Shown here piece after piece: positions 1 through 64,000 of a DNA stretch of 64,000 bases. The stretch lies in contig OZ024808.1 in NCBI GenBank assembly GCA_964017045.1, positions 9,541,784 through 9,605,783 of the forward strand, written 5' to 3'. The position numbers and the translations under genes are program-made. Position 1 is the first letter of the stretch, and each line of letters begins with the position of its first letter. Below the pieces are notes generated by a model, which had not been told where the DNA came from, did not search any database, and saw nothing but the letters and a program-made list of their open reading frames with translations. This DNA is from Omphiscola glabra (Eukaryota > Mollusca > Gastropoda > Lymnaeidae).

Positions 1-349
1 TCATCCAGTGCTTAACTGACTCCACTGTCTTCTGTGTCATATTAAGAAGCCGAGGGAACTGAGAGGGGATCACGGATTTCTGAAGTTGGGTATCATCCGC
101 GAACATGTGATATACCATGTCAAACTGCTTGATCACTGCACCCAGGGGCTGAACGTACATAGTGAAAAGCACCGGGCCTAAGACCGAGCCCTGGGGTACT
201 CCGAATTCAATAATGGATTTCTTGGAGGTCAAGCCGTTTGCGATAACTGATTTGACCCGATTAGTCAGATATGAGCGGAACCATCTCAGGACGGTATCGG
301 TGAAACCGAACGTATTTTGCAGACGTTGGAGAAGTATGCCGTGCTGCAA
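1..349 (-). mobile_element. LINE reverse transcriptase fragment (truncated by window edge)
   Basis: Read on the - strand this stretch is open for about 115 codons with no stop and carries reverse-transcriptase hallmarks of a non-LTR retrotransposon. In order these are a LLQRL-type helix, the block GVPQGSVLGPVLF (around 160-205), and the catalytic FADDTQL motif (around 95-115), followed by a VKHW motif near position 5. There is no in-frame start, so this is a piece of a longer polyprotein that continues past position 1. Its upstream edge dissolves into A/T-rich sequence near 349, which suggests a truncated, dead copy. Motif order resembles Jockey/CR1-type elements, but the clade is not settled. 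Confidence 0.82.
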
Positions 350-763
350 TAAATAAAAAAATAATAATTGAAAAGCCATCTTGTACTTGAGATTTTTTTA
401 ATGCTGTATATTTGTCTAATTCCACTGGTGTGTGTTATTATATAGTTACTTTTGCCTTTTTGCTAGTCTAGTCAGAGTAGGAAATACATAAAGCCATCAT
501 TAGCTTTGTATAGACATTCCTTAGGATGCCTTGATTGCGCACTTTGCCTCTGTGAGAGATTCATTGGTTTCATGGCAGACCGTCGGTAACAATTCCTTAC
601 ACAACATTGAGAGATCTACTTGGGTAGCAGTAATCGATCGAGAAATTAGATAGCATTTAAATCATCGGAGATTCATTGCTACCTCTCAACTTCACACTAC
701 AAGACTTAAAAACCTCATTTTTTTAAAAAGTATCCGGTGTTATTTTTTTTCCTTCTTTCTCAG
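350..763. other. no gene seen; intron upstream of the fucosyltransferase exon
   Basis: A/T-rich sequence without a supported ORF or repeat. It ends in a pyrimidine-rich tract and CAG acceptor at 761-763, so at least its 3' part should be intron of the fucosyltransferase gene. Confidence 0.5.
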
Positions 764-1635
764 ACAATTCGTCCAAACAATTAGCTTTAAAATGCGACCC
801 GGCCGTCATGGCAACAGGGCCGACTACTCCGAGCAAACCCAAACTAATGCTCTTCCAGTGGTTTCCGGACTACTTCACGGAGCTGAAGGGCGCCTCAGGC
901 TTCGCGTTCTTCAACACGTGCGAGAGCAAATGCGAGATGACGATAGAGCCCAGCAGGCAGACGGAGGCCGATACTGTCGTGTTTTACTCCCACTACATCT
1001 ACGCCAAGCAACATCCCGCCCCACCCGCCAGGACGCCCGGACAGCGATGGGTGTTCTTCGCCCTGGAGCCGCCCCCTCTAACCGCGAACACCGCATTCGA
1101 AACCCCGAACTGGTTGGGCGTTTTCAACTGGACGATGTCCTTCAGGCTGGAGTCGGAATTTTGGATGGGGTACGTGCTCATGACCCCGAAGGCGAGCCCC
1201 GTGCCGGAAAAGAAAAGGTCGGAAGACGTCCAGAGGTGGAAGGAGAAATTTTCCGGAAAGACAAAAATGGTGGCGTGGTTCGTGAGCCACTGTGGTATGT
1301 CCAGCCAACGGGAAGGGTACGCGGCGGAGCTATCCAAGCACATCCAGGTGGATATCTACGGGAAGTGCGGGAGTTTGAAGTGCGACGACAGGGGGCGCTG
1401 CTACCAGATGCTGGACAAGGAGTACAAGTTCTACCTGGCGTTCGAGAACTCCTTCTGCAAAGATTACGTCACGGAGAAAGTTCGCGTGATCCTGGAGATG
1501 AACACGCTTGTGCCCGTGGTGAGGGGCGGGGCGGACTACAAGCGGCACTTCGCGCCCGATTCTTTCATTGACACCTTGGACTTTCAGTCTCCCGAAAGTC
1601 TGGCCACTTATCTGAAACAGCTGGCAGCCGATGAG
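764..1635 (+). CDS. catalytic exon of fucosyltransferase copy 1
   Basis: 872 nt, flanked by a CAG acceptor (761-763) and a GTAATT donor (1636). It encodes essentially the whole GT10 catalytic region except the last 57 residues. The open frame starts before the internal ATG at 808, and residues upstream (ending KCDPAV) align with the same stretch in the paralogue, so that ATG is not the true start. Confidence 0.9.
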
Positions 1636-2372
1636 GTAATTCATGTCAGCATGGTCAGTAGAGGGAATGAGTGGTAATCTAAATAGCAATGAAATTTTCA
1701 GTGGTAATATACAAGAAAAGAAATGTTGAATGATAATGTAAGATTAAAGAAATTTGGAGTGGTTAAGTTCGAGCAAGATGCTATGAGTGGTAATGATAAT
1801 GTGCACATTAGAAATTATAAATGGTAGTGTATAAATTTTTAAAAATGTGAATGGTAATATTTAAGTTAATAAAAAATAATAAGTGGGTAATTTTTACTGT
1901 TAGTATACAAATCATTATAATTAATGCATTGTTAAGTACACGTTCAGAAATAGTGTCTGGTAAATGTTATGTGATCTTGGAAGTTATGACTGTAATGTTA
2001 TACAAGCTAGGCATAATGAATGGCAATGTGCACGCTATTAGAATTGATGACTGGTAATGTGTAAATTTAGAAGAAATGACTGGTAATTTGCACGTTATTA
2101 AATAAACACATGATTACATTATACTTTAATGACTTTAATGCACCCGTTTTAAGACTTATTGATTGTTTAACAAAAAAGACTAAATTCTTTATTTGCAGGG
2201 AGAATACTTAAAAAAGCTGCAGTGGTCATGGAACTATGACGTCATGAGACCTAGGTTCCCCCTATGTGATCTGTGTAACAAAATGCACGCGACCCACAAG
2301 AGCGAGTGCGTGTACAAAAACGTCATGGACTGGTGGAACAACGGCACGTGCCACTTCAGGAAAGACTTTTGA
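764..2372 (+). CDS. alpha-1,3-fucosyltransferase (GT10), 5'-partial, copy 1
   Basis: A Golgi fucosyltransferase predicted to transfer fucose from GDP-fucose in alpha-1,3 linkage to GlcNAc of glycans. Exons lie at 764-1635 and 2199-2372, giving about 347 residues. The GT10 signature FENSFCKDYVTEK followed by VPVVRGGADY is present, with NWTMSFR, AWFVSHC and paired cysteines at the C-terminus (CDLCNKMH, then CVYK). The first exon begins with 2 nt of a split codon after a CAG acceptor, and the second joins in phase 0 after GAG|GTAATT. The membrane-anchor exon is absent; the paralogue at 34614-40365 carries it in a separate exon with the same phase, so here it must lie before position 1. Acceptor specificity (core versus antennal) cannot be read from sequence. 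The frame is intact in the part visible. Confidence 0.9.
1660..2100. repeat. degenerate intronic repeat
   Basis: The motif ATGASTGGTAAT recurs at irregular 30-50 bp spacing through the fucosyltransferase intron (for example near 1667, 1783, 1849, 2018, 2047 and 2075). It reads like an old, diverged minisatellite. Confidence 0.4.
2199..2372 (+). CDS. terminal exon of fucosyltransferase copy 1
   Basis: 174 nt including the TGA stop. It encodes GEYLKKLQWSW followed by CDLCNKMH, a CVYK motif and DWWNNGTC. It matches, position for position, the terminal exon of the - strand paralogue (EDYIKRLQWSW, CPLCKKLY, CVYNN, SWW), which confirms the splice even though no single ORF covers it. Confidence 0.9.
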   Translation, partial: GEYLKKLQWSWNYDVMRPRFPLCDLCNKMHATHKSECVYKNVMDWWNNGTCHFRKDF

Positions 2373-2494
2373 CGGAATGGTTTCTCCAAATGGATGCAGT
2401 GAAACGAAGCAACGTGTTTTCCCCCCGCACCTGGAGAAGTACCACCATCAGAAGGATGGAATAATGGAGATGTTTTTTTTTCAACGACAAGATG

Positions 2495-2975
2495 GTGGAT
2501 CGGATTCTTGGATGGGATGTCACCAGATGGCTGGTGGAGGGATGTGACCTGATGGGAGGTGGAGGAATGTGACCTGATGGGAGATGGAGGGATGTGACCT
2601 GATGGGAGGTGGAGGGATGTGACCTGATGGGATGTGGAGGGATGTGACCAGGTGTCAGGTGGAGGGATTTGATGAAATTCCAGGTGGAGAGTTGTGACCA
2701 GGTGCCAGGTGGAGGGATTTGATGAAATTCCAGGTGGAGAGTTGTGACCAGATGCCAGGTGGAGAGATGTGACCAGATGCCAGGTGGAGGGATGTGACCA
2801 GATGCAGGTGGAGGGATGCGACCAGATGCCAGGTGGAGGGAAGCGACCAGATGCCAGGTGGAGGGATTTGACCTGATGTCAGGTGGAGGGATGTGACCTG
2901 ATACCAGGTGGAGGGATTTTGCCTGATGTCAGGTGGGGGGATGTGACCTGATGTCAGGCGAAGGGATTCCCACCA
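2495..2975. repeat. 24-bp minisatellite, 3' of fucosyltransferase copy 1
   Basis: About 20 units built on GGATGTGACCTGATG plus an AGGTGGA half, starting about 120 bp after the stop codon. The array probably lies in the 3' UTR or just beyond. Confidence 0.85.
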
Positions 2976-3142
2976 ACGTCATGAAGCTGGAAAGGATCTG
3001 ACGGCAAGTGAATTGATCGGTCCTGATGGCATGAAGATAGAATTGACCTACTAATGCACAGCAGGAAGCCCTACCCGTTCCTAATGTAACAAACTGGCCG
3101 CAATGTTTTCAGCCAGTCTTACATAAATGCAAAGCAGTTTCA

Positions 3143-3357
3143 TAAACGACCAAGCACTACAATGCAATGATGATACAATGGGAGCAGCGACCAAGCTTTA
3201 TATTGACAGGATGATACACGGGGAACAGTGACCAAGTATTATAATGACAGGATGATACACGGGGAACAGTGACCAAGTATTATAATGACAGGATGATGCA
3301 CTGGGAACAGTGACAAAGTATTATAATGGCACGATGATACACTGGAAACAGCGACCA
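3143..3357. repeat. 41-bp tandem repeat, about five units
   Basis: Units contain CAGTGACCAAGTATTATAAT and GATGATACACGGGGAA. The 5' unit is more diverged than the middle ones. Confidence 0.8.
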
Positions 3358-3361
3358 TGGT

Positions 3362-3602
3362 GTACACTATATAATTTAAACACTTATGTTGACATTGTAC
3401 AATATATCATTTAAACACTTATTTTGACATTGTACAATATATCATTTAAACACTTATTTTGACATTGTACACTATATCATTTAAACACTTAATTCAACAT
3501 TGTTCAAATCCATTTTAAGAATCTTAAAAATATTGTACACTATATCATTTTAACACGTATTTTTACATTGTACTCTATATCATTTAAACACTTATTTCAA
3601 CA
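3362..3602. repeat. 35-bp tandem repeat, about seven units
   Basis: Units carry ATATCATTTAAACACTTATT and GACATTGTACA. The array follows directly on the 41-bp array, so two unrelated arrays are head to tail. Confidence 0.8.
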
Positions 3603-3710
3603 GTGGATGAGCGTACCATTCTCTCGTAAGCCAGATGCATACACTATGAATTGATGATACTAATCAAACCCCAAGACACCCTGTTACTTACGGACTTACG
3701 CTCAGATCAC

Positions 3711-3785
3711 ACGATCAAATTTTCGTCAAATTTTCGTCAAATTACCCTTTGAGCGCGCTATTTTGTTATACTAAATTTGACCGTG
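3711..3785. mobile_element. fragment related to the GATCAAATTT inverted-repeat element
   Basis: GATCAAATTTTCGTCAAATT followed by CCCTTTGAGCGCGCTAT resembles the inside of the inverted-repeat element at 27985-28258, which has TCGTCAAATTTCCCTTTGAA. It is a short fragment and the call rests on that match alone. Confidence 0.4.
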
Positions 3786-3897
3786 TCCGGGGTATGAGAA
3801 TCACTGTTGTAATATGTAGATCACTGTTGTGATGTTAGGTACGTAAAAGATGTTAGTTAGAGATTATATGTGTAGCTGTGTTTATTGTGTGAGATTG

Positions 3898-4545
3898 TTG
3901 TGTCGTATTTGGGTAAGGTGGAATGACGCGTTAGTTTAGTTGTTGTTATCATGGTGGATAGATAGATGGCCATTGTACGATTAGTGCGTTGCTTAGTGTG
4001 GTTGGATGGAACGACTTCATTATTATATATATCAACGATATTTAGGTAATTGTTATAGAATAAACATTATCGTACAACAAACCGGTTGGTGTTGGTGTAT
4101 CAGTATTAGTTGCCTTTGTTTACCCTGGCCCGTGGGATAATGTAGGAGGCATAGTCTAATCAAAGTATACATCTATCGTCATGGCTAGATGAACACAAGG
4201 ATACTAAGATCCAACGGTTCAGATGAACGCAAGGATACTAAGATCCAACGGTTCGTCAGATCGTGTGCTTATTATTGTCCGTGCTCGACTCGAGCTTATT
4301 TTAACGTCGTAAGATTGTTCTCCCACTGCCTCCCCTCTCCTCTTCAGAACATTTCTTACTCCAGCAACGCCATCACAAACAACACCTCCATGTCAACGAT
4401 GTGTTCCATGAGTGGGTGCTGTGGTGTGGAGATTAATGGTGCAGCTGTTGCTAAGTGCTTTGTACTTGTGGTGACGTATTTGGGTAAGGGGAAATGACGC
4501 ATTAGTTTTGTTGTTGATGTAGTGGATTGATGGCCGTTGTAGGAT
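3898..4545. repeat. direct repeat pair (3898-3978 and 4468-4545)
   Basis: Two stretches of about 80 bp share CGTATTTGGGTAAGG, then ATGACGC, then TTAGTT and a GATGGCC end, 570 bp apart. They could be remnants of a terminally repeated element or a segmental duplication; no coding sequence is seen between them. Confidence 0.5.
4188..4255. repeat. 34-bp direct duplication
   Basis: Two nearly identical adjacent units containing AAGGATACTAAGATCCAACG. They lie inside the interval of the larger direct repeat pair. Confidence 0.75.
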
Positions 4546-4888
4546 ATTCACGGTGTAGCTTGTTTTGGGTGTTGAGGATTTCCGCTAAATGGATCGTTAG
4601 GAGAGAACGTTGATTTGTTCACGAATTGAATTGTTAGTACGGTGAACATAACTCCGTATAGACATCTCGTCGCCAATCATACCACAGTACCAATGATGTA
4701 CCTTATCATGCAACTCTTCCAATGTTGTGCCTATTAAGATGAATTTAACGCAAACATTTATTTTATTATTATTCGCTTTTAAATGATGAAATTTTATTTT
4801 GACATGTTTAAAAAATATAATATACAAATAAAAGTATTTGAAAGAACACGATAACTTTTATTTGTTTTGAATTGAATGTGGACATTGA

Positions 4889-6018
4889 TGTCTGCACCAA
4901 GACTCTGCCTGCACCAAGACTCTGTCTGCACCAAGACTCTGTCTGCACCAAGACTCTGTCTGCACCAAGACTCTGTCTGCACCAAGACTCTGTCTTCACC
5001 AAGACTCTGTCTTCACCAAGACTCTGTCTTCACCAAGACTCTGTCTTCACCAAGACTCTGTCTGCACCAAGACTCTGTCTTCACCAAGACTCTGTCTGCA
5101 CCAAGACTCTGTCTGCACCAAGACTCTGTCTTCACCAAGACTCTGTCTTCACCAAGACTCTGTATTCACCAAGACTCTGTCTTCACCAAGACTCTGTCTG
5201 CACCAAGACTCTGTCTTTATCAAGACTCTGTCTGCACCAAGACTCTGTCTGCACCAAGACTCTATCTGCACCAAGACTCTGTCTTCACCAAGACTCTGTC
5301 TGCACCAAGACTCTGTCTTCACCAAGACTCTGTCTGCACCAAGACTCTGTCTGCACCAAGACTCTGTCTTCACCAAGACTCTGTCTTTATCAAGACTCTG
5401 TCTGCACCAAGAATCTGTCTGCACCAAGACTCTGTCTGCACAAAGACTCTGTCTTCACCAAGACTCTATCTTAATCAAGACTCAGTTTTCACCAAGACTC
5501 TGTCTGCACCAAGACTCTGTCTGCACCAAGACTCTGTCTGCACCAAGACGCAGTCTTCACCAAGACTCTGTCTGCACCAAGACTCTGTCTTCACCAAGAC
5601 TCTGTCTGCACCAAGTCTCTGTCTTCACCAAGACTCTGTCTTCACCAAGACTCTGTCTGCACCAAGACTCTGTCTGCACCAAGACTCTGTCTGCACCAAA
5701 ACTCTGTCTTTATCAAGACGCAGTCTTCACCAAGACTCTGTCTGCACCAAGACTCTGTCTTCACCAAGACTCTGTCTGCACCAAGACTCTGTCTGCACCA
5801 AGACTCTGTCTTCACCAAGACTCTGTCTGCAGCAAGACTCTGTCTGCACCAAGACTCTGTCTGCACCAAGACTCTGTCTGCACCAAGACTCTGTCTTCAC
5901 CAAGACTCTGTCTGCACCAAGACTCTGTCTGAACCAAGACTCTGTCTTCACCAAGACTCTGTCTGCAGCAAGACTCTGTCTGCACCAAGACTCTGTCTGC
6001 ACCAAGACTCTGTCTTTA
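4889..6018. repeat. 17-bp minisatellite, about 66 units
   Basis: Near-perfect CTGCACCAAGACTCTGT units (CTTCACC variant). Because 17 is not a multiple of 3 and the unit has no stop in any phase, long ORFs appear in several frames on both strands with 17-residue periodicity. These are artefacts of the repeat rather than genes. Confidence 0.95.
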
Positions 6019-6532
6019 CCATGGGGCGCACATTTTTCTTTTTTTTAAAAATCATTAACACCACAAAACACTCGTGTCACCGAAACAATCCCGACATATA
6101 ACCCACCGTCCACTAGATTGAACAAGCAAGTGGGGCGCTATCAACAAAGGAGCACCTGGAAATCGAACTTTCTAATCCTGAGATGGATCTATTTAACGTC
6201 GCACCCCCCCCCCATAAAAAAGACTCACCCCATTCCCATCCTGGGGTGGTGTCAGACGCCCTCTAACAGGGTGTCTTGTATTGCTGTAATGTTCTGAACG
6301 CCGACGTGTTTCTTGCTAAATTGTTGTTAAAGTCAAAGGATACGCAACTGCGTATTCTGAAAATTTTCAACGCTTTTTAAGGGTTGTCTCTCTTGTTTAA
6401 AAAGACTATATTTTAAATACCTGTATTTAAAATGTGTTCAATATGTTGTTTTTTATTAAAGGGGGATGCCCCGCCATGGTCTTTAAAGTCATCTATGATT
6501 TAAGGCTGTCTCTCTCTCTCTTTGCTCTAGAT
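6019..6532. other. no gene seen
   Basis: Unique-looking A/T-rich sequence with a poly-C run near 6206. No supported coding or repeat feature. Confidence 0.5.
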
Positions 6533-6715
6533 CAGTGGTTCTCAACCTCTTTGGGGATCGAACGACCCTTTCCCAGGGGTCGACTAAGACCACCGGAACA
6601 CACATATGCTATACAGTAATGAAGTAGCAACGAGAATAATTTTGTGGTTTGGCGTCGCCTCAACATGAGGAACTGTATTAAAGGGTCACGGTATTAGGAA
6701 GTTTGAGAACCATTG
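6533..6715 (+). mobile_element. SPIN-like hAT element (non-autonomous), copy 1
   Basis: 183 bp bounded by CAGTGGTTCTCAACC and its imperfect inverse GTTTGAGAACCATTG. It is flanked by a perfect 8-bp target duplication CTCTAGAT (6525-6532 and 6716-6723), the hAT hallmark, with the nnnTAnnn pattern reported for the Buster group. Inside are GAAGTAGCAACGA and ATGAGGAACTGTATTAAAGG. There is no coding capacity. The termini resemble SPIN transposons as I remember them. Confidence 0.88.
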
Positions 6716-6730
6716 CTCTAGATTCAGACA

Positions 6731-6782
6731 TATATATATATATTTATATATATATATATTTATATATCTATCTATCTATCTA

Positions 6783-6818
<36 letters not shown>
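6731..6818. repeat. (TA)n / (TCTA)n microsatellite
   Basis: Simple sequence directly after the hAT element. Confidence 0.95.
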
Positions 6819-6820
<2 letters not shown>

Positions 6821-8735
6821 CGTTTATTATTTTAGAGAGGTATTTGGATGGCAAGGCCAAGGCCAAGGCTACAAGACCAGACCCGTGAAAAAGGTGGATT
6901 ATTCTATGAGGCCGAGACAAAAGACAGATTGGCATCAGGTAACCGAGGAACCATGAGTGTGGGGGGGGGGGGGACACTGGGTGGTGTAAAGTTGGACGAG
7001 GGACTGGGTGACCAGAGATTGTAGATAACGCGACGTCTTAGAAATAGTTCAATACGCAAACTGGCTAAGGAGAGATGGCACGAGAACATGGAAATCGTTG
7101 CGCAACAGTCTGAATTTATTAATTTTTTTTATATTAATAAAAATACAAACTGGCAAGCCAAGCCAGTGCACTCTGTAAATGACTTCATAAGACGGAAAGA
7201 CAGTGGTAAACATATGTTACCAACAGCGGCAAACCGAGAGACACGGGGCGGGAGAGGCTGTGGGGGGAGAGGGGGTGCCCACACCGTGTGGCACTTTGGG
7301 GTGTTGGACTGGGTTTTGGGATGAAGTGGCTATTACGGAGGTGCGGGTGGGAAATGGACGAAAATGTCAAATTTTGAAAAAAAAAAAAATATTGTTTTTA
7401 GGTTTTTATGAACCATTTCTTTATTAAAATTGTCTATTTGTTTAAAAAAAAAGTAAGTTGGAAAATATAATAAAGTACAATTTTCCTGACCCTATCAATC
7501 GGAAAAATGTCAAAATTGTCCGATTGTTTAGTGTTTTTACCGCTTTGTTATGATTATTTGGAACCACCCAATCCCAACGTATTTATGGTATGGTTGGAAA
7601 GTTGGTGTACCCCGAGGTCGTATGGCGTAACCAATACACTGTTGGACACATGTCTACGCTTCCATTGCAGCAAGTAAGTGTCAGGTGACACAGTTGTTAT
7701 GACGCAGATCATTTAATCATGGAAATATGAGTTCTCACAACTGCCTAGCATTATCGCTGTGCGCTCCCATTGGTCGAGAGCTTAACATGTGGGATGAAAT
7801 TTGCGATATCGCTGCGTGCGTGTCTTTGTGATTTGTAAAGAACATTGAGTTCATGTGTTTTTTTTTGGTTTTTTTTTTAGTTCCTTTTACAAAAGAGTTG
7901 TTTTTAACAATTACTTTTCTATATTTTCTTATTGTAACTAAATACTAGAATGTATGCCCCTCTTTAATATTTAATTGAGCTATTATTTTCCCTAGCCTCG
8001 AGGGTCGCACAAACTATGATTCTGAGATGGCGTACGATGGGATAAGACAAGAAGACTCAAGAAGATCAGAGTATAGCTTTAATGGGGTGCTGGCCGAATA
8101 ATGTTTGAGAGCTACTATTTCATTTGTTACAACTCTATGGAAGTGATATTGGAACTATAAAAAATATACCATACTATATTGCTATAAAGCGATCTATACT
8201 AATATTACTTGACAAAACATGCCCCTTCAGTAACACACTTTAAAAAATACCCAAATAGTGCTCAGTGCTATACCTCCCCCCCTATCCTCAGGTATGCCAT
8301 AGCCCCTGTATTATTTTAATATCATAATGTACCATCCCCTTTTACACCGCAGATTAATTAATACACCATCTATCTGCGTAAAACAAAAAGAAAATATCAC
8401 GCACCAAACGTATTTGCTGTATTTTTAGTGCATCTCATTTTTGCAACAGTTATTCGGGGATTTCCGTTCGTTGAAATCAGCGACACCCGGTGGCGTTAGT
8501 GACATCACTCAGAGACGCATGTATTTTGATGCTTTAAGAAATAGCAAACAAGTCAAAACAACAACAACATGTAAATGGTGTAGTGATCTAGAAGTAAAGG
8601 AAATCGTATTGTTTATGCTCCATTAGCGGCCTGACGGCCCGTGAAGATGAAGCTGTAGAAAGATTTTTTGGCCAGTGGGCGTTCCTTGACAAATATCACG
8701 CATGATTGGGTGTGCTGTGCTACCAACCTCTAGGG
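6819..8735. other. no gene seen
   Basis: Mostly A/T-rich with poly-G (6960-6972) and poly-A/T runs. Short ORFs lack any recognisable motif or splice context. Confidence 0.5.
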
Positions 8736-8928
8736 TGGTGGTTCTCAAACCTTGCTAATGTCGCGACCCTTTAATGCATCTCCTCACGTTGTGGGGGGTC
8801 CCTCAACCATGCATTTATTTTTGTCGCTACTTCATAAATATGTGTTTTTCAGATGGTCTTAGGCGACCCCTGTGTAAAGGTTGTTCAACCTCCCAAAGGG
8901 GTCGCGATCCACATCTTGAGAACCTCTG
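8736..8928 (-). mobile_element. SPIN-like hAT element, copy 2 (inverted)
   Basis: Same family as the element at 6533 in the opposite orientation: TGGTGGTTCTCAAACC at one end, TTGAGAACCTCTG at the other. The target duplication is CTCTAGGG/CTCTATGG (one mismatch), at 8728-8735 and 8929-8936. Confidence 0.85.
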
Positions 8929-9257
8929 CTCTATGGATAACAAATGTAATATTGCTATTAATTATCACTGGCAAATACCACAACGAACGTCATTTTAATT
9001 CCCAAACCCCTTATTTAAAGGTTGATTGATTGATTGGATACTTCTATAGTGCTGGTTCTCAATCCTGAAGCAACCCTCTCCCCCCCCCCCCAAACCTGTC
9101 TGTATTGTACAGGAAATGAAAAGGTTGACTCGACACAAAATATATTGCAACATTTGCGATAAGTCGCTCACCAATAAATCTGCATACAACCTCGTGCAAT
9201 GTTAAATGGATATGATTGTGTTTATGTACTGTTCTAGGTGCTTCCCAGTGAGCCTCC

Positions 9258-9360
9258 AACAACAATGTAATATACCACCAAGAACATTGTAATTTACCAC
9301 CTAGAACATTGTAATTTACCACCTACAACAATGTAATTTACCACCTACAACAATGCAATC
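9258..9360. repeat. 22-bp tandem repeat, about five units
   Basis: Units of ACCACCTAGAACATTGTAAT with ACAACA variants. Confidence 0.8.
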
Positions 9361-9542
9361 TATATTTATAAACCACATGTTGAGAGACAGTGAAACAATA
9401 TGTAATAATATTACGTATACTTTTAAAATATATAATTCTTTCCTTAGGTGTCCATTTTTAAAAACAGAAAATGTCAAATGCAATTTAACAATTGAAGTGT
9501 AATTTAATGGCGATATTTAGTCTGTCTATGCAAATTATATAT

Positions 9543-9788
9543 GAAGAGCTGATTTTCAAATTGCTGTATATCCATTTTTGGGGTTTTGAGATTATTCAAC
9601 TTTTTACAAAAAATTAATAAAGCGTTTAGAGGATTAAATCATTTTTAGACACAAATAAAATAGGAATATAATGTGTTTAGTATATAGAATTTACCATGTC
9701 CTAAACGAACCTGTTTGCTCTACAAAATGGTTAGTTTTTTTCATTTTTTAAAAAATGGTTGATACCGCGTTTTGAAAATAAGCTCTTC
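9543..9788. mobile_element. AAGAGC-terminus inverted-repeat element, copy 1
   Basis: 246 bp with ends GAAGAGCTGATTTTCAAA and its inverse TTTTGAAAATAAGCTCTTC. ATATAT-type sequence flanks both sides. A second copy lies inverted at 31517-31765 and shares most of its interior (for example ACCATGTCCTAAACGAACCT). It is non-coding, and the superfamily was not recognised. Confidence 0.82.
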
Positions 9789-11065
9789 ATATATTTCCAA
9801 AAGAGACAAACCTGTGTTTTCCTGAGGTTTCCAATCGTGACAAGAATGGATTAATGTTATTTGTCCCACACAAGTTGTCTCAAACATACAGAGAAATCAG
9901 CGACAAAGTGAGCTGTCCATCTATCAAATGTTCCAGCCAACGGAGGGTAACCTTTATTTTGTTTGAGATCCACTCAAACAAACGATCAATAGTGTCCGCC
10001 ACTGCATTATTTCACTCCAAACAAATAATTAGAAAAAAATTATCAATTATTCGTACAATAACAACGCAAAAGAAAAAAAAAACAAAACCCAGCACCTTTA
10101 TCTAAGGAAGAAACAGAACAATAAATAATAAGCCGAGGATAGATATTAAAAAAGAAAAACTGAACACAAGATGCGTATTTAATAGACAACCTAACATTTC
10201 ATGCATATGAAATGGCCAATTGTTTGGCTTGTTGTACGGGAAGTCTACTGACACGACTTGTAAACCTACAAAGGAAAACCCCGTTTGCATTATTCAGCGT
10301 GCAACAGAGAAGTCGACCGGAGATGGCGAACAGCATACCCAGCAGCCAGGGTCATCTTTACAAGGGTCGAGTATCGTGTTTAAACAGCGTCTCAGTTTCC
10401 TACCTAATGGCTCATGTTGCGATCGCGCGCGTTTTATGGTGTACGACGGCGGGGGACGTTGGCAGAGATCACTCATGGTTTTTAACATTTGACACACGTG
10501 TTAACTGTCGTGGTCGGTAGCGAAGGTGTTTGGGCGGTGAGAATCGGAAGGGGCGTCAACTCGATTTTTTCCCCAGATAAATTATCGTAGGAAATAATAT
10601 GTGTGATGCCACCATGAGTCTAATTTCATCCGAGAAATAGGATTTTGTCATTTATAAAACCGGAAATCGTCGGGCTGCATGACGTCATGTTACTATTTTT
10701 AGACAGTGTTTTCACAAAACATAGCTTCTAACAATGTATTTCCCGCATATATATAGCAATAACAAATTTGTTTGTAAAATCTTTCCCAAGATATAGTTGT
10801 AAACACGTTTTCGTCTAGGTTAAGGCCCACATAAACGTAGAAGTGCCGAACAGCTGTTAAGAGATTGGCCGAACGGAATACCATGATGTTTGATGAACAT
10901 CTTAATGAGATTGTCCAGACTGTACGCCCGGATGTTCTATTATTAGATTTCCGCCATTTAATGAACAGTGATGAAAAGATTGCGTCATATGCGTTGTATT
11001 CATTCCAACATACGTTACTTTAATATTAGCATGTTGAATATTAGTGACATATTTCAAGTGCGAGT
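9789..11065. other. no gene seen; moderately GC-rich patch at 10200-10520
   Basis: The patch has several CpGs and short overlapping ORFs on both strands but no recognisable domain. It could hold an untranslated first exon or promoter for the GT7 gene starting at 12583, but nothing in the sequence proves this. Confidence 0.3.
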
Positions 11066-11256
11066 GTCTCTTCCAGGGAGATGTGGAACAAATGTAGGTC
11101 GGGTAAGTGAGTTTATCTTTCAGGGAGATGTGGTACCAAATGTAGGTCATGCAAAGGAGTTTCTTTTCCAGGGAGATGTGGAACCAATGTAGGTCGGGTA
11201 AATTAGTTTCACATCCATGGAGACATGGAACCAATGTAGGTCAGGTAAATGGTTCC
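11066..11256. repeat. about 46-bp tandem repeat, four units
   Basis: Units contain CAGGGAGATGTGGAACCAA and TGTAGGTCGGGTAAAT. Confidence 0.8.
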
Positions 11257-11508
11257 TCATTTCTTTTGATCTATACAAAGATGGGTTGTCTGTGAAAGAG
11301 ACATCCATAGGCTAAGAGCCGGCCCTCCAAAAGTCACAATCGACTAACATTGAATCTGATCAAATACAATTTAGTGGAGAGGGCAGTGTCAGAGAAAAGC
11401 TGCGCCTGGGGCGTAGTCTGAAAATGATGCCCCTCAATTATAGAAAAAAAGTACCGCCACGAGCTGGACAAGGGAAATGAAAAAAATGTTGGGCACCCCC
11501 TTTACACG

Positions 11509-12200
11509 GCGCTGTTACTCACCGTGTCTCTTGAGACATGTCAGCTGTTCCTCAGCGTGTCTCTTGAGACATGTCAGCTGTTCCTCAGCATGTCTCTTGA
11601 GACATACGGTGAAAGATCTTTCTCTTACTGTGCCCCCAAACAATGGAATTCTCTTCCACTACACATCAGAAATATATCAACCATCACAGCCTTCAAAACT
11701 GCACTCAAAACACACCTCTTTAAACTTTACTATCCTGACTGATTCCCCCATCTGAAAGTTAAACGATGCTGCGGAGTGCCGTCCATAGCTTCACATGTAA
11801 ATTGATATGGAATGGTTGGTTTTTAATTTATATTTTTTAAGTTCATTTTAATTAGCATGTACAGCGTGGTGAGCCCAGCCCTAGGCTGGGTTACCACGCT
11901 ATAGAAAACTACCCATAATAATAATAATAATAATAATAATAATGTCAGCGTGTGTTTTGAGACACGTAAGCTTGACAGATCGACGCTGTTCCTCGGCGTG
12001 TGTCTTGAGACATGTCAGCTGTTCCTCACCGTGTGTCTTGAGACATGTCAGCTTGACAGATCGGCGCTGTTCCTCCGCGGGTGTCTTGAGACATGTCAGT
12101 TTGACAGATCGACGCTGTTCCTCGGCAGGGAGACAGGTCAGCTTGACAGATCGACGCTGTTCCTCAGCGCGTGTCTTGAGACGTGTCAGCTTGACAGATA
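11509..12200. repeat. TCTTGAGACATGTCAG minisatellite split by a LINE
   Basis: Three 33-bp units (11509-11605) and about six 46-48-bp units (11942-12200) share TCTTGAGACATGTCAGC and CTGTTCCTC. The longer unit adds TTGACAGATCGACG. A LINE tail separates the two halves. Confidence 0.85.
11605..11942 (+). mobile_element. LINE 3' end (ORF2 C-terminus plus tail), copy 1
   Basis: The frame from 11605 to the stop at 11740 ends with APKQWNSLPLHIRN and FKTALKTHLF, the usual C-terminus of CR1/L2-type reverse transcriptase polyproteins. The 3' UTR contains GTGGTGAGCCCAGCCCTAGG and ends in a (TAA)n tail. A closely related tail lies inverted at 41070-41330. This is a 5'-truncated, dead insertion within a minisatellite. 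Confidence 0.85.
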
Positions 12201-12582
12201 CGCTTATCCGGTTTTTTTTTGCGTCGAACTATTAACTTTTCTCATTTCAGATTATCTTTTCTCGCCTATGACAACAGTCAGCCCTGATAATTGATTATGT
12301 TACCACTACAATTATTCTAAGGTGAATCACCCACAAATAGCGATTTACCTAAGCATAGATTCATTTGTATCCGAACATGGAAAAAAATACGTGGCGTAAC
12401 AATGCGCTGTATTGGTTAGCAGGCTGTACCCGGTCTACAAATATTTCCCTTCAGTTTAAAACCCCACGATTTCCTGAAAACAAAATGGTATTAAAGTTGT
12501 TTTGTTTCGAAAATAATTTAGCATGTGCCTTTTTTTTTTAAACATCTTTTTTTTGAAAGCAGATCCACGCTGGCGGCCGCCC

Positions 12583-14071
12583 ATGTTAAGGTTGAGAAAA
12601 CGCTGCGTCTTGAAGAGAGTTCTGTATACTTCCTTGTTGTTCTTCACCGCCACGTTATCGTACAACGCGTTGTCGGTTGCACTAAGGGAGCCCGCCCACC
12701 CCGCTGATCAGACGCGGCATCGCCTTTTGGTGGACCTCGGTGGGAGAATTTCGACAGAGGACAGTGCGTCCACGTGGAGCGTGGGCCAGGACGACGTGGC
12801 CGAGGTACAACGGGAAGTTGTGGAAGCGAATAAAATCCTTTTCAACGAAGAGGACGCCTCGGAGCTCAAAGAAGGTGCTTCTGAGTTCAAAGAAGGCGTC
12901 TCTTATCTCAAACAAGACGCTTCTCAGCTTAAAGTGAGCACTTCTGAGTTCAGAGAAGGCGCTTCTGAGTTCAAAAAGGGCGCTTCTCAGCTCAAAGGAG
13001 ACGCTTCTAAATTCAAAGTAGGCGTCTCTCATCTCAAGCAAGGTGCTTTTCAGCTCAAAGATTTATTCAAACACTTATCTATAGACTTTGGATCAGCTCG
13101 GAGACCTACTGTCACGCCAGGTCCCATGACATTACCCCAGCTAGAAACTGTCACGTTCAGATTAGAAGACAGCGTGACGTTTAACTTCAAAGAAGAGTTG
13201 AAACCAGCCGGAAATTTACCCCAGAATACCGCCGGGAACCCACAAGGGCTGGCTGCCTCGGGTCAAAGTTCAAGACCTTTACGAGCACCCGAGCTACTTA
13301 CAACCACGCAGCAATACAAGCCACCATCAGATAAGGCTGCCAATACATTGTCTAAATTGCCCGAGCCACCACCTGGTAAGGTTCTCACTACAGTGTCTAA
13401 AGTACCCCATCCCCCGCCTGATAATATTCCCCCTACGGTGTCTAAAGTATCCCATCCCCCGCCTGATAATATTCCCCCTACAGTGTCTAAAGTACCCCAT
13501 CCCCCGCCTGATAATATTCCCCCTACAGTGTCTAAAGTACCCCATCCCCCGCCTGATAATATTCCCCCTACAGTGTCTAAAGTCTCCCAGCCCCCGCCTG
13601 ATAAGGTTCCCACTACAGTGTCTAAAATACCCCAGCCCCCACCTGGTAAGGTTCCCACTACAGTGTCTAAAGTACCCCAGCCCCCGCCTGATAAAGTTCC
13701 CAGTATCGTGTCTAAAGTACCCAAAACCTCACATGATAATGTGACTCATTCCGTGTCTAAAGCACCCCAACCTCGTACCAAAAAGTTCATCCCTTCCATG
13801 TCTAAAGTACTTCCTCCCCCTCCACACCCGGTCCAACCTACCCTGTCAACACGCACAGCCCGACATACAAAACATGTTTCCGTCTCATCGAACAACGAAA
13901 AGGGGAATAAGCCCCTCGAGGTCAGCGTGCCCCAGAACACAAACAGACCTCGATGTGACATTATCGATGAACCAATCCCCTGTGATCTCAAAGACACGAC
14001 GGCCTACGATTGGTCGGATCTGAACCTCAGCGCCACGCAAGATCTTTGCCCTAAAAGGCCCGCAACAACAA
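12583..14071 (+). CDS. GT7 exon 1: tail, membrane anchor and long stem
   Basis: 496 codons plus one nt; donor A|GTAAGT at 14072. The N-terminus [19 protein letters not shown] is a basic tail leading into the anchor. Residues ~94-160 repeat a short charged motif ([21 protein letters not shown]). Residues ~246-416 hold about ten 15-residue proline-rich units ([15 protein letters not shown]). The exon ends in the first conserved GT7 segment (DLCPKRP). A possible acceptor CAG at 12560-12562 suggests a 5' untranslated exon upstream. Confidence 0.88.
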
Positions 14072-17000
14072 GTAAGTTTACTCTGTTTTTTTTAAACATT
14101 TTATTTGGAAAAAAGGGAGGGGAGGGGGCTGATTTGTAATGATTTATAGATCGAAAACAGTTCTTGTATTTCAAGAGAAAACGTTTTCCAAGTAAGTTTT
14201 ACAGGAGCGACATCTCACGGACAATATTTCAGAAACAACACACATCCTTAAAAAAACACATTTTATCAACGTTTCGGCGCGGTAAAAGATATGCACACGA
14301 TCCAAACCTTAATGAACTTTATTGCACCCCTGACAAGGAATTATTTGTTAATAATATGATCAGGGTGGCTGATTCCATTGATCTATTTAAAGGTATATTT
14401 GATGGAGTACATGTAGTGACTGGCTTTGATGGAGTAGATGTAGTGACTGGCCTTGATGGAGTACAGGTAGTGGCTGGAATTTATGGAACTATTGGAACAT
14501 ATGTATCGACTAGCCTGAAATAATCCATCGTATGTGATATCGATATGTCAAAGAGGTGGAATTCTACAATACAATTTTATTTTTTTTACTAGTTGGGGCA
14601 GCGCAACCATTTTGCGCGTGTACAATACTTTCCGTGTCACGCTTTGAGCTCTATTTCAAATATCACTGCTAGGAACTTTAATGGACAAGCTCTCACTGCA
14701 TTAAAATTGATCTTATGTTCTTATAGTACATTTTTCGGGGAAAAGGGGTTTGAAAAAAGCCTTGTCCGCCTCTGGGTGGCACTAACCCTACCTACGCCAC
14801 TGGTGTTAAGATAATTAAAATGTTATAAAAAAAAATAAATAAGTATGGCCGACATCAAAAGAAACTTGCTTAGGTACAATAGATCTTTTATTACAGTTAA
14901 GAGAAGAACATGCTTTGATCAATGTAGATAACACAGGGCATAAAGAAAGTAAAGAAGAACGTGCCGATGACATTACATGCTATCGAAATTAATTTGTTAA
15001 TTTTGTTTGTTTGTCAGTTGGAAGATTTACGCCACTTACGAATGCCCACCCCCATCACGAGCTGGTGGCCATGTTTGTCGGCATGCAAGATGGCGGCCAC
15101 TACACGCCTCGGATGTGTACGCCGATTGAAAAGACCGCCATCATCATCCCGTACAGGAACAGATGTCGCCATCTGTACACACTTCTACCCAATCTGATTC
15201 CGATGTTGATGAGACAAAATGTGGACTTTACCATCTTTGTTATTCAACAGGTAAGAAGTAGACAATCGTTGAACGGGTGACCGACATATATTCTTATTAT
15301 TTAAAATTTGTTATTGTTCTGGAAATGAACAGTTTTTTTTTTTTTTTTTTTTTAAATGAACACCATGTTGACTTTTACATGGTAACTGTTTTTTTAATGA
15401 CAATTTGGCTTGATGTTTAATTATATACTTCAGTGGTTCTGAGAATCTAGTCTTTGGACTCTTGCTGTGACATGAGAAATGATCTAAGCTATGGAATGTG
15501 ACAATTCATACTTAAATTTTCCCTTAACTCTGAACGATTAAATAGGTCTATGTCAAAAATGCACAACATTGCGTCACGGTATCATTTCGTCCAGAGGTAC
15601 AGATGATATTATAGTAGGGTCCATTCACTTTTGCGGTTAAATGAGATATAACCCAGATGCAAGGAAATTATTCCTAACTCATTTTCCCATGCACGCCATT
15701 GTGATATATTTAATTGAAGTCAATGGAATGATTTCCGTTAAAAGTAGAGTGCTTAGAGCAGTGGTCGGCAAACTCATTAGTCAAAAGTGCCAAAAATCAT
15801 AAGCAGGACGATTAAATTTTGTTGAGAGCCAAATTTCGTTTTCAACCATGTTTTTTGGAGTCAAAATCGATTTGTGGCCAACCGGCCGAGCCACACTCAG
15901 TTAACTAAAGAGCCGAAGGCGGCTCGCGAGCCGCGATTTGCCGACCACTGGCTTAGATGTTTAGCCTGTGTCGATCTAATTCGAGCAGGGGCATGCAACT
16001 CTTAAAACCCATTTGTTTTCATTACTGACGTCCCCTATTAACTGTGACATTCCCCCCCCCCCCCCAACCACCCTCCAACCACCGTTAATTCAGGACGTTT
16101 GCTTTCATTCTTAGAAGGGTCTACAAGAGGGAGAAGCACTCTCTGGCGATTGAATGTCTAGACTTTCTGTTGTGGAGGGCAATTTCTCCCTCAATATAAA
16201 TATGAAGGTCGACTGTGACCGGCAGACAGAAGGTCGACTGTGATCGGCAGTCAGATGATTGACTGTGCCCGGCAGACAGAAAGTCGGCTGTGACCGGCAG
16301 TCAGACTTACGAGACTTACCAGACTGACAGGACCGTAAAAGACCTACTGGATTGTTATTAATATGTGTACCTTTCTAATATCATAATGTTTCTTTTGCTG
16401 GGCTGTAAGATAATATAATTTTTGTTCGATTTTGTATTTTTATATCGACCTAGTAGTATAATTAAATTGAACATTGTTAATATCACTAGCATTTGTATCA
16501 ATTTTCGTTGTATACCGGTTGTCAGCCGTTTTGCTACGCATAGTTCATTCAACGAGGCCAAATCTTACAAAAAGATAAAATTTGTGATACCATATAACAG
16601 TACGTAACAGTCTGTATAGGCCATTAGATCTACTACTTATCATGACAAGACTCCACCATTGAACACACGCTTGTGCATCCCCAGTCCAGCAAAGGCACGT
16701 TCAACAAAGGGATCCTGTTCAACGCCGGATACCTCGAGGCCCTGAAGCTGGACAACTACGACTGCTTCATCCTGCACGACGTCGACATGATCCCCGTGGA
16801 CGACAGGAACATGTATAGGTGCAACACCAGGGGACCTACTCATTTCTCATCAGCGGTCAACAAATTTAATTACAGGTAGAAAACATGATACTAACTGGGG
16901 CAACTACTAAGATCCCCTTAAAGTGTTAACACTATTGAGGTTTGTCCACCGAGGCTAATCATGGGTGTAAGAAGAAACTATTTCAGACAGTTTTTTTCCT

Positions 17001-20000
17001 CAAGCATCAATCAACTTCGATGCCAATTGCTTTTAATTAAGCAGATGTTCCCAAACTTTTTGAGTAAGGTACCATTGCTGCTCCCAGGTTTTCTCATAGG
17101 GCCCTATTTCAAATTTTAACAAGTGAGCTGCGACAATGCAAAATAGTTTGTTTTTTCGCCACTCTCACTCCGCGACGTCCTTGTCACGAAGCCCTGGCTC
17201 TCAGAGGGTGCCGCGGAGCACAGTTTGGGCACCTGTTTAAAAAGCGTTTGACACTGTAAGGCATTGCCGACGGGACCGTGTTGATCACACAACGGCATAC
17301 GTCCCAAGTTGGGAGAATGTTATTCTACGTGTGGCTTGCAGCCCTTAGCTTTTTACCAGCGTTGTTAATTGTGTAGCAGGCCAAACCCATATTTGGTTTT
17401 TGATATGTGAGATTTTTGTGAACCTGGCAACTTCCAATGTTGAAATCTATCAGTGAGAGTTTTGTGAACCCTGGCAACCTCCAATGTTTAAATCTATCAG
17501 TGAGATTTTTATGAACCCTGGCAACCTCCAATGTTGAAATCTATCAATGAGATTTTTGTTAACCTGTCTGTATTAATGTTCTTTTTGTGTCAAAGCCATC
17601 GTCTGTATTAATGTTCTTTTTGTGTCAAAGCCATCGTCTGTATTAATGTTCTTTTTGTGTCAAAGCCATCGTCTGTATTAATGTTCCTTTTGTGTCAAAG
17701 CCATCGTCTGTATTAATGTTCCTTTTGTGTACAAGTCATTGTCTGTATTTATGTTCTTTTTATGTACAAGTCATTGTCTGCGTTAATGTTCTTTTTTGTG
17801 TACACACCATTGAATTTATTAGTTAGAGTTCTCTTTTGTGCGTGCAAGCCCCTGTTTTCATAACTAATATTGTTTGTGTACACGTCACCGTGTACACTAC
17901 TGACGCCGTCTTCCCGCCAATCTTGTTGACCCCAGGAATCTCTACGACGACCTCTTCGGCGGCGTGGTCGGCTTCACGCGTGACCAGTTCCATGGGATCA
18001 ACGGGGCGTCCAATCTGTACTTCGGCTGGGGCGCCGAGGACGACGATTTGAGAAACAGGTGAGGCGGATGCACTGGTCCTATATTATTATAGGATAGTTC
18101 AGTGTTGATAAACGAATCAGATCAGTGGTTTTAAACCTTCCCAATGCCGCGATCCTTTATACAGCTCCCAACTATAAAATTATTTTCATTGCTACTTTGT
18201 AAATATGTGTTTTACGAGGGTCTCAGGCGACCCCTGTGTAAGGGTCGTTCAACCCCCCAGGGGTCACGACCCACAGGTTGAGAACCACTGTCTTATTATT
18301 AGTGCTAGTATTCCCGTATACAAATTTGGTGATTTGTTTTGGAAGTGTTACAAGGGGTTAATTTTAAAAACAGATGGTTGTCTTCATTTCACTGCTTACA
18401 CCAGGGTCGTCAACAAAAACATGACGCTTTGGAGAAGGACCCCCAGGTACGGCGTGTACGACATGGTCAACCACACCGCTGTTAGTGATATAGGATGGGA
18501 ACCCAATCCAGACAGGTAGGTTGAGGAATTTAATCGAGACAGGTAGGTTGGGGAATTTAATCGAGACAGGTAGGTTGGGAATTTATCTAGATGTATTGGG
18601 GAAAGTATATGGCTCTGTCTGTTCTCACATTTAAAGCTTATGGCTCTGTCTGTCCTCAGATATAAAGTATATGGCTCTGTCTGTCCTCAGATATAAAGTA
18701 CATGGCTCTTTCTGTCCTCAGATTTAAAGTATATGGCTCTGGACGGGCCCGACAGGACATAGACGGGCTCAACTCACTGACCTACAAATTGACCGGGCTG
18801 AGAACCACCGCCCTCTACACGTGGCTAGGGATAAGTTTTGACAGAAAAGTCGTTTTATCGGTGAGAACCGTTGTCCAATCACCCGACTTCAACCACTTCG
18901 GTGATGTATGCATGAGATAACATCTTAAGGACCACTGAATTTCATAAAAAGCCAATGAACATTAATACTTTTGGAAAATGCGTCTGCTATAATATGAGAA
19001 CCACTGTAACCGACACACACTGAAGGAACCGTCGATCCAAATGCCTTATTACAGCATTGTTCGTGTTCGAATGTCTGTCTATGCCGCCACCGTATTCAAC
19101 TTAAATCCACCCGTTTTAAGGATTCGCCTAAATATAACCGCACTCTTTAACGGCTTTTTTTGGTGACTTTACCAGTGAGAATATTCGGAAAGAATGAAAA
19201 TTATAATAATAATAATAATAATACTAATACTAAAAATAATAATAATAATAATTTCATAGAGGTTAAACTTTTCATGATATAATATAAGAGAAAATAACCA
19301 ATTGATCAAATACCTTACAGATTAATTAACTTATTGATGAATGACCTACATATTAATTAACCTATAGATGAATGACCTACAGATCAAATAAGCTACGGTT
19401 CAAATAAGCTACAGATTAAATAAGCTACAGATTAATTAAGCTACAGATTAAATAAGCTACAGATCAAATAAGCTACAGATCAGATAAGCTACTGATCAAA
19501 TAAGCTACTGATCAAATGAGCTACAGATCAAATGAGCTACAGATTAAATAATCTAGCGATCAAATATGCTACAGATCAAATAAGCTACTGATCAAATAAG
19601 CTAAAGATCAAATAAGCTACCATCAAATAAGCTAAAGATCAAATAACATAACCTAAGGACCAACATATTTTTCATTCTTCTTTAGCTTAATGCGATGCTT
19701 AACAAGTCGCTTAATGCGATGCTTATTCAGGTGAATATTAAAAAGAGTCATAGTAGATGTAGATGTTCGGCCGAAAAAGTGGAACACGACCGAATCCTAA
19801 CACCGATGTATAAATAGAATAAATATTTCGGTGACGATTGAAATATATAGCGGGTGTAAATGCGGTTGTAGCTTTGACACAGAAATTATTGATGTAGGTA
19901 TAGAGCAGATAGATAGATAAATAGATAGATAGATGATAGAAAGATTGGTAGATAGATTGATAGATTAATAGATAGATAGATTAGATATATAGATAAATAG

Positions 20001-20033
20001 ATAGATAGAATAGATAGATAGATATATAGATAA

Positions 20034-20067
<34 letters not shown>

Positions 20068-20089
20068 CGATAGATAGATAGATAGATAC

Positions 20090-20122
<33 letters not shown>

Positions 20123-20391
20123 GAGATGGACGGACGGACGGACAGACAGACAGACAGATAAATAGATAGATAGATAGACAGACAGATAGACGGACAGACA
20201 GACTGACACATCCTATACATCAATGTAGTTAGAGATGTATACAAAAAAATTGCACATTGCATTAGACATACACTATACCCACACACTTTTGTTGTCTTCA
20301 CCCCCATCTTCAGACGGTACCCAAGCAACTGCGAATGGGACGACAGTTCAACGAGAGCTACCTATACTCCAAGTTCAACATCGTCTACTGA
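12583..20391 (+). CDS. beta-1,4-galactosyltransferase-family enzyme (GT7), seven exons
   Basis: Predicted type II Golgi enzyme of about 787 residues transferring Gal, GalNAc or GlcNAc from the UDP-sugar to GlcNAc. Exons: 12583-14071, 15018-15250, 16685-16875, 17936-18058, 18405-18515, 18722-18860 and 20314-20391; all boundaries are GT/AG and phases match throughout. Features: basic N-terminus and membrane anchor (residues ~13-32), repeat-rich stem (~94-160 and ~246-416), CPKRP cysteine, IPYRNR (~540-545), HDVDMIP metal site (D606, D608), [13 protein letters not shown] (~668-675), metal-binding MVNH (M699, H702), then EPNPDR. The residue matching bovine B4GALT1 Tyr289 is Leu644, so the donor may not be galactose. 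Human B4GALT1 is about 400 residues; the extra length is all stem. The ATG at 12583 is chosen over the in-frame one at 12523, which lies in a likely intron tract. Confidence 0.92.
14396..14480. repeat. 27-bp repeat in GT7 intron 1
   Basis: Three to four units of GATGGAGTACATGTAGTGAC. The 119-codon ORF over it (14164-14523) has no recognisable domain and sits wholly inside the intron. Confidence 0.7.
15018..15250 (+). CDS. GT7 exon 2
   Basis: Acceptor TTTGTTTGTCAG, donor CAG|GTAAGA. It encodes [17 protein letters not shown], the UDP-binding IPYRNR and the FTIFVIQQ strand. It enters after a split codon and leaves in phase 0. Confidence 0.9.
15759..15950 (+). mobile_element. hAT element with CAGTGGTCGGCAAAC terminus
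   Basis: 192 bp bounded by CAGTGGTCGGCAAAC and GATTTGCCGACCACTG, flanked by 8-bp duplications GCTTAGAG/GCTTAGAT (15751-15758 and 15951-15958). Non-autonomous and located in GT7 intron 2. Confidence 0.88.
16205..16310. repeat. 27-bp repeat, four units, GT7 intron 2
   Basis: Units of GGTCGACTGTGACCGGCAG with small changes. Confidence 0.8.
16685..16875 (+). CDS. GT7 exon 3 (DVD metal-binding motif)
   Basis: Encodes [17 protein letters not shown], then the YDC...DVDMIP block and MYRC. The two cysteines match a conserved disulfide of B4GALTs. It ends two nt into a codon before GTAGAA. Confidence 0.9.
17405..17562. repeat. about 50-bp repeat, three units, GT7 intron 3
   Basis: Units contain TGAACCCTGGCAACCTCCAA and GAAATCTATCAGTGAG. 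Confidence 0.8.
17564..17830. repeat. 35-bp repeat, about seven units, GT7 intron 3
   Basis: Units contain GTCTGTATTAATGTTCTTTT and GTGTCAAAGCCATC. They degenerate toward the exon 4 acceptor about 100 bp further on. Confidence 0.85.
17936..18058 (+). CDS. GT7 exon 4 (catalytic GWGAEDDD)
   Basis: 123 nt, phase kept on both sides. It encodes [12 protein letters not shown], then [12 protein letters not shown], the most conserved GT7 motif. The donor reads AACAG|GTGAGG. Confidence 0.9.
18123..18290 (-). mobile_element. SPIN-like hAT element, copy 3, GT7 intron 4
   Basis: Bounded by CAGTGGTTTTAAACCTTCC and AGGTTGAGAACCACTG with a GGCGACCCCTGTGTAAGGGT interior. I could not find a convincing target duplication, so it may be older or its edges altered. 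Confidence 0.78.
18405..18515 (+). CDS. GT7 exon 5
   Basis: Encodes the stretch with YDMVNH (metal-coordinating Met and His) and EPNPDR. Donor GACAG|GTAGG. Two further copies of this donor follow in tandem at 18538 and 18564. Confidence 0.88.
18511..18590 (+). repeat. tandem copies of the exon 5 splice donor
   Basis: GACAGGTAGGTTG occurs at 18511, 18538 and 18564 with a shared GGAATTTAATCGA spacer (26-27 bp period). The first is the real exon 5 end; the others are intronic duplicates carrying a potential donor. Confidence 0.82.
18625..18721 (+). repeat. tandem copies of the exon 6 splice acceptor
   Basis: A 31-bp unit containing GGCTCTGTCTGTCCTCAG and then the first exon 6 bases (ATATAAAGTATAT) is repeated. 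CTCAG ends at 18659, 18690 and 18721, with a degenerate CTCAC at 18628. The final copy is the acceptor used in the gene model. Confidence 0.85.
18722..18860 (+). CDS. GT7 exon 6
   Basis: 139 nt, the same length as its decayed counterpart at 27821-27959. Encodes [19 protein letters not shown], the GT7 DGLNSL motif. Three CTCAG acceptors lie in tandem just before it; the last (18717-18721) keeps the frame. Confidence 0.88.
19203..19655. repeat. (AAT)n followed by a 16-bp AAGCTACAGATCAAAT array
   Basis: AAT triplets at 19203-19252, then about 20 units of AAGCTACAGATCAAAT and variants up to 19655, in GT7 intron 6. Confidence 0.85.
19905..20212. repeat. (GATA)n/(GACA)n/(GACG)n microsatellite
   Basis: About 300 bp of tetranucleotide repeat in GT7 intron 6, ending about 100 bp before the exon 7 acceptor. 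Long I/Y/L/S ORFs over it are repeat artefacts. Confidence 0.95.
20314..20391 (+). CDS. GT7 exon 7 (C-terminus)
   Basis: 78 nt including TGA, encoding [18 protein letters not shown] and a short tail. The exon is confirmed by the equal-length homologue at 29768-29845 (TVPKNLRMGESYHDSFLI). Confidence 0.85.
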   Translation, partial: TVPKQLRMGRQFNESYLYSKFNIVY

Positions 20392-20989
20392 ACGACCCCA
20401 CACATAACCTCTGATACTAATGAGTGTACAAAAAAAAGAGTGTGGTGTGTGTGTATGTGTGTGAGAGGGGGGTGGAGGTGGTGCGGGTGACTGTTCAAAG
20501 AGCACCTCTATATCTGGAGAAAATATTTGGCATTTGAGAAATATCGAACAACAATTTTTTGTTTAACAACCGTCAACAGGAGTATCCCCCCCCCACTCTA
20601 CCACCCCCTTCAGCAAACCCGTTATCCTAGGGGACTGACTGCCCGATGCATAAAAAAAACATCACTGTGTCATTGAAGAGTGCGGTCGTCCACCATCTCC
20701 CATTGCTTCCACTTAAGCCAAGTAGCAAGACTTTTATTAGATCTACCCTTAAAAACAACCACCCTGTTTGATTTTTAAAAAAAATAATTTTTGTGTGAAT
20801 TTGTTGAAATTTATTCATGACAATGTTTATGAAGTGTGGTGACGTAATATTTTTTGTGCGTTATTTGTAGAATAAAGACATAATTTTTTGAAAAGCAATA
20901 ATATTACTCAAGATCATATGCTTAACAGAAAATAGATAAAATATGAAGAATAATGCAATGATTTGAAAGAAAAAAAAATCTTTTAACTT
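20392..20989 (+). other. GT7 3' untranslated region with AATAAA at 20871
   Basis: Non-coding sequence after the TGA. A canonical AATAAA at 20871-20876 is the first good polyadenylation signal downstream, followed by T-rich sequence. A poly-C run lies at 20587-20594. Confidence 0.5.
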
Positions 20990-21235
20990 GGTGTACTCAG
21001 GATTTCGTAAACTTGGTGTACACATGCCAAAGTAAACTTGGTGTGCACAGGACATCGTAAACTTTAGTGTACACATGACATCGTAAAATTGGCGTACACA
21101 TGACAATGTAAAATTGGTGTACACATGACATCGTAAAATTGGCGTACACATGACAATGTAAATTTGGTGTACACATGACATCGTAAAATTGGCGTACACA
21201 TGACAATCTAAATTTGGTGTACACATTTGCATGGA
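20990..21235. repeat. 25-bp array (GTGTACACATGACATCGTAAA)
   Basis: About ten units, alternating GGTGTACACATGACATCGTA and GGCGTACACATGACAATGTA, so a 50-bp two-unit order is visible. Confidence 0.85.
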
Positions 21236-21333
21236 CTCAAGCGCTTTCTTTTTTTAAATTAAATTGTCCAACCAACACCGTTTCTACCTGTACGATGAAT
21301 TTCTAAAAAGCAAAATTATATAAAACTCTAAAC

Positions 21334-21534
21334 CAGCAGTTCTCAACCTGTGGGTCGCGATCCCATGGGGGGGGGGGGGGGGGCTCGAACAACCCTTACA
21401 CAGGGGTCGCCTAAGATCATCGGAAAACACATATTTATGAAGTAGCAAGGAAAATAATGTTATGGTCGGAGATCAACCACAACATGAGGAACTGCATGAA
21501 TGTGTCGCGGCATTAGGAGAGTTGAGAACCACTG
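21334..21534 (+). mobile_element. SPIN-like hAT element, copy 4
   Basis: Bounded by CAGCAGTTCTCAACCTGTGG and GAGTTGAGAACCACTG with a perfect 8-bp duplication CTCTAAAC at 21326-21333 and 21535-21542. A poly-G expansion sits inside the left end. Non-coding. Confidence 0.9.
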
Positions 21535-21710
21535 CTCTAAACATTCCTGCGATAAAGCATCGCACAGTATTATTATTTTTTTGTGTGCACTGGTGTTCTT
21601 ATCCTTACTCCTACGAATTTTTTTAACATTGTCACTGCCGTGATAAAAAAAAAGGGGGGGGGGGGGGAAGGGAGCGTTGCATTGAGATGAGCTTTAAGCA
21701 TGGCATTAAA

Positions 21711-22253
21711 TCAATGAATTGTTTCGTTTCGTGGGGAAAATGCTCGTGTGACTGTGCTGTTCCGCGTTTTAAAAAAAAATCTGAAGCTTTTACATATCTT
21801 GTTGCAAATAATCCCTTGCCGCGGCTTGAACGCAGTCTCCTTTATTTTGTCATTGGTATGGCATCTTTCCTTCTGCAAGCGACGATAGATGTATCTTTTC
21901 TGACTGCAGCTCTTGGTGTGGCTAGTGAGACCGATCCTCGAGTGGCAGTCTCTTTTACATGTCCCACACACGAATGCGGTGGAGCAGTGTTTTCTGGCCT
22001 TTCGCTGCGCTCTCTTTACAGCTGCTTCCGCCCTGTAGAGCTCCTCGGCACGTAGTGATCCTACCTTCACGATGCCCCGCCATGTGGATCGATCCTCCGC
22101 CAGGTCCTCCCAATTTAAGATGTTGATGTTGGCCGCCTTCATGTCTCTTTTGCATATGTCTAAGTACCTGAGACGAGGCCGTCCAACTGACATTTTCCCT
22201 GTCGCCAGCTCGCTGTACAGCACGTCATTAGGTATGCGACCCGGTTGCATTCA
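21711..22253 (-). mobile_element. LINE 3' ORF fragment with zinc-knuckle-like tail
   Basis: The - strand ORF carries ELATGKMSVGRPRLRYLD, CKRDMKAANI, NWEDLAEDRSTWR and then CGTCKRDCHSRIGLTSH. This is a pattern I know from the C-terminal part of many non-LTR retrotransposon polyproteins. It lacks the reverse transcriptase core and loses similarity past about 21850. Confidence 0.78.
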
Positions 22254-22551
22254 TTAGTCCCTAAACAAAAGGCCAAGTCCGAAATAATATTATAATCGGT
22301 TGAAGATTGGGGGATTGTCTATTTAGACCATATCCATTTCGAGAACCACTCCAGTGTTTAAACCGTGGATCATGATCAACTTTCCAGGGACGACCCCGGC
22401 TAATTCGAAAACCATTTATAAAAGGGTCACGATCAACTTTCCAGTGACGAATCAACCTAATGCGAGAACAATTCCGATATTTGAAACAGGTCATGATCGA
22501 CTTGCGACGGCCGAACCAACCAATAAGCATGAAGTTGAAATGTTGAATATA

Positions 22552-22845
22552 ACAAGAGTAAAATGCTAAAGACATCAAGAGTAAAATGCTGAAGACATCA
22601 AGAGTAAAATGCTGAAGACATCAATAGTAAAATGCTGAAGATATCGAGAGTAAAATGCTGAAGACATGAAGAGTAAAATGCTTAAGACATCAATAGTAAA
22701 ATACTGAAGATATCGAATATAAAATGCTGAAGACGACAAGAGTAAAATGTTGAAGACGACAAGAGTAAAATGTTGAAGACGACAAGAGGAAAATGTTGAA
22801 GACGACAAGAGTAAAATGCTGAATACATCAAGAGTAAAATAAAAT
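22552..22845. repeat. 23-bp array (AGTAAAATGCTGAAGACATC)
   Basis: About 12 units with GACGACAAG and GATATCGA variants. Confidence 0.85.
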
Positions 22846-22940
22846 GGTTGCCATAAGAGATAACGGGTGCCACTGGCCAGGGTTAGTATTGTCGATAACT
22901 CCAATCACACAAAAAAAAAAGAAGAAGAAAAAAGCTTAAG

Positions 22941-23452
22941 AATGTTATTGAACAGGTGAGAAATGGAATGTTATTGAACAGGTGAGAAATATAATTTTAT
23001 TGAACAGGTGAGAAATGGAATGTTATTGAACAGGTGAGAAAGGGAATGTTATTAAACAGGTGAGAAAGGGAATGTTATTGAACAGGTGAGGAATAGAATG
23101 TTATTGAACAGGTGAGAAATAAAATGTTATTGAACAGGTGAGAAATGGAATGTTATTGAACAGGTGAGAAAGGGAATGTTATTGAACAGGTGAGAAAGGG
23201 AATGTTATTGAACAGGTGAGAAATGGAATGTTATTGAACAGGTGAGAAATGGAATGTTATTGAACAGGTGAGAAATGGAATGTTATTGAACAGGTGAGAA
23301 ATGGAATGTTATTGAACAGGTGAGAAATGGAATGTTATTGAACAGGTGATAAATGGAATGTTATTGAAAAGGTGATAAATAGAATGTTATTGAACAGCTG
23401 AGGAATGGAATGTTATTGAACAGGTGAGAAATGGAATGATCATGGACAGGTG
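22941..23452 (+). repeat. 26-bp minisatellite matching the GT7 exon 2 splice donor
   Basis: About 20 units with GTTATTGAACAGGTGAG as core. The intact gene's exon 2 ends GTTATTCAACAG|GTAAG and continues AAGTAGA; the repeat continues AAATGGA. By eye 20 of 24 positions agree across the junction. All but about three units keep a consensus CAG|GTGAG donor. The position matches where exon 2 of the duplicate should lie. Confidence 0.8.
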
Positions 23453-23689
23453 AGAAATAAAAAGAAAATTCTCATCTTTTACCTGCAAAACTACCGATGG
23501 CAAAATATCCCTAGCTGGTTCTTGTGATGATTTCATCACGACCTTTATCGTTGATCACCCTAAAGAGCAGCCACCGGGTGATGTCCCCCTTCGGTCCAAG
23601 GCGATGCTTCTAAATTGGCATACTCGCCGCAATGATATTGGAGAAAGTGTTTTCTAGTCTCATGTTTGTCAATTATCCAGATCGACATG

Positions 23690-24790
23690 TCATTTCGTCC
23701 GACCTAATCGTCGTTTAGCCTGATCCACATGTCCAGTTCTACGTGCCGTTTAGCCTGATCTAATGTCATTTAGCCTCGCCTACATGACCTTTAGCTTGAC
23801 CATCATGTCATTTAGTCTGGCAAACATGTCATTCAGCCTGGCCTAAATGTATTTTAGCTTGCCTACGCAAACATTTAGCCTGCATTACATGACATTTAGC
23901 CTAGACTAATGTAATTTAGCCTGGAATACAAGCAATTACTTAGCATTTAACCTAGCCTAAGCATCATTTAGCTTTGTCTCGATATCAGATAGCCTGAACA
24001 ATATATCACTTAGCCTGAACAATATATCACTTAGCCTGAACAATATATCACTTAGCCTGAACAATATATCACTTAGCCTGAACAATATATCACTTAGCCT
24101 GAACAATATATCACTTAGCCTGAACAATATATCACTTAGCCTGAACAATATATCACTTAGCCTGAACAATATATCACTTAGCCTGAACAATATATAACTT
24201 AGCCTGACCAACATATCACTTAGCCTGACCAACATATCACTTAGCCTGACCAACATATCACTTAGCCTGACCCACATATCACTTAGCCTGAACAACATAT
24301 CATTAAACCTGACCAACATATCACTTAGCCTGACCCACATATCACTTAGCCTGAACAACATATCATTAAACCTGACCAACCTATCACTTAGCCAAAACCA
24401 GCATATCACTTAGCCTGACCAGCATATCATTTAGCCTGACCAACATATCACTTAGCCTGACCAACATATCATTAAACCTGACCAGCATATCACTTAGCCT
24501 GACCAGCATATCATTTAGCCTGACCAACATATCACTTAGCCTGACCAACATATCATTAAACCTGACCAACATATCACTTAGCTTGACCAACATATCATTT
24601 AGCCTTACCAACATATCACTTAGCCTGACCAACATATCACTTAGCCTGACCAACATATCACTTAGCCTGACCAACATATCACTTAGCCTGACCAACATAT
24701 CACTTAGCCTGACCAACATATCATTTAGCCTGACCAGCATATTATTTAGCCTGACCAACATTTCACCTAGCCTGACCGCCAACTCCATTC
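23690..24790. repeat. 21-bp minisatellite upstream of duplicate exon 3
   Basis: More than 40 units of CCTGACCAACATATCACTTAG (AATATATCACTTAG variant), strongly diverged at the left edge and homogeneous in the middle. The last degenerate unit (CCTAGCCTGACCG) runs to within about 20 bp of the exon 3 acceptor. Each unit contains a CTGAC branch-point-like word and a terminal AG. Confidence 0.9.
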
Positions 24791-24800
24791 GTTACCTCAG

Positions 24801-24990
24801 TCCACACCGGGATCGTTCAACAAAGGGATCCTGTTCAACGCCGAATACCTCGAGGCCCTGAAGCTGGACAACTACGACTGCTTCATCCTGCACGACGTCG
24901 ACATGATCCTCTTAGATGACCGGAACATGTACAGGTGCAACCAACTGGGCCCAACTCACTTCTCCGCCGCCGTCGACAAGTAAACTACGG
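24801..24990 (+). pseudogene. duplicate GT7 exon 3 with one-base deletion
   Basis: Acceptor TTACCTCAG at 24792-24800, donor GTGAAA at 24991. Encodes [17 protein letters not shown] and [15 protein letters not shown], then GTCGACAAG runs into TAA. It is 190 nt where the intact exon is 191, so a single base was lost near 24981. Confidence 0.88.
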
Positions 24991-25062
24991 GTGAAACAGC
25001 CGGGGGGGGGGCCCTGTTTCGGGGGCAGGGTGGGGCTCGAAGTAAGCCATCAAGAAATAGCA

Positions 25063-25142
25063 CATTCCCGGGGGTGGGGGGTTGGGGGTGGGGGTAGGGG
25101 TTGGGGTGGGGGGTGGGGGTGGGGGTTGGGGGTGGGGTGGCG
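25063..25142 (+). repeat. G-rich GGGGTT-type tract
   Basis: About 80 bp of G runs separated by T, A or TT, with many G3-G6 runs on the + strand. This would be a strong G-quadruplex candidate. It lies directly after duplicate exon 3. Confidence 0.85.
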
Positions 25143-25304
25143 TTAATTAAAACTTTTACGGGTCACTGCTGACGCATTCACTTACTCCTTAAAATCGGGG
25201 AGTACTTCCACACGTTGTTGGTCTTTTTTTTTTTTACCTACTTTTGATCATTACCCATTTGACTCATTGAAAAAATGTACGATACGTTTTTAATAACAAC
25301 AATT

Positions 25305-25515
25305 TATGATGACAACTTTGTTGTATATTGTACCATCCAACTAAAAAACTTTGTTGTATATTGTACCATGCAGTAAATAAATTTGTTGAACCTTGTACCA
25401 GCCAGATAACAACTTAGTTGTATATTGCACCATCCAACTAACAACTTTGTTGTATATTGTACCATCCAACTAACAACTTTGTTGTATATTGTACCATCCA
25501 ACTAACAACTTTGTT
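25305..25515. repeat. 32-bp array (ACAACTTTGTTGTATATTGT)
   Basis: About seven units with ACCATCCAACTA. It passes straight into the exon 4-derived array. Confidence 0.85.
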
Positions 25516-25850
25516 GACCTGAGAAACAGGTTCGTTGATGATGACCTGAGAAACAGGTTTGTTGATGATGATCTGAGAAACAGGTTTGTTGATGATGACC
25601 TGAGAAACAGGTTCGTTGATGATGACCTGAGAAACAAGTTCGTTGATTATGACCCGAGAAACAGGTTTGTTGATGATGACCTGAGAAACAGGTTCGTTGA
25701 TGATGACCTGAGAAACAGGTTCGTTGATTATGACCCGAGAAACAGGTTTGTTGATGATGATCTGAGAAACAGGTTCGTTGATGATGACCTGAGAAACAGG
25801 TTTGTTGATGATGATCTGAGAAACAGGTTCGTTGATGAATTCATTTGTTG
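25516..25850 (+). repeat. 27-bp minisatellite matching the GT7 exon 4 end and splice donor
   Basis: Twelve units GATGACCTGAGAAACAGGTT plus CGTTGAT. They translate as DDLRNR then FVD, the same DDLRNR that ends exon 4 of the intact gene, at the correct place between exons 3 and 5. The rest of exon 4 was not found. Most units keep AACAG|GTT, a weakened donor. Confidence 0.85.
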
Positions 25851-26256
25851 ATAGTTACCTGATTTTGGAATCAAGTAAAAAAAAGTCAGATCCCTTTAAA
25901 AAATAATTTTTAAAAATATTTAAAAAAAATCTTGATACACCGCATCTTAAAAATAATTTACAAAAGGGGCGGGGTTTATTTTTTTAGGCGTAAGAATAAC
26001 TTCCCTTGCCGTAATGAACGCCCTGATGCTTAATTTTCGCAGCGTTAAAATGCAATAATTTAACTGAACGCGACCCATTAAAAAAAAAAAATTGAAATTG
26101 TAGATAGTTGAGCGTCCAGTTCATCGTAAGCAAGGAATGCTGACACATCTTGACGATTAAACATTTGGTCTGAAACAGTCAGGCTGAGCCCGTCACTGTA
26201 TTCTTCGAGCTTATCTCAGGCCTGCTGTGTTCTAATCATTGAGTCCTCTTCCGCAG

Positions 26257-26356
26257 AGCCGTCCACAAGAGCATGACGTTGCTGAGAAAAAACAAAAGCC
26301 ATGCGGTCTACGACATGATTAAACACAAGCAAAGGATTCGAACCCAACCCAGACAG
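26257..26356 (+). pseudogene. duplicate GT7 exon 5, frameshifted
   Basis: Acceptor CTCTTCCGCAG, donor GACAG|GTGAAA. Starts VHKSMTLLRKNKSHAVYDM with IKH, matching the intact exon, but is 11 bases shorter before the GAACCCAA block, so EPNPDR falls out of frame. Confidence 0.85.
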
Positions 26357-26559
26357 GTGAAAAGTCTTGTTAATAGTTCCACACCACACCCCCCCACCCA
26401 CTTTTTTTTTTTTTGCAAGGTGCTCTGTTTTCATTATCTTCAACACATGGTTTGTCATTGAATCGCGGGAATCTATTTATAGAACATCGGGTACCGTCGG
26501 GCCAATCGCATATTAAGATATTTATAAATCATCTTGGTTTTCCCGTTTGGTCAATCTCT

Positions 26560-27040
26560 CAGCAGTTACTTTATGATAACTCTATGATAACTCCATGATT
26601 ACTTTGTAATACCTAATATGGTTAATCCATGATAACTCTGCGATTAATGTATGATGACGCTATGATTACTTTATGATAACTCTATGATAACTCCATGATT
26701 ACTTTATAATAACTAATATGGTTAATCCATGATAACTCTGTGATTAATGTATGATTACGCTATGATTACTTTATGATAACTCTATGATAACTCCATGATT
26801 ACTTTATAATACCTAATATGGTTAATCCATGATAACTCTGTGATTAATTTATGATGACGCTATGATTACTTTATGATAACCCTTCGATTACTTTATGATA
26901 ACACTATGATAACTCTATGACTATAATACTTTATATACCTATTTGATTATCCCAAGATAACTCTATAATTACTCCATGATAACTCTATGTTTACTTCGTG
27001 ATAACTTTATGGTTACTTTATGATAACTCTATGATAAACC
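26560..27040. repeat. ATGATAACTC array with about 107-bp higher-order period
   Basis: Short units of TTTATGATAACTCTATGATA grouped into three larger blocks, each with CCTAATATGGTTAATCC. Confidence 0.8.
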
Positions 27041-27184
27041 TATAGTATATTTTAGTTGAAAGACAACTATAAAATTATGAAGTCTGGAAATTTAAAAAAA
27101 ACAACAAACTTTGTCCAACTTTACCTAAGTTTGTCCAACATCTTCAGAGCCTTGTCCAACTTTGTCCACATACGTGTAACTAGA

Positions 27185-27820
27185 TCTATACGGTATACGT
27201 TTGTCCAGCTTTGTCCAAATACGTCTAACTAGATCTATGTTTGTCCAGCTTTGTCCAAATACGTCTAAGTAGATCTAGGTTTGTCCAGCTTTGTCCAAAT
27301 ACGTCTAACTAGATCTATGTTTGTCCAGCTTTGTCCAAATACGTCTAACTAGATCTATGTTTGTCCAGCTTTATCCACATACGTCTAACTAGATCTATGT
27401 TTGTCCAGCTTTGTCCAAATACGTCTAACTAGATCTATGTTTGTCCAGCTTTATCCAAATACGTCTAACTAGATCTATGTTTGTCCAGCTTTATCCAAAT
27501 ACGTCTAACTAGATCTATGTTTGTCCAGCTTTATCCACATACGTCTAACTAGATCTATGTTTGTCCAGCTTTATCCAAATACGTCTAACTAGATCTATGT
27601 TTGTCCAGCTTTATCCAAATACGTCTAACTAGATCTATGTTTGTCCAGCTTTATCCACATACGTCTAACTAGATCTATGTTTGTCCAGTTTTGTCCAAAT
27701 ACGTCTAACTAGATCTATATTTGTCCAGCTTTATCCAAATACGTCTAACTAGATCTAGGTTTGTCCAGCTTTATCCACATACGTCTAACTAGATCTATGT
27801 TTGTCCAGTTTTGTCCACAG
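27185..27820 (+). repeat. 40-bp minisatellite ending at the exon 6 acceptor of the duplicate
   Basis: About 16 units of TTTGTCCAGCTTTATCCA plus CATACGTCTAACTAGATC. The last partial unit, GTTTGTCCAGTTTTGTCCACAG, cut here into GTTTGTCCAG and TTTTGTCCACAG, supplies the polypyrimidine tract and AG of exon 6. Confidence 0.88.
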
Positions 27821-27959
27821 GAGAAAAATTTATGGCTCCGGGCGTGCAAGACACAACATTGACGGCCTCAATTATGTGGTGTACAATGTAACGAATTTTA
27901 TAACCTCTCTTTTGTATACCTGGTTGGAGATCGGCTTTGATGAGGCCACCATTTTGTCA
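27821..27959 (+). pseudogene. duplicate GT7 exon 6
   Basis: 139 nt, same length and phase as the intact exon. Encodes KIYGSGRARHNIDGLNYV and a YTWLEIGFD strand. The donor TCA|GTGAGG is intact. Confidence 0.88.
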
Positions 27960-27984
27960 GTGAGGGCAGCTTATTTTCTATGGT

Positions 27985-28258
27985 TACCGGAAATTTGATC
28001 GACGGAAAATTGATCGACGGTAATTTGATCGAACGGAAGTTTGGTCGAATCTTTTTTTCAGTTCAGACGTTAAAATGTTCGTCAAATTTCCCTTTGAACG
28101 CACTATACTATATAGTAAAACAAAATAATGCTTTCAAAAAGAAATTTGACGCAAAATTTTAACGTATAAACTAAAAAAACGATTTGACCAAATTTCCGTT
28201 CGATCAAATTTCCGTCGATCAATTTTCCGTCGACGAAATTTCTTTCGATCAAATTTCC
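27985..28258. mobile_element. inverted-repeat element with CCGGAAATTTGATCG ends
   Basis: The left arm CCGGAAATTTGATCGACGG and further GATCGACGG units recur inverted on the right, ending CGATCAAATTTCCGG. Each arm of about 60-80 bp holds internal direct sub-repeats. The centre has CAAATTTCCCTTTGAACGCA. No clear target duplication. Confidence 0.7.
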
Positions 28259-28405
28259 GGATACGATTTTCTATCGATTAAAATAGACACAAACAATCTG
28301 TGTCACTATAACAATATATATTAAGCTTTAATCATAATTTTACAATACACATAAGTAAACGTTTCAGCACTGCCTTCATCAGTACAACAAGACATACACA
28401 TAAGT

Positions 28406-28502
28406 ATAAAACAAATTTACTTAATATATATATATAGAAATATCATATTCTGTTGTTATAGGATATTTCTATATATATATATATTATGTAAATTTGTTTT
28501 AT
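28406..28502. repeat. long A/T-rich hairpin
   Basis: ATAAAACAAATTTAC...GAAATATC is mirrored by GATATTTC...GTAAATTTGTTTTAT, giving a stem of roughly 38 bp with a loop of about 20 bp. Confidence 0.75.
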
Positions 28503-28866
28503 ATGGACCCGAGTCATGAAATGGGACCCAAGTCATTGATTGGGACCCACGTCATTGAATGGGGACCCAAGTCATTGAATGGGACCAACGTCATTGATTG
28601 GGACCCACGTCATTGAATGGGATCCAAATCACTGAATACGACTCAAGTCATTGAATGGGACCCTAGCTGGGACGAGCTGATCCAGCGAACAAGATTCATG
28701 TTTCTGCTTGCATTTTTCATTGGTAAATTAGGTTCATGAACGTCACCACGGGCGGTAAACGATCAAATAGTTTTTGTTGACTGATAACAAAGGTGCACTG
28801 ATAACAACGGTGCACTGATAACAATGGTGCACTGATAACAACGGTGCACTGATAGCAACGGTGCAC
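28503..28866. repeat. 21-bp and 17-18-bp short arrays
   Basis: About eight GGGACCCAAGTCATTGAATG units (28503-28670), then five ACTGATAACAACGGTGC units (28787-28866). Confidence 0.8.
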
Positions 28867-29767
28867 TCAGCTCTCAATTGTTATACGGCCCCATTCAACA
28901 CTTTTTTTTTCATTATTGACACACGTTTTGAAAAAAAAAAAACAATTAATATAATACATTCCCTTTTCTTCGTGTGTTTCTGGCTGGCTGGCTAAAATAA
29001 TCCCATCACTTCTTGTCGACCTGTCGAGCTGAAACTTGGCACATAGATTCGTTGCCGATGATGACACATTATATAAATTTTCAACCCCCCCAAAAAAAAA
29101 TATTTTCCCCCTGTTTTTCAAAGGGAACATGAAGGAAATATGATGACACTGATTTCACGAAATAAAATTCCCGATAACTGCCCTAAATGAGATTCTTAAA
29201 AAATTTCGCAAGTGCGTTTGGTGCGCATAATTATCTTTTGTTTTTATGAAATAGTTGGTGAATGAAATCTGGCTTGTAAAATCTGGTGGGACATTAGCAT
29301 ATTAATATAAAATAATTGTAAAAAATGCATATAGATGATTTATACGAAAAACTTTGTTTTTTTTTTTTTTTAGAGTTTGTTGAAAATTGATTTTCTTAAA
29401 AATCTGGCAACATTCAATTTCTCACATTCAAAAATATTATTACTTTGTGCAAAATATCTTTTGAAGCGTCTATCTAAATATGCTTTCTGTCCTTCTCGAT
29501 ACATTGTTTTCGTATTGAAATCCTATCCGTTTCCACGAATGGCCCTTTTAACCGTCTGTCTCTATATAACGTAACACATTTTCCCATATATTCTTTCCGA
29601 ATTAAATCCTTTTACTTTGTACTAACGGTCGTTTGGACCGTCTGACTAATCCTCTCTGAAACACGTATGGTCCCATGCAATTATTTCTTTTATAATAATT
29701 ATATAAACTTGAATTTTGTGTTCAGTAATTCTTAAATTCTGTTCCTTTTTTTACCTTTTTATTTCAG
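28867..29767. other. no gene seen; intron of the decayed GT7 copy
   Basis: A/T-rich sequence lacking recognised motifs; it ends in a T-rich tract and CAG acceptor at 29765-29767. Confidence 0.5.
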
Positions 29768-29845
29768 ACAGTGCCGAAAAATCTCAGAATGGGAGAATCC
29801 TATCACGACAGTTTTTTGATTTTGAAATTCAAGGAACTCGAGTAA
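29768..29845 (+). pseudogene. duplicate GT7 exon 7
   Basis: 78 nt including TAA. Encodes TVPKNLRMGESYHDSFLI and a short tail; same length and start as the intact exon 7. Confidence 0.85.
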
Positions 29846-30039
29846 AGAATTTCTACCGGGGGAGATCGGAAATCTCCAGACCAGGTTTTCCCGGACGGCT
29901 GCAATTTACAAAGATCTCGTTCGTGAACTCACTTGATCTCGTTAATGCTATTTAATAATGAGCCATTCTTCCTACTGTATGACCAAGGATTTTATGAACT
30001 CATCGATGTGATTTGGAGGACAACCAGAAGGAAATATAA

Positions 30040-30645
30040 CGAGAACTTGATCAGATTATATGATGTGACTCTGACCAGCTTATGTAATATGACTGACCAG
30101 CTACTATGATGTGACTGACCTGCCGATATGATGTCACTCTGACTAGCTTGTGTGATGTGACTCTGACCAGCTGATATGAGGTGATTGACCAGCTTAAATG
30201 ATGTGGCTGTGACCCGCTTATATGATTGGCTTACCAGCTTATACGACGTGGGTGTGACCAGCTTATACGATTGGCTTACCAGCTTATATGATGAGAATCT
30301 GACAAGCTGATATAATTCTGTCCGTCATGTGCCACTGACCAGCTTATAAGATGTGACTGTGACAAGCGTATGTGTTATGAATCTAAACAGCTTAAATGAT
30401 GTGCATCTGACCAGCTTATATGATGTGCATCTGACCAGCTTATATCATGCGCCTCTGACCAGCTTATATCATGCGACTCTGACCAGCTTATATGATGTGC
30501 CTCTGACCAGCTTATATGATGTGCATCTGACCAGCTTATATCATGCGCCTCTGACCAGCTTATATCATGCGACTCTGACCAGCTTATATGATGTGCCTCT
30601 GACCAGCTTATATGATGTGCCTCTGACCAGCTTAAATGATATAAT
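30040..30645. repeat. 24-bp array (GACCAGCTTATATGATGTG)
   Basis: More than 20 units following the decayed GT7 copy. Units in 30400-30600 form a repeated series (ATGATGTGC, ATCATGCGC, ATCATGCGA). Confidence 0.88.
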
Positions 30646-31266
30646 TGTGTGTGTGTTTATATCTCATGGTTGTCAATCGCCATCAATATATACTCTACTT
30701 CATTTTTTACCCTAATCTATTTAAAAAAAAACTGGAATGGAAGTGACCATGTACACCCTTGACCTCTCCGTCCATGCTTCTACAGCAAACTGGCCAGACA
30801 TGCGTTTCTTAAACACGCCGACAACTCGCCGCGCGTGTGATACTACCCATGATTTGTCCTATTTGAAAGACTGTCCTATTTTAATTTTGAAATGTGTAAG
30901 CAATAATGTTTAAAATGCACCCGAGTGGAAAAGCGGGCAAAGATGGCCTATTGACGTGCGTCCTTGTTCGTTGATCATACGTCCCCAAACTAATTGGATC
31001 TTGCTGTTGCAGCACAGTTTTTAAATGCAATCTTACTACGTCTGTCTAGGCTTCTGACCGTCTGTGTTTTCTTATCGGAGTTTCCCCGTGTCTGTGTCAC
31101 TGTATTTCTTTCCGTGCGTGCGTCGTCAAATGTATCCTTGTGTGTGTGTGTGTTGTGTTTTCCAAAAAAAAAAAAAAACAAAGGAAAAAAAAAAAGATAT
31201 TTGTGCAATCAAACGAACCACAACAAATTAGCTCAGAGAATCATACGAGCCACGACATTAATAGTG
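30646..31266. other. no gene seen
   Basis: Contains GT-rich and poly-A runs; short ORFs have no recognisable motif. Confidence 0.5.
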
Positions 31267-31341
31267 TAGCGGTTCTCAATCTGTGAGTCGTGACCCCTTT
31301 GGGGGTCGAACCACCCTTTCCCAGGGGTCGCATAAGACATG

Positions 31342-31499
31342 CAGACCTGTTTACTCTTACGATTTTGGCGTACAATGTACGATCTTGACGTGTATACATT
31401 ATATATACTGTATGTTTATTTTTTACTATTAAGACAATGTATTGAATAATTTCGTGATGATATTGTACGATTTTAAGAGTTTGAGGGTAAACAGGTCTG
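31342..31499. mobile_element. CAGACCTGTTTAC inverted-repeat element (nested)
   Basis: 158 bp with CAGACCTGTTTACTCTTACG at one end and GTAAACAGGTCTG at the other. GACATG is duplicated on both sides (31336-31341 and 31500-31505). Non-coding. Confidence 0.78.
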
Positions 31500-31516
31500 G
31501 ACATGGTAAAACACAT

Positions 31517-31765
31517 GAAGAGCTTATTTTCAAAACGCGGTATCCACCGTTTTTAAAAAAATTGAAAAAACCTAACCATTTTGTAGAGCAAACCAGGTTC
31601 GTTTAGGACATGGTAAATTCTATATTCTAAACACATTATATTTCCTATTTTATTCGTGTCTAAAAATGATTTAATCCTCTAAACGCTTTATTAATTTTTT
31701 GTAAAAAGTTGAATAATCTCAAAACCCCCAAAATGGATATACAGCATTTTGAAAATCAGCTCTTC
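31517..31765. mobile_element. AAGAGC-terminus inverted-repeat element, copy 2 (nested)
   Basis: 249 bp, inverted relative to the copy at 9543. Ends are GAAGAGCTTATTTTCAAAAC and GAAAATCAGCTCTTC, with ACAT on both sides. Confidence 0.82.
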
Positions 31766-32439
31766 ACATGTACTCTACAGTTATAAAGTAACAACAGAAA
31801 TAATTTTGTGGCTGGGGGGGTCGCGGCATTAGAAAGGTTGAGAACCACTGTTATAGTGGAAAGACCACCCCCTCTCCACAATGTTTTAATCCGAAGGTAA
31901 CACTTTTACAAGTCACAGTTACTTGAGTTACATTAGAGCTCTTATATTACATAAATGTATGTCATGTTTTCTAAAAGTTTAAAAATAAGAATCAACTTTC
32001 AAGAAAGGTCAATCAACAAAATCTCAAAAGATAGGAACATGACATGCATAGTTTTGTAGGTCATGTGACTCCCCCCCCCCCCAAATCCAGAGCCATTCCC
32101 ATACTTCTATGTCACGTGGCCCTTTCATTTATTTTCCACCATTATGTTCTTAAATTAGGTGGCTTCACATGTTCCTTTCATCGCGAGACATCTCTTTAAA
32201 GATGTCATTTGGTGACATATAGTTAATGAATTTTAAACGTGCATTTACAACAAAACAAGAAAAATGTGTCCAAGATTTGACGAAGAAAGAAGTTTATTTG
32301 TCATACATCGTCACTGTTTAGCATGCCCGGCCGAATGCGACCCGCGGGTCGGCTATCCCTGATTTAGATTGTTGTCGTTTAAACTTGATATCCCTAATGT
32401 GTTGGCGTGTCAGACCAGCTCGTAAATTTAATTATTTTT

Positions 32440-32757
32440 TTTTTATTTTTTTGCTGGCATCCGTCGGTCACAATGTGACGATGGTGTAGAATTCGCAGGA
32501 CGCTATCCACAGGGCCTGGGATTATTCTTCTAGGATTATAAGCTGGTTCCCAACAGCAAATCGCCTCTCTCCACGCCGCTGGATAACCCCAAGGGAACAT
32601 CATGTGGATGATACACAGCTTGGCACCAGCGGCGTCGCAGGAGATGTCGGAATGTTTCATTTTTACCAATGTCGCCGTCTTTGATGGACTGGGCTTGGTG
32701 GAGATTGAACTCCAAACCACTAACTTGATAGTTGCTCAGTTCAGACAACTCGGCCAC
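32440..32757 (-). mobile_element. tRNA-derived SINE
   Basis: On the - strand the head reads GGTGGCCGAGTTGTCTGAAC (box A-like) and, about 30 bp on, GGAGTTCAATCTCCACC (box B-like), as in a tRNA with aminoacyl stem remnants. A unique body of about 230 bp and a short A-rich tail (AAAAAAATA) follow. ORFs in it are incidental. The family is not identified. Confidence 0.6.
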
Positions 32758-33344
32758 CCAGAACCCAAACTATAAGATACGTTTTTCTTTTTAAAAGCCC
32801 TTCAAATATTCGTAATTTTGTAAAATGTTACTACAGAAATATATTTTTTTTTAAAAAAGAAGAAAAGAAAGAAGTGGTTGATCTGCCCCAGTACCATTGA
32901 CCTGTTTTGCACCTGACAGGTATGCCCCCCCCCCCCCCCAGTCTCACGTGCGAGCATCACGTTGGCGTTTTTACAACATATGCTAGTGTCTAAACCAGCA
33001 TCCTATAAGTTTATCAGCGACGTAATGGGATAAGTGAAATTCATGCTTATTTCCCCAACGTCTCCAGTTTTACTTTAATCCTAAGCCATTACAAGAGAGG
33101 TAATCCATCGGAAGGGTAATGAAAATAATGTTCATGGCAATAGTTCAGTTATGTCTGGCTTTCGTGTTCATGCCGGACGCATATCTCTTTGGTGAAAGAT
33201 TTAAATAGTACCATACAGCATGTACATTTCCGCCGTACACTGTGTACACTTCATGATTTAAATCATATGAAAATCTGTCATCTAAGAACCAACATAAATT
33301 ATCTATAGCAAAAATATCCATCAGGTCATGTTCGATCTGTATAT

Positions 33345-33695
33345 GGGTCATTCAACATCACGAACCTAGAATAATTACATCACGAACCTAGAATAATTAC
33401 ATGAATCATTGAACATTGAAATCTAGAATACTTGCCTGAATCATTCAACATTTGAATCTAGAATACTTGCATGAATCATTCAACATTGTAATCTAGAACT
33501 TGCATGAATCATTCAACATTTGAATCTAGAATACTTGCATGAATCATTCAACATTGGAATCTAGAATACTTGCATGAATCATTCAACATTTGAATCTAGA
33601 ATACTTACATGAGTCATTCAACATTGGCATCTAGAATGCTTGCATGAATCATTCAACATTGGCATCTAGAATGCTTGCATGAATCATTCAACGTA
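33345..33695. repeat. 35-bp array (GAATCATTCAACATTGGAAT)
   Basis: About ten units with CTAGAATACTTGCAT. Confidence 0.85.
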
Positions 33696-33989
33696 CAAAA
33701 CTGAATTACTTACACCAATAATTTAAATCATATTTAACTATGTTCACACAACAACACTAAAGGGAGGAGACTGTGCCATTACCTAAACACCTTACATTGA
33801 AACATTATATTAGGGGCAAGATATTCATATCCCGAACCCCTCTTGGGTTTTTTAAAAATCGTTTGCCCCCTTTTCAATATATGCAGTCTAAATCGTAATT
33901 AAAATACTGTATAGCATGTAGAAAAAAATGTATATGAATTCTTTTACAACACATTTTTTCCTTGTAAAAGAAAGTAACGTTCATCCTTA

Positions 33990-34500
33990 CACAGTATTAG
34001 CATAAAGATAACAATGTCAACTGTCCTCAACAAGGAATACATTCATGGCACATAAAGATAACAATGTCAACTGTCCTCAACAAGGAATACATTCATGGCA
34101 CATAAAGATAACAATTTCAACTGTCCTCAACAAGGAATACAACCATTGACAGAAGTACAATCAATCTTTTGGCCAGGCCCCTAAATCTATAACAGCCCTG
34201 CCTATATTATGCCCCTGCATGGATTTTGTTTTGTGGGGGGTGGGGGCATGTATGAAACAAGGGCTCTGCATGGAATGGGCCCTATATGAAACGAAGGTTG
34301 TGCATGGATTGGGGGGGCTGTATGAAATCAGGGCCCTGCATGGATTTGGGGGGAAAGCCGATATGAAATGAGGGCTGTGCATGGATTGAGGGTGCCCTGT
34401 ATGAAATGAGGGCCCTGCATGGATTTGGGGGGAAAGCCTGTATGAAACATAAGGGCCCTGTATGAAATGAGGGCCTTGCATGGATTGAGTGCCCTGTAAA
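33990..34500. repeat. 50-bp x3 and about 40-bp arrays 3' of fucosyltransferase copy 2
   Basis: CATAAAGATAACAATGTCAA in three 50-bp units (33999-34145), then CCTGCATGGATTTGGGGGG units (34215-34500). The second array ends about 115 bp from the stop codon of the - strand gene, so it is probably in its 3' UTR. Confidence 0.8.
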
Positions 34501-34613
34501 AGTATTGCACAAAATTGGATTTCTTTCAACAAAGTGAGCAAAACATTTTGACGTAATCAGATTTTGTACCCTTAAACTGACTTAGTGGTAAACTGACTTA
34601 GTAGTAAACTGAC

Positions 34614-34790
34614 TTAGTAGTAGTCACTGGGTGGGTAACAAATGTTTCTGGTCCACCAAGAGTAAACATTGTTGTAGACACACGTTGGCTCTCTCTGTGC
34701 ATACAATTTTTTGCATAAAGGACAAAGTGGCAAGTTGGGGCCAGTGATCTGATACTGCCAGGACCACTGCAATCTTTTAATATAGTCTTC
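34614..34790 (-). CDS. fucosyltransferase copy 2, exon 3
   Basis: 177 nt including TAA (34614-34616), after acceptor TTTATTCCCCAG. Encodes EDYIKRLQWSWQYQI and the paired-cysteine C-terminus ending PPSDYY. Found by homology with 2199-2372. Confidence 0.9.
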   Translation of the reverse strand, partial: EDYIKRLQWSWQYQITGPNLPLCPLCKKLYAQREPTCVYNNVYSWWTRNICYPPSDYY

Positions 34791-37700
34791 CTGGGGAATA
34801 AAGAAAATGAGAATACGTGTCCATTTACGTCATGTAAATTTACGTGTACATTTATGTGAACATTTACTGATATGATTTTAACTATGGATCATACATAGGC
34901 CCTGTCAGTGTTGATACAGAGGCCATGTAAGTGTTGCTACAGAGGCCCTGTCAGTGTTACTACATAGGCCCTGTCAGTGTTGCTACAGAGGCCTTGTCAT
35001 TGTGAGCATAAAGAGCCGTGCCAGTCTTGCTAAAGAGGCTCTGTCAGTGTTGCTACAGAGGTCCTGTAATAGTGAGCCTAAAGAGCCCTGCCAGTGTGGC
35101 TACAGGGGCCCTGTCATAGTGAGCCTAAAGAGCCCTGCCAGTGTGGCTACAGATATCCTGTCATAGTGAGCCTAAAGAGCCCTGCCAGTGTGGCGACAGA
35201 GATCCTGTCAAAATGTGCCTAAATAGCCCGGTCACTGTGTCTACAAGAGCCCTGTCACTGTGTCTACAGAAGGCCTGTCACAGTGTGGCTACAGAGACCA
35301 TGTCAAAGTGGGCTTAAAGTCGCCCAATCACTGTGCCTACAGAGGCCCTGTCGCAGTGTTTCTACAGTGACCATCCCAGTGGGCCTAAAGAGGCATTCAC
35401 TCTGTGTGGCTAATGAAAAATATTGTATTAATGAGATAATTGTTTTTACCTCATTCCCAGCAAGCTGTTTCAAATAATTAGCCAATCTCTCTGGGCTGGA
35501 GAAGTCGCTGGTATCAATGACAGAGCCGGCCGGGAACAGCTTCTTGTAGTCGGCCCCGCCCCTCACAACTGGAACGAGAGAGTTACGTTCTAGGACGTTC
35601 AACAATTTCTCAGTCACGTAATCCTTGCACAGCGAGTTCTCAAAGGACAGATAAAATTTGTAGTCCCTGTCCAGCATTTGAAGGCACTGTTTCCTGTCAT
35701 CGCACCGAAGAGTTCCGCAGTCACCGTAAATGTCGACGGGAACGTACTTGGACAGCTCGGCGGCGTACTTTTCCCTGCGACTGTCCGTGACGCAGTGGCT
35801 CACAAACCAGGCCACCAGCTTGGTTTTGTTTGAGAAGCCCTCCTTCCACCTCCGGACGTCCTCTATCTTCTGCTCGTCGGATGCGGGAATTTCTTTTTTC
35901 TTAGTCCTGACGTACCCGTGCCAAAATTCGGAGTCGTTTCTGTACGTCATCGTCCAGTCAAACTTCCCGTGCCATTTGGAAGAACCGAACTCGGAATTCT
36001 CAGAGTAAATGGGACTCTCAACGGCGAAGAAGACCCATTTCTGTCCCGCTGTTTTTTCAGGCGGCGTCCCGAAGTTGAAGACGTTTCTGTGGGAGTAAAA
36101 AACGACTGCATCCGCGTCCTTGAACCTGGTCTCATTCACGGTCAGCTCGCATTTCTTCTCACAGGAGTGGAAGATTTGAACCCCTGACGCAGGCTCCAGC
36201 TCATAGTAGTCTGGAAACTTGTGAAACAGGATGAGCTTGACCCTTCCGTCCGTGGTTGGCTTGTCAACCGACATTTGGGATTCACTGCAGTGTAGGCCTG
36301 AAATGAAAAGTGAATGCTGTCACGGTCAGATCGTGTGAGTTTTTTTCTGCGAATGTTTTGATGAGGTTAAGGGAGCGCTCGTGGGCCTTCCTGTATACCC
36401 CACGAGATTTGCTCAGTCGTGTATGGCCGTCTTGGTGTGTCGGGGAAAAAATCCCGGACGGGCACCCACATTGTGACCGAAGGTACGTTGTCTAGAGGTC
36501 AGGTCCCTTTGCTATAGCCAGATACAAGTTTCAGAGTACAAAAAACTTCTGTTCTCCAGCTCCTGCAGAGCTGATATGTTGAAATTCTACTAGCTCCTAA
36601 AGCGCCGATGTGTTGAAAAAAAAAAACAAACAACCAAAAATAAAACACGTGAGGAAGTGTGTGAAGGAAGAAGACGAGTAGAGTGTTGAGCGAGCCAGTG
36701 ACGAGTGAGTCGAACAGAGTGTGTGTGTGGTTTTTCGTTTTGTGCAGTGGATGTGATTTTTTCTTAATGTGGACTTAGTATTTTGTGGGTTCTGATGATT
36801 TTTCAACGCAGATGCATCAAACGGAATTCATTCTATGTTGATGAACTGTTAGACTACTTTGTGTTCTTTTCTTTCAACCCATCGGCTCTTTAGGAGCAAG
36901 TAGAATTTTAACATACCAGCTCTGCAGGAGCAAGTAGAATTGTAACATATCAGCTCTTTAGGAGCAAGTAGAATTTTAACATACCAGCTCTGCAGGAGCA
37001 AGTAGAATTGTAACATATCAGCTCTTTAGGAGCAAGTAGAATTTTAACATACCAGCTCTGCAGGAGCAAGTAGAATTGTAACATATCAGCTCTGCAGGAG
37101 CAAGTGGAATTTTAACATATCAGCTCTGCAGGAGCAAGTGGAATTGTAACATATCAGCTCTTTAGGAGCAAGTGGAATTGTAACATATCAGCTCTTTAGG
37201 AGCAAGTAGAATTGTAACATACCAGCTCTGCAGGAGCAAGTAGAATTGTAACATATCAGCTCTGCAGGAGCAAGTGGAATTTTAACATATCAGCTCTGCA
37301 GGAGCAAGTGGAATTGTAACATATCAGCTCTTTAGGAGCAAGTGGAATTGTAACATATCAGCTCTTTAGGAGCAAGTAGAATTTTAACATACCAGCTCTG
37401 CAGGAGCAAGTAGAATTGTAACATATCAGCTCTGCAGGAGCAAGTGGAATTTTAACATATCAGCTCTGCAGGAGCAAGTGGAATTGTAACATATCAGCTC
37501 TTTAGGAGCAAGTAGAATTTTAACATACCAGCTCTGCAGGAGCAAGTAGAATTGTAACATATCAGCTCTGCAGGAGCAAGTGGAATTTTAACATATCAGC
37601 TCTGCAGGAGCAAGTGGAATTGTAACATATCAGCTCTTTAGGAGCAAGTGGAATTGTAACATATCAGCTCTTTAGGAGCAAGTAGAATTTTAACATACCA

Positions 37701-40365
37701 GCTCTGCAGGAGCAAGTAGAATTGTAACATATCAGCTCTGCAGGAGCAAGTGGAATTTTAACATATCAGCTCTGCAGGAGCAAGTGGAATTGTAACATAT
37801 CAGCTCTTTAGGAGCAAGTGGAATTGTAACATATCAGCTCTTTAGGAGCAAGTAGAATTGTAACATACCAGCTCTGCAGGAGCAAGTAGAATTGTAACAT
37901 ATCAGCTCTGCAGGAGCAAGTGGAATTTTAACATATCAGCTCTGCAGGAGCAAGTGGAATTGTAACATATCAGCTCTTTAGGAGCAAGTGGAATTGTAAC
38001 ATATCAGCTCTTTAGGAGCAAGTAGAATTTTAACATACCAGCTCTGCAGGAGCAAGTAGAATTGTAACATATCAGCTCTGCAGGAGCAAGTGGAATTTTA
38101 ACATATCAGCTCTGCAGGAGCAAGTGGAATTGTAACATATCAGCTCTTTAGGAGCAAGTGGAATTGTAACATATCAGCTCTTTAGGAGCAAGTAGAATTG
38201 TAACATACCAGCTCTGCAGGAGCAAGTAGAATTGTAACATATCAGCTCTGCAGGAGCAAGTGGAATTTTAACATATCAGCTCTGCAGGAGCAAGTGGAAT
38301 TGTAACATATCAGCTCTTTAGGAGCAAGTGGAATTGTAACATATCAGCTCTTTAGGAGCAAGTAGAATTTTAACATACCAGCTCTGCAGGAGCAAGTAGA
38401 ATTGTAACATATCAGCTCTTTAGGAGCAAGTAGAATTGTAACATATCAGCTCTGCAGGAGCAAGTAGAATTTTAACATATCAGCTCTGCAGGAGCAAGTA
38501 GAATTTTAACATATCAGCTCTGCAGGAGCAAGTGGAATTTTAACATACCAGCTCTGCAGGAGCAAGTGGAATTTTAACATACCAGCTCTGCAGGAGCAAG
38601 TAGAATTTTAACATATCAGCTCTGCAGGAGCAAGTGGAATTTTAACATACCAGCTCTGCAGGAGCAAGTGGAATTTTAACATATCAGCTCTGCAGGAGCA
38701 AGTGGAATTTTAACATACCAGCTCTGCAGGAGCAAGTAGAATTTTAACATACCAGCTCTGCAGGAGCAAGTAGAATTTTAACATACCAGCTCTGCAGGAG
38801 CAAGTGGAATTTTAACATACCAGCTCTGCAGGAGCAAGTAGAATTTTAACATATCAGCTCTGCAGGAGCAAGTGGAATTTTAACATATCAGCTCTGCAGG
38901 AGCAAGTGGAATTTTAACATATCAGCTCTGCAGGAGCAAGTGGAATTTTAACATATCAGCTCTGCAGGAGCAAGTAGAATTTTAACATATCAGCTCTGCA
39001 GGAGCAAGTAGAATTTTAACATATCAGCTCTGCAGGAGCAAGTAGAATTTTAACATATCAGCTCTTTAGGAGCAAGTAGAATTTTAACATATCAGCTCTG
39101 CAGGAGCAAGTAGAATTTTAACATATCAGCTCTGCCGGAGCTGGAGAACAGGAGTTTTTTTTTGTTTTACTCTGAAACTTGTCTGTGGCTATAGAGCAGG
39201 GACCCAACCTCTAGACAACGTACCTTCGGTCACAAATGCGTCAGACATCAGGAGGGCTGTCAACAAAGCTTAGTCATGTCCTTTGGTGGACATCCCACTA
39301 CCAGTCAACCGAACAATGTCTGTATGAATAATGCAATGATGGGGAAATTGCCATTCATGGTTAACTAAACTAGATGCCTCTGGGCCAAACACACACACAA
39401 CAACAAAAAAATTTAAAAAATCAATACATAGATTTTGTAGCATGTTGTGACATGAAAGAAGTGAATTAGTAACATCTGAGGATTGTTACGTCTTTTCTAC
39501 TGGGTTCTAGGCAGATTCTTACTTTTATTTTAGAGTATTGAAAGGGGTCCCACTTCCTTTACTACAGGCTCTTACTTTTTAAATTAGAGGATTCAAAGAC
39601 TTTTCTACTGGCTTCTATGCAGAGTCGTACTTTCAAACAAATGTATAACAGTGATCGAGTCGAATAGATCAGATGGTATTCCTGGGGATGTGATCAGATG
39701 GTATGGGGAGGGGGGACAGTTAGCAATCACGGGAAGGAGAGGGAACCAGGTGGTATTTATTGGATTCAAAGGCACCAGGTGGTATTCCTGTGACTGGGGA
39801 GGGACAAGGTGGTATTTCTGGGACTTGGGGGAGGGACAAGGTGGTATTTCTGGGACTTGGGGGAGGGACAATGTGGTATTTATGGGACTTTGGGGAGGGA
39901 CAAGGTGGTATTTCTGGGATAGGTCAGGGGATTAAGTGCTATTCCTAGGATGAGGTGAGGGGAACCACGTGACATTACGAGGATTCGGTAGCTTGCCAGA
40001 TAGGATATAAGATATTATACAATGGATCTGGCCACATTCCTGCTATATTGTCATTACACTTAATTATAGCGATGTTTTTTGGACAATAAATTACCCCACC
40101 ACCTTTTTCCTTTCCACTACTACCTGCACTATACCCTCACCTCTGGCAATCACCAGCATTAATGATTGTCTAAACATGAGTGTGACCAGACCACCCCTGA
40201 CAATCGCTAGATTGAATGATTGTAAAACAGCTTTTAAATTACCATTTGGATTTCTTGGAGCCCAGTTGGAGAAGAAGCTGAGGTCACCCACTGACCAGAT
40301 GAAGAGGATGACAATAGTGGACAGTGGTAGTAGTAGCTTCAGGAGTGGACGTTTTCTCATTATAT
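34614..40365 (-). CDS. alpha-1,3-fucosyltransferase (GT10), complete, copy 2
   Basis: Three coding exons on the - strand (40360-40243, 36297-35450, 34790-34614) give an uninterrupted 380-residue type II Golgi enzyme. Exon 1 supplies the basic tail MRKRP and a membrane anchor (residues ~7-26). Exon 2 has FDWTMTYRNDSEF, AWFVSHC, FENSLCKDYVTEK (~258-270) and VPVVRGGADY. Exon 3 has LQWSWQY and CPLCKKLY. The exon 1 donor AATG|GTAATT leaves one nt and exon 2 begins with two, so the codon closes as Gly40. Intron 1 is about 3.9 kb and holds a foldback-like element; intron 2 holds a minisatellite. The enzyme should transfer fucose from GDP-fucose to GlcNAc. It is clearly paralogous to the gene at 764-2372, with the same intron phases, and runs in the opposite direction. 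Confidence 0.93.
34895..35400. repeat. about 24-50-bp array in fucosyltransferase copy 2 intron 2
   Basis: CCTGTCAGTGTTGCTACAGA and TAGTGAGCCTAAAGAGCCCT units alternate, diverged. Confidence 0.75.
35450..36297 (-). CDS. fucosyltransferase copy 2, exon 2 (catalytic)
   Basis: Acceptor TTTCATTTCAG, donor GAG|GTAAAA. 848 nt holding the GT10 catalytic region. Reading past the donor gives unrelated sequence into the intronic minisatellite. Confidence 0.92.
36471..39235. mobile_element. foldback-like element with a 34-bp array inside one arm
   Basis: The left end TTGTGACCGAAGGTACGTTG and the right end CCTTCGGTCACAA are inverted copies. Pairing continues about 150 bp through TCTAGAGGTC, CTGAAACTTG and GAGCTGGAGAACAG types of sequence into one or two inverted 34-bp units at 36550-36620. 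The right arm has about 66 direct units (36886-39130). No transposase and no clear target duplication. It lies in fucosyltransferase copy 2 intron 1. Confidence 0.78.
36886..39130. repeat. 34-bp minisatellite, about 66 units, with five-unit higher order
   Basis: Units of CAGCTCTGCAGGAGCAAGTA and GAATTTTAACATA, with CTTTAGG, GTGG and TTGTAAC variants. Between about 37060 and 38400 the variants recur as a set of five (about 170 bp); after 38400 units are more uniform. Confidence 0.93.
39655..39960. repeat. 33-bp GGGACAAGGTGGTATTT array
   Basis: Seven or so units with TCTGGGACTTGGGGGAG, more diverged at both ends. Confidence 0.8.
40243..40365 (-). CDS. fucosyltransferase copy 2, exon 1 (membrane anchor)
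   Basis: Coding from ATG at 40360 to the donor at 40243, 39 codons plus one nt. MRKRPLLKLLLPLS starts the anchor. ATATA precedes the ATG after acceptor TGTACCACAG, so a 5' untranslated exon should exist upstream. Confidence 0.85.
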
Positions 40366-40379
40366 CTGTGGTACAGAGA

Positions 40380-40810
40380 ACATGTACACTATGAGAACAG
40401 GTACAGTATGAGAACAGGTACAATATGAGAACAGGTACAATATGAGAACAGGTACAATATGAGAACAGGTACAATATGAGAACATGTACATTATGAGAAC
40501 AGGTACAATATGAAAAAAAAGTACAATATGAGAACAGGTACAATATGAGAACAGGTACAATATGAGAACATGTACATTATGAGAACAGGTAAAATATGAG
40601 AACAGGTACACTATGAGAACAGGTAAAATTTGAAACAGGTACAACAAAATAACAGGTACATTATGAGAACATGTACACTGCGAGAACAGGTACAATATGA
40701 GAACAGGTACACTATGAGATCAGGTACACTATGAGAACAGGTACACTGTGAGAAAATGTACAATATGAGAACAGGTACCATATGAGAACATGCACATTAT
40801 GGGAACCATG
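40380..40810. repeat. 17-bp array abutting the fucosyltransferase exon 1 acceptor
   Basis: About 24 units of GAGAACAGGTACAATAT. On the gene strand the last partial unit, TGTACATGTTCTCTGTACC, runs into the CACAG acceptor of exon 1. Confidence 0.88.
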
Positions 40811-41069
40811 TGAAAATCCCTGATAATATCTACACATACAAACATTTATGCTGAACGAGTCGGCTATCTTCCATTATGTAAATAAGTTCAGAGTTCAGAG
40901 TCATGTGTTTTATTCAGCAATCCCTCGGCAAACCCTAAAGTTATTAACAAGCTTTGATAAGGTGGCCGTTCTTGATGAGGTTGCCCCTGTGTGTACTGTA
41001 ATAATGGGTCTGCGAACATTGACACAACAAAATATCGAGTAGGGCCTACATCTCGTATTCAGGTATAGA

Positions 41070-41865
41070 TTATTATTATTATTGGTAGTTTCGTATAGCG
41101 TGGTACCCCAGCCTATAGGGATGGGCTCACGACGCTGTACATACAATTTAACTAACATAATCATGAACTTAAAAATTAACATACATTAATAGAATAAAAC
41201 AAAACAAATGTGTATTCGCTCAAACCATTCCATAACTCTGTACATGTCAAGCCACGGACGGACCCCAGCGGCATCATTTATCGGTCAGAGGGGGGAATCA
41301 GTCAGGATAGTAGAATTTAAAGAGATGTGTTTTGAGTGCAGTTTTGAAGGCTGTGATGGTCGGTATATTGCGGATGTGTAGTGGAAGAGAATTCCATTGT
41401 TTTGGGGGCACTGAAAGAGAAAGATCGTTCACCGTATGTGTTTGTACGAGTCTTGGGGACAGAAAGAATACGCGGAGGAGCGAAGCTGTCGAAGGGGTGA
41501 ATAGACAGAGAGAAATTCCGTTAGATAGGAAGGGCAGGAATTCGAGAAAAAGTTTTGGCAGAGAACAGAGAGTTTGCAGTTAATCCGTGCTTGTACAGGG
41601 AGCCAATGAAGTGAATGAAGTAGTGCTGTGTCGTGATCCAGTGGCGTAGTGAGGGGGGGCAAGGGGGGCATCATGCCCTTGGCGCTACTCACAAAGGGGC
41701 GTCAAATGGTTTATTTTACTATAAAATTATATGGTTTTCGAATAAAAGGGGGGGGGGGGGCGCTAAAAAGGTATTGTGCCCCGGGCGCGAGTTAAGCTCG
41801 CTACGCCACTGTCGTGATCACGTTTTTTTCGCCTTTAGAATTAGCCTAGATAGATAGGCCACGTA
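41070..41865 (-). mobile_element. LINE 3' end, copy 2, interrupted by a hAT element
   Basis: On the - strand: LHSLHWLPVQARINCKLSVL, then PSYLTEFLSVYSPLRQLRS, then APK-type C-terminal block, stop and 3' UTR with GTGGTACCCCAGCC on the + strand and a (TAA)n tail at 41070. The tail matches that at 11740-11942. The element at 41639-41811 splits its coding part; beyond it the frame LILKAKKT resumes with a one-base shift. Dead copy. Confidence 0.82.
41639..41811. mobile_element. hAT-type element with CAGTGGCGTAG terminus
   Basis: 173 bp, CAGTGGCGTAGTGAGGG to CTCGCTACGCCACTG, with perfect 8-bp duplication TCGTGATC (41631-41638 and 41812-41819). Inserted into LINE coding sequence. Confidence 0.88.
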
Positions 41866-42242
41866 ATGCAAATAAAACATATTATAAGATTCATTGAGTC
41901 ATACACTTAAGTAGCACAATAACATTAGTTATTTTCATTTGAATTCATCAAACAGTAGAGTTCCCATTGTATCAACACATGTTTATTTTAGGACACACAT
42001 TATGCCAAACGGAAATTTAATTTAAATGTACTGGCTCTAAATTTTATTTATTAAAAAAAAAAAAAAAAAAGGTCCACCTACTCGTGGCTTAAGTTTTGGT
42101 CTTATGCCAAACACAGTCGTACGTAGGTCAGTTAATTCTGTTTTTTTTTTTTCTCAAATTGAATAATTTAATTAAGACTATTCTGAAGATGTAGCTGTAA
42201 AAAGTTAAAGTTTTTAAACGGAAACGAAACAATGATTCCTAC

Positions 42243-42540
42243 CTTTCGTTTTGCACCAACACGACGAGCTGAAGCTTCGTCAATGCATGACTCCATCGAA
42301 GTCAACCTCGGCACGTAAACAAACCTTGGGCGGGTGGGGGGTGAACACCAGTATTTGCCGACACCTGTTGATAAGTACGCAGTAGCCCCACTGACAGTTG
42401 TCACATTCCTGGATCTCTATCCTTTGTATTCCATTTTCAACTGCAAGACCGAGATAGGGGAGGGGGGAGTGGCGGTGTAGCGTGCCTTGTTGTGAACAGA
42501 ATGTGTTCAATCTGGGCTGACACGGCAGAGACATGGCACA
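42243..42540 (-). promoter_or_regulatory. candidate 5' untranslated exon or promoter region of fucosyltransferase copy 2
   Basis: GC-richer than its surroundings, lying 1.9 kb upstream of coding exon 1, with a good donor on the - strand (CGAAAG|GTAGGA) at 42243. No coding motif. This is a positional guess only. Confidence 0.22.
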
Positions 42541-42699
42541 GACATGGCACAGCACTGCCGTGCTCAGGATGGAACCGTTAGATGGGCGGGGGGGGGGGGG
42601 GGGGGAGGAAGAGAGAGGCGGGTCACGGCGACTATTCAGGGTCAAGTTCGCGCGAAAGAGGGCGCGCACGCACGAGGGAGGGCTCTCGCGTCGACGGGG

Positions 42700-42855
42700 A
42701 CTCAACGTGTGAGTAAAAAAAAAAGGGCGAGGCATCGGAAAAGAGGTGGGGGGGGGGGTAGAAGGGGTGCGATGGATGTTTTTACCAAACAATATAGAAT
42801 CGCAAAATAAAGATGTAGGCCCCAGTTCGAATTGAATTGTCAATTCAAAATTCAA

Positions 42856-42892
<37 letters not shown>

Positions 42893-43056
42893 TATTTTTT
42901 TTTACTCACACTCAACGTGTGAGTAAAAAAAAAAAGGGCGAGGCATCGGAAAAGAGGTGGGGGGGGGTGGGTAGAAGGGGTGCGATGGATGTTTTTACCA
43001 AACAATATAGAATCGCAAAATAAAGATGTAGGCCCCAGTTCGAATTGAATTGTCAA
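42700..43056. repeat. about 145-bp direct duplication around poly-T
   Basis: ACTCAACGTGTGAGTAAAAA through GATGTAGGCCCCAGTTCGAA occurs at 42702-42843 and 42911-43056. Between them a poly-T tract ends in TTTACTCACACTCAACGTGT, which can fold back on GTGTGAGTAAA. Confidence 0.85.
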
Positions 43057-43705
43057 CAAGACACAAGATACATTTATTTTTAAAATTTAATGTAGCATCT
43101 CCTGTCAATTTAGCGGAGTTTAAAGACAACTTTCATGTAAATTTTGCTAGTCACAGTGGTGTGACTGCTTCCATTACCGGATAGCGTGCAAAATATAATT
43201 CCAGATAACTACGCTAAATTATATATATAATATATATACATATATTAATAACGCAACTGCATTTGGTGCGTAATATTTTCTTTTCTTGTTGGAAAACGAA
43301 ATCGTCTCAATTTAAATATGGTGTAGTAAATATTTGGTTTAAAAGTTGGGACATCATACTATTGATAAGTTCCAGTGTCAACAAACTTTTTTCACGGAGG
43401 GCCGGATAACGGGAAAAAATGCCGAGCGCGGGCCGTATAATCATTCTGTACAATACTTGCTATTCGGATGTCATTTGTGGTAGTTTATTTTAGTTAAAAT
43501 GAAGAATTAAGTTTACAAACGTATAGTACATTCAATTATCTTTCATTTGATACCTCATTTGGTCTTACAAACCCAACAATAATATTTTAAATCGTTTTGT
43601 AATCTCAACCTCTCAAATCTGGTACCCGTGTATAAATAGGTGCAGCCTATTTATTTGCTAAAAATGTTAGCAAAGAAGGCGACGTTAGCAAAAAAGATAG
43701 TTACA
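43057..43705. other. no gene seen
   Basis: A/T-rich. A hAT-like single end (CAGTGTCAACAAACTTTTTT at 43375) has no partner. Confidence 0.45.
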
Positions 43706-43957
43706 TCAGACCTAGTGCGCACATATTCGAATCTCACAAACTAAGCATCAGACCTAGTGCGCACATATTCGAATCTCACAAACTAAGCATCAGACCTAGT
43801 GCGCACATATTCGAATCTCACAAACTAAGCATCAGACCTAGTGCGCACATATTCGAATCTCACAAACTAAGCATCAGACCTAGTGTGCACATATTCGAAT
43901 CTCACAAACTAAGCATCAGACCTAGTGCGCACATATTCGAATCTCACAAACTAAGCT
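43706..43957. repeat. 42-bp array, six near-identical units
   Basis: CATCAGACCTAGTGCGCACA with TATTCGAATCTCACAAACTAA; only one substitution was noticed among the units, so the expansion is recent. Confidence 0.95.
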
Positions 43958-44183
43958 GCAAAAAAGGTTAGTGAGATTAGTGAAACTGACGTATAGATTC
44001 CAAGATATCATCAATGTTTGGTTCAGAATTGCTGCATCCAATCAAAAGATTTTGGTTTTGTCAAGTTACTTAAGTAGATGAGAAGACCACGCACTGCTGT
44101 CGCCAATGTTTGGCGAGTTATATATATATAAAAGTAACTAATAAAAAATCATGTATCTATTGACTTTAGAACCTGACCCATTC

Positions 44184-44425
44184 AGTGAAAGCGTGGATTG
44201 TGCTGTTCTTGTCATGGGGCCATGCATAAAGCGGGGATTGTGCTGTTCTTGTCATGGGGCCATGCATAAAGCGGGGATTGTGCTGTTCTTGTCACGGGGC
44301 CATGCATAAAGCGTGGATTGTGTTGTTCTTGTCACGGGGCCATGCATAAAGCGGGGATTGTGCTGTTCTTGTCACGGGGCCATGCATAAAGCGTGGATTG
44401 TGCTGTTCTTGGTACGGGGCCCTGT
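44184..44425. repeat. 40-bp array, six units
   Basis: GCATAAAGCGGGGATTGTGC and TGTTCTTGTCACGGGGCCAT, nearly uniform. Confidence 0.93.
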
Positions 44426-44468
44426 ATTGCACTAGGAATAATCGAGACACAGTCCAAAGATATCTTAG

Positions 44469-44656
44469 CAGAGGCGTAGCTGGGGGGGAGCAGAGGGGGA
44501 CATACGTCCGTGGGCGCAAAATAGTTAGGGGCGCCAAAGTGTGATTTGATATTGTTTTATTGATGGAAATAAAGGGCTTGAGAGTTGAAAAAAGAAAAGG
44601 AGGCTCTTTAAAATGAATCTGGTCCGCGGTCGCCAAAAACTCTAGCTACGCCTCTG
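44469..44656. mobile_element. hAT-type element with CAGAGGCGTAG terminus
   Basis: 188 bp from CAGAGGCGTAGCTGGGG to CTCTAGCTACGCCTCTG with perfect duplication TATCTTAG (44461-44468 and 44657-44664). Same terminus type as the element at 41639. Confidence 0.88.
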
Positions 44657-44890
44657 TATCTTAGACGTAGTTCTTGTAACGAACAAGATCTTTTGGGAGA
44701 CACCTTTTGGTTTTTGTGGCTCATGCATTTTACCTACATGACGGTCGACACCCCTTGCATCACCAGTTTCCAAAACCAAGCCACGAGATATCCTTTACAA
44801 TTACAGACCCAGCAGCGATATACATTTCCAATTGAATCCATTTTGTTTCCCGCAACTCAACACTGGAATACGCAGATCAGATATCAGATA

Positions 44891-45035
44891 CGTTAGTGCC
44901 GTCAGCCGTTAGCTTTGAATATCCATCCAGGACATAGCTACACGCAGGGGCGTGGTTTGGTTTAGTGCCGTCAGCCGTTAGCTTTGAATGTCCACCCAGG
45001 ACAAAGCGACACGCAGTGGCGTGGTTTGGTTTAGC
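44891..45035. repeat. about 70-bp direct duplication
   Basis: TAGTGCCGTCAGCCGTTAGC through CGTGGTTTGGTTTAG twice. The ends (CAGGGGCGTGG, CAGTGGCGTGG) resemble hAT termini, so part of a further element may be involved. Confidence 0.8.
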
Positions 45036-45274
45036 GCAGCCCTGGGCGGGCCAAGAATTTTGCCGCCCCCTTGCCCGCAAAAATAACCAACAAAAAAAAC
45101 CACAACGATGCAGTTGTTCGATAATGCCGGGCAGCTACCACGGGCGCCATGTGCTAAGGGCGCCTTTAGTGATCTTCCAAAATAGGAAAAAGCATTGCAT
45201 GGGGGCGCCATGGAAGGAAAATAGAGAGTTCAATAAAAAAAAAGATTAGCTGATCTAAAGCCTAGAAAAAATAT

Positions 45275-45415
45275 GCTATCGGTAGGCTCATTGTACACAC
45301 TGCCCGTGGTAGGCTCATTGCACACTGCCCGTGGTAGGCTCATTGTACACACTGCCCGTGGTAGGCTCGTTGTACACACTGCCCGTGGTAGGCTCATTGT
45401 ACACACTGTCAAACA
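45275..45415. repeat. 27-bp array, five units
   Basis: GGTAGGCTCATTGTACACAC with TGCCCGT. Confidence 0.88.
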
Positions 45416-46129
45416 ATTTTATTATTACTTTAAAGGGGCGCCAAAGTGAAGCTTGCCCAGGGTGCCATCTACCGTAGGGCTGGTCCTGGGTGACGGGGGA
45501 GTTCCGAGATTTGTGACATATTGTGTCAGGGCACACCCAGACATAAATAAATATCCCAAATAAATATTTCTGTCATCCCCCACGGGGTCCCAATCCATAT
45601 GACAGTGACCTCCACGAAAGGTGACACCATAGAAACGAGGCCGTAAACAAAGCGTCCCACGTGATGGCTGGCGGAAATGCAACGACTTACCCAAAGCAGC
45701 ACAGATTAAAAACAAACATGTGAGTCACGTGACTGACCTCGAAAGAGGCGGAAAAAAGGGGGGGGGGGTCGAATATCTGATGTTGTGCCAGGTTAGAGAT
45801 ACACGGTCAGAGGCTCTCACAAGTTTGGAGCGTTGTGCCATTCAAATAAACTAATTCATCTCAAGGGCCCATTCATAAATGACGCCCCGTTGTTTTTGCC
45901 GATTTTGACACCACCCCCAACCTCATCCATTGTCACAAATTCCTGACGCCCCCCCCCCCTTTCCTAGATGCGTCTTGTCAATTATGGATGAACCCCCCCC
46001 CCCCCTCTAATCAGTCGTTGAGATTTTGTTTTAGGGGCGGGGAGATGAGGGTAGGAATATGAACGTCCGCAGTCCATGTGTTAGACGTCACGTCTACCAA
46101 AGCAAGCTGCACAAATCGTTAAAGCCCGT
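45416..46129. other. no gene seen
   Basis: Contains poly-G at 45757 and poly-C runs near 45950 and 45992; no supported ORF. Confidence 0.5.
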
Positions 46130-46497
46130 TAACATATTGTATCACTAGTGGTACATGTGCACCAACATATTGTTATACTAGTGGCACAGGTGCACCAATT
46201 TATGGTACCACTAGTGGCACAGGTGCACCGACATAGTGTACCAATAGTGTCACAGGTGCACCAACATATCGTACCACTAGTGGCACAGGTGCAACAACAT
46301 ATTGTACCACTAGTGTCACAGGTGCACCAACCAATTGTACCACTAGTAGCACAGGTACACCAACAAATTGTACCACTTGTGTCACATATACAACAACATA
46401 TTGTAACACAAGTGGCACAGGTGCACCGACATAGTGTACCACTGGTGTCACAGTTACATCAACATAGTGTAACACAGGCGGCACACAGGTGCGCCAG
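46130..46497. repeat. 33-bp array A (CACTAGTGGCACAGGTGCAC)
   Basis: About 11 units with CAACATATTGTAC. As 33 is divisible by 3, 11-residue-periodic ORFs appear on both strands; they are not taken as genes. Confidence 0.92.
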
Positions 46498-46668
46498 ATT
46501 GAGGTGAGATTTGCTTCCAGGCGTATCCGGAAATGTGTTTAAACGAAATTTCGTCAACGGAAAATTACATGCATACATACATACATACAACTACATTAAC
46601 AGCAACTATATTTACAACAATATCTAAAAGTAAACATACAAATAAAACTACATCTACAAATGCACGTG

Positions 46669-46674
<6 letters not shown>

Positions 46675-46735
<61 letters not shown>
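46675..46735. repeat. (CA)n microsatellite
   Basis: About 29 CA units. Confidence 0.97.
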
Positions 46736-46736
<1 letters not shown>

Positions 46737-47179
46737 ACACTACACATCGAGCAGGACAAGCATTTAAAAATTATTTTAAGGGAAATAATTCATGTTAAAC
46801 TTGAGTGAGCTTAGTATTTATTTCCCTTTTTAAAACCTACATTCTATTTATTTTATTATTTTCTCATTTGTACACTTTTTTTGTGTGTGTTAATTTTAAA
46901 GATTTAAAAAATACATTATATACAAAACATATTCATTGTTAAAAAATTTCTCTTATATAAAATGTTTGTGTTTTAATAATTTTTTTGTAAGTACTTCTAA
47001 TATGCAAAATTTTTTTACCGTCTGGTGCGTATTCGAATTAATTAGAAGGTTTTTCGAAGTGTGAGCAGACCACACGCAGCTCTCCGTGTGGGAAGCATGG
47101 ATTTTCCAAATCTAGTCCCCAAACTTATAGCGATTGATCCCCCCACCCCCCGCAATAGCTATGTTTGAAATTATATTTA

Positions 47180-50100
47180 TATGACTCATTTATTACATAT
47201 AAAAAAATTTGAGGGCCAAAAGGAATATTGTGAAATATTTGTACTGATTCAGAAACCTATAAGTCACATATACAAAATGAAATGTCACAGTTTATATTTA
47301 ATTAAATTCCACCCACCTATGCAAAAGCTCTGTTTGACATTGTATTTAAATAGCTCATATAAGAAAAAAAAATTAAGGCCCCCGGCCCAAAGCGGAATAT
47401 TGTAAAATGGTTATACTTATTAGAAACCTAATTCTGGCCTGCACACAACAACTCACTGAAGGTTTATCGCATTCAGATGAATGGTATAGGAACGCATACG
47501 GAAATTATATTTAAATAGCTCATATTAGAAAAAAAACTACTATAGGGCCCCCGGTCCAAAACTGATTATTTTTTTGTAAAATGAATGGGTTTTGATATCC
47601 ATGTGTATACTTTTGTAAATGTACTTACGTTTTGTTAACGTCATTGATTTTCTTAATTGGTAAAATGAGAATATAGCATCTATTTTTCACAACTGTAATA
47701 TCATTGGATTGAAAGAAATTGTCATCCACGTTGTAGGCACCCTATTTCCTAACCCCCATATATATGTACCTAAGAAGGCAAATTATTTGTCAAATTCATT
47801 CTGAGACGTATAGTGTGCTGCCTTGCGCAAATGAAACGATCGTATTACATCTTTCCCCTCCCCGAAACATAGTTTTAAAGAAATTAAAAAAATCATCCAC
47901 GGGACTGTAATCCCCTTACTTACGCAAAAACAATATTTTGTATTTCAAATGATTTGTTCTTATTTGGATGAGTGATAAGTGAATTAATGGATGTTATTTG
48001 GATATGTTCTGGTTCTGGTTCTGGTTCGGTACGTTGCTGCATCCATATACTGGCATATGTGCAACGGTTGGGGAAGCGATGTCGCCAATCTAACGGCTCC
48101 TAGCAGATGCCAGGGCGGCCTTGAAGCTTTCGATCGTTGTCGAGTTCACGGCGGTATTGTCCAGGTTGTTCCAAGCAATTATGGTGCGTGGAAAGAAGGA
48201 CTGCTTATGTTGCACTGTATTACTCCGAGGCACAGTGAAGCATTTGTTATTGTTTCGGGTGTAATTTCTCATGGGGTTGTCAGATGTTAAGTCAGTGTTA
48301 AGTGACTGTTTGGCTCTAATTAATCGGCCTGGCTTCTGTGGGGTAAGATAATTGTTTGCTGGGATGGCCGGAATTAGCCCCATGGCTATTTTATATAAGT
48401 TCTTGTAGGCATTTTAGTATTAAAAAGTATATTTCAAGAATAGGGTTTTTACTAATTTATAAATTTCATAAATGTATATTTTTGGAAAGAATAAAAGTAT
48501 AAACTTATTAAATGTTAAAAATAAAAAGATAAAGCTGTATCTCATTTTATAAAGTTGTAGCAATTTAAAAAGCAATCTATTATATTTATTAATTTTTACT
48601 TTTAGGAAGGGGAAAATACATTATCAATTTTATTAAAAGCGCGGTTATTAAATCAGAGAACTTTTTGCATTGAATAAATAGGCAATTTGCGCTCTGGCGT
48701 CTTTGCGTTATTCATTAGAACAAATTAGTTTTAATTTTATTACCTCAAAATTATGAACGTACTAAAAAAGGCACTAAAAACAACAAATGTTTTGGTTTTC
48801 CCGATAAATGAGATTTCAGTGCCTAATTTCTTTGATCATAATTTTTTTATTAATTTTTTTTCCATAACTTTCGAACACGACATATAAAATCCTTAAAATA
48901 GTTCCTTCGTTGTTACTCTAAATTTATTTGTAATTTATATCATTAATACTTAAAATTTTATAAAAATTAAAGCGGATATATAATATTTTTTGCGCATTAA
49001 CATTTATTCGATTTCCGTAAAATAATAGAAAATAAATATGATTGTATTTTTACAAATGCGAACGTTTTTAAATCGTATCGGTTCTTTGAAGTTACGGTTA
49101 GCATAGATCCTTCTTATATAATAGATATATTACTACATAATTGCTATTCAAAATCACAACACGTTTCTAAGTTATGTCCGATTCTAAAATACGTCACAAA
49201 ATTCAAGCTTTTTCATAAAAACAACAAAAATACTCTCTACACTAAACAGGCAAAAACGTGTTTTCTCTGCTCATCCTACAAATTGCTGCCCGTTTAAATT
49301 TCTTTAAGGGCGGTTGTGTTGATAGCTCTGTTTGAAATTATTTTGATAAAGTTTATTTAAGAAAACAAAGGGAATGTAAGGCCCCCGGTCCAAACGATAT
49401 ATTGTAAAATGGTTGCATTAATTCAGAAACCTACTTATTATGTAACACAGAAACTGAAATGTCGTTATTTGTATTTGATTCAATTTCATCCACCAATGAA
49501 ATAGCTCTGTTTGAAATTATATTTTTATAGTTCAATTAAGAAAAAATGGAATTTGGGGCCCCCGACCCCAAACGGAATATTGTGAAATGGTTGTAATAAA
49601 TTAGAAACCTTTGAGGGCATGCGCACAACAACTCACCAACTTCTTATCGTTATGGGATTAATGCTGAAGGGACGCAAACGGAAATTATATTTTTATAGCA
49701 CCAATGCACTGATACCCATCCAAAAACGGAATATTGAACAACGGTGGAACTAATCTAGAACCTACTTACTATGTAACATACAAACTAAAATATCACTCTT
49801 TGTATTTGATTAAAGTCAATCCACCTATGGAATAGCTATGTATGAAATTATAGTTATAAAGCTCTTATCAGAAAAAAAAATGGCCCAAACGGAATATTGT
49901 AAAATGTATTTCTAATTTAGAAACATTTGCAGGTGTGCGCATATCAATTCACCAAAGTTTTATCGCAATCGGATGAATGGTATAGGAATGCATACGATAA
50001 TTATAAAGACAATAAAAGGGTGGCAAACGCATGTAGGGCCCCGGCCACAAATGGAATATTGTAGAATTGTTGTATTACTTCAGAAACTTCTTATTATGTC

Positions 50101-50520
50101 ACAAAAACAGTTTAATGTTGCTATTTGTATATTATTAAAAATCTATCCATTCATGCATTAGCTCTGTTTGAAATTATATTTGTATAGATCATATAGGAAA
50201 AATAGAACATAGGGCCCGTGGCTCAAATCGGAATATTTTTAAACGGTTGTAATAATTCAAAAACCTTTGTGGGCGTGCGCAAAACATCTTATTAAAGTTT
50301 TATTGCATTCGAATAAATGGTGTAGGAGCTCATACGGAAATTATTTTTACAAAGCTCATATAAGATAAAAAACGAATTTAGGGTTAAAGGACGAAAACGA
50401 AATATTTTAAACGTGTTGTAATGATACAGTTAAATGCCCGGGTAGGTGGCTAACAACTAACCAAAGTTTTGCAGCAATCGCATGAATGGTATAGGAGCGC
50501 ATACGAGACATACATACATA
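47180..50520. repeat. AT-rich block with diverged long-period repeats
   Basis: Recurring words include TAGCTCTGTTTGAAATTAT, GGCCCCCGGTCCAAA, CGGAATATTGTAAAATGGTT, CAGAAACCTA and ATGAATGGTATAGGA, seen at 47180-47580 and again at 49310-50510, spaced about 150-190 bp in alternating order. An unrelated LINE end lies between. No coding sequence. Confidence 0.65.
48050..48420 (-). mobile_element. LINE 3' end of a different family
   Basis: On the - strand, RLIRAKQSLNTDLTSDNP, YTRNNNKCFTVPRSNT, KQSFFPRTIIAWNNL and FKAALA, ending in TAG at 48090. This is the well-known C-terminus of a reverse transcriptase polyprotein type common in aquatic invertebrates. 5'-truncated. Confidence 0.85.
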
Positions 50521-50639
50521 TAGACATTTTTATATTTATAGATTATACAAATAGAAGAGCAAAATGCGAAAGACCAGCTGCACAAAGATCAGATGTGCAA
50601 TTCTTCTACTAGCTCTCAATTGACGAAATGCTACCAAGG

Positions 50640-51105
50640 ACCAAGGTGCACCAACATATTGTACTACTAGTGGCACAGTTTTACTGACACATTGTACCAA
50701 TGGTGTCACAGGTTCATCGACATATTGTACCGCTAGTGGCACACGGGCATCAATATATTGTACTACTAGTGGCACAGCGTGCACCAACATATTGTACCAC
50801 TAGTGTCACAGGTACACACATATTGTACCCCTAGTGTCACAGGTACACAGACATATTGCAACAATGGTGTCACAGGTGCATCGACCTATTGTACCGCTAG
50901 TGGCACACGTGCATCAACATATTGTACCACTAGTGGCACAGGTACACCAACATATTGTACCTCTAGTGGCACAGGGGGCACCAACATATTGTACCACTAG
51001 TGTCACAGGTACATCGACATATTGCAGCTCTAGTAGCACAGGGGGCACCAACATATTGTACCACTAGTGTCACAGGTACATCGACATATTGTACCACTAT
51101 GTTTA
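50640..51105. repeat. 33-bp array B, same unit as array A
   Basis: About 14 units sharing ACATATTGTACCACTAGTGT and CACAGGTACA with the array at 46130. Several units carry GCAAC or GGGG variants. Confidence 0.92.
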
Positions 51106-51189
51106 CGGACACCCCCCACCCCGGGAAGAGGGCAAAGAATATTCAAAAATACAATAAAGAAGCGACTCGGTTGAAAATGTAATTTATGT

Positions 51190-54100
51190 AACTGTAGTCG
51201 TAGCTCTGGATGTAGTTGTGCTTGTTTTTGGTAGTTGTATTGACATTTAACCTATATTTATAGTTGTAGTTAATCTATTTTTAGATGTAGTTGTAGTTGC
51301 AGCTGTAGCATTTGACATAGCTTTACCTGAAGCTTTGGTTTTTGTTTAAGTTGTAGATGTAGTTTTAGATGTAGTCTTAGATGTAGTTTTAGATGTAGCT
51401 GATGTAGTTGCAGTTGTAGATGGAGTTTTAGATGTAGTTTTATATGTAGCTGATGTAGATGTAGTTGTAGATGTAGATTTAGATGTAGCTGATGTAGTTG
51501 CAGTTATAGATATAGTTTTAGATGTAGTCTTAGATGTAGTTTTAGATGTAGCTGATGTAGTTGCAGTTGTAGATGTAGTTTTGTAGTAGTTGTAGATGTA
51601 GTTGTAGATATAGATGTAGTTTTAGATGTAGCTGATGTAGTTGCAGTTGTAGATGTAGTTTTATATGTAGTTGTAGATGTAGTTTTAGATGTAGTTTTAG
51701 ATGTAGCTAATGTAGTTGCAGGTGTAGATTTAGTTTAAGATGTAGCTGATGTAGTTGCAGTTGTAGATGTAGTTTTATAGGTAGTTGTAGATGTAGTTGT
51801 AGATGTAGATGTAGATGAAGTTTTAGATATAGTTGATGTAGTTGCAGTTGTAGATGTAGTTTTAGATGTAGTTGTAGATGTAGTTGCAAATGTAGTTTTA
51901 GATGTAGCTTATGTATTTGCAGTTGTAGATATAATTTTAGATGTAGTTGTAGATGTAGTTTTAGATGTAGTTTTAGATGTAGCTGATGTAGTTGCAGTTG
52001 TAGATGTAGTTGTAGATGGAGATGTAATTTTAGATGTAGTTGTAGATGTAGTTTTAGATGCAGATTTAGATGTAGTTTTAGATGTAGCTGATGCAGTTGC
52101 AATTGTAGATGTAGTTTTAGATGTAGTTGTAGATTTAGATTTAGATGTAGTTTTAGATGTAGATTATGTAGTCGCAGTTGTAGATGTAGTTTTAGATGTA
52201 GCTGATGCAGTTGCAGTTGTAGATGTAGTTTTAGATGTAGTTGTAGATGTACATTTAGATGTAGTTTTAGATGTAGATTATGTAGTCGCAGTTGTAGATT
52301 TAATTTTAGATGTAGCTTATGTATTTGCAGTTGTAGATATAGTTTTAGATGTAGTTGTAGATGTAGTTTTAGATGTAGTTTTAATGTAGCTGATGTAGTT
52401 GCAGTTGTAGATGTAGTTTTCTATGCAGTTGTAAATGTAGTTGTAGATGGAGATGTAATTTTAGATGTAGCTGTAGATGAAGTTTTAGATGTAGATTTAG
52501 ATGTAGTTTTAGATGTAGATGATGTAGTCGCAGTTGTAGATGTAGTTTTAGATGTAGTTGTAGATTTATTTGTAGATGTAGTTTTAGATGTAGCTGATGT
52601 AGTTGCAGTTGTAGATGTAGTTTTAGATGTAGTTTTAGATGTAGCTGATGTAGTCGCAGTTGTAGATGTAGTTTTAGATGTAGTTGTAGATGTATTTGTA
52701 GATGTAGTTTTAGATGTAGCTGATGTAGTCGCAGTTGTAGATGTAGTTTTAGATGTACTTGTAGATGTATTTGTAGATGTAGTTTTAGATGTAGCTGATG
52801 TAGTTGCAGTTGTAGATGTAGTTTTATAGCAGTTGTAGATAAATTTGTAGATGTAGATGTAGTTTTAGATGTAGTTGTAGATGTAGATATAGATGTAGTT
52901 TTAGATGTAGCTAATGTAGTTGTAGTTGTAGATGTAGTTTTAGATGTAGTTGTAGATGTATTTGTAGATGTAGTTTTAGATGTAGCTGATTTAGTTGCAG
53001 TTGTAGATGTAGTTTTATAGGTAGTTGTAGATGTAGTTGTAGATGTAGATGTAGTTTTAGATGTAGTTGATGTAGTTGCAGTTTTAGATGTAGTTTTAGA
53101 TGTAGTTGTAGATGTAGATTTAGATGTAGTTTTGGATGTAGCTGATTTAGTTGCAGTTGTAGATGTAGTTTTCTATGCAGTTGTAGATGTAGTTGTAGAT
53201 GGAGATGTAATTTTACATGTAGTTGTAGATGAAGTTTTATATGTAGATTTAGATGTAGTTTTAGATGTAGCTGATGCAGTTGCAGTTTTAGATGTAGTTT
53301 TAGATGTAGTTGTAGATGTAGATTTAGATGTAGTTTTAGATGTAGATGATGTAGTCGCAGTTGTAGATGTTTTTTTAGATGTAGTTGTAGATTTATTTGT
53401 AGATGTAGTTTTAGATGTAGCTGATGTAGTTGCAGTTGTAGAGGTAGTTTTATATGTAGTTGTAGATGTAGATGTAGTTATAGATGTAGCTGATGTAGTT
53501 GCAGTTGTTGATGTAGTTTTAGATGTAGTATTAGATGTAGTTTTAGATGTAGTTTTAGGTGTAGCTGATGTAGTTACAGTTTTAGATGTAGTTTTAGATG
53601 TAGTTGTAGATGTATTTGTAGATGTAGTTTTAGATGTAGCTGATGTAGTTGCAGTTGTAGATGTAGTTTTAGATGTAGTTGTAGATGTATTTGTAGATGT
53701 AGTTTTAGATGTAGCTGATGTAGTTGCAGTTGTATATGTAGTTTTATATGTAGTTGTAGATGTAGTTTTAGATGTAGTTTTTATGTAGCTGATGTAGTTG
53801 CAGTTGTAGATGTAGTTTTCTATGCAGTTGTAAATGTAGTTGTAGATGGAGATGTAATTTTAGATGTAGCTGTAGATGAAGTTTTAGATGTAGATTTAGA
53901 TGTAGTTTTAGATGTAGATGATGTAGTCGCAGTTGTAGATGTAGTTTTAGATGTAGTTGTAGATTTATTTGTAGATGTAGTTTTAGATGTAGCTGATGTA
54001 GTTGCAGTTGTAGATGTAGTTTTAGATGTAGTTTTAGATGTAGCTGATGTAGTCGCAGTTGTAGATGTAGTTTTAGATGTAGTTGTAGATGTATTTGTAG

Positions 54101-57100
54101 ATGTAGTTTTAGATGTAGCTGATGTAGTCGCAGTTGTAGATGTAGTTTTAGATGTACTTGTAGATGTAATTGTAGATGTAGTTTTAGATGTAGCTGATGT
54201 AGTTGCAGTTGTAGATGTAGTTTTATAGCAGTTGTAGATAAATTTGTAGATGTAGATGTAGTTTTAGATGTAGTTGTAGATGTAGATATAGATGTAGTTT
54301 TAGATGTAGCTAATGTAGTTGTAGTTGTAGATGTAGTTTTAGATGTAGTTGTAGATGTATTTGTAGATGTAGTTTTAGATGTAGCTGATTTAGTTGCAGT
54401 TGTAGATGTAGTTTTATAGGTAGTTGTAGATGTAGTTGTAGATGTAGATGTAGTTTTAGATGTAGTTGATGTAGTTGCAGTTGTAGATGTAGTTTTAGAT
54501 GTAGTTGTAGATGTAGTTATAAATGTAGTTTTAGATGTAGCTTACGTATTTACAATTGTAGATGTAGTTGTAGATGTAGTTTTAGATGTCGCTGATGTAG
54601 TTGCAGTTGAAGAAGCAGTTTTAGATGTAGTTGTAGATGTAGTTGTAGATGTAGTTGTAGATGTAGTTTTAGATGTAGCTGATGTAGTTGTAGTTGTAGA
54701 TGTAGTTTTATAGGTAGTTGTAGATATAGTTGTAGATGTAGTTTTAGATGTAGTTTTATTGTAGTTGTAGATCTAGTTTTAGATGTAGTTTTAGATGTAG
54801 CTGATGTAGTTGCAGTTTTAGATGTAGTTTTAGATGTAGTTGTAGATGTATTTGTAGATGTAGTTTTAGATGTAGCTGATTTAGTTGCAGTTGTAGATGT
54901 AGTTTTATAGGTAGTTGTAGATGTAGTTGTAGATGTAGATGTAGTTTTAGATGTAGTTGATGTAGTTGCAGTTTTAGATGTAGTTTTAGATGTAGTTGTA
55001 GATGTAGATTTAGATGTAGTTTTGGATGTAGCTGATTTAGTTGCAGTTGTAGATGTAGTTTTCTATGCAGTTGTAGATGTAGTTGTAGATGGAGATGTAA
55101 TTTTACATGTAGTTGTAGATGAAGTTTTATATGTAGATTTAGATGTAGTTTTAGATGTAGCTGATGCAGTTGCAGTTTTAGATGTAGTTTTAGATGTAGT
55201 TGTAGATGTAGATTTAGATGTAGTTTTAGATGTAGATGATGTAGTCGCAGTTGTAGATGTTTTTTTAGATGTAGTTGTAGATTTATTTGTAGATGTAGTT
55301 TTAGATGTAGCTGATGTAGTTGCAGTTGTAGAGGTAGTTTTATATGTAGTTGTAGATGTAGATGTAGTTATAGATGTAGCTGATGTAGTTGCAGTTGTTG
55401 ATGTAGTTTTAGATGTAGTATTAGATGTAGTTTTAGATGTAGTTTTAGGTGTAGCTGATGTAGTTACAGTTTTAGATGTAGTTTTAGATGTAGTTGTAGA
55501 TGTATTTGTAGATGTAGTTTTAGATGTAGCTGATGTAGTTGCAGTTGTAGATGTAGTTTTAGATGTAGTTGTAGATGTATTTGTAGATGTAGTTTTAGAT
55601 GTAGCTGATGTAGTTGCAGTTGTATATGTAGTTTTATATGTAGTTGTAGATGTAGTTTTAGATGTAGTTTTTATGTAGCTGATGTAGTTGCAGTTGTAGA
55701 TGTAGTTTTCTATGCAGTTGTAAATGTAGTTGTAGATGGAGATGTAATTTTAGATGTAGCTGTAGATGAAGTTTTAGATGTAGATTTAGATGTAGTTTTA
55801 GATGTAGATGATGTAGTCGCAGTTGTAGATGTAGTTTTAGATGTAGTTGTAGATTTATTTGTAGATGTAGTTTTAGATGTAGCTGATGTAGTTGCAGTTG
55901 TAGATGTAGTTTTAGATGTAGTTTTAGATGTAGCTGATGTAGTCGCAGTTGTAGATGTAGTTTTAGATGTAGTTGTAGATGTATTTGTAGATGTAGTTTT
56001 AGATGTAGCTGATGTAGTCGCAGTTGTAGATGTAGTTTTAGATGTACTTGTAGATGTAATTGTAGATGTAGTTTTAGATGTAGCTGATGTAGTTGCAGTT
56101 GTAGATGTAGTTTTATAGCAGTTGTAGATAAATTTGTAGATGTAGATGTAGTTTTAGATGTAGTTGTAGATGTAGATATAGATGTAGTTTTAGATGTAGC
56201 TAATGTAGTTGTAGTTGTAGATGTAGTTTTAGATGTAGTTGTAGATGTATTTGTAGATGTAGTTTTAGATGTAGCTGATTTAGTTGCAGTTGTAGATGTA
56301 GTTTTATAGGTAGTTGTAGATGTAGTTGTAGATGTAGATGTAGTTTTAGATGTAGTTGATGTAGTTGCAGTTGTAGATGTAGTTTTAGATGTAGTTGTAG
56401 ATGTAGTTATAAATGTAGTTTTAGATGTAGCTTACGTATTTACAATTGTAGATGTAGTTGTAGATGTAGTTTTAGATGTCGCTGATGTAGTTGCAGTTGA
56501 AGAAGCAGTTTTAGATGTAGTTGTAGATGTAGTTGTAGATGTAGTTGTAGATGTAGTTTTAGATGTAGCTGATGTAGTTGTAGTTGTAGATGTAGTTTTA
56601 TAGGTAGTTGTAGATATAGTTGTAGATGTAGTTTTAGATGTAGTTTTATTGTAGTTGTAGATCTAGTTTTAGATGTAGTTTTAGATGTAGCTGATGTAGT
56701 TGCAGTTTTAGATGTAGTTTTAGATGTAGTTGTAGATGTAGATTTAGATGTAGTTTTGGATGTAGCTGATTTAGTTGCAGTTGTAGATGTAGTTTTCTAT
56801 GCAGTTGTAGATGTAGTTGTAGATGGAGATGTAATTTTACATGTAGTTGTAGATGAAGTTTTATATGTAGATTTAGATGTAGTTTTAGATGTAGCTGATG
56901 CAGTTGCAGTTTTAGATGTAGTTTTAGATGTAGTTGTAGATGTAGATTTAGATGTAGTTTTAGATGTAGATGATGTAGTCGCAGTTGTAAATGTTTTTTT
57001 AGATGTAGTTGTAGATTTATTTGTAGATGTAGTTTTAGATGTAGCTGATGTAGTTGCAGTTGTAGAGGTAGTTTTATATGTAGTTGTAGATGTAGATGTA

Positions 57101-60100
57101 GTTATAGATGTAGCTGATGTAGTTGCAGTTGTTGATGTAGTTTTAGATGTAGTATTAGATGTAGTTTTAGATGTAGTTTTAGGTGTAGCTGATGTAGTTA
57201 CAGTTTTAGATGTAGTTTTAGATGTAGTTGTAGATGTATTTGTAGATGTAGTTTTAGATGTAGCTGATGTAGTTGCAGTTGTAGATGTAGTTTTAGATGT
57301 AGTTGTAGATGTATTTGTAGATGTAGTTTTAGATGTAGCTGATGTAGTTGCAGTTGTATATGTAGTTTTATATGTAGTTGTAGATGTAGTTGTAGATGTA
57401 TATGTAGATGTAGTTTTAGATGTAGCTGATGTAGTTGCAGTTGTAGATGTAGTTTTAGATGTAGTAGTAGATGTAGTTTTAGATGTAGCTTATGTAGTTG
57501 CAGTTGTAGATGTAGTTTTATTTGTAGTTGTAGATGTAGTTGTAGATGTAATTTCAGATATAGCTTATGTAGTTGCAGTTGTAAATGTAGTTTTAGATGT
57601 AGTTTTAGATATAGCTGATGAAGTTGCAGTTGTAGATGTAGTTTTATAGGTAGTTGTAGATTTGGTTGTAGATGTAGATGTAGTTTTAGATGTAGTTGAT
57701 GTAGTTGTAGATGTAGTTTTAGAGTAGTTGTAGATGTAGATTTAGATGCAGTTTTAGAAGTAGCTAATGTAATTGCAGTTGTAGATGTAGTTATAAATGT
57801 AGCTGATGAAGTTGCAGTTGTAGATGTAGTTTTATAGGTAGTTGTAGATTTGGTTGTATATGTAGATGTAGTTTTAGATGTAGTTGATGTAGTTGTAGAT
57901 GTAGTTTTAGAGTAGTTGTAGATGTAGATTTAGATGCAGTTTTAGAAGTAGCTAATGTAATTGCAGTTGTAGATGTAGTTATAAATGTAGCTGATGTAGT
58001 TGCAGTTGTAGATGTAGTTTTATAGGTAGTTGTAGATTTGGTTGTAGATGTAGATGTAGTTTTAGATGTAGTTGATGTAGTTGTAGATGTAGTTTTAGAG
58101 TAGTTGTAGATGTAGATTTAGATGCAGTTTTAGAAGTAGCTAATGTAATTGCAGATGTAGATGTAGTTATAAATGTAGCTGATGTAGTTGCAGTTGTAGA
58201 TGTAGTTTTATAGGTAGTTGTAGATGTAGTTGTAGATGTAGATGTTGTTTTAGATGTAGTTGATGTAGTTGAAGTTGTAGATTTAGTTTTAAATATAGTT
58301 GTAGATGTAGTTATAAATGTAGTTTTAGATGTAGCTTACGATTTTACAGTTGTAGATGTAGTAGTAGATGTAGTTTTAGATTTAGATGTAGTTTTAATGT
58401 AGCTGATGTAGTTACAGTTGTAGATGTAGTTTTAGATGTTGTTGTAGATGTATTTAAAGATGTAGTTTTAGATGTAGCTGATGTAGTTGCATTTGTAGAT
58501 GTAGTTTTATAGCAGTTGTAAATAAATTTTTAGATGTAAATGTAGTTTTAGATGTAGTTGTAGTTGTAGATATAGATATTGTTTTAGATGTAGCTAATGT
58601 AGTTGTAGTTGTAGATGTAGTTTCAGATGTAGCTGTAGATGTATTTGTAGATGTAGCTTTAGATGTAGCTGGTGTAGTTGCAGTTTTAGATGTAGTTTTA
58701 TATGTAGTTTTAGATATAGTTGTAGATGTAGATGTAGTTTTAGATGTAGCTGATTTAGTTGCAGTTGTAGATGTAGTTTTAGATGTAGTAGTAGATGTAG
58801 TTTTAGAGGTAGCTTATGTAGTTGCAGTTGTAGATGTAGTTTTATTGTAGTTGTAGATGTAGTTGTAGATGTAGATGTAGATGTAGTTGTAGATGTAGAT
58901 TTAGATGCAGTTTTAGATGTAGCTAATGTTATTGCAGTTGTAGATGTAGTTATAAATGTAGCTGATGTAGTTGCAGTTGTAGATGTAGTTTTATAGTTAG
59001 TTGTAGATTTAGTTGTAGATGTAGATGTAGTTTATATGTAGTTGATGTAGTTGCAGTTGTAGATGTAGTTGTAGATGTAGTTTTAGATGTCGCTGATGTA
59101 GTTGCAGTTGAAGATGCAGTTTTAGATGTAGTTGTAGATTTATTTGTAGATGTAGTTTTAGATGTAGCTGATGTAGTTGAAGTTGTAGATGTAGTTTTAT
59201 ATGTAGTTGTAGATGTAGTTGTAGATGTAGATGTAGATGTAGTTATCGATGTAGCTGATGTAGTTGCAGTTGTAGATGTAGTTTTAGATGTAGTAGTAGA
59301 TGTAGTTTTAGATGTAGTTTTAGATGTAGCTGATGTAGTTACAGTTGTAGATGTAGTTTTAGATGTAGTTGTAGATGTATTTGTAGATGTTATTTTAGAT
59401 GTAGCTGATGTAGTTGCAGTTGTAGATGTAGTTTTAGATGTAGTTGTAGATGTATTTGTAGATGTAGTTTTAGATGTAGCTGATGTAGTTGCAGTTTTAG
59501 ATGTAGCTTTATAGCAGTTGTAGATAAATTTGTAGATGTAGATGTAGTTTTAGATGTAGTTGTAGATGTAGATGTAGATGTAGTTTTAGATGTAGCTAAT
59601 GTAGTTTTAGTTGTAGATGTAGTTTTAGATGTAGTTGTAGATGTATTTGTAGATGTAATTTTAGATGTAGCTTATGTAGTTTCAGTAGTAGATGTAGTTT
59701 TATTTGTAGTTGTAGATGTAGTTGTAGATGTAATTTCAGATATAACTTATGTAGTTGCAGTTGTAAATGTAGTTTTAGATGTAGTTGTAGATGTAGTTTT
59801 AGATATAGTTGTAGATGTAAGTTCAGATGTAGTTTTAGATGTAGTTTTTGATGTAGCTAATGTAGTTGCAGTTGTAGATGTAGTTATAAATGTAGCTGAT
59901 GTAGTTGCAGTTGTAGATGTAGTTTAATAGGTAGTTGTAGATTTGGTTGTAGATGTAGATGTAGTTTTAGATGTAGTTGATGTAGTTGCAGTTGTAGATG
60001 TAGTTTTAGATGTAGCTGATGAAGTTGCAGTTGTAGATGTAGTTTTAGATGCAGTTTTTGATGTAGCTAATGTAGTTGCAGTTGTAGATGTAGTTATAAA

Positions 60101-63100
60101 TGTAGCTGATGTAGTTGCAGTTGTAGATGTAGTTTTAAAGGTAGTTGTAGATTTAGTTGTAGATGTAGATGTAGTTTTAGATGTAGTTGATGTAGTTGCA
60201 GTTGTAGATGTAGTTTTAGATGTAGTAGTAGATGTAGTTTTAGATGTAGTTTTAGATGTAGCTGATGTAGTTACAGTTTTAGATGTAGTTTTAGATGTAG
60301 TTGTAGATGTTTTTGTAGATGTAGTTTTAGATGTAGCTGATGTAGTTGCAGTTGTAGATGTAGTTTTATATGTAGTTGTAGATGTAGTTGTAGATGTAGA
60401 TGTAGATGTAGTTTTAGATGTAGCTGATGTAGTTGCAGTTGTAGATGTAGTTTTAGATGTAGTAGTAGATGTAGTTTTAGATGTAGCTTATGTAGTTGCA
60501 GTTGTAGATGTAGTTTTATTTGTAGTTGTAGATGTAGTTGTAGATGTAATTTCAGATATAGCTTATGTAGTTGCAGTTGTAAATGTAGTTTTAGATGTAG
60601 TTTTAGATATAGTTGTAGATGTAGTTTTAGATGTAGTTTTAGATGTAGCTGATGTAGTTGCAGTTGTAGATGTAGTTTTAGAGTAGTTGCAGATGTAGAT
60701 TTAGATGCAGTTTTAGATGTAGTTGTAGATTTATTTGTAGATGTAGTTTTAGATGTAGCTGATGTAGTTGCAGTTGTAGATGTAGTTTTATATGTAGTTG
60801 TAGATGTAGTTGTAGATGTAGATAAAGATGTAGTTATAGATGTAGCTGATGTAGTTGCAGTTGTAGATGTAGTTTTAGATGTAGTAGTAGATGTAGTTTT
60901 AGATGTAGTTTTAGATGTAGTTGATGTAGTTGTAGATGTATTTGTAGATGTAGTTTTAGATGTAGCTGATGTAGTTGCAGTTGTAGATGTAGTTTTAGAT
61001 GTAGTTGTAGATGTATTTGTAGATGTAGTTTTATAGGTAGTTGTAGATGTAGTTGTAGATGTAGTTTTAGATGTAGTTGTAGATGTAGTTTTAGATGTAG
61101 TTTTAGATGTATCTGATGTAGTTGCAGTTTTAGATGTAGTTTTAGATGTAGTTAAAGATGTAATTTTAGATGTAGTTTTAATGTAGCTGATGTAGTTGCA
61201 GTTGTGGATGTAGTTTTCTATGCAGTTGTAGATGTAGTTGTAGATGGAGATGTAATTTTAGATGTAGTTGTAGATGAAGTTTTATATGTAGATTTAGATG
61301 TAGTTTTAGATGTAGCTGATGCAGTTGCAGTTTTAGATGTAGTTTTAGATGTAGTTGTAGATTTAGATTTAGATGTAGTTTTAGATGTAGCTAATGTAGT
61401 CGCAGTTGTAGATGTAGTTTTAGTTGTAGTTATAGATGTAATTTTAGATGTAGTTTTAATTTAGCTGATGTAGTTGCAGTTGTAGATGTAGTTTTCTATG
61501 CAGTTGTAGATGTAGTTGTAGATGGAGATGTAATTTTAGATGTAGTTGTATATGAAGTTTTAGATGTAGATTTAGATGTAGTTTTAATGTAGCTGATGTA
61601 GTTACAGTTGTAGATGTAGTTTTAGATGTAGTTGTAGATGTATTTGTAGATGTAGTTTTAGATGTAGCTGATGTAGTTGCAGTTGTAGATGTAGCTTTAT
61701 AGCAGTTGTAGATACATTTGTAGATGTAGATGTAGTTTTAGATGTAGTTGTAGATGTAGATATAGATATTGTTTTAGGTGTAGCTAATGTAGTTGTAGTT
61801 GTAGATGTAGTTTCCGATGTAGTTGTAGATGTATTTGTAGATGTAGTTTTAGATGTAGCTGATGTAGTTGCAGTTGTAGATGTAGTTTTATATGTAGTTT
61901 TAGATGTAGCTAATGTAATTGCAGTTGTAGATGTAGTTATACATGTAGCTGATGTAGTTGCAGTTGTAGATGTAGTTGTATATGTATATGTAGATGTAGT
62001 TTTAGATGTAGCTGATGTATTTGCAGTTGTAGATGTAGTTTTAGATGTAGTAGTAGATGTAGTTTTAGATGTAGCTTATGTAGTTTTAGTTGTAGATGTA
62101 GTTTTATTTGTAGTTGTAGATGTAGTTGTAGATGTAATTTCAGATATAGCTTATGTAGTTGCAGTTGTAAATGTAGTTTTAGATGTAGTTTTAGATATAG
62201 TTGTAGATGTAGATGTAGTTTTAGATGTAGCTGATGTAGTTGTAGTTGTTGATGTAGTTTTAGAGTAGTTGTAGATGTAGATTTAGATGCAGTTTTAGAT
62301 GTAGCTAATGTAATTGCAGTTGTAGATGTAGTTATAAATGTAGCTGATGTAGTTGCAGCTGTAGATGTAGTTTTATAGGTAGTTGTAGATTTGGTTGTAG
62401 ATGTAGATGTAGTTTTAGATGTAGTTGATGTAGTTGTAGATGTAGTTTTAGAGTAGTTGTAGATGTAGATTTAGTAGCAATTTTAGATGTAGCTAATGTA
62501 ATTGCAGTTGTAGATGTAGTTATAAATTTAGCTGATGTAGTTGCAGTTGTAGATGTAGTTTTATATGTAGTTGTAGATGTAGTTGTAGATGTAGATGTAG
62601 TTTTAGATGTAGTTGTAGATGTAGTTATAAATGTAGTTTTAGATGTAGCTTACGTATTTACAGTTGTAGATGTAGTTTTAGATGTAGTTGTAGATGTAGT
62701 TGTAGATGTAATTTCAGATATAGCTTATGTAGTTGCAGTTGTAAATGTAGTTGCAGATGTAATTGTAGATGTAGTTTTAGATATAGTTGTAGATGTAGTT
62801 TTAGATGTAGTTGTAGATGTATTTGTAGGTGTTGCTTTAGATGTAGCTGGTGTAGTTGCAGTTGTAGATGTAGTTATATATGTAGTTGTAGATGTAGTAG
62901 TAGATGTAGTTTTAGATGTAGCTTATGTAGTTGCAGTTAAAGATGTAGTTTTATTTGTTGTTGTAGATGTAGTTGTAGATGTAATTTTAGATATAGCTTA
63001 TGTAGTTGCAGTTGTAAATGTAGTTTTAGATGTAGTTGTAGATGTAGTTTTAGATATAGTTGTAGATGTAGTTTTAGATGTAGTTTTAGATGTAGCTGAT

Positions 63101-64000
63101 GCAGTTGCAGTTGTAGATGTAGTTTTAGAGTAGTTGTAGATGTAGATTTAGATGCAGTTTTAGATGTAGCTAATGTAGTTGCAGTTGTAGATGTAGTTAT
63201 AAATGTATCTGATGAAGTTGCAGCTGTAGATGTAGTTTTATAGGTAGTTGTAGATTTAGTTGTAGATGTAGATGTAGTTTTAGATGTAGTTGCAGTTGTA
63301 GATGTAGTTTTAGATGTAGTTGTAGATGTAGTTATAAATGTAGTTTTAGATGTAGCTTACGTATTTACTTTACTAGATGTAGTTGTAGATGTAGTTGTAG
63401 ATGTAGTTTTAGATGTTGCTGATGTAGTTGCAGTTGTAGATGTAGTTTTATAGGTAGTTGTATATGTAGTTGTAGATGTAGTTTTAGATGTAGTTTTATA
63501 GTAGTTGTAGATGTAGTTTTAGATGTAGTTTTAGATGTAGCTGAGGTAGTTGCAGTTTAAGATGTAGTTTTAGATGTAGTTGTAGATATAGATTAAGATG
63601 TAGTTTTAGATGTAGCTAATAAAGTCGCAGTTGTAGATGTTGTTTTAGTTGTAGTTATAGATGTAGATTTAGATGTAGTTTTAATGTAGCTGATGTAGTT
63701 GCAGTTGTAGATGTAGTTTTCTATGCAGTTGTAGATGTAGTTGTAGATGGAGATGTAATTTTAGATGTAGTTGTAGATAAAGTTTTAGATGTAGATTTAG
63801 ATGTAGTTTTACTGTAGCTTATGTAGTTACAGTTGTAGATGTAGTTTTAGATGTAGTTGTAGATGTATTTGTAGATGTAGTTTTAGATGTAGCTGATGTA
63901 GTTGCAGTTGTAGATGTAGCTTTATAGCAGTTGTAGATACATCAGATATAGCTTATGTAGTTGCAGTTGTAATTGTAGTTTTAGATGTAGGTTTAGATAT
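51190..64000. repeat. hexamer-based satellite (TAGATG/TAGTTT/TAGTTG) with kilobase higher-order units
   Basis: At least 12.8 kb built of TAGATGTAGTTTTAGATGTA and TAGTTG, TAGCTGATG, GCAGTTG variants, running off the window end. Landmarks such as GGATGTAGCTGATTTAG recur at about 53132, 55022 and 56756, and CTATGCAGTTGTAAATG at 52421, 53820 and 55710, so copies of 1,399-1,890 bp repeat nearly exactly. The + strand is almost free of C. Valine/aspartate-rich ORFs of 200-300 codons result from the 6-bp period and are not genes. Confidence 0.95.

Follow-up and report, generated by a model that had tools for sequence, protein, structure and literature searches.

Minisatellites across exon-intron junctions in a decayed GT7-like gene of the snail Omphiscola glabra and in its paralogues

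In a decayed gene of the snail Omphiscola glabra, two tandem arrays occupy the places of the missing exons 2 and 4. The original prediction held that each array is built from the end of the lost exon together with its splice donor, and suggested that amplification of the junction is coupled to replacement or deletion of the exon. Here, we ask whether the arrays do derive from these junctions and whether array growth and exon loss belong to one process. The origins of minisatellites are rarely visible; in these snail arrays the source can be read because exon ends are conserved and introns are not.

The DNA analyzed is a stretch of 64,000 nucleotides (assembly GCA_964017045.1, contig OZ024808.1, positions 9,541,784-9,605,783, forward strand), referred to below as the window. 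Feature coordinates are window positions, and all features located in this way lie on the plus strand.

The intact and the decayed gene copy

Copy A is an intact gene of seven exons encoding 787 codons and a stop, in which all donors are GT and all acceptors AG. Exon 1 (12583-14071) is an ATG-initiated open frame in phase with exons 2-7, and exon 2 (15018-15250), matched by GT7 homologues, terminates in ATTCAACAG followed by GTAAG. The gene model continues with exon 3 (16685-16875), exon 4 (17936-18058), exon 5 (18405-18515), exon 6 (18722-18860), and exon 7 (20314-20391, including the stop). Exon 4 terminates in DDDLRN(R) followed by GTGAGG and contains a Pfam match to PF02709 (C16:9559705-9559845) of 55.6 bits, compared with a curated cut-off of 23. 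There are 829 homologues at E<=0.001, and among the 120 listed nearly all have PF02709 and PF13733; judged from these sequence matches, the family is GT7, or beta-1,4-galactosyltransferase-like. Two junctions of copy A themselves carry arrays, identified by TRF and junction comparison: one of period 27 on the exon-5 donor (18491-18585), whose first unit is the final 25 exon bases plus GT, and one with a 31-bp unit on the exon-6 acceptor (18602-18741), which extends 20 bases into exon 6.

Comparison with copy A identifies exons 3, 5, 6, and 7 of the decayed copy B, each present once. Exons 6 (27821-27959) and 7 (29768-29845, including the stop) are open. Exon 3 (24801-24990) has a net loss of 1 base and a stop or frameshift close to its end, and exon 5 (26256-26356), which is 78% identical to the exon-5 region of the paralogue L021, is shorter by 10 bases and has a broken frame. 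As originally described, exons 2 and 4 are missing, and similarity searches for them matched nothing except the arrays; with two exons absent and two disrupted, copy B has no intact reading frame. A further array of 58/19 bp at 28505-28663 has a raw, unshuffled score of 17 against the exon-7 acceptor of copy A.

Junction arrays in place of exons 2 and 4

Both predicted arrays, of about 20 and 12 units, are real. By TRF, array 1 (22940-23458) comprises 20.0 copies of a 26-bp unit, which paralogue matches identify as the end of GT7 exon 2 (..VIEQ), the donor, and the start of intron 2; the exon body is absent. Within positions 1-51300 of the window, it aligns best on the plus strand with copy A's exon-2 donor, scoring 23 (17 at the next place), but a minus-strand match at 29401-29460 scores 21. 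When units were shuffled with the donor core kept, 0/4000 reached 23 at the exon-2 donor and 6/4000 did so at any of 12 junctions. In a codon test, the unit has just 2 residues in common with copy A exon ends. Intron 2 of copy A holds a worn second copy of the junction unit, GTTGAACGGGTGA (15266-15281, from sequence and alignments), 26 bp past the junction, a spacing equal to that of array 1.

The history of array 1 is clearest in the paralogues, which were seen over exons 2-5 falling within the stretches analyzed, not as whole genes. In four of them (L055, L056, L057, and L058), a complete, open exon 2 leads directly into the 26-bp array, whose first unit is the genuine end of the exon plus its donor. 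The L055 array, with 25 copies, is 95% identical to array 1 over 497 bp; that of L056 has 5.5 copies, partly worn; and those of L057 and L058 extend past the stretches analyzed, where array-1 matches span C16:10827483-10829557 in pieces. A two-copy stage, the second copy being partial, is seen in L017. The copy number of the junction array therefore differs between paralogues of one assembly. These whole exons beside arrays, together with the two-copy L017 and the worn copy in copy A, indicate that array 1 began beside whole exons, and hence that the loss of exon 2 from copy B was a separate event. For exon 2, then, the proposed coupling of amplification to exon removal fails, because four paralogues keep the complete open exon next to the array. 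Comparison with the paralogues found no acceptor-side trace of exon 2 in copy B. Weaker matches to array 1 (64-76%) occur on seven contigs (C2, C4, C8, C9, C13, C14, and C18).

Array 2 (25515-25838; 12.0 copies of 27 bp by TRF) consists, according to the codon test and paralogue matches, of the end of exon 4 (DDDLRNR) and the opening bases of intron 4 from a gene of the L021 type. Alignment of the units to the junctions of copy A, which succeeds in nucleotides for array 1, succeeds for array 2 in codons only. The nucleotide score at the copy A exon-4 donor is 14, compared with up to 17 elsewhere in positions 1-51300, and shuffles reach 14 in 26/4000 cases at that donor and in 585/4000 at any of the 12 junctions. 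The unit nevertheless encodes DDDLRNR, the final seven residues of exon 4, with all four base differences synonymous, and 0/4000 shuffles reached seven residues in common (maximum 5). Against the exon-4 donor of L021, the units match at 90-97% over 29 bp, and the intron 4 start that continues from the last unit (25839-25855) is also homologous to L021 (25807-25855 vs L021:1609-1657, 84%). Taken together, the shuffles, the codon test, and the paralogue matches support the claim that the units copy the splice junctions of the missing exons 2 and 4, in the correct order and beyond what the generic donor consensus gives. Array-1-type units of L057 likewise align with array 2, at 69-75%, and weaker array-2 matches (71-73%) lie on C1 and C7.

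Immediately before array 2 lies an acceptor array of about six 32-bp units (25312-25516; TRF and paralogue matches). Its unit corresponds to the end of intron 3 in L021, at up to 97% over 35 bp, and the match ends one base before exon 4. The two arrays are joined (25510-25519) in a common TTTGTTG (25510-25516), a 7-mer that arises between acceptor and donor units in 1.7% of shuffles. Exon 4 of copy B is thus now an acceptor array fused to a donor array, and its 123-bp body is gone. At exon 4 of L021, we looked for an array spanning the acceptor or the donor and found neither. Since this paralogue, which matches best, is free of arrays at both junctions, the exon-4 arrays arose in the line of copy B itself; inheritance of array 2 from the exon-4 donor array of L024 (77% match) was rejected, as the array-less L021 donor fits the units better. 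Whether the arrays of copy B grew before or after the deletion cannot be read from the L021 comparison.

Recurrence at other loci and junction preference

Donor-spanning arrays with different units recur in other GT7 loci: of 25 exon-4 donors, 6 have one, in five lineages. A complete exon 4 accompanies the donor array in L024, L023, L027/L028, and J41, and also in L026, where the array includes just 5 exon bases; in L029, a complete exon 4 has an acceptor array. The intron parts of these donor arrays cannot be aligned with each other except for L027 with L028 (the L024 part is too short and was judged by eye). The length of exon 4, taken as donor minus acceptor by a script that looked near that place, is 123 bp in 25/25 loci. 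Among myosin genes, 2/37 donors have a spanning array (L071 and L090); at L090, duplicated myosin exons may be involved, as neighboring matches align to one shared segment of the profile. These are exon-intron boundary minisatellites, that is, tandem units of about 10-100 bp spanning an exon end and a splice site.

Do such arrays favor junctions? For the counts, splice sites were set by a script using motif anchors and consensus weights that were assigned by hand, not trained. The coverage counts leave out the exons of L011 (apparently intronless), J51 exon 3, the second J45 exon-2 row, and the J49 exon-4 donor; exon 2 of L017, L057, and L058 contributes no donor to the GT7 set of 68. L055 and L056 had been chosen because of array 1, and the test was repeated without both (66 donors). 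Of the 81 myosin matches listed, 37 were used. Cytochrome P450 was dropped as a control family because its members are mostly long single open frames.

The counts bear on the idea that some process, such as breaks linked to transcription or splicing, or short repetition inherent in exon ends, makes donors preferred sites of array birth, which we regard as doubtful. In its favor, the final 30 exon bases at 68 GT7 donors contain 12 array left edges where 3.19 are expected (P 1.3e-4), and those at the 66 donors without L055 and L056 contain 10 where 3.09 are expected (P 0.0014); the seven lineages of the reduced set whose arrays include 5 or more exon bases give P 0.038. The weak members of the 12 are J41 exon 3 (1 exon base), J41 exon 2 (4), and L026 (5), and a search for a second copy of the -10..+6 stretch in J41 exon 3 and L026 found none. 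The differing units at exon-4 donors of five lineages also favor it, as do CAGGTRAG pairs at array spacing, 1.19 times as frequent as in a reversed control per single site. On the other side, arrays cover 16-18% of GT7 donors, about half the coverage of intron at least 90 bases from a junction (34-41%, about 37%), and 5.5-6.5% of acceptors; donors and acceptors (8/66 vs 3/62) do not differ significantly (P 0.21). Myosin donor coverage, 8% as computed, is 5% (2/37) after dropping the misplaced donor of L086, whose array begins 6 bases inside the intron by eye, against 17-20% of intron interior, and the 37 donors have 1 left edge in the final 30 exon bases. Pairs of AAGGTAAGT are rarer than in the reversed control (1009 vs 1213, as raw pair counts, not per single site). 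A junction preference in array birth is thus weakly supported: the GT7 donor excess is modest, and the genome-wide motif pairs point both ways.

It could also be that the exons vanished first and residual junction scraps were amplified later in the pseudogene. The absence of the copy B exon-4 arrays from L021 allows this order for exon 4, but the exon-2 array adjoins complete exons in four paralogues, and a complete exon 4 occurs with a donor array in five other lineages and with an acceptor array in L029; overall, we judge it quite improbable. As for unrelated intron minisatellites that merely happen to contain a donor-like motif, arrays are dense in this region (30% of positions 1-51300 of the window and 53% of 22500-29800), the nucleotide score of array 2 is not significant over 12 junctions, and array 2 aligns with the L057 units. 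Such chance similarity is nonetheless rejected as vanishingly unlikely: the arrays match junctions of particular paralogues at 90-97%, they stand in collinear order, complete exons adjoin arrays in other loci, and the codon test recovers DDDLRNR; for array 1, it is refuted by L055-L058.

A probable origin, and known systems

The explanation that we consider probable is that short tandem duplications spanning junctions became minisatellites, with array birth and exon loss as two events and tolerance mattering more than targeting. A short tandem duplication across an exon-intron junction would come first; it would be tolerated because the first donor remains in place. Arrays may then enlarge through slippage or unequal exchange, and exon bodies would be lost afterwards in copy B, a gene released from constraint. 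Exon 4 would most simply have been deleted between its two flanking arrays, at the common TTTGTTG. We think that junctions are struck mainly because minisatellites form almost everywhere in this genome and those spanning a donor are tolerated, and not through a special process aimed at splice sites. Exon loss would then be a by-product of exon-adjoining arrays in an unconstrained gene. Three results count against this explanation: the left-edge excess that persists without L055 and L056 hints at a donor preference beyond tolerance; 0/25 loci have arrays at both exon-4 junctions, so that the intermediate before exon-4 loss is unseen; and copy B showed no acceptor-side trace of exon 2. A stronger version seems rather unlikely, in which donors are preferred birth sites, one and the same donor being struck in many paralogues independently, and an exon flanked by two arrays is then deleted by recombination between them; if true, junction array birth would be a route to exon loss and gene decay.

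In either case, stages with two copies, few copies, tens of copies, and a lost exon coexist in paralogues of one genome. With a readable source, direct tests become feasible of how minisatellites arise and grow, of splicing with many near-identical donors, and of a possible role of flanking arrays in exon loss.

Zhuo et al. (PNAS, 2007) reportedly described introns gained when AGGT segments duplicate in tandem. The snail arrays lie at common junctions, the 123-bp exon being present in 25/25 exon-4 loci, and no new intron absent from relatives was found among them. In the Rogers model, as outlined in excerpts of PMC4974935, introns are gained via tandem duplication of AGGT segments; the likeness lies in the tandem duplication of a segment bearing a splice signal, and the difference is that the snail arrays multiply existing donors and acceptors.

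Human genes offer closer parallels. According to excerpts of PMC2812944, genes in segmental duplications have minisatellite internal tandem repeats on exon-intron boundaries, with units of about 30 bp, which vary between recent paralogues and alter splice structure (27 intron modifications). The snail arrays resemble them in unit length, in their recently duplicated paralogues, and in the variation between these. The human repeats in those excerpts were scored via transcripts and novel introns, whereas in the snail complete exons stand beside 5 to tens of junction copies. The snail case is also set apart from what is described there by a donor whose array units differ from paralogue to paralogue, and by an exon of which just two fused junction arrays are left. 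The 31-bp VNTR of human cystathionine beta-synthase (CBS; c.1444_1467+7, 16-21 copies; excerpts of PMC2630376) has, by its name, a unit spanning an exon end and donor (24 exon and 7 intron bases), likewise in many copies at a working exon. As presented there, it is a single polymorphic human locus, whereas the snail arrays involve many loci of one family, acceptor arrays, and an exon-less dead copy. The suggestion that junction minisatellites had gone undescribed is thus overtaken by these reports: they are already known in human genes, and the snail version is new in being unusually recurrent.

Array 1 and the exon-2 donor

The window is a stretch of contig C16 in a 745-Mb genome; 40 PF02709 matches are listed genome-wide, and some of them form a cluster on C16. 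Protein matches suggest a pond snail close to Lymnaea stagnalis, exon 4 of the GT7 locus L023 agreeing with a Lymnaea protein at 100% over 41 residues. The window contains an intact seven-exon GT7 gene (copy A, 12583-20391) and a decayed copy (copy B, 22.9-29.9 kb), in which exons 3, 5, 6 and 7 are present and exons 2 and 4 are absent. Identity between the copies is only 59% in exon 6 and only 54% in exon 7; in exon 3 of copy B, a stretch of about 95 bp (24815-24910) is almost identical to copy A exon 3 and looks like a gene-conversion patch. Exon 1 of copy A carries, in open frame, two tandem arrays (12863-13061 and 13330-13769, 21-bp and 45-bp units), which presumably fall in the stem region of the enzyme. 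A 12.6-kb satellite-like array (51349-63998, 12-bp unit AGTTGTAGATGT) occupies the window's right end, and two arrays about 4 kb apart (46131-46475 and 50644-51099) have a 33-bp unit (AACATATTGTACCACTAGTGGCAC..) in common.

The 26-bp unit of array 1 (22940-23458) corresponds, as the original prediction held, to the end of exon 2 (codons NVIEQ) with the donor next to it; VIEQ is the most frequent form: a script that scanned 120 homologues located the motif in 43, and 21 of these have VIEQ. The same array is present at other C16 GT7 loci, as shown by a DNA search that also gave weaker matches on seven other contigs. In four paralogue loci (L055, L056, L057 and L058) exon 2 is complete and open and continues into the array, the real donor being the first copy; another, L017, has a two-copy stage of the junction unit with the second copy partial, and in copy A a worn repeat of the unit follows exactly 26 bp downstream. 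Since complete exons adjoin the array and these shorter stages exist, array 1 is a long-standing feature of this GT7 subfamily's exon-2 donor and no product of exon loss, so that the proposed tie between amplification and exon loss is not supported for exon 2. Exon 2 stretches were assigned to exon-4 loci by C16 position, the paralogous genes being known in part rather than end to end; on this basis, exon 2 of the paralogue L021 probably lies in L056. Inner units of the L058 array (384-551) have AACAAGTGAG in place of AACAGGTGAG, which makes their donors unlike the first one. L017 also contains about 100 telomere-like CCCTAA copies (2240-2841), 3' of a GT7 gene's exon 4.

Both junctions of exon 4

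When copy B was compared by BLAST with the fetched GT7 loci, an array of 32-bp units (25312-25516) matched the end of intron 3 in L021, the match breaking off one base before exon 4 begins; the units of array 2 (25515-25838, 27 bp) matched the L021 exon-4 donor. In copy B these arrays adjoin within TTTGTTG, which is common to both units (a shared 7-mer occurred in 1.7% of shuffles), and the last array-2 unit continues directly into an L021-like intron 4. Array 2 is thus built from the exon-4 junction, as predicted, and exon 4 keeps its collinear place, its body having been removed and both its junctions multiplied. At L021 exon 4 no array spans the acceptor or the donor junction, and the intron end has an imperfect partial repeat of the sequence matched by the acceptor array. 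The exon-4 arrays of copy B postdate its split from L021; their growth may have preceded or followed deletion of the exon body.

A 40-bp array (27199-27817) ends 3 bases upstream of copy B exon 6 and is possibly a further acceptor-side array. In intron 6 of copy B, a 19/58-bp array (28505-28663) aligns weakly (score 17) to the start of copy A exon 7, a likeness that could be chance.

Frequency of arrays at splice junctions

In the GT7 loci, including neighbouring fetched stretches joined pairwise (J41 to J53; L041+L042 and so on), 68 donors and 62 acceptors were placed. Arrays cover 12 of the donors, eight of these arrays taking in 13 or more exon bases, and four of the acceptors (J49 exon 3, L029 exon 4, copy A exon 6, and L026 exon 6 with only 2 exon bases). 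Six of 25 exon-4 donors have an array, and the intron parts of their units show no mutual alignment except between L027 and L028 (for L024 the comparison was visual). Array left edges fall in the last 30 exon bases at 12 GT7 donors versus 3.19 expected (P = 1.3e-4), at 10 versus 3.09 when the two loci chosen because of their array are set aside (P = 0.0014), and in seven lineages when counted at lineage level and 5 or more exon bases are required (P = 0.038). GT7 acceptors show no excess (4 versus 4.87 expected in the first 50 exon bases).

In the myosin sample (35 regions, 37 of 81 hits), arrays span two of 37 donors (L071 with 49 exon bases, L090 with 27) and two of 37 acceptors (L081, L091). 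The L071 array (minus strand, 356-661), an example from beyond the GT7 family, starts with the myosin exon's last 49 bases and donor; its TRF period is 104, and its units are about 54 bp by eye. Genome-wide, CAGGTRAG forms 8444 pairs versus 7496 for the reversed pattern and AAGGTAAGT forms 1009 versus 1213, counts that are not independent because pairs inside one array enter many times; single CAGGTRAG sites number 40739 versus 42908. In the GT7 loci, arrays occupy 16-18% at donors and 5.5-6.5% at acceptors, versus 34-41% of intron positions at least 90 bases from a junction. Overall, of the junction-amplifying process originally proposed, the donor-spanning arrays are real and recurrent, but the data do not establish that junctions are preferred to intron DNA.

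Proposed mechanism and described junction minisatellites

Most likely, the process would start with a tandem duplication across the junction, which we propose is tolerated because the first donor is retained; when the frame is followed past this donor in L024 and L055, a stop appears within roughly one unit (by eye). Array growth would come next, and once a copy is released, the exons between or beside its arrays may be deleted through recombination.

Exons reduced to junction arrays were not found among the titles and abstract openings searched, the subscription literature lying mostly outside that search; nor are junction-derived units described in the accessible part of an earthworm paper on intronic minisatellites (PMC12783039). 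As a kind, junction minisatellites are not new: they are described at exon-intron boundaries of human duplicated genes (PMC2812944) and in the CBS 31-bp VNTR (PMC2630376), and tandem duplication of AGGT is a model for intron gain (PMC4974935).
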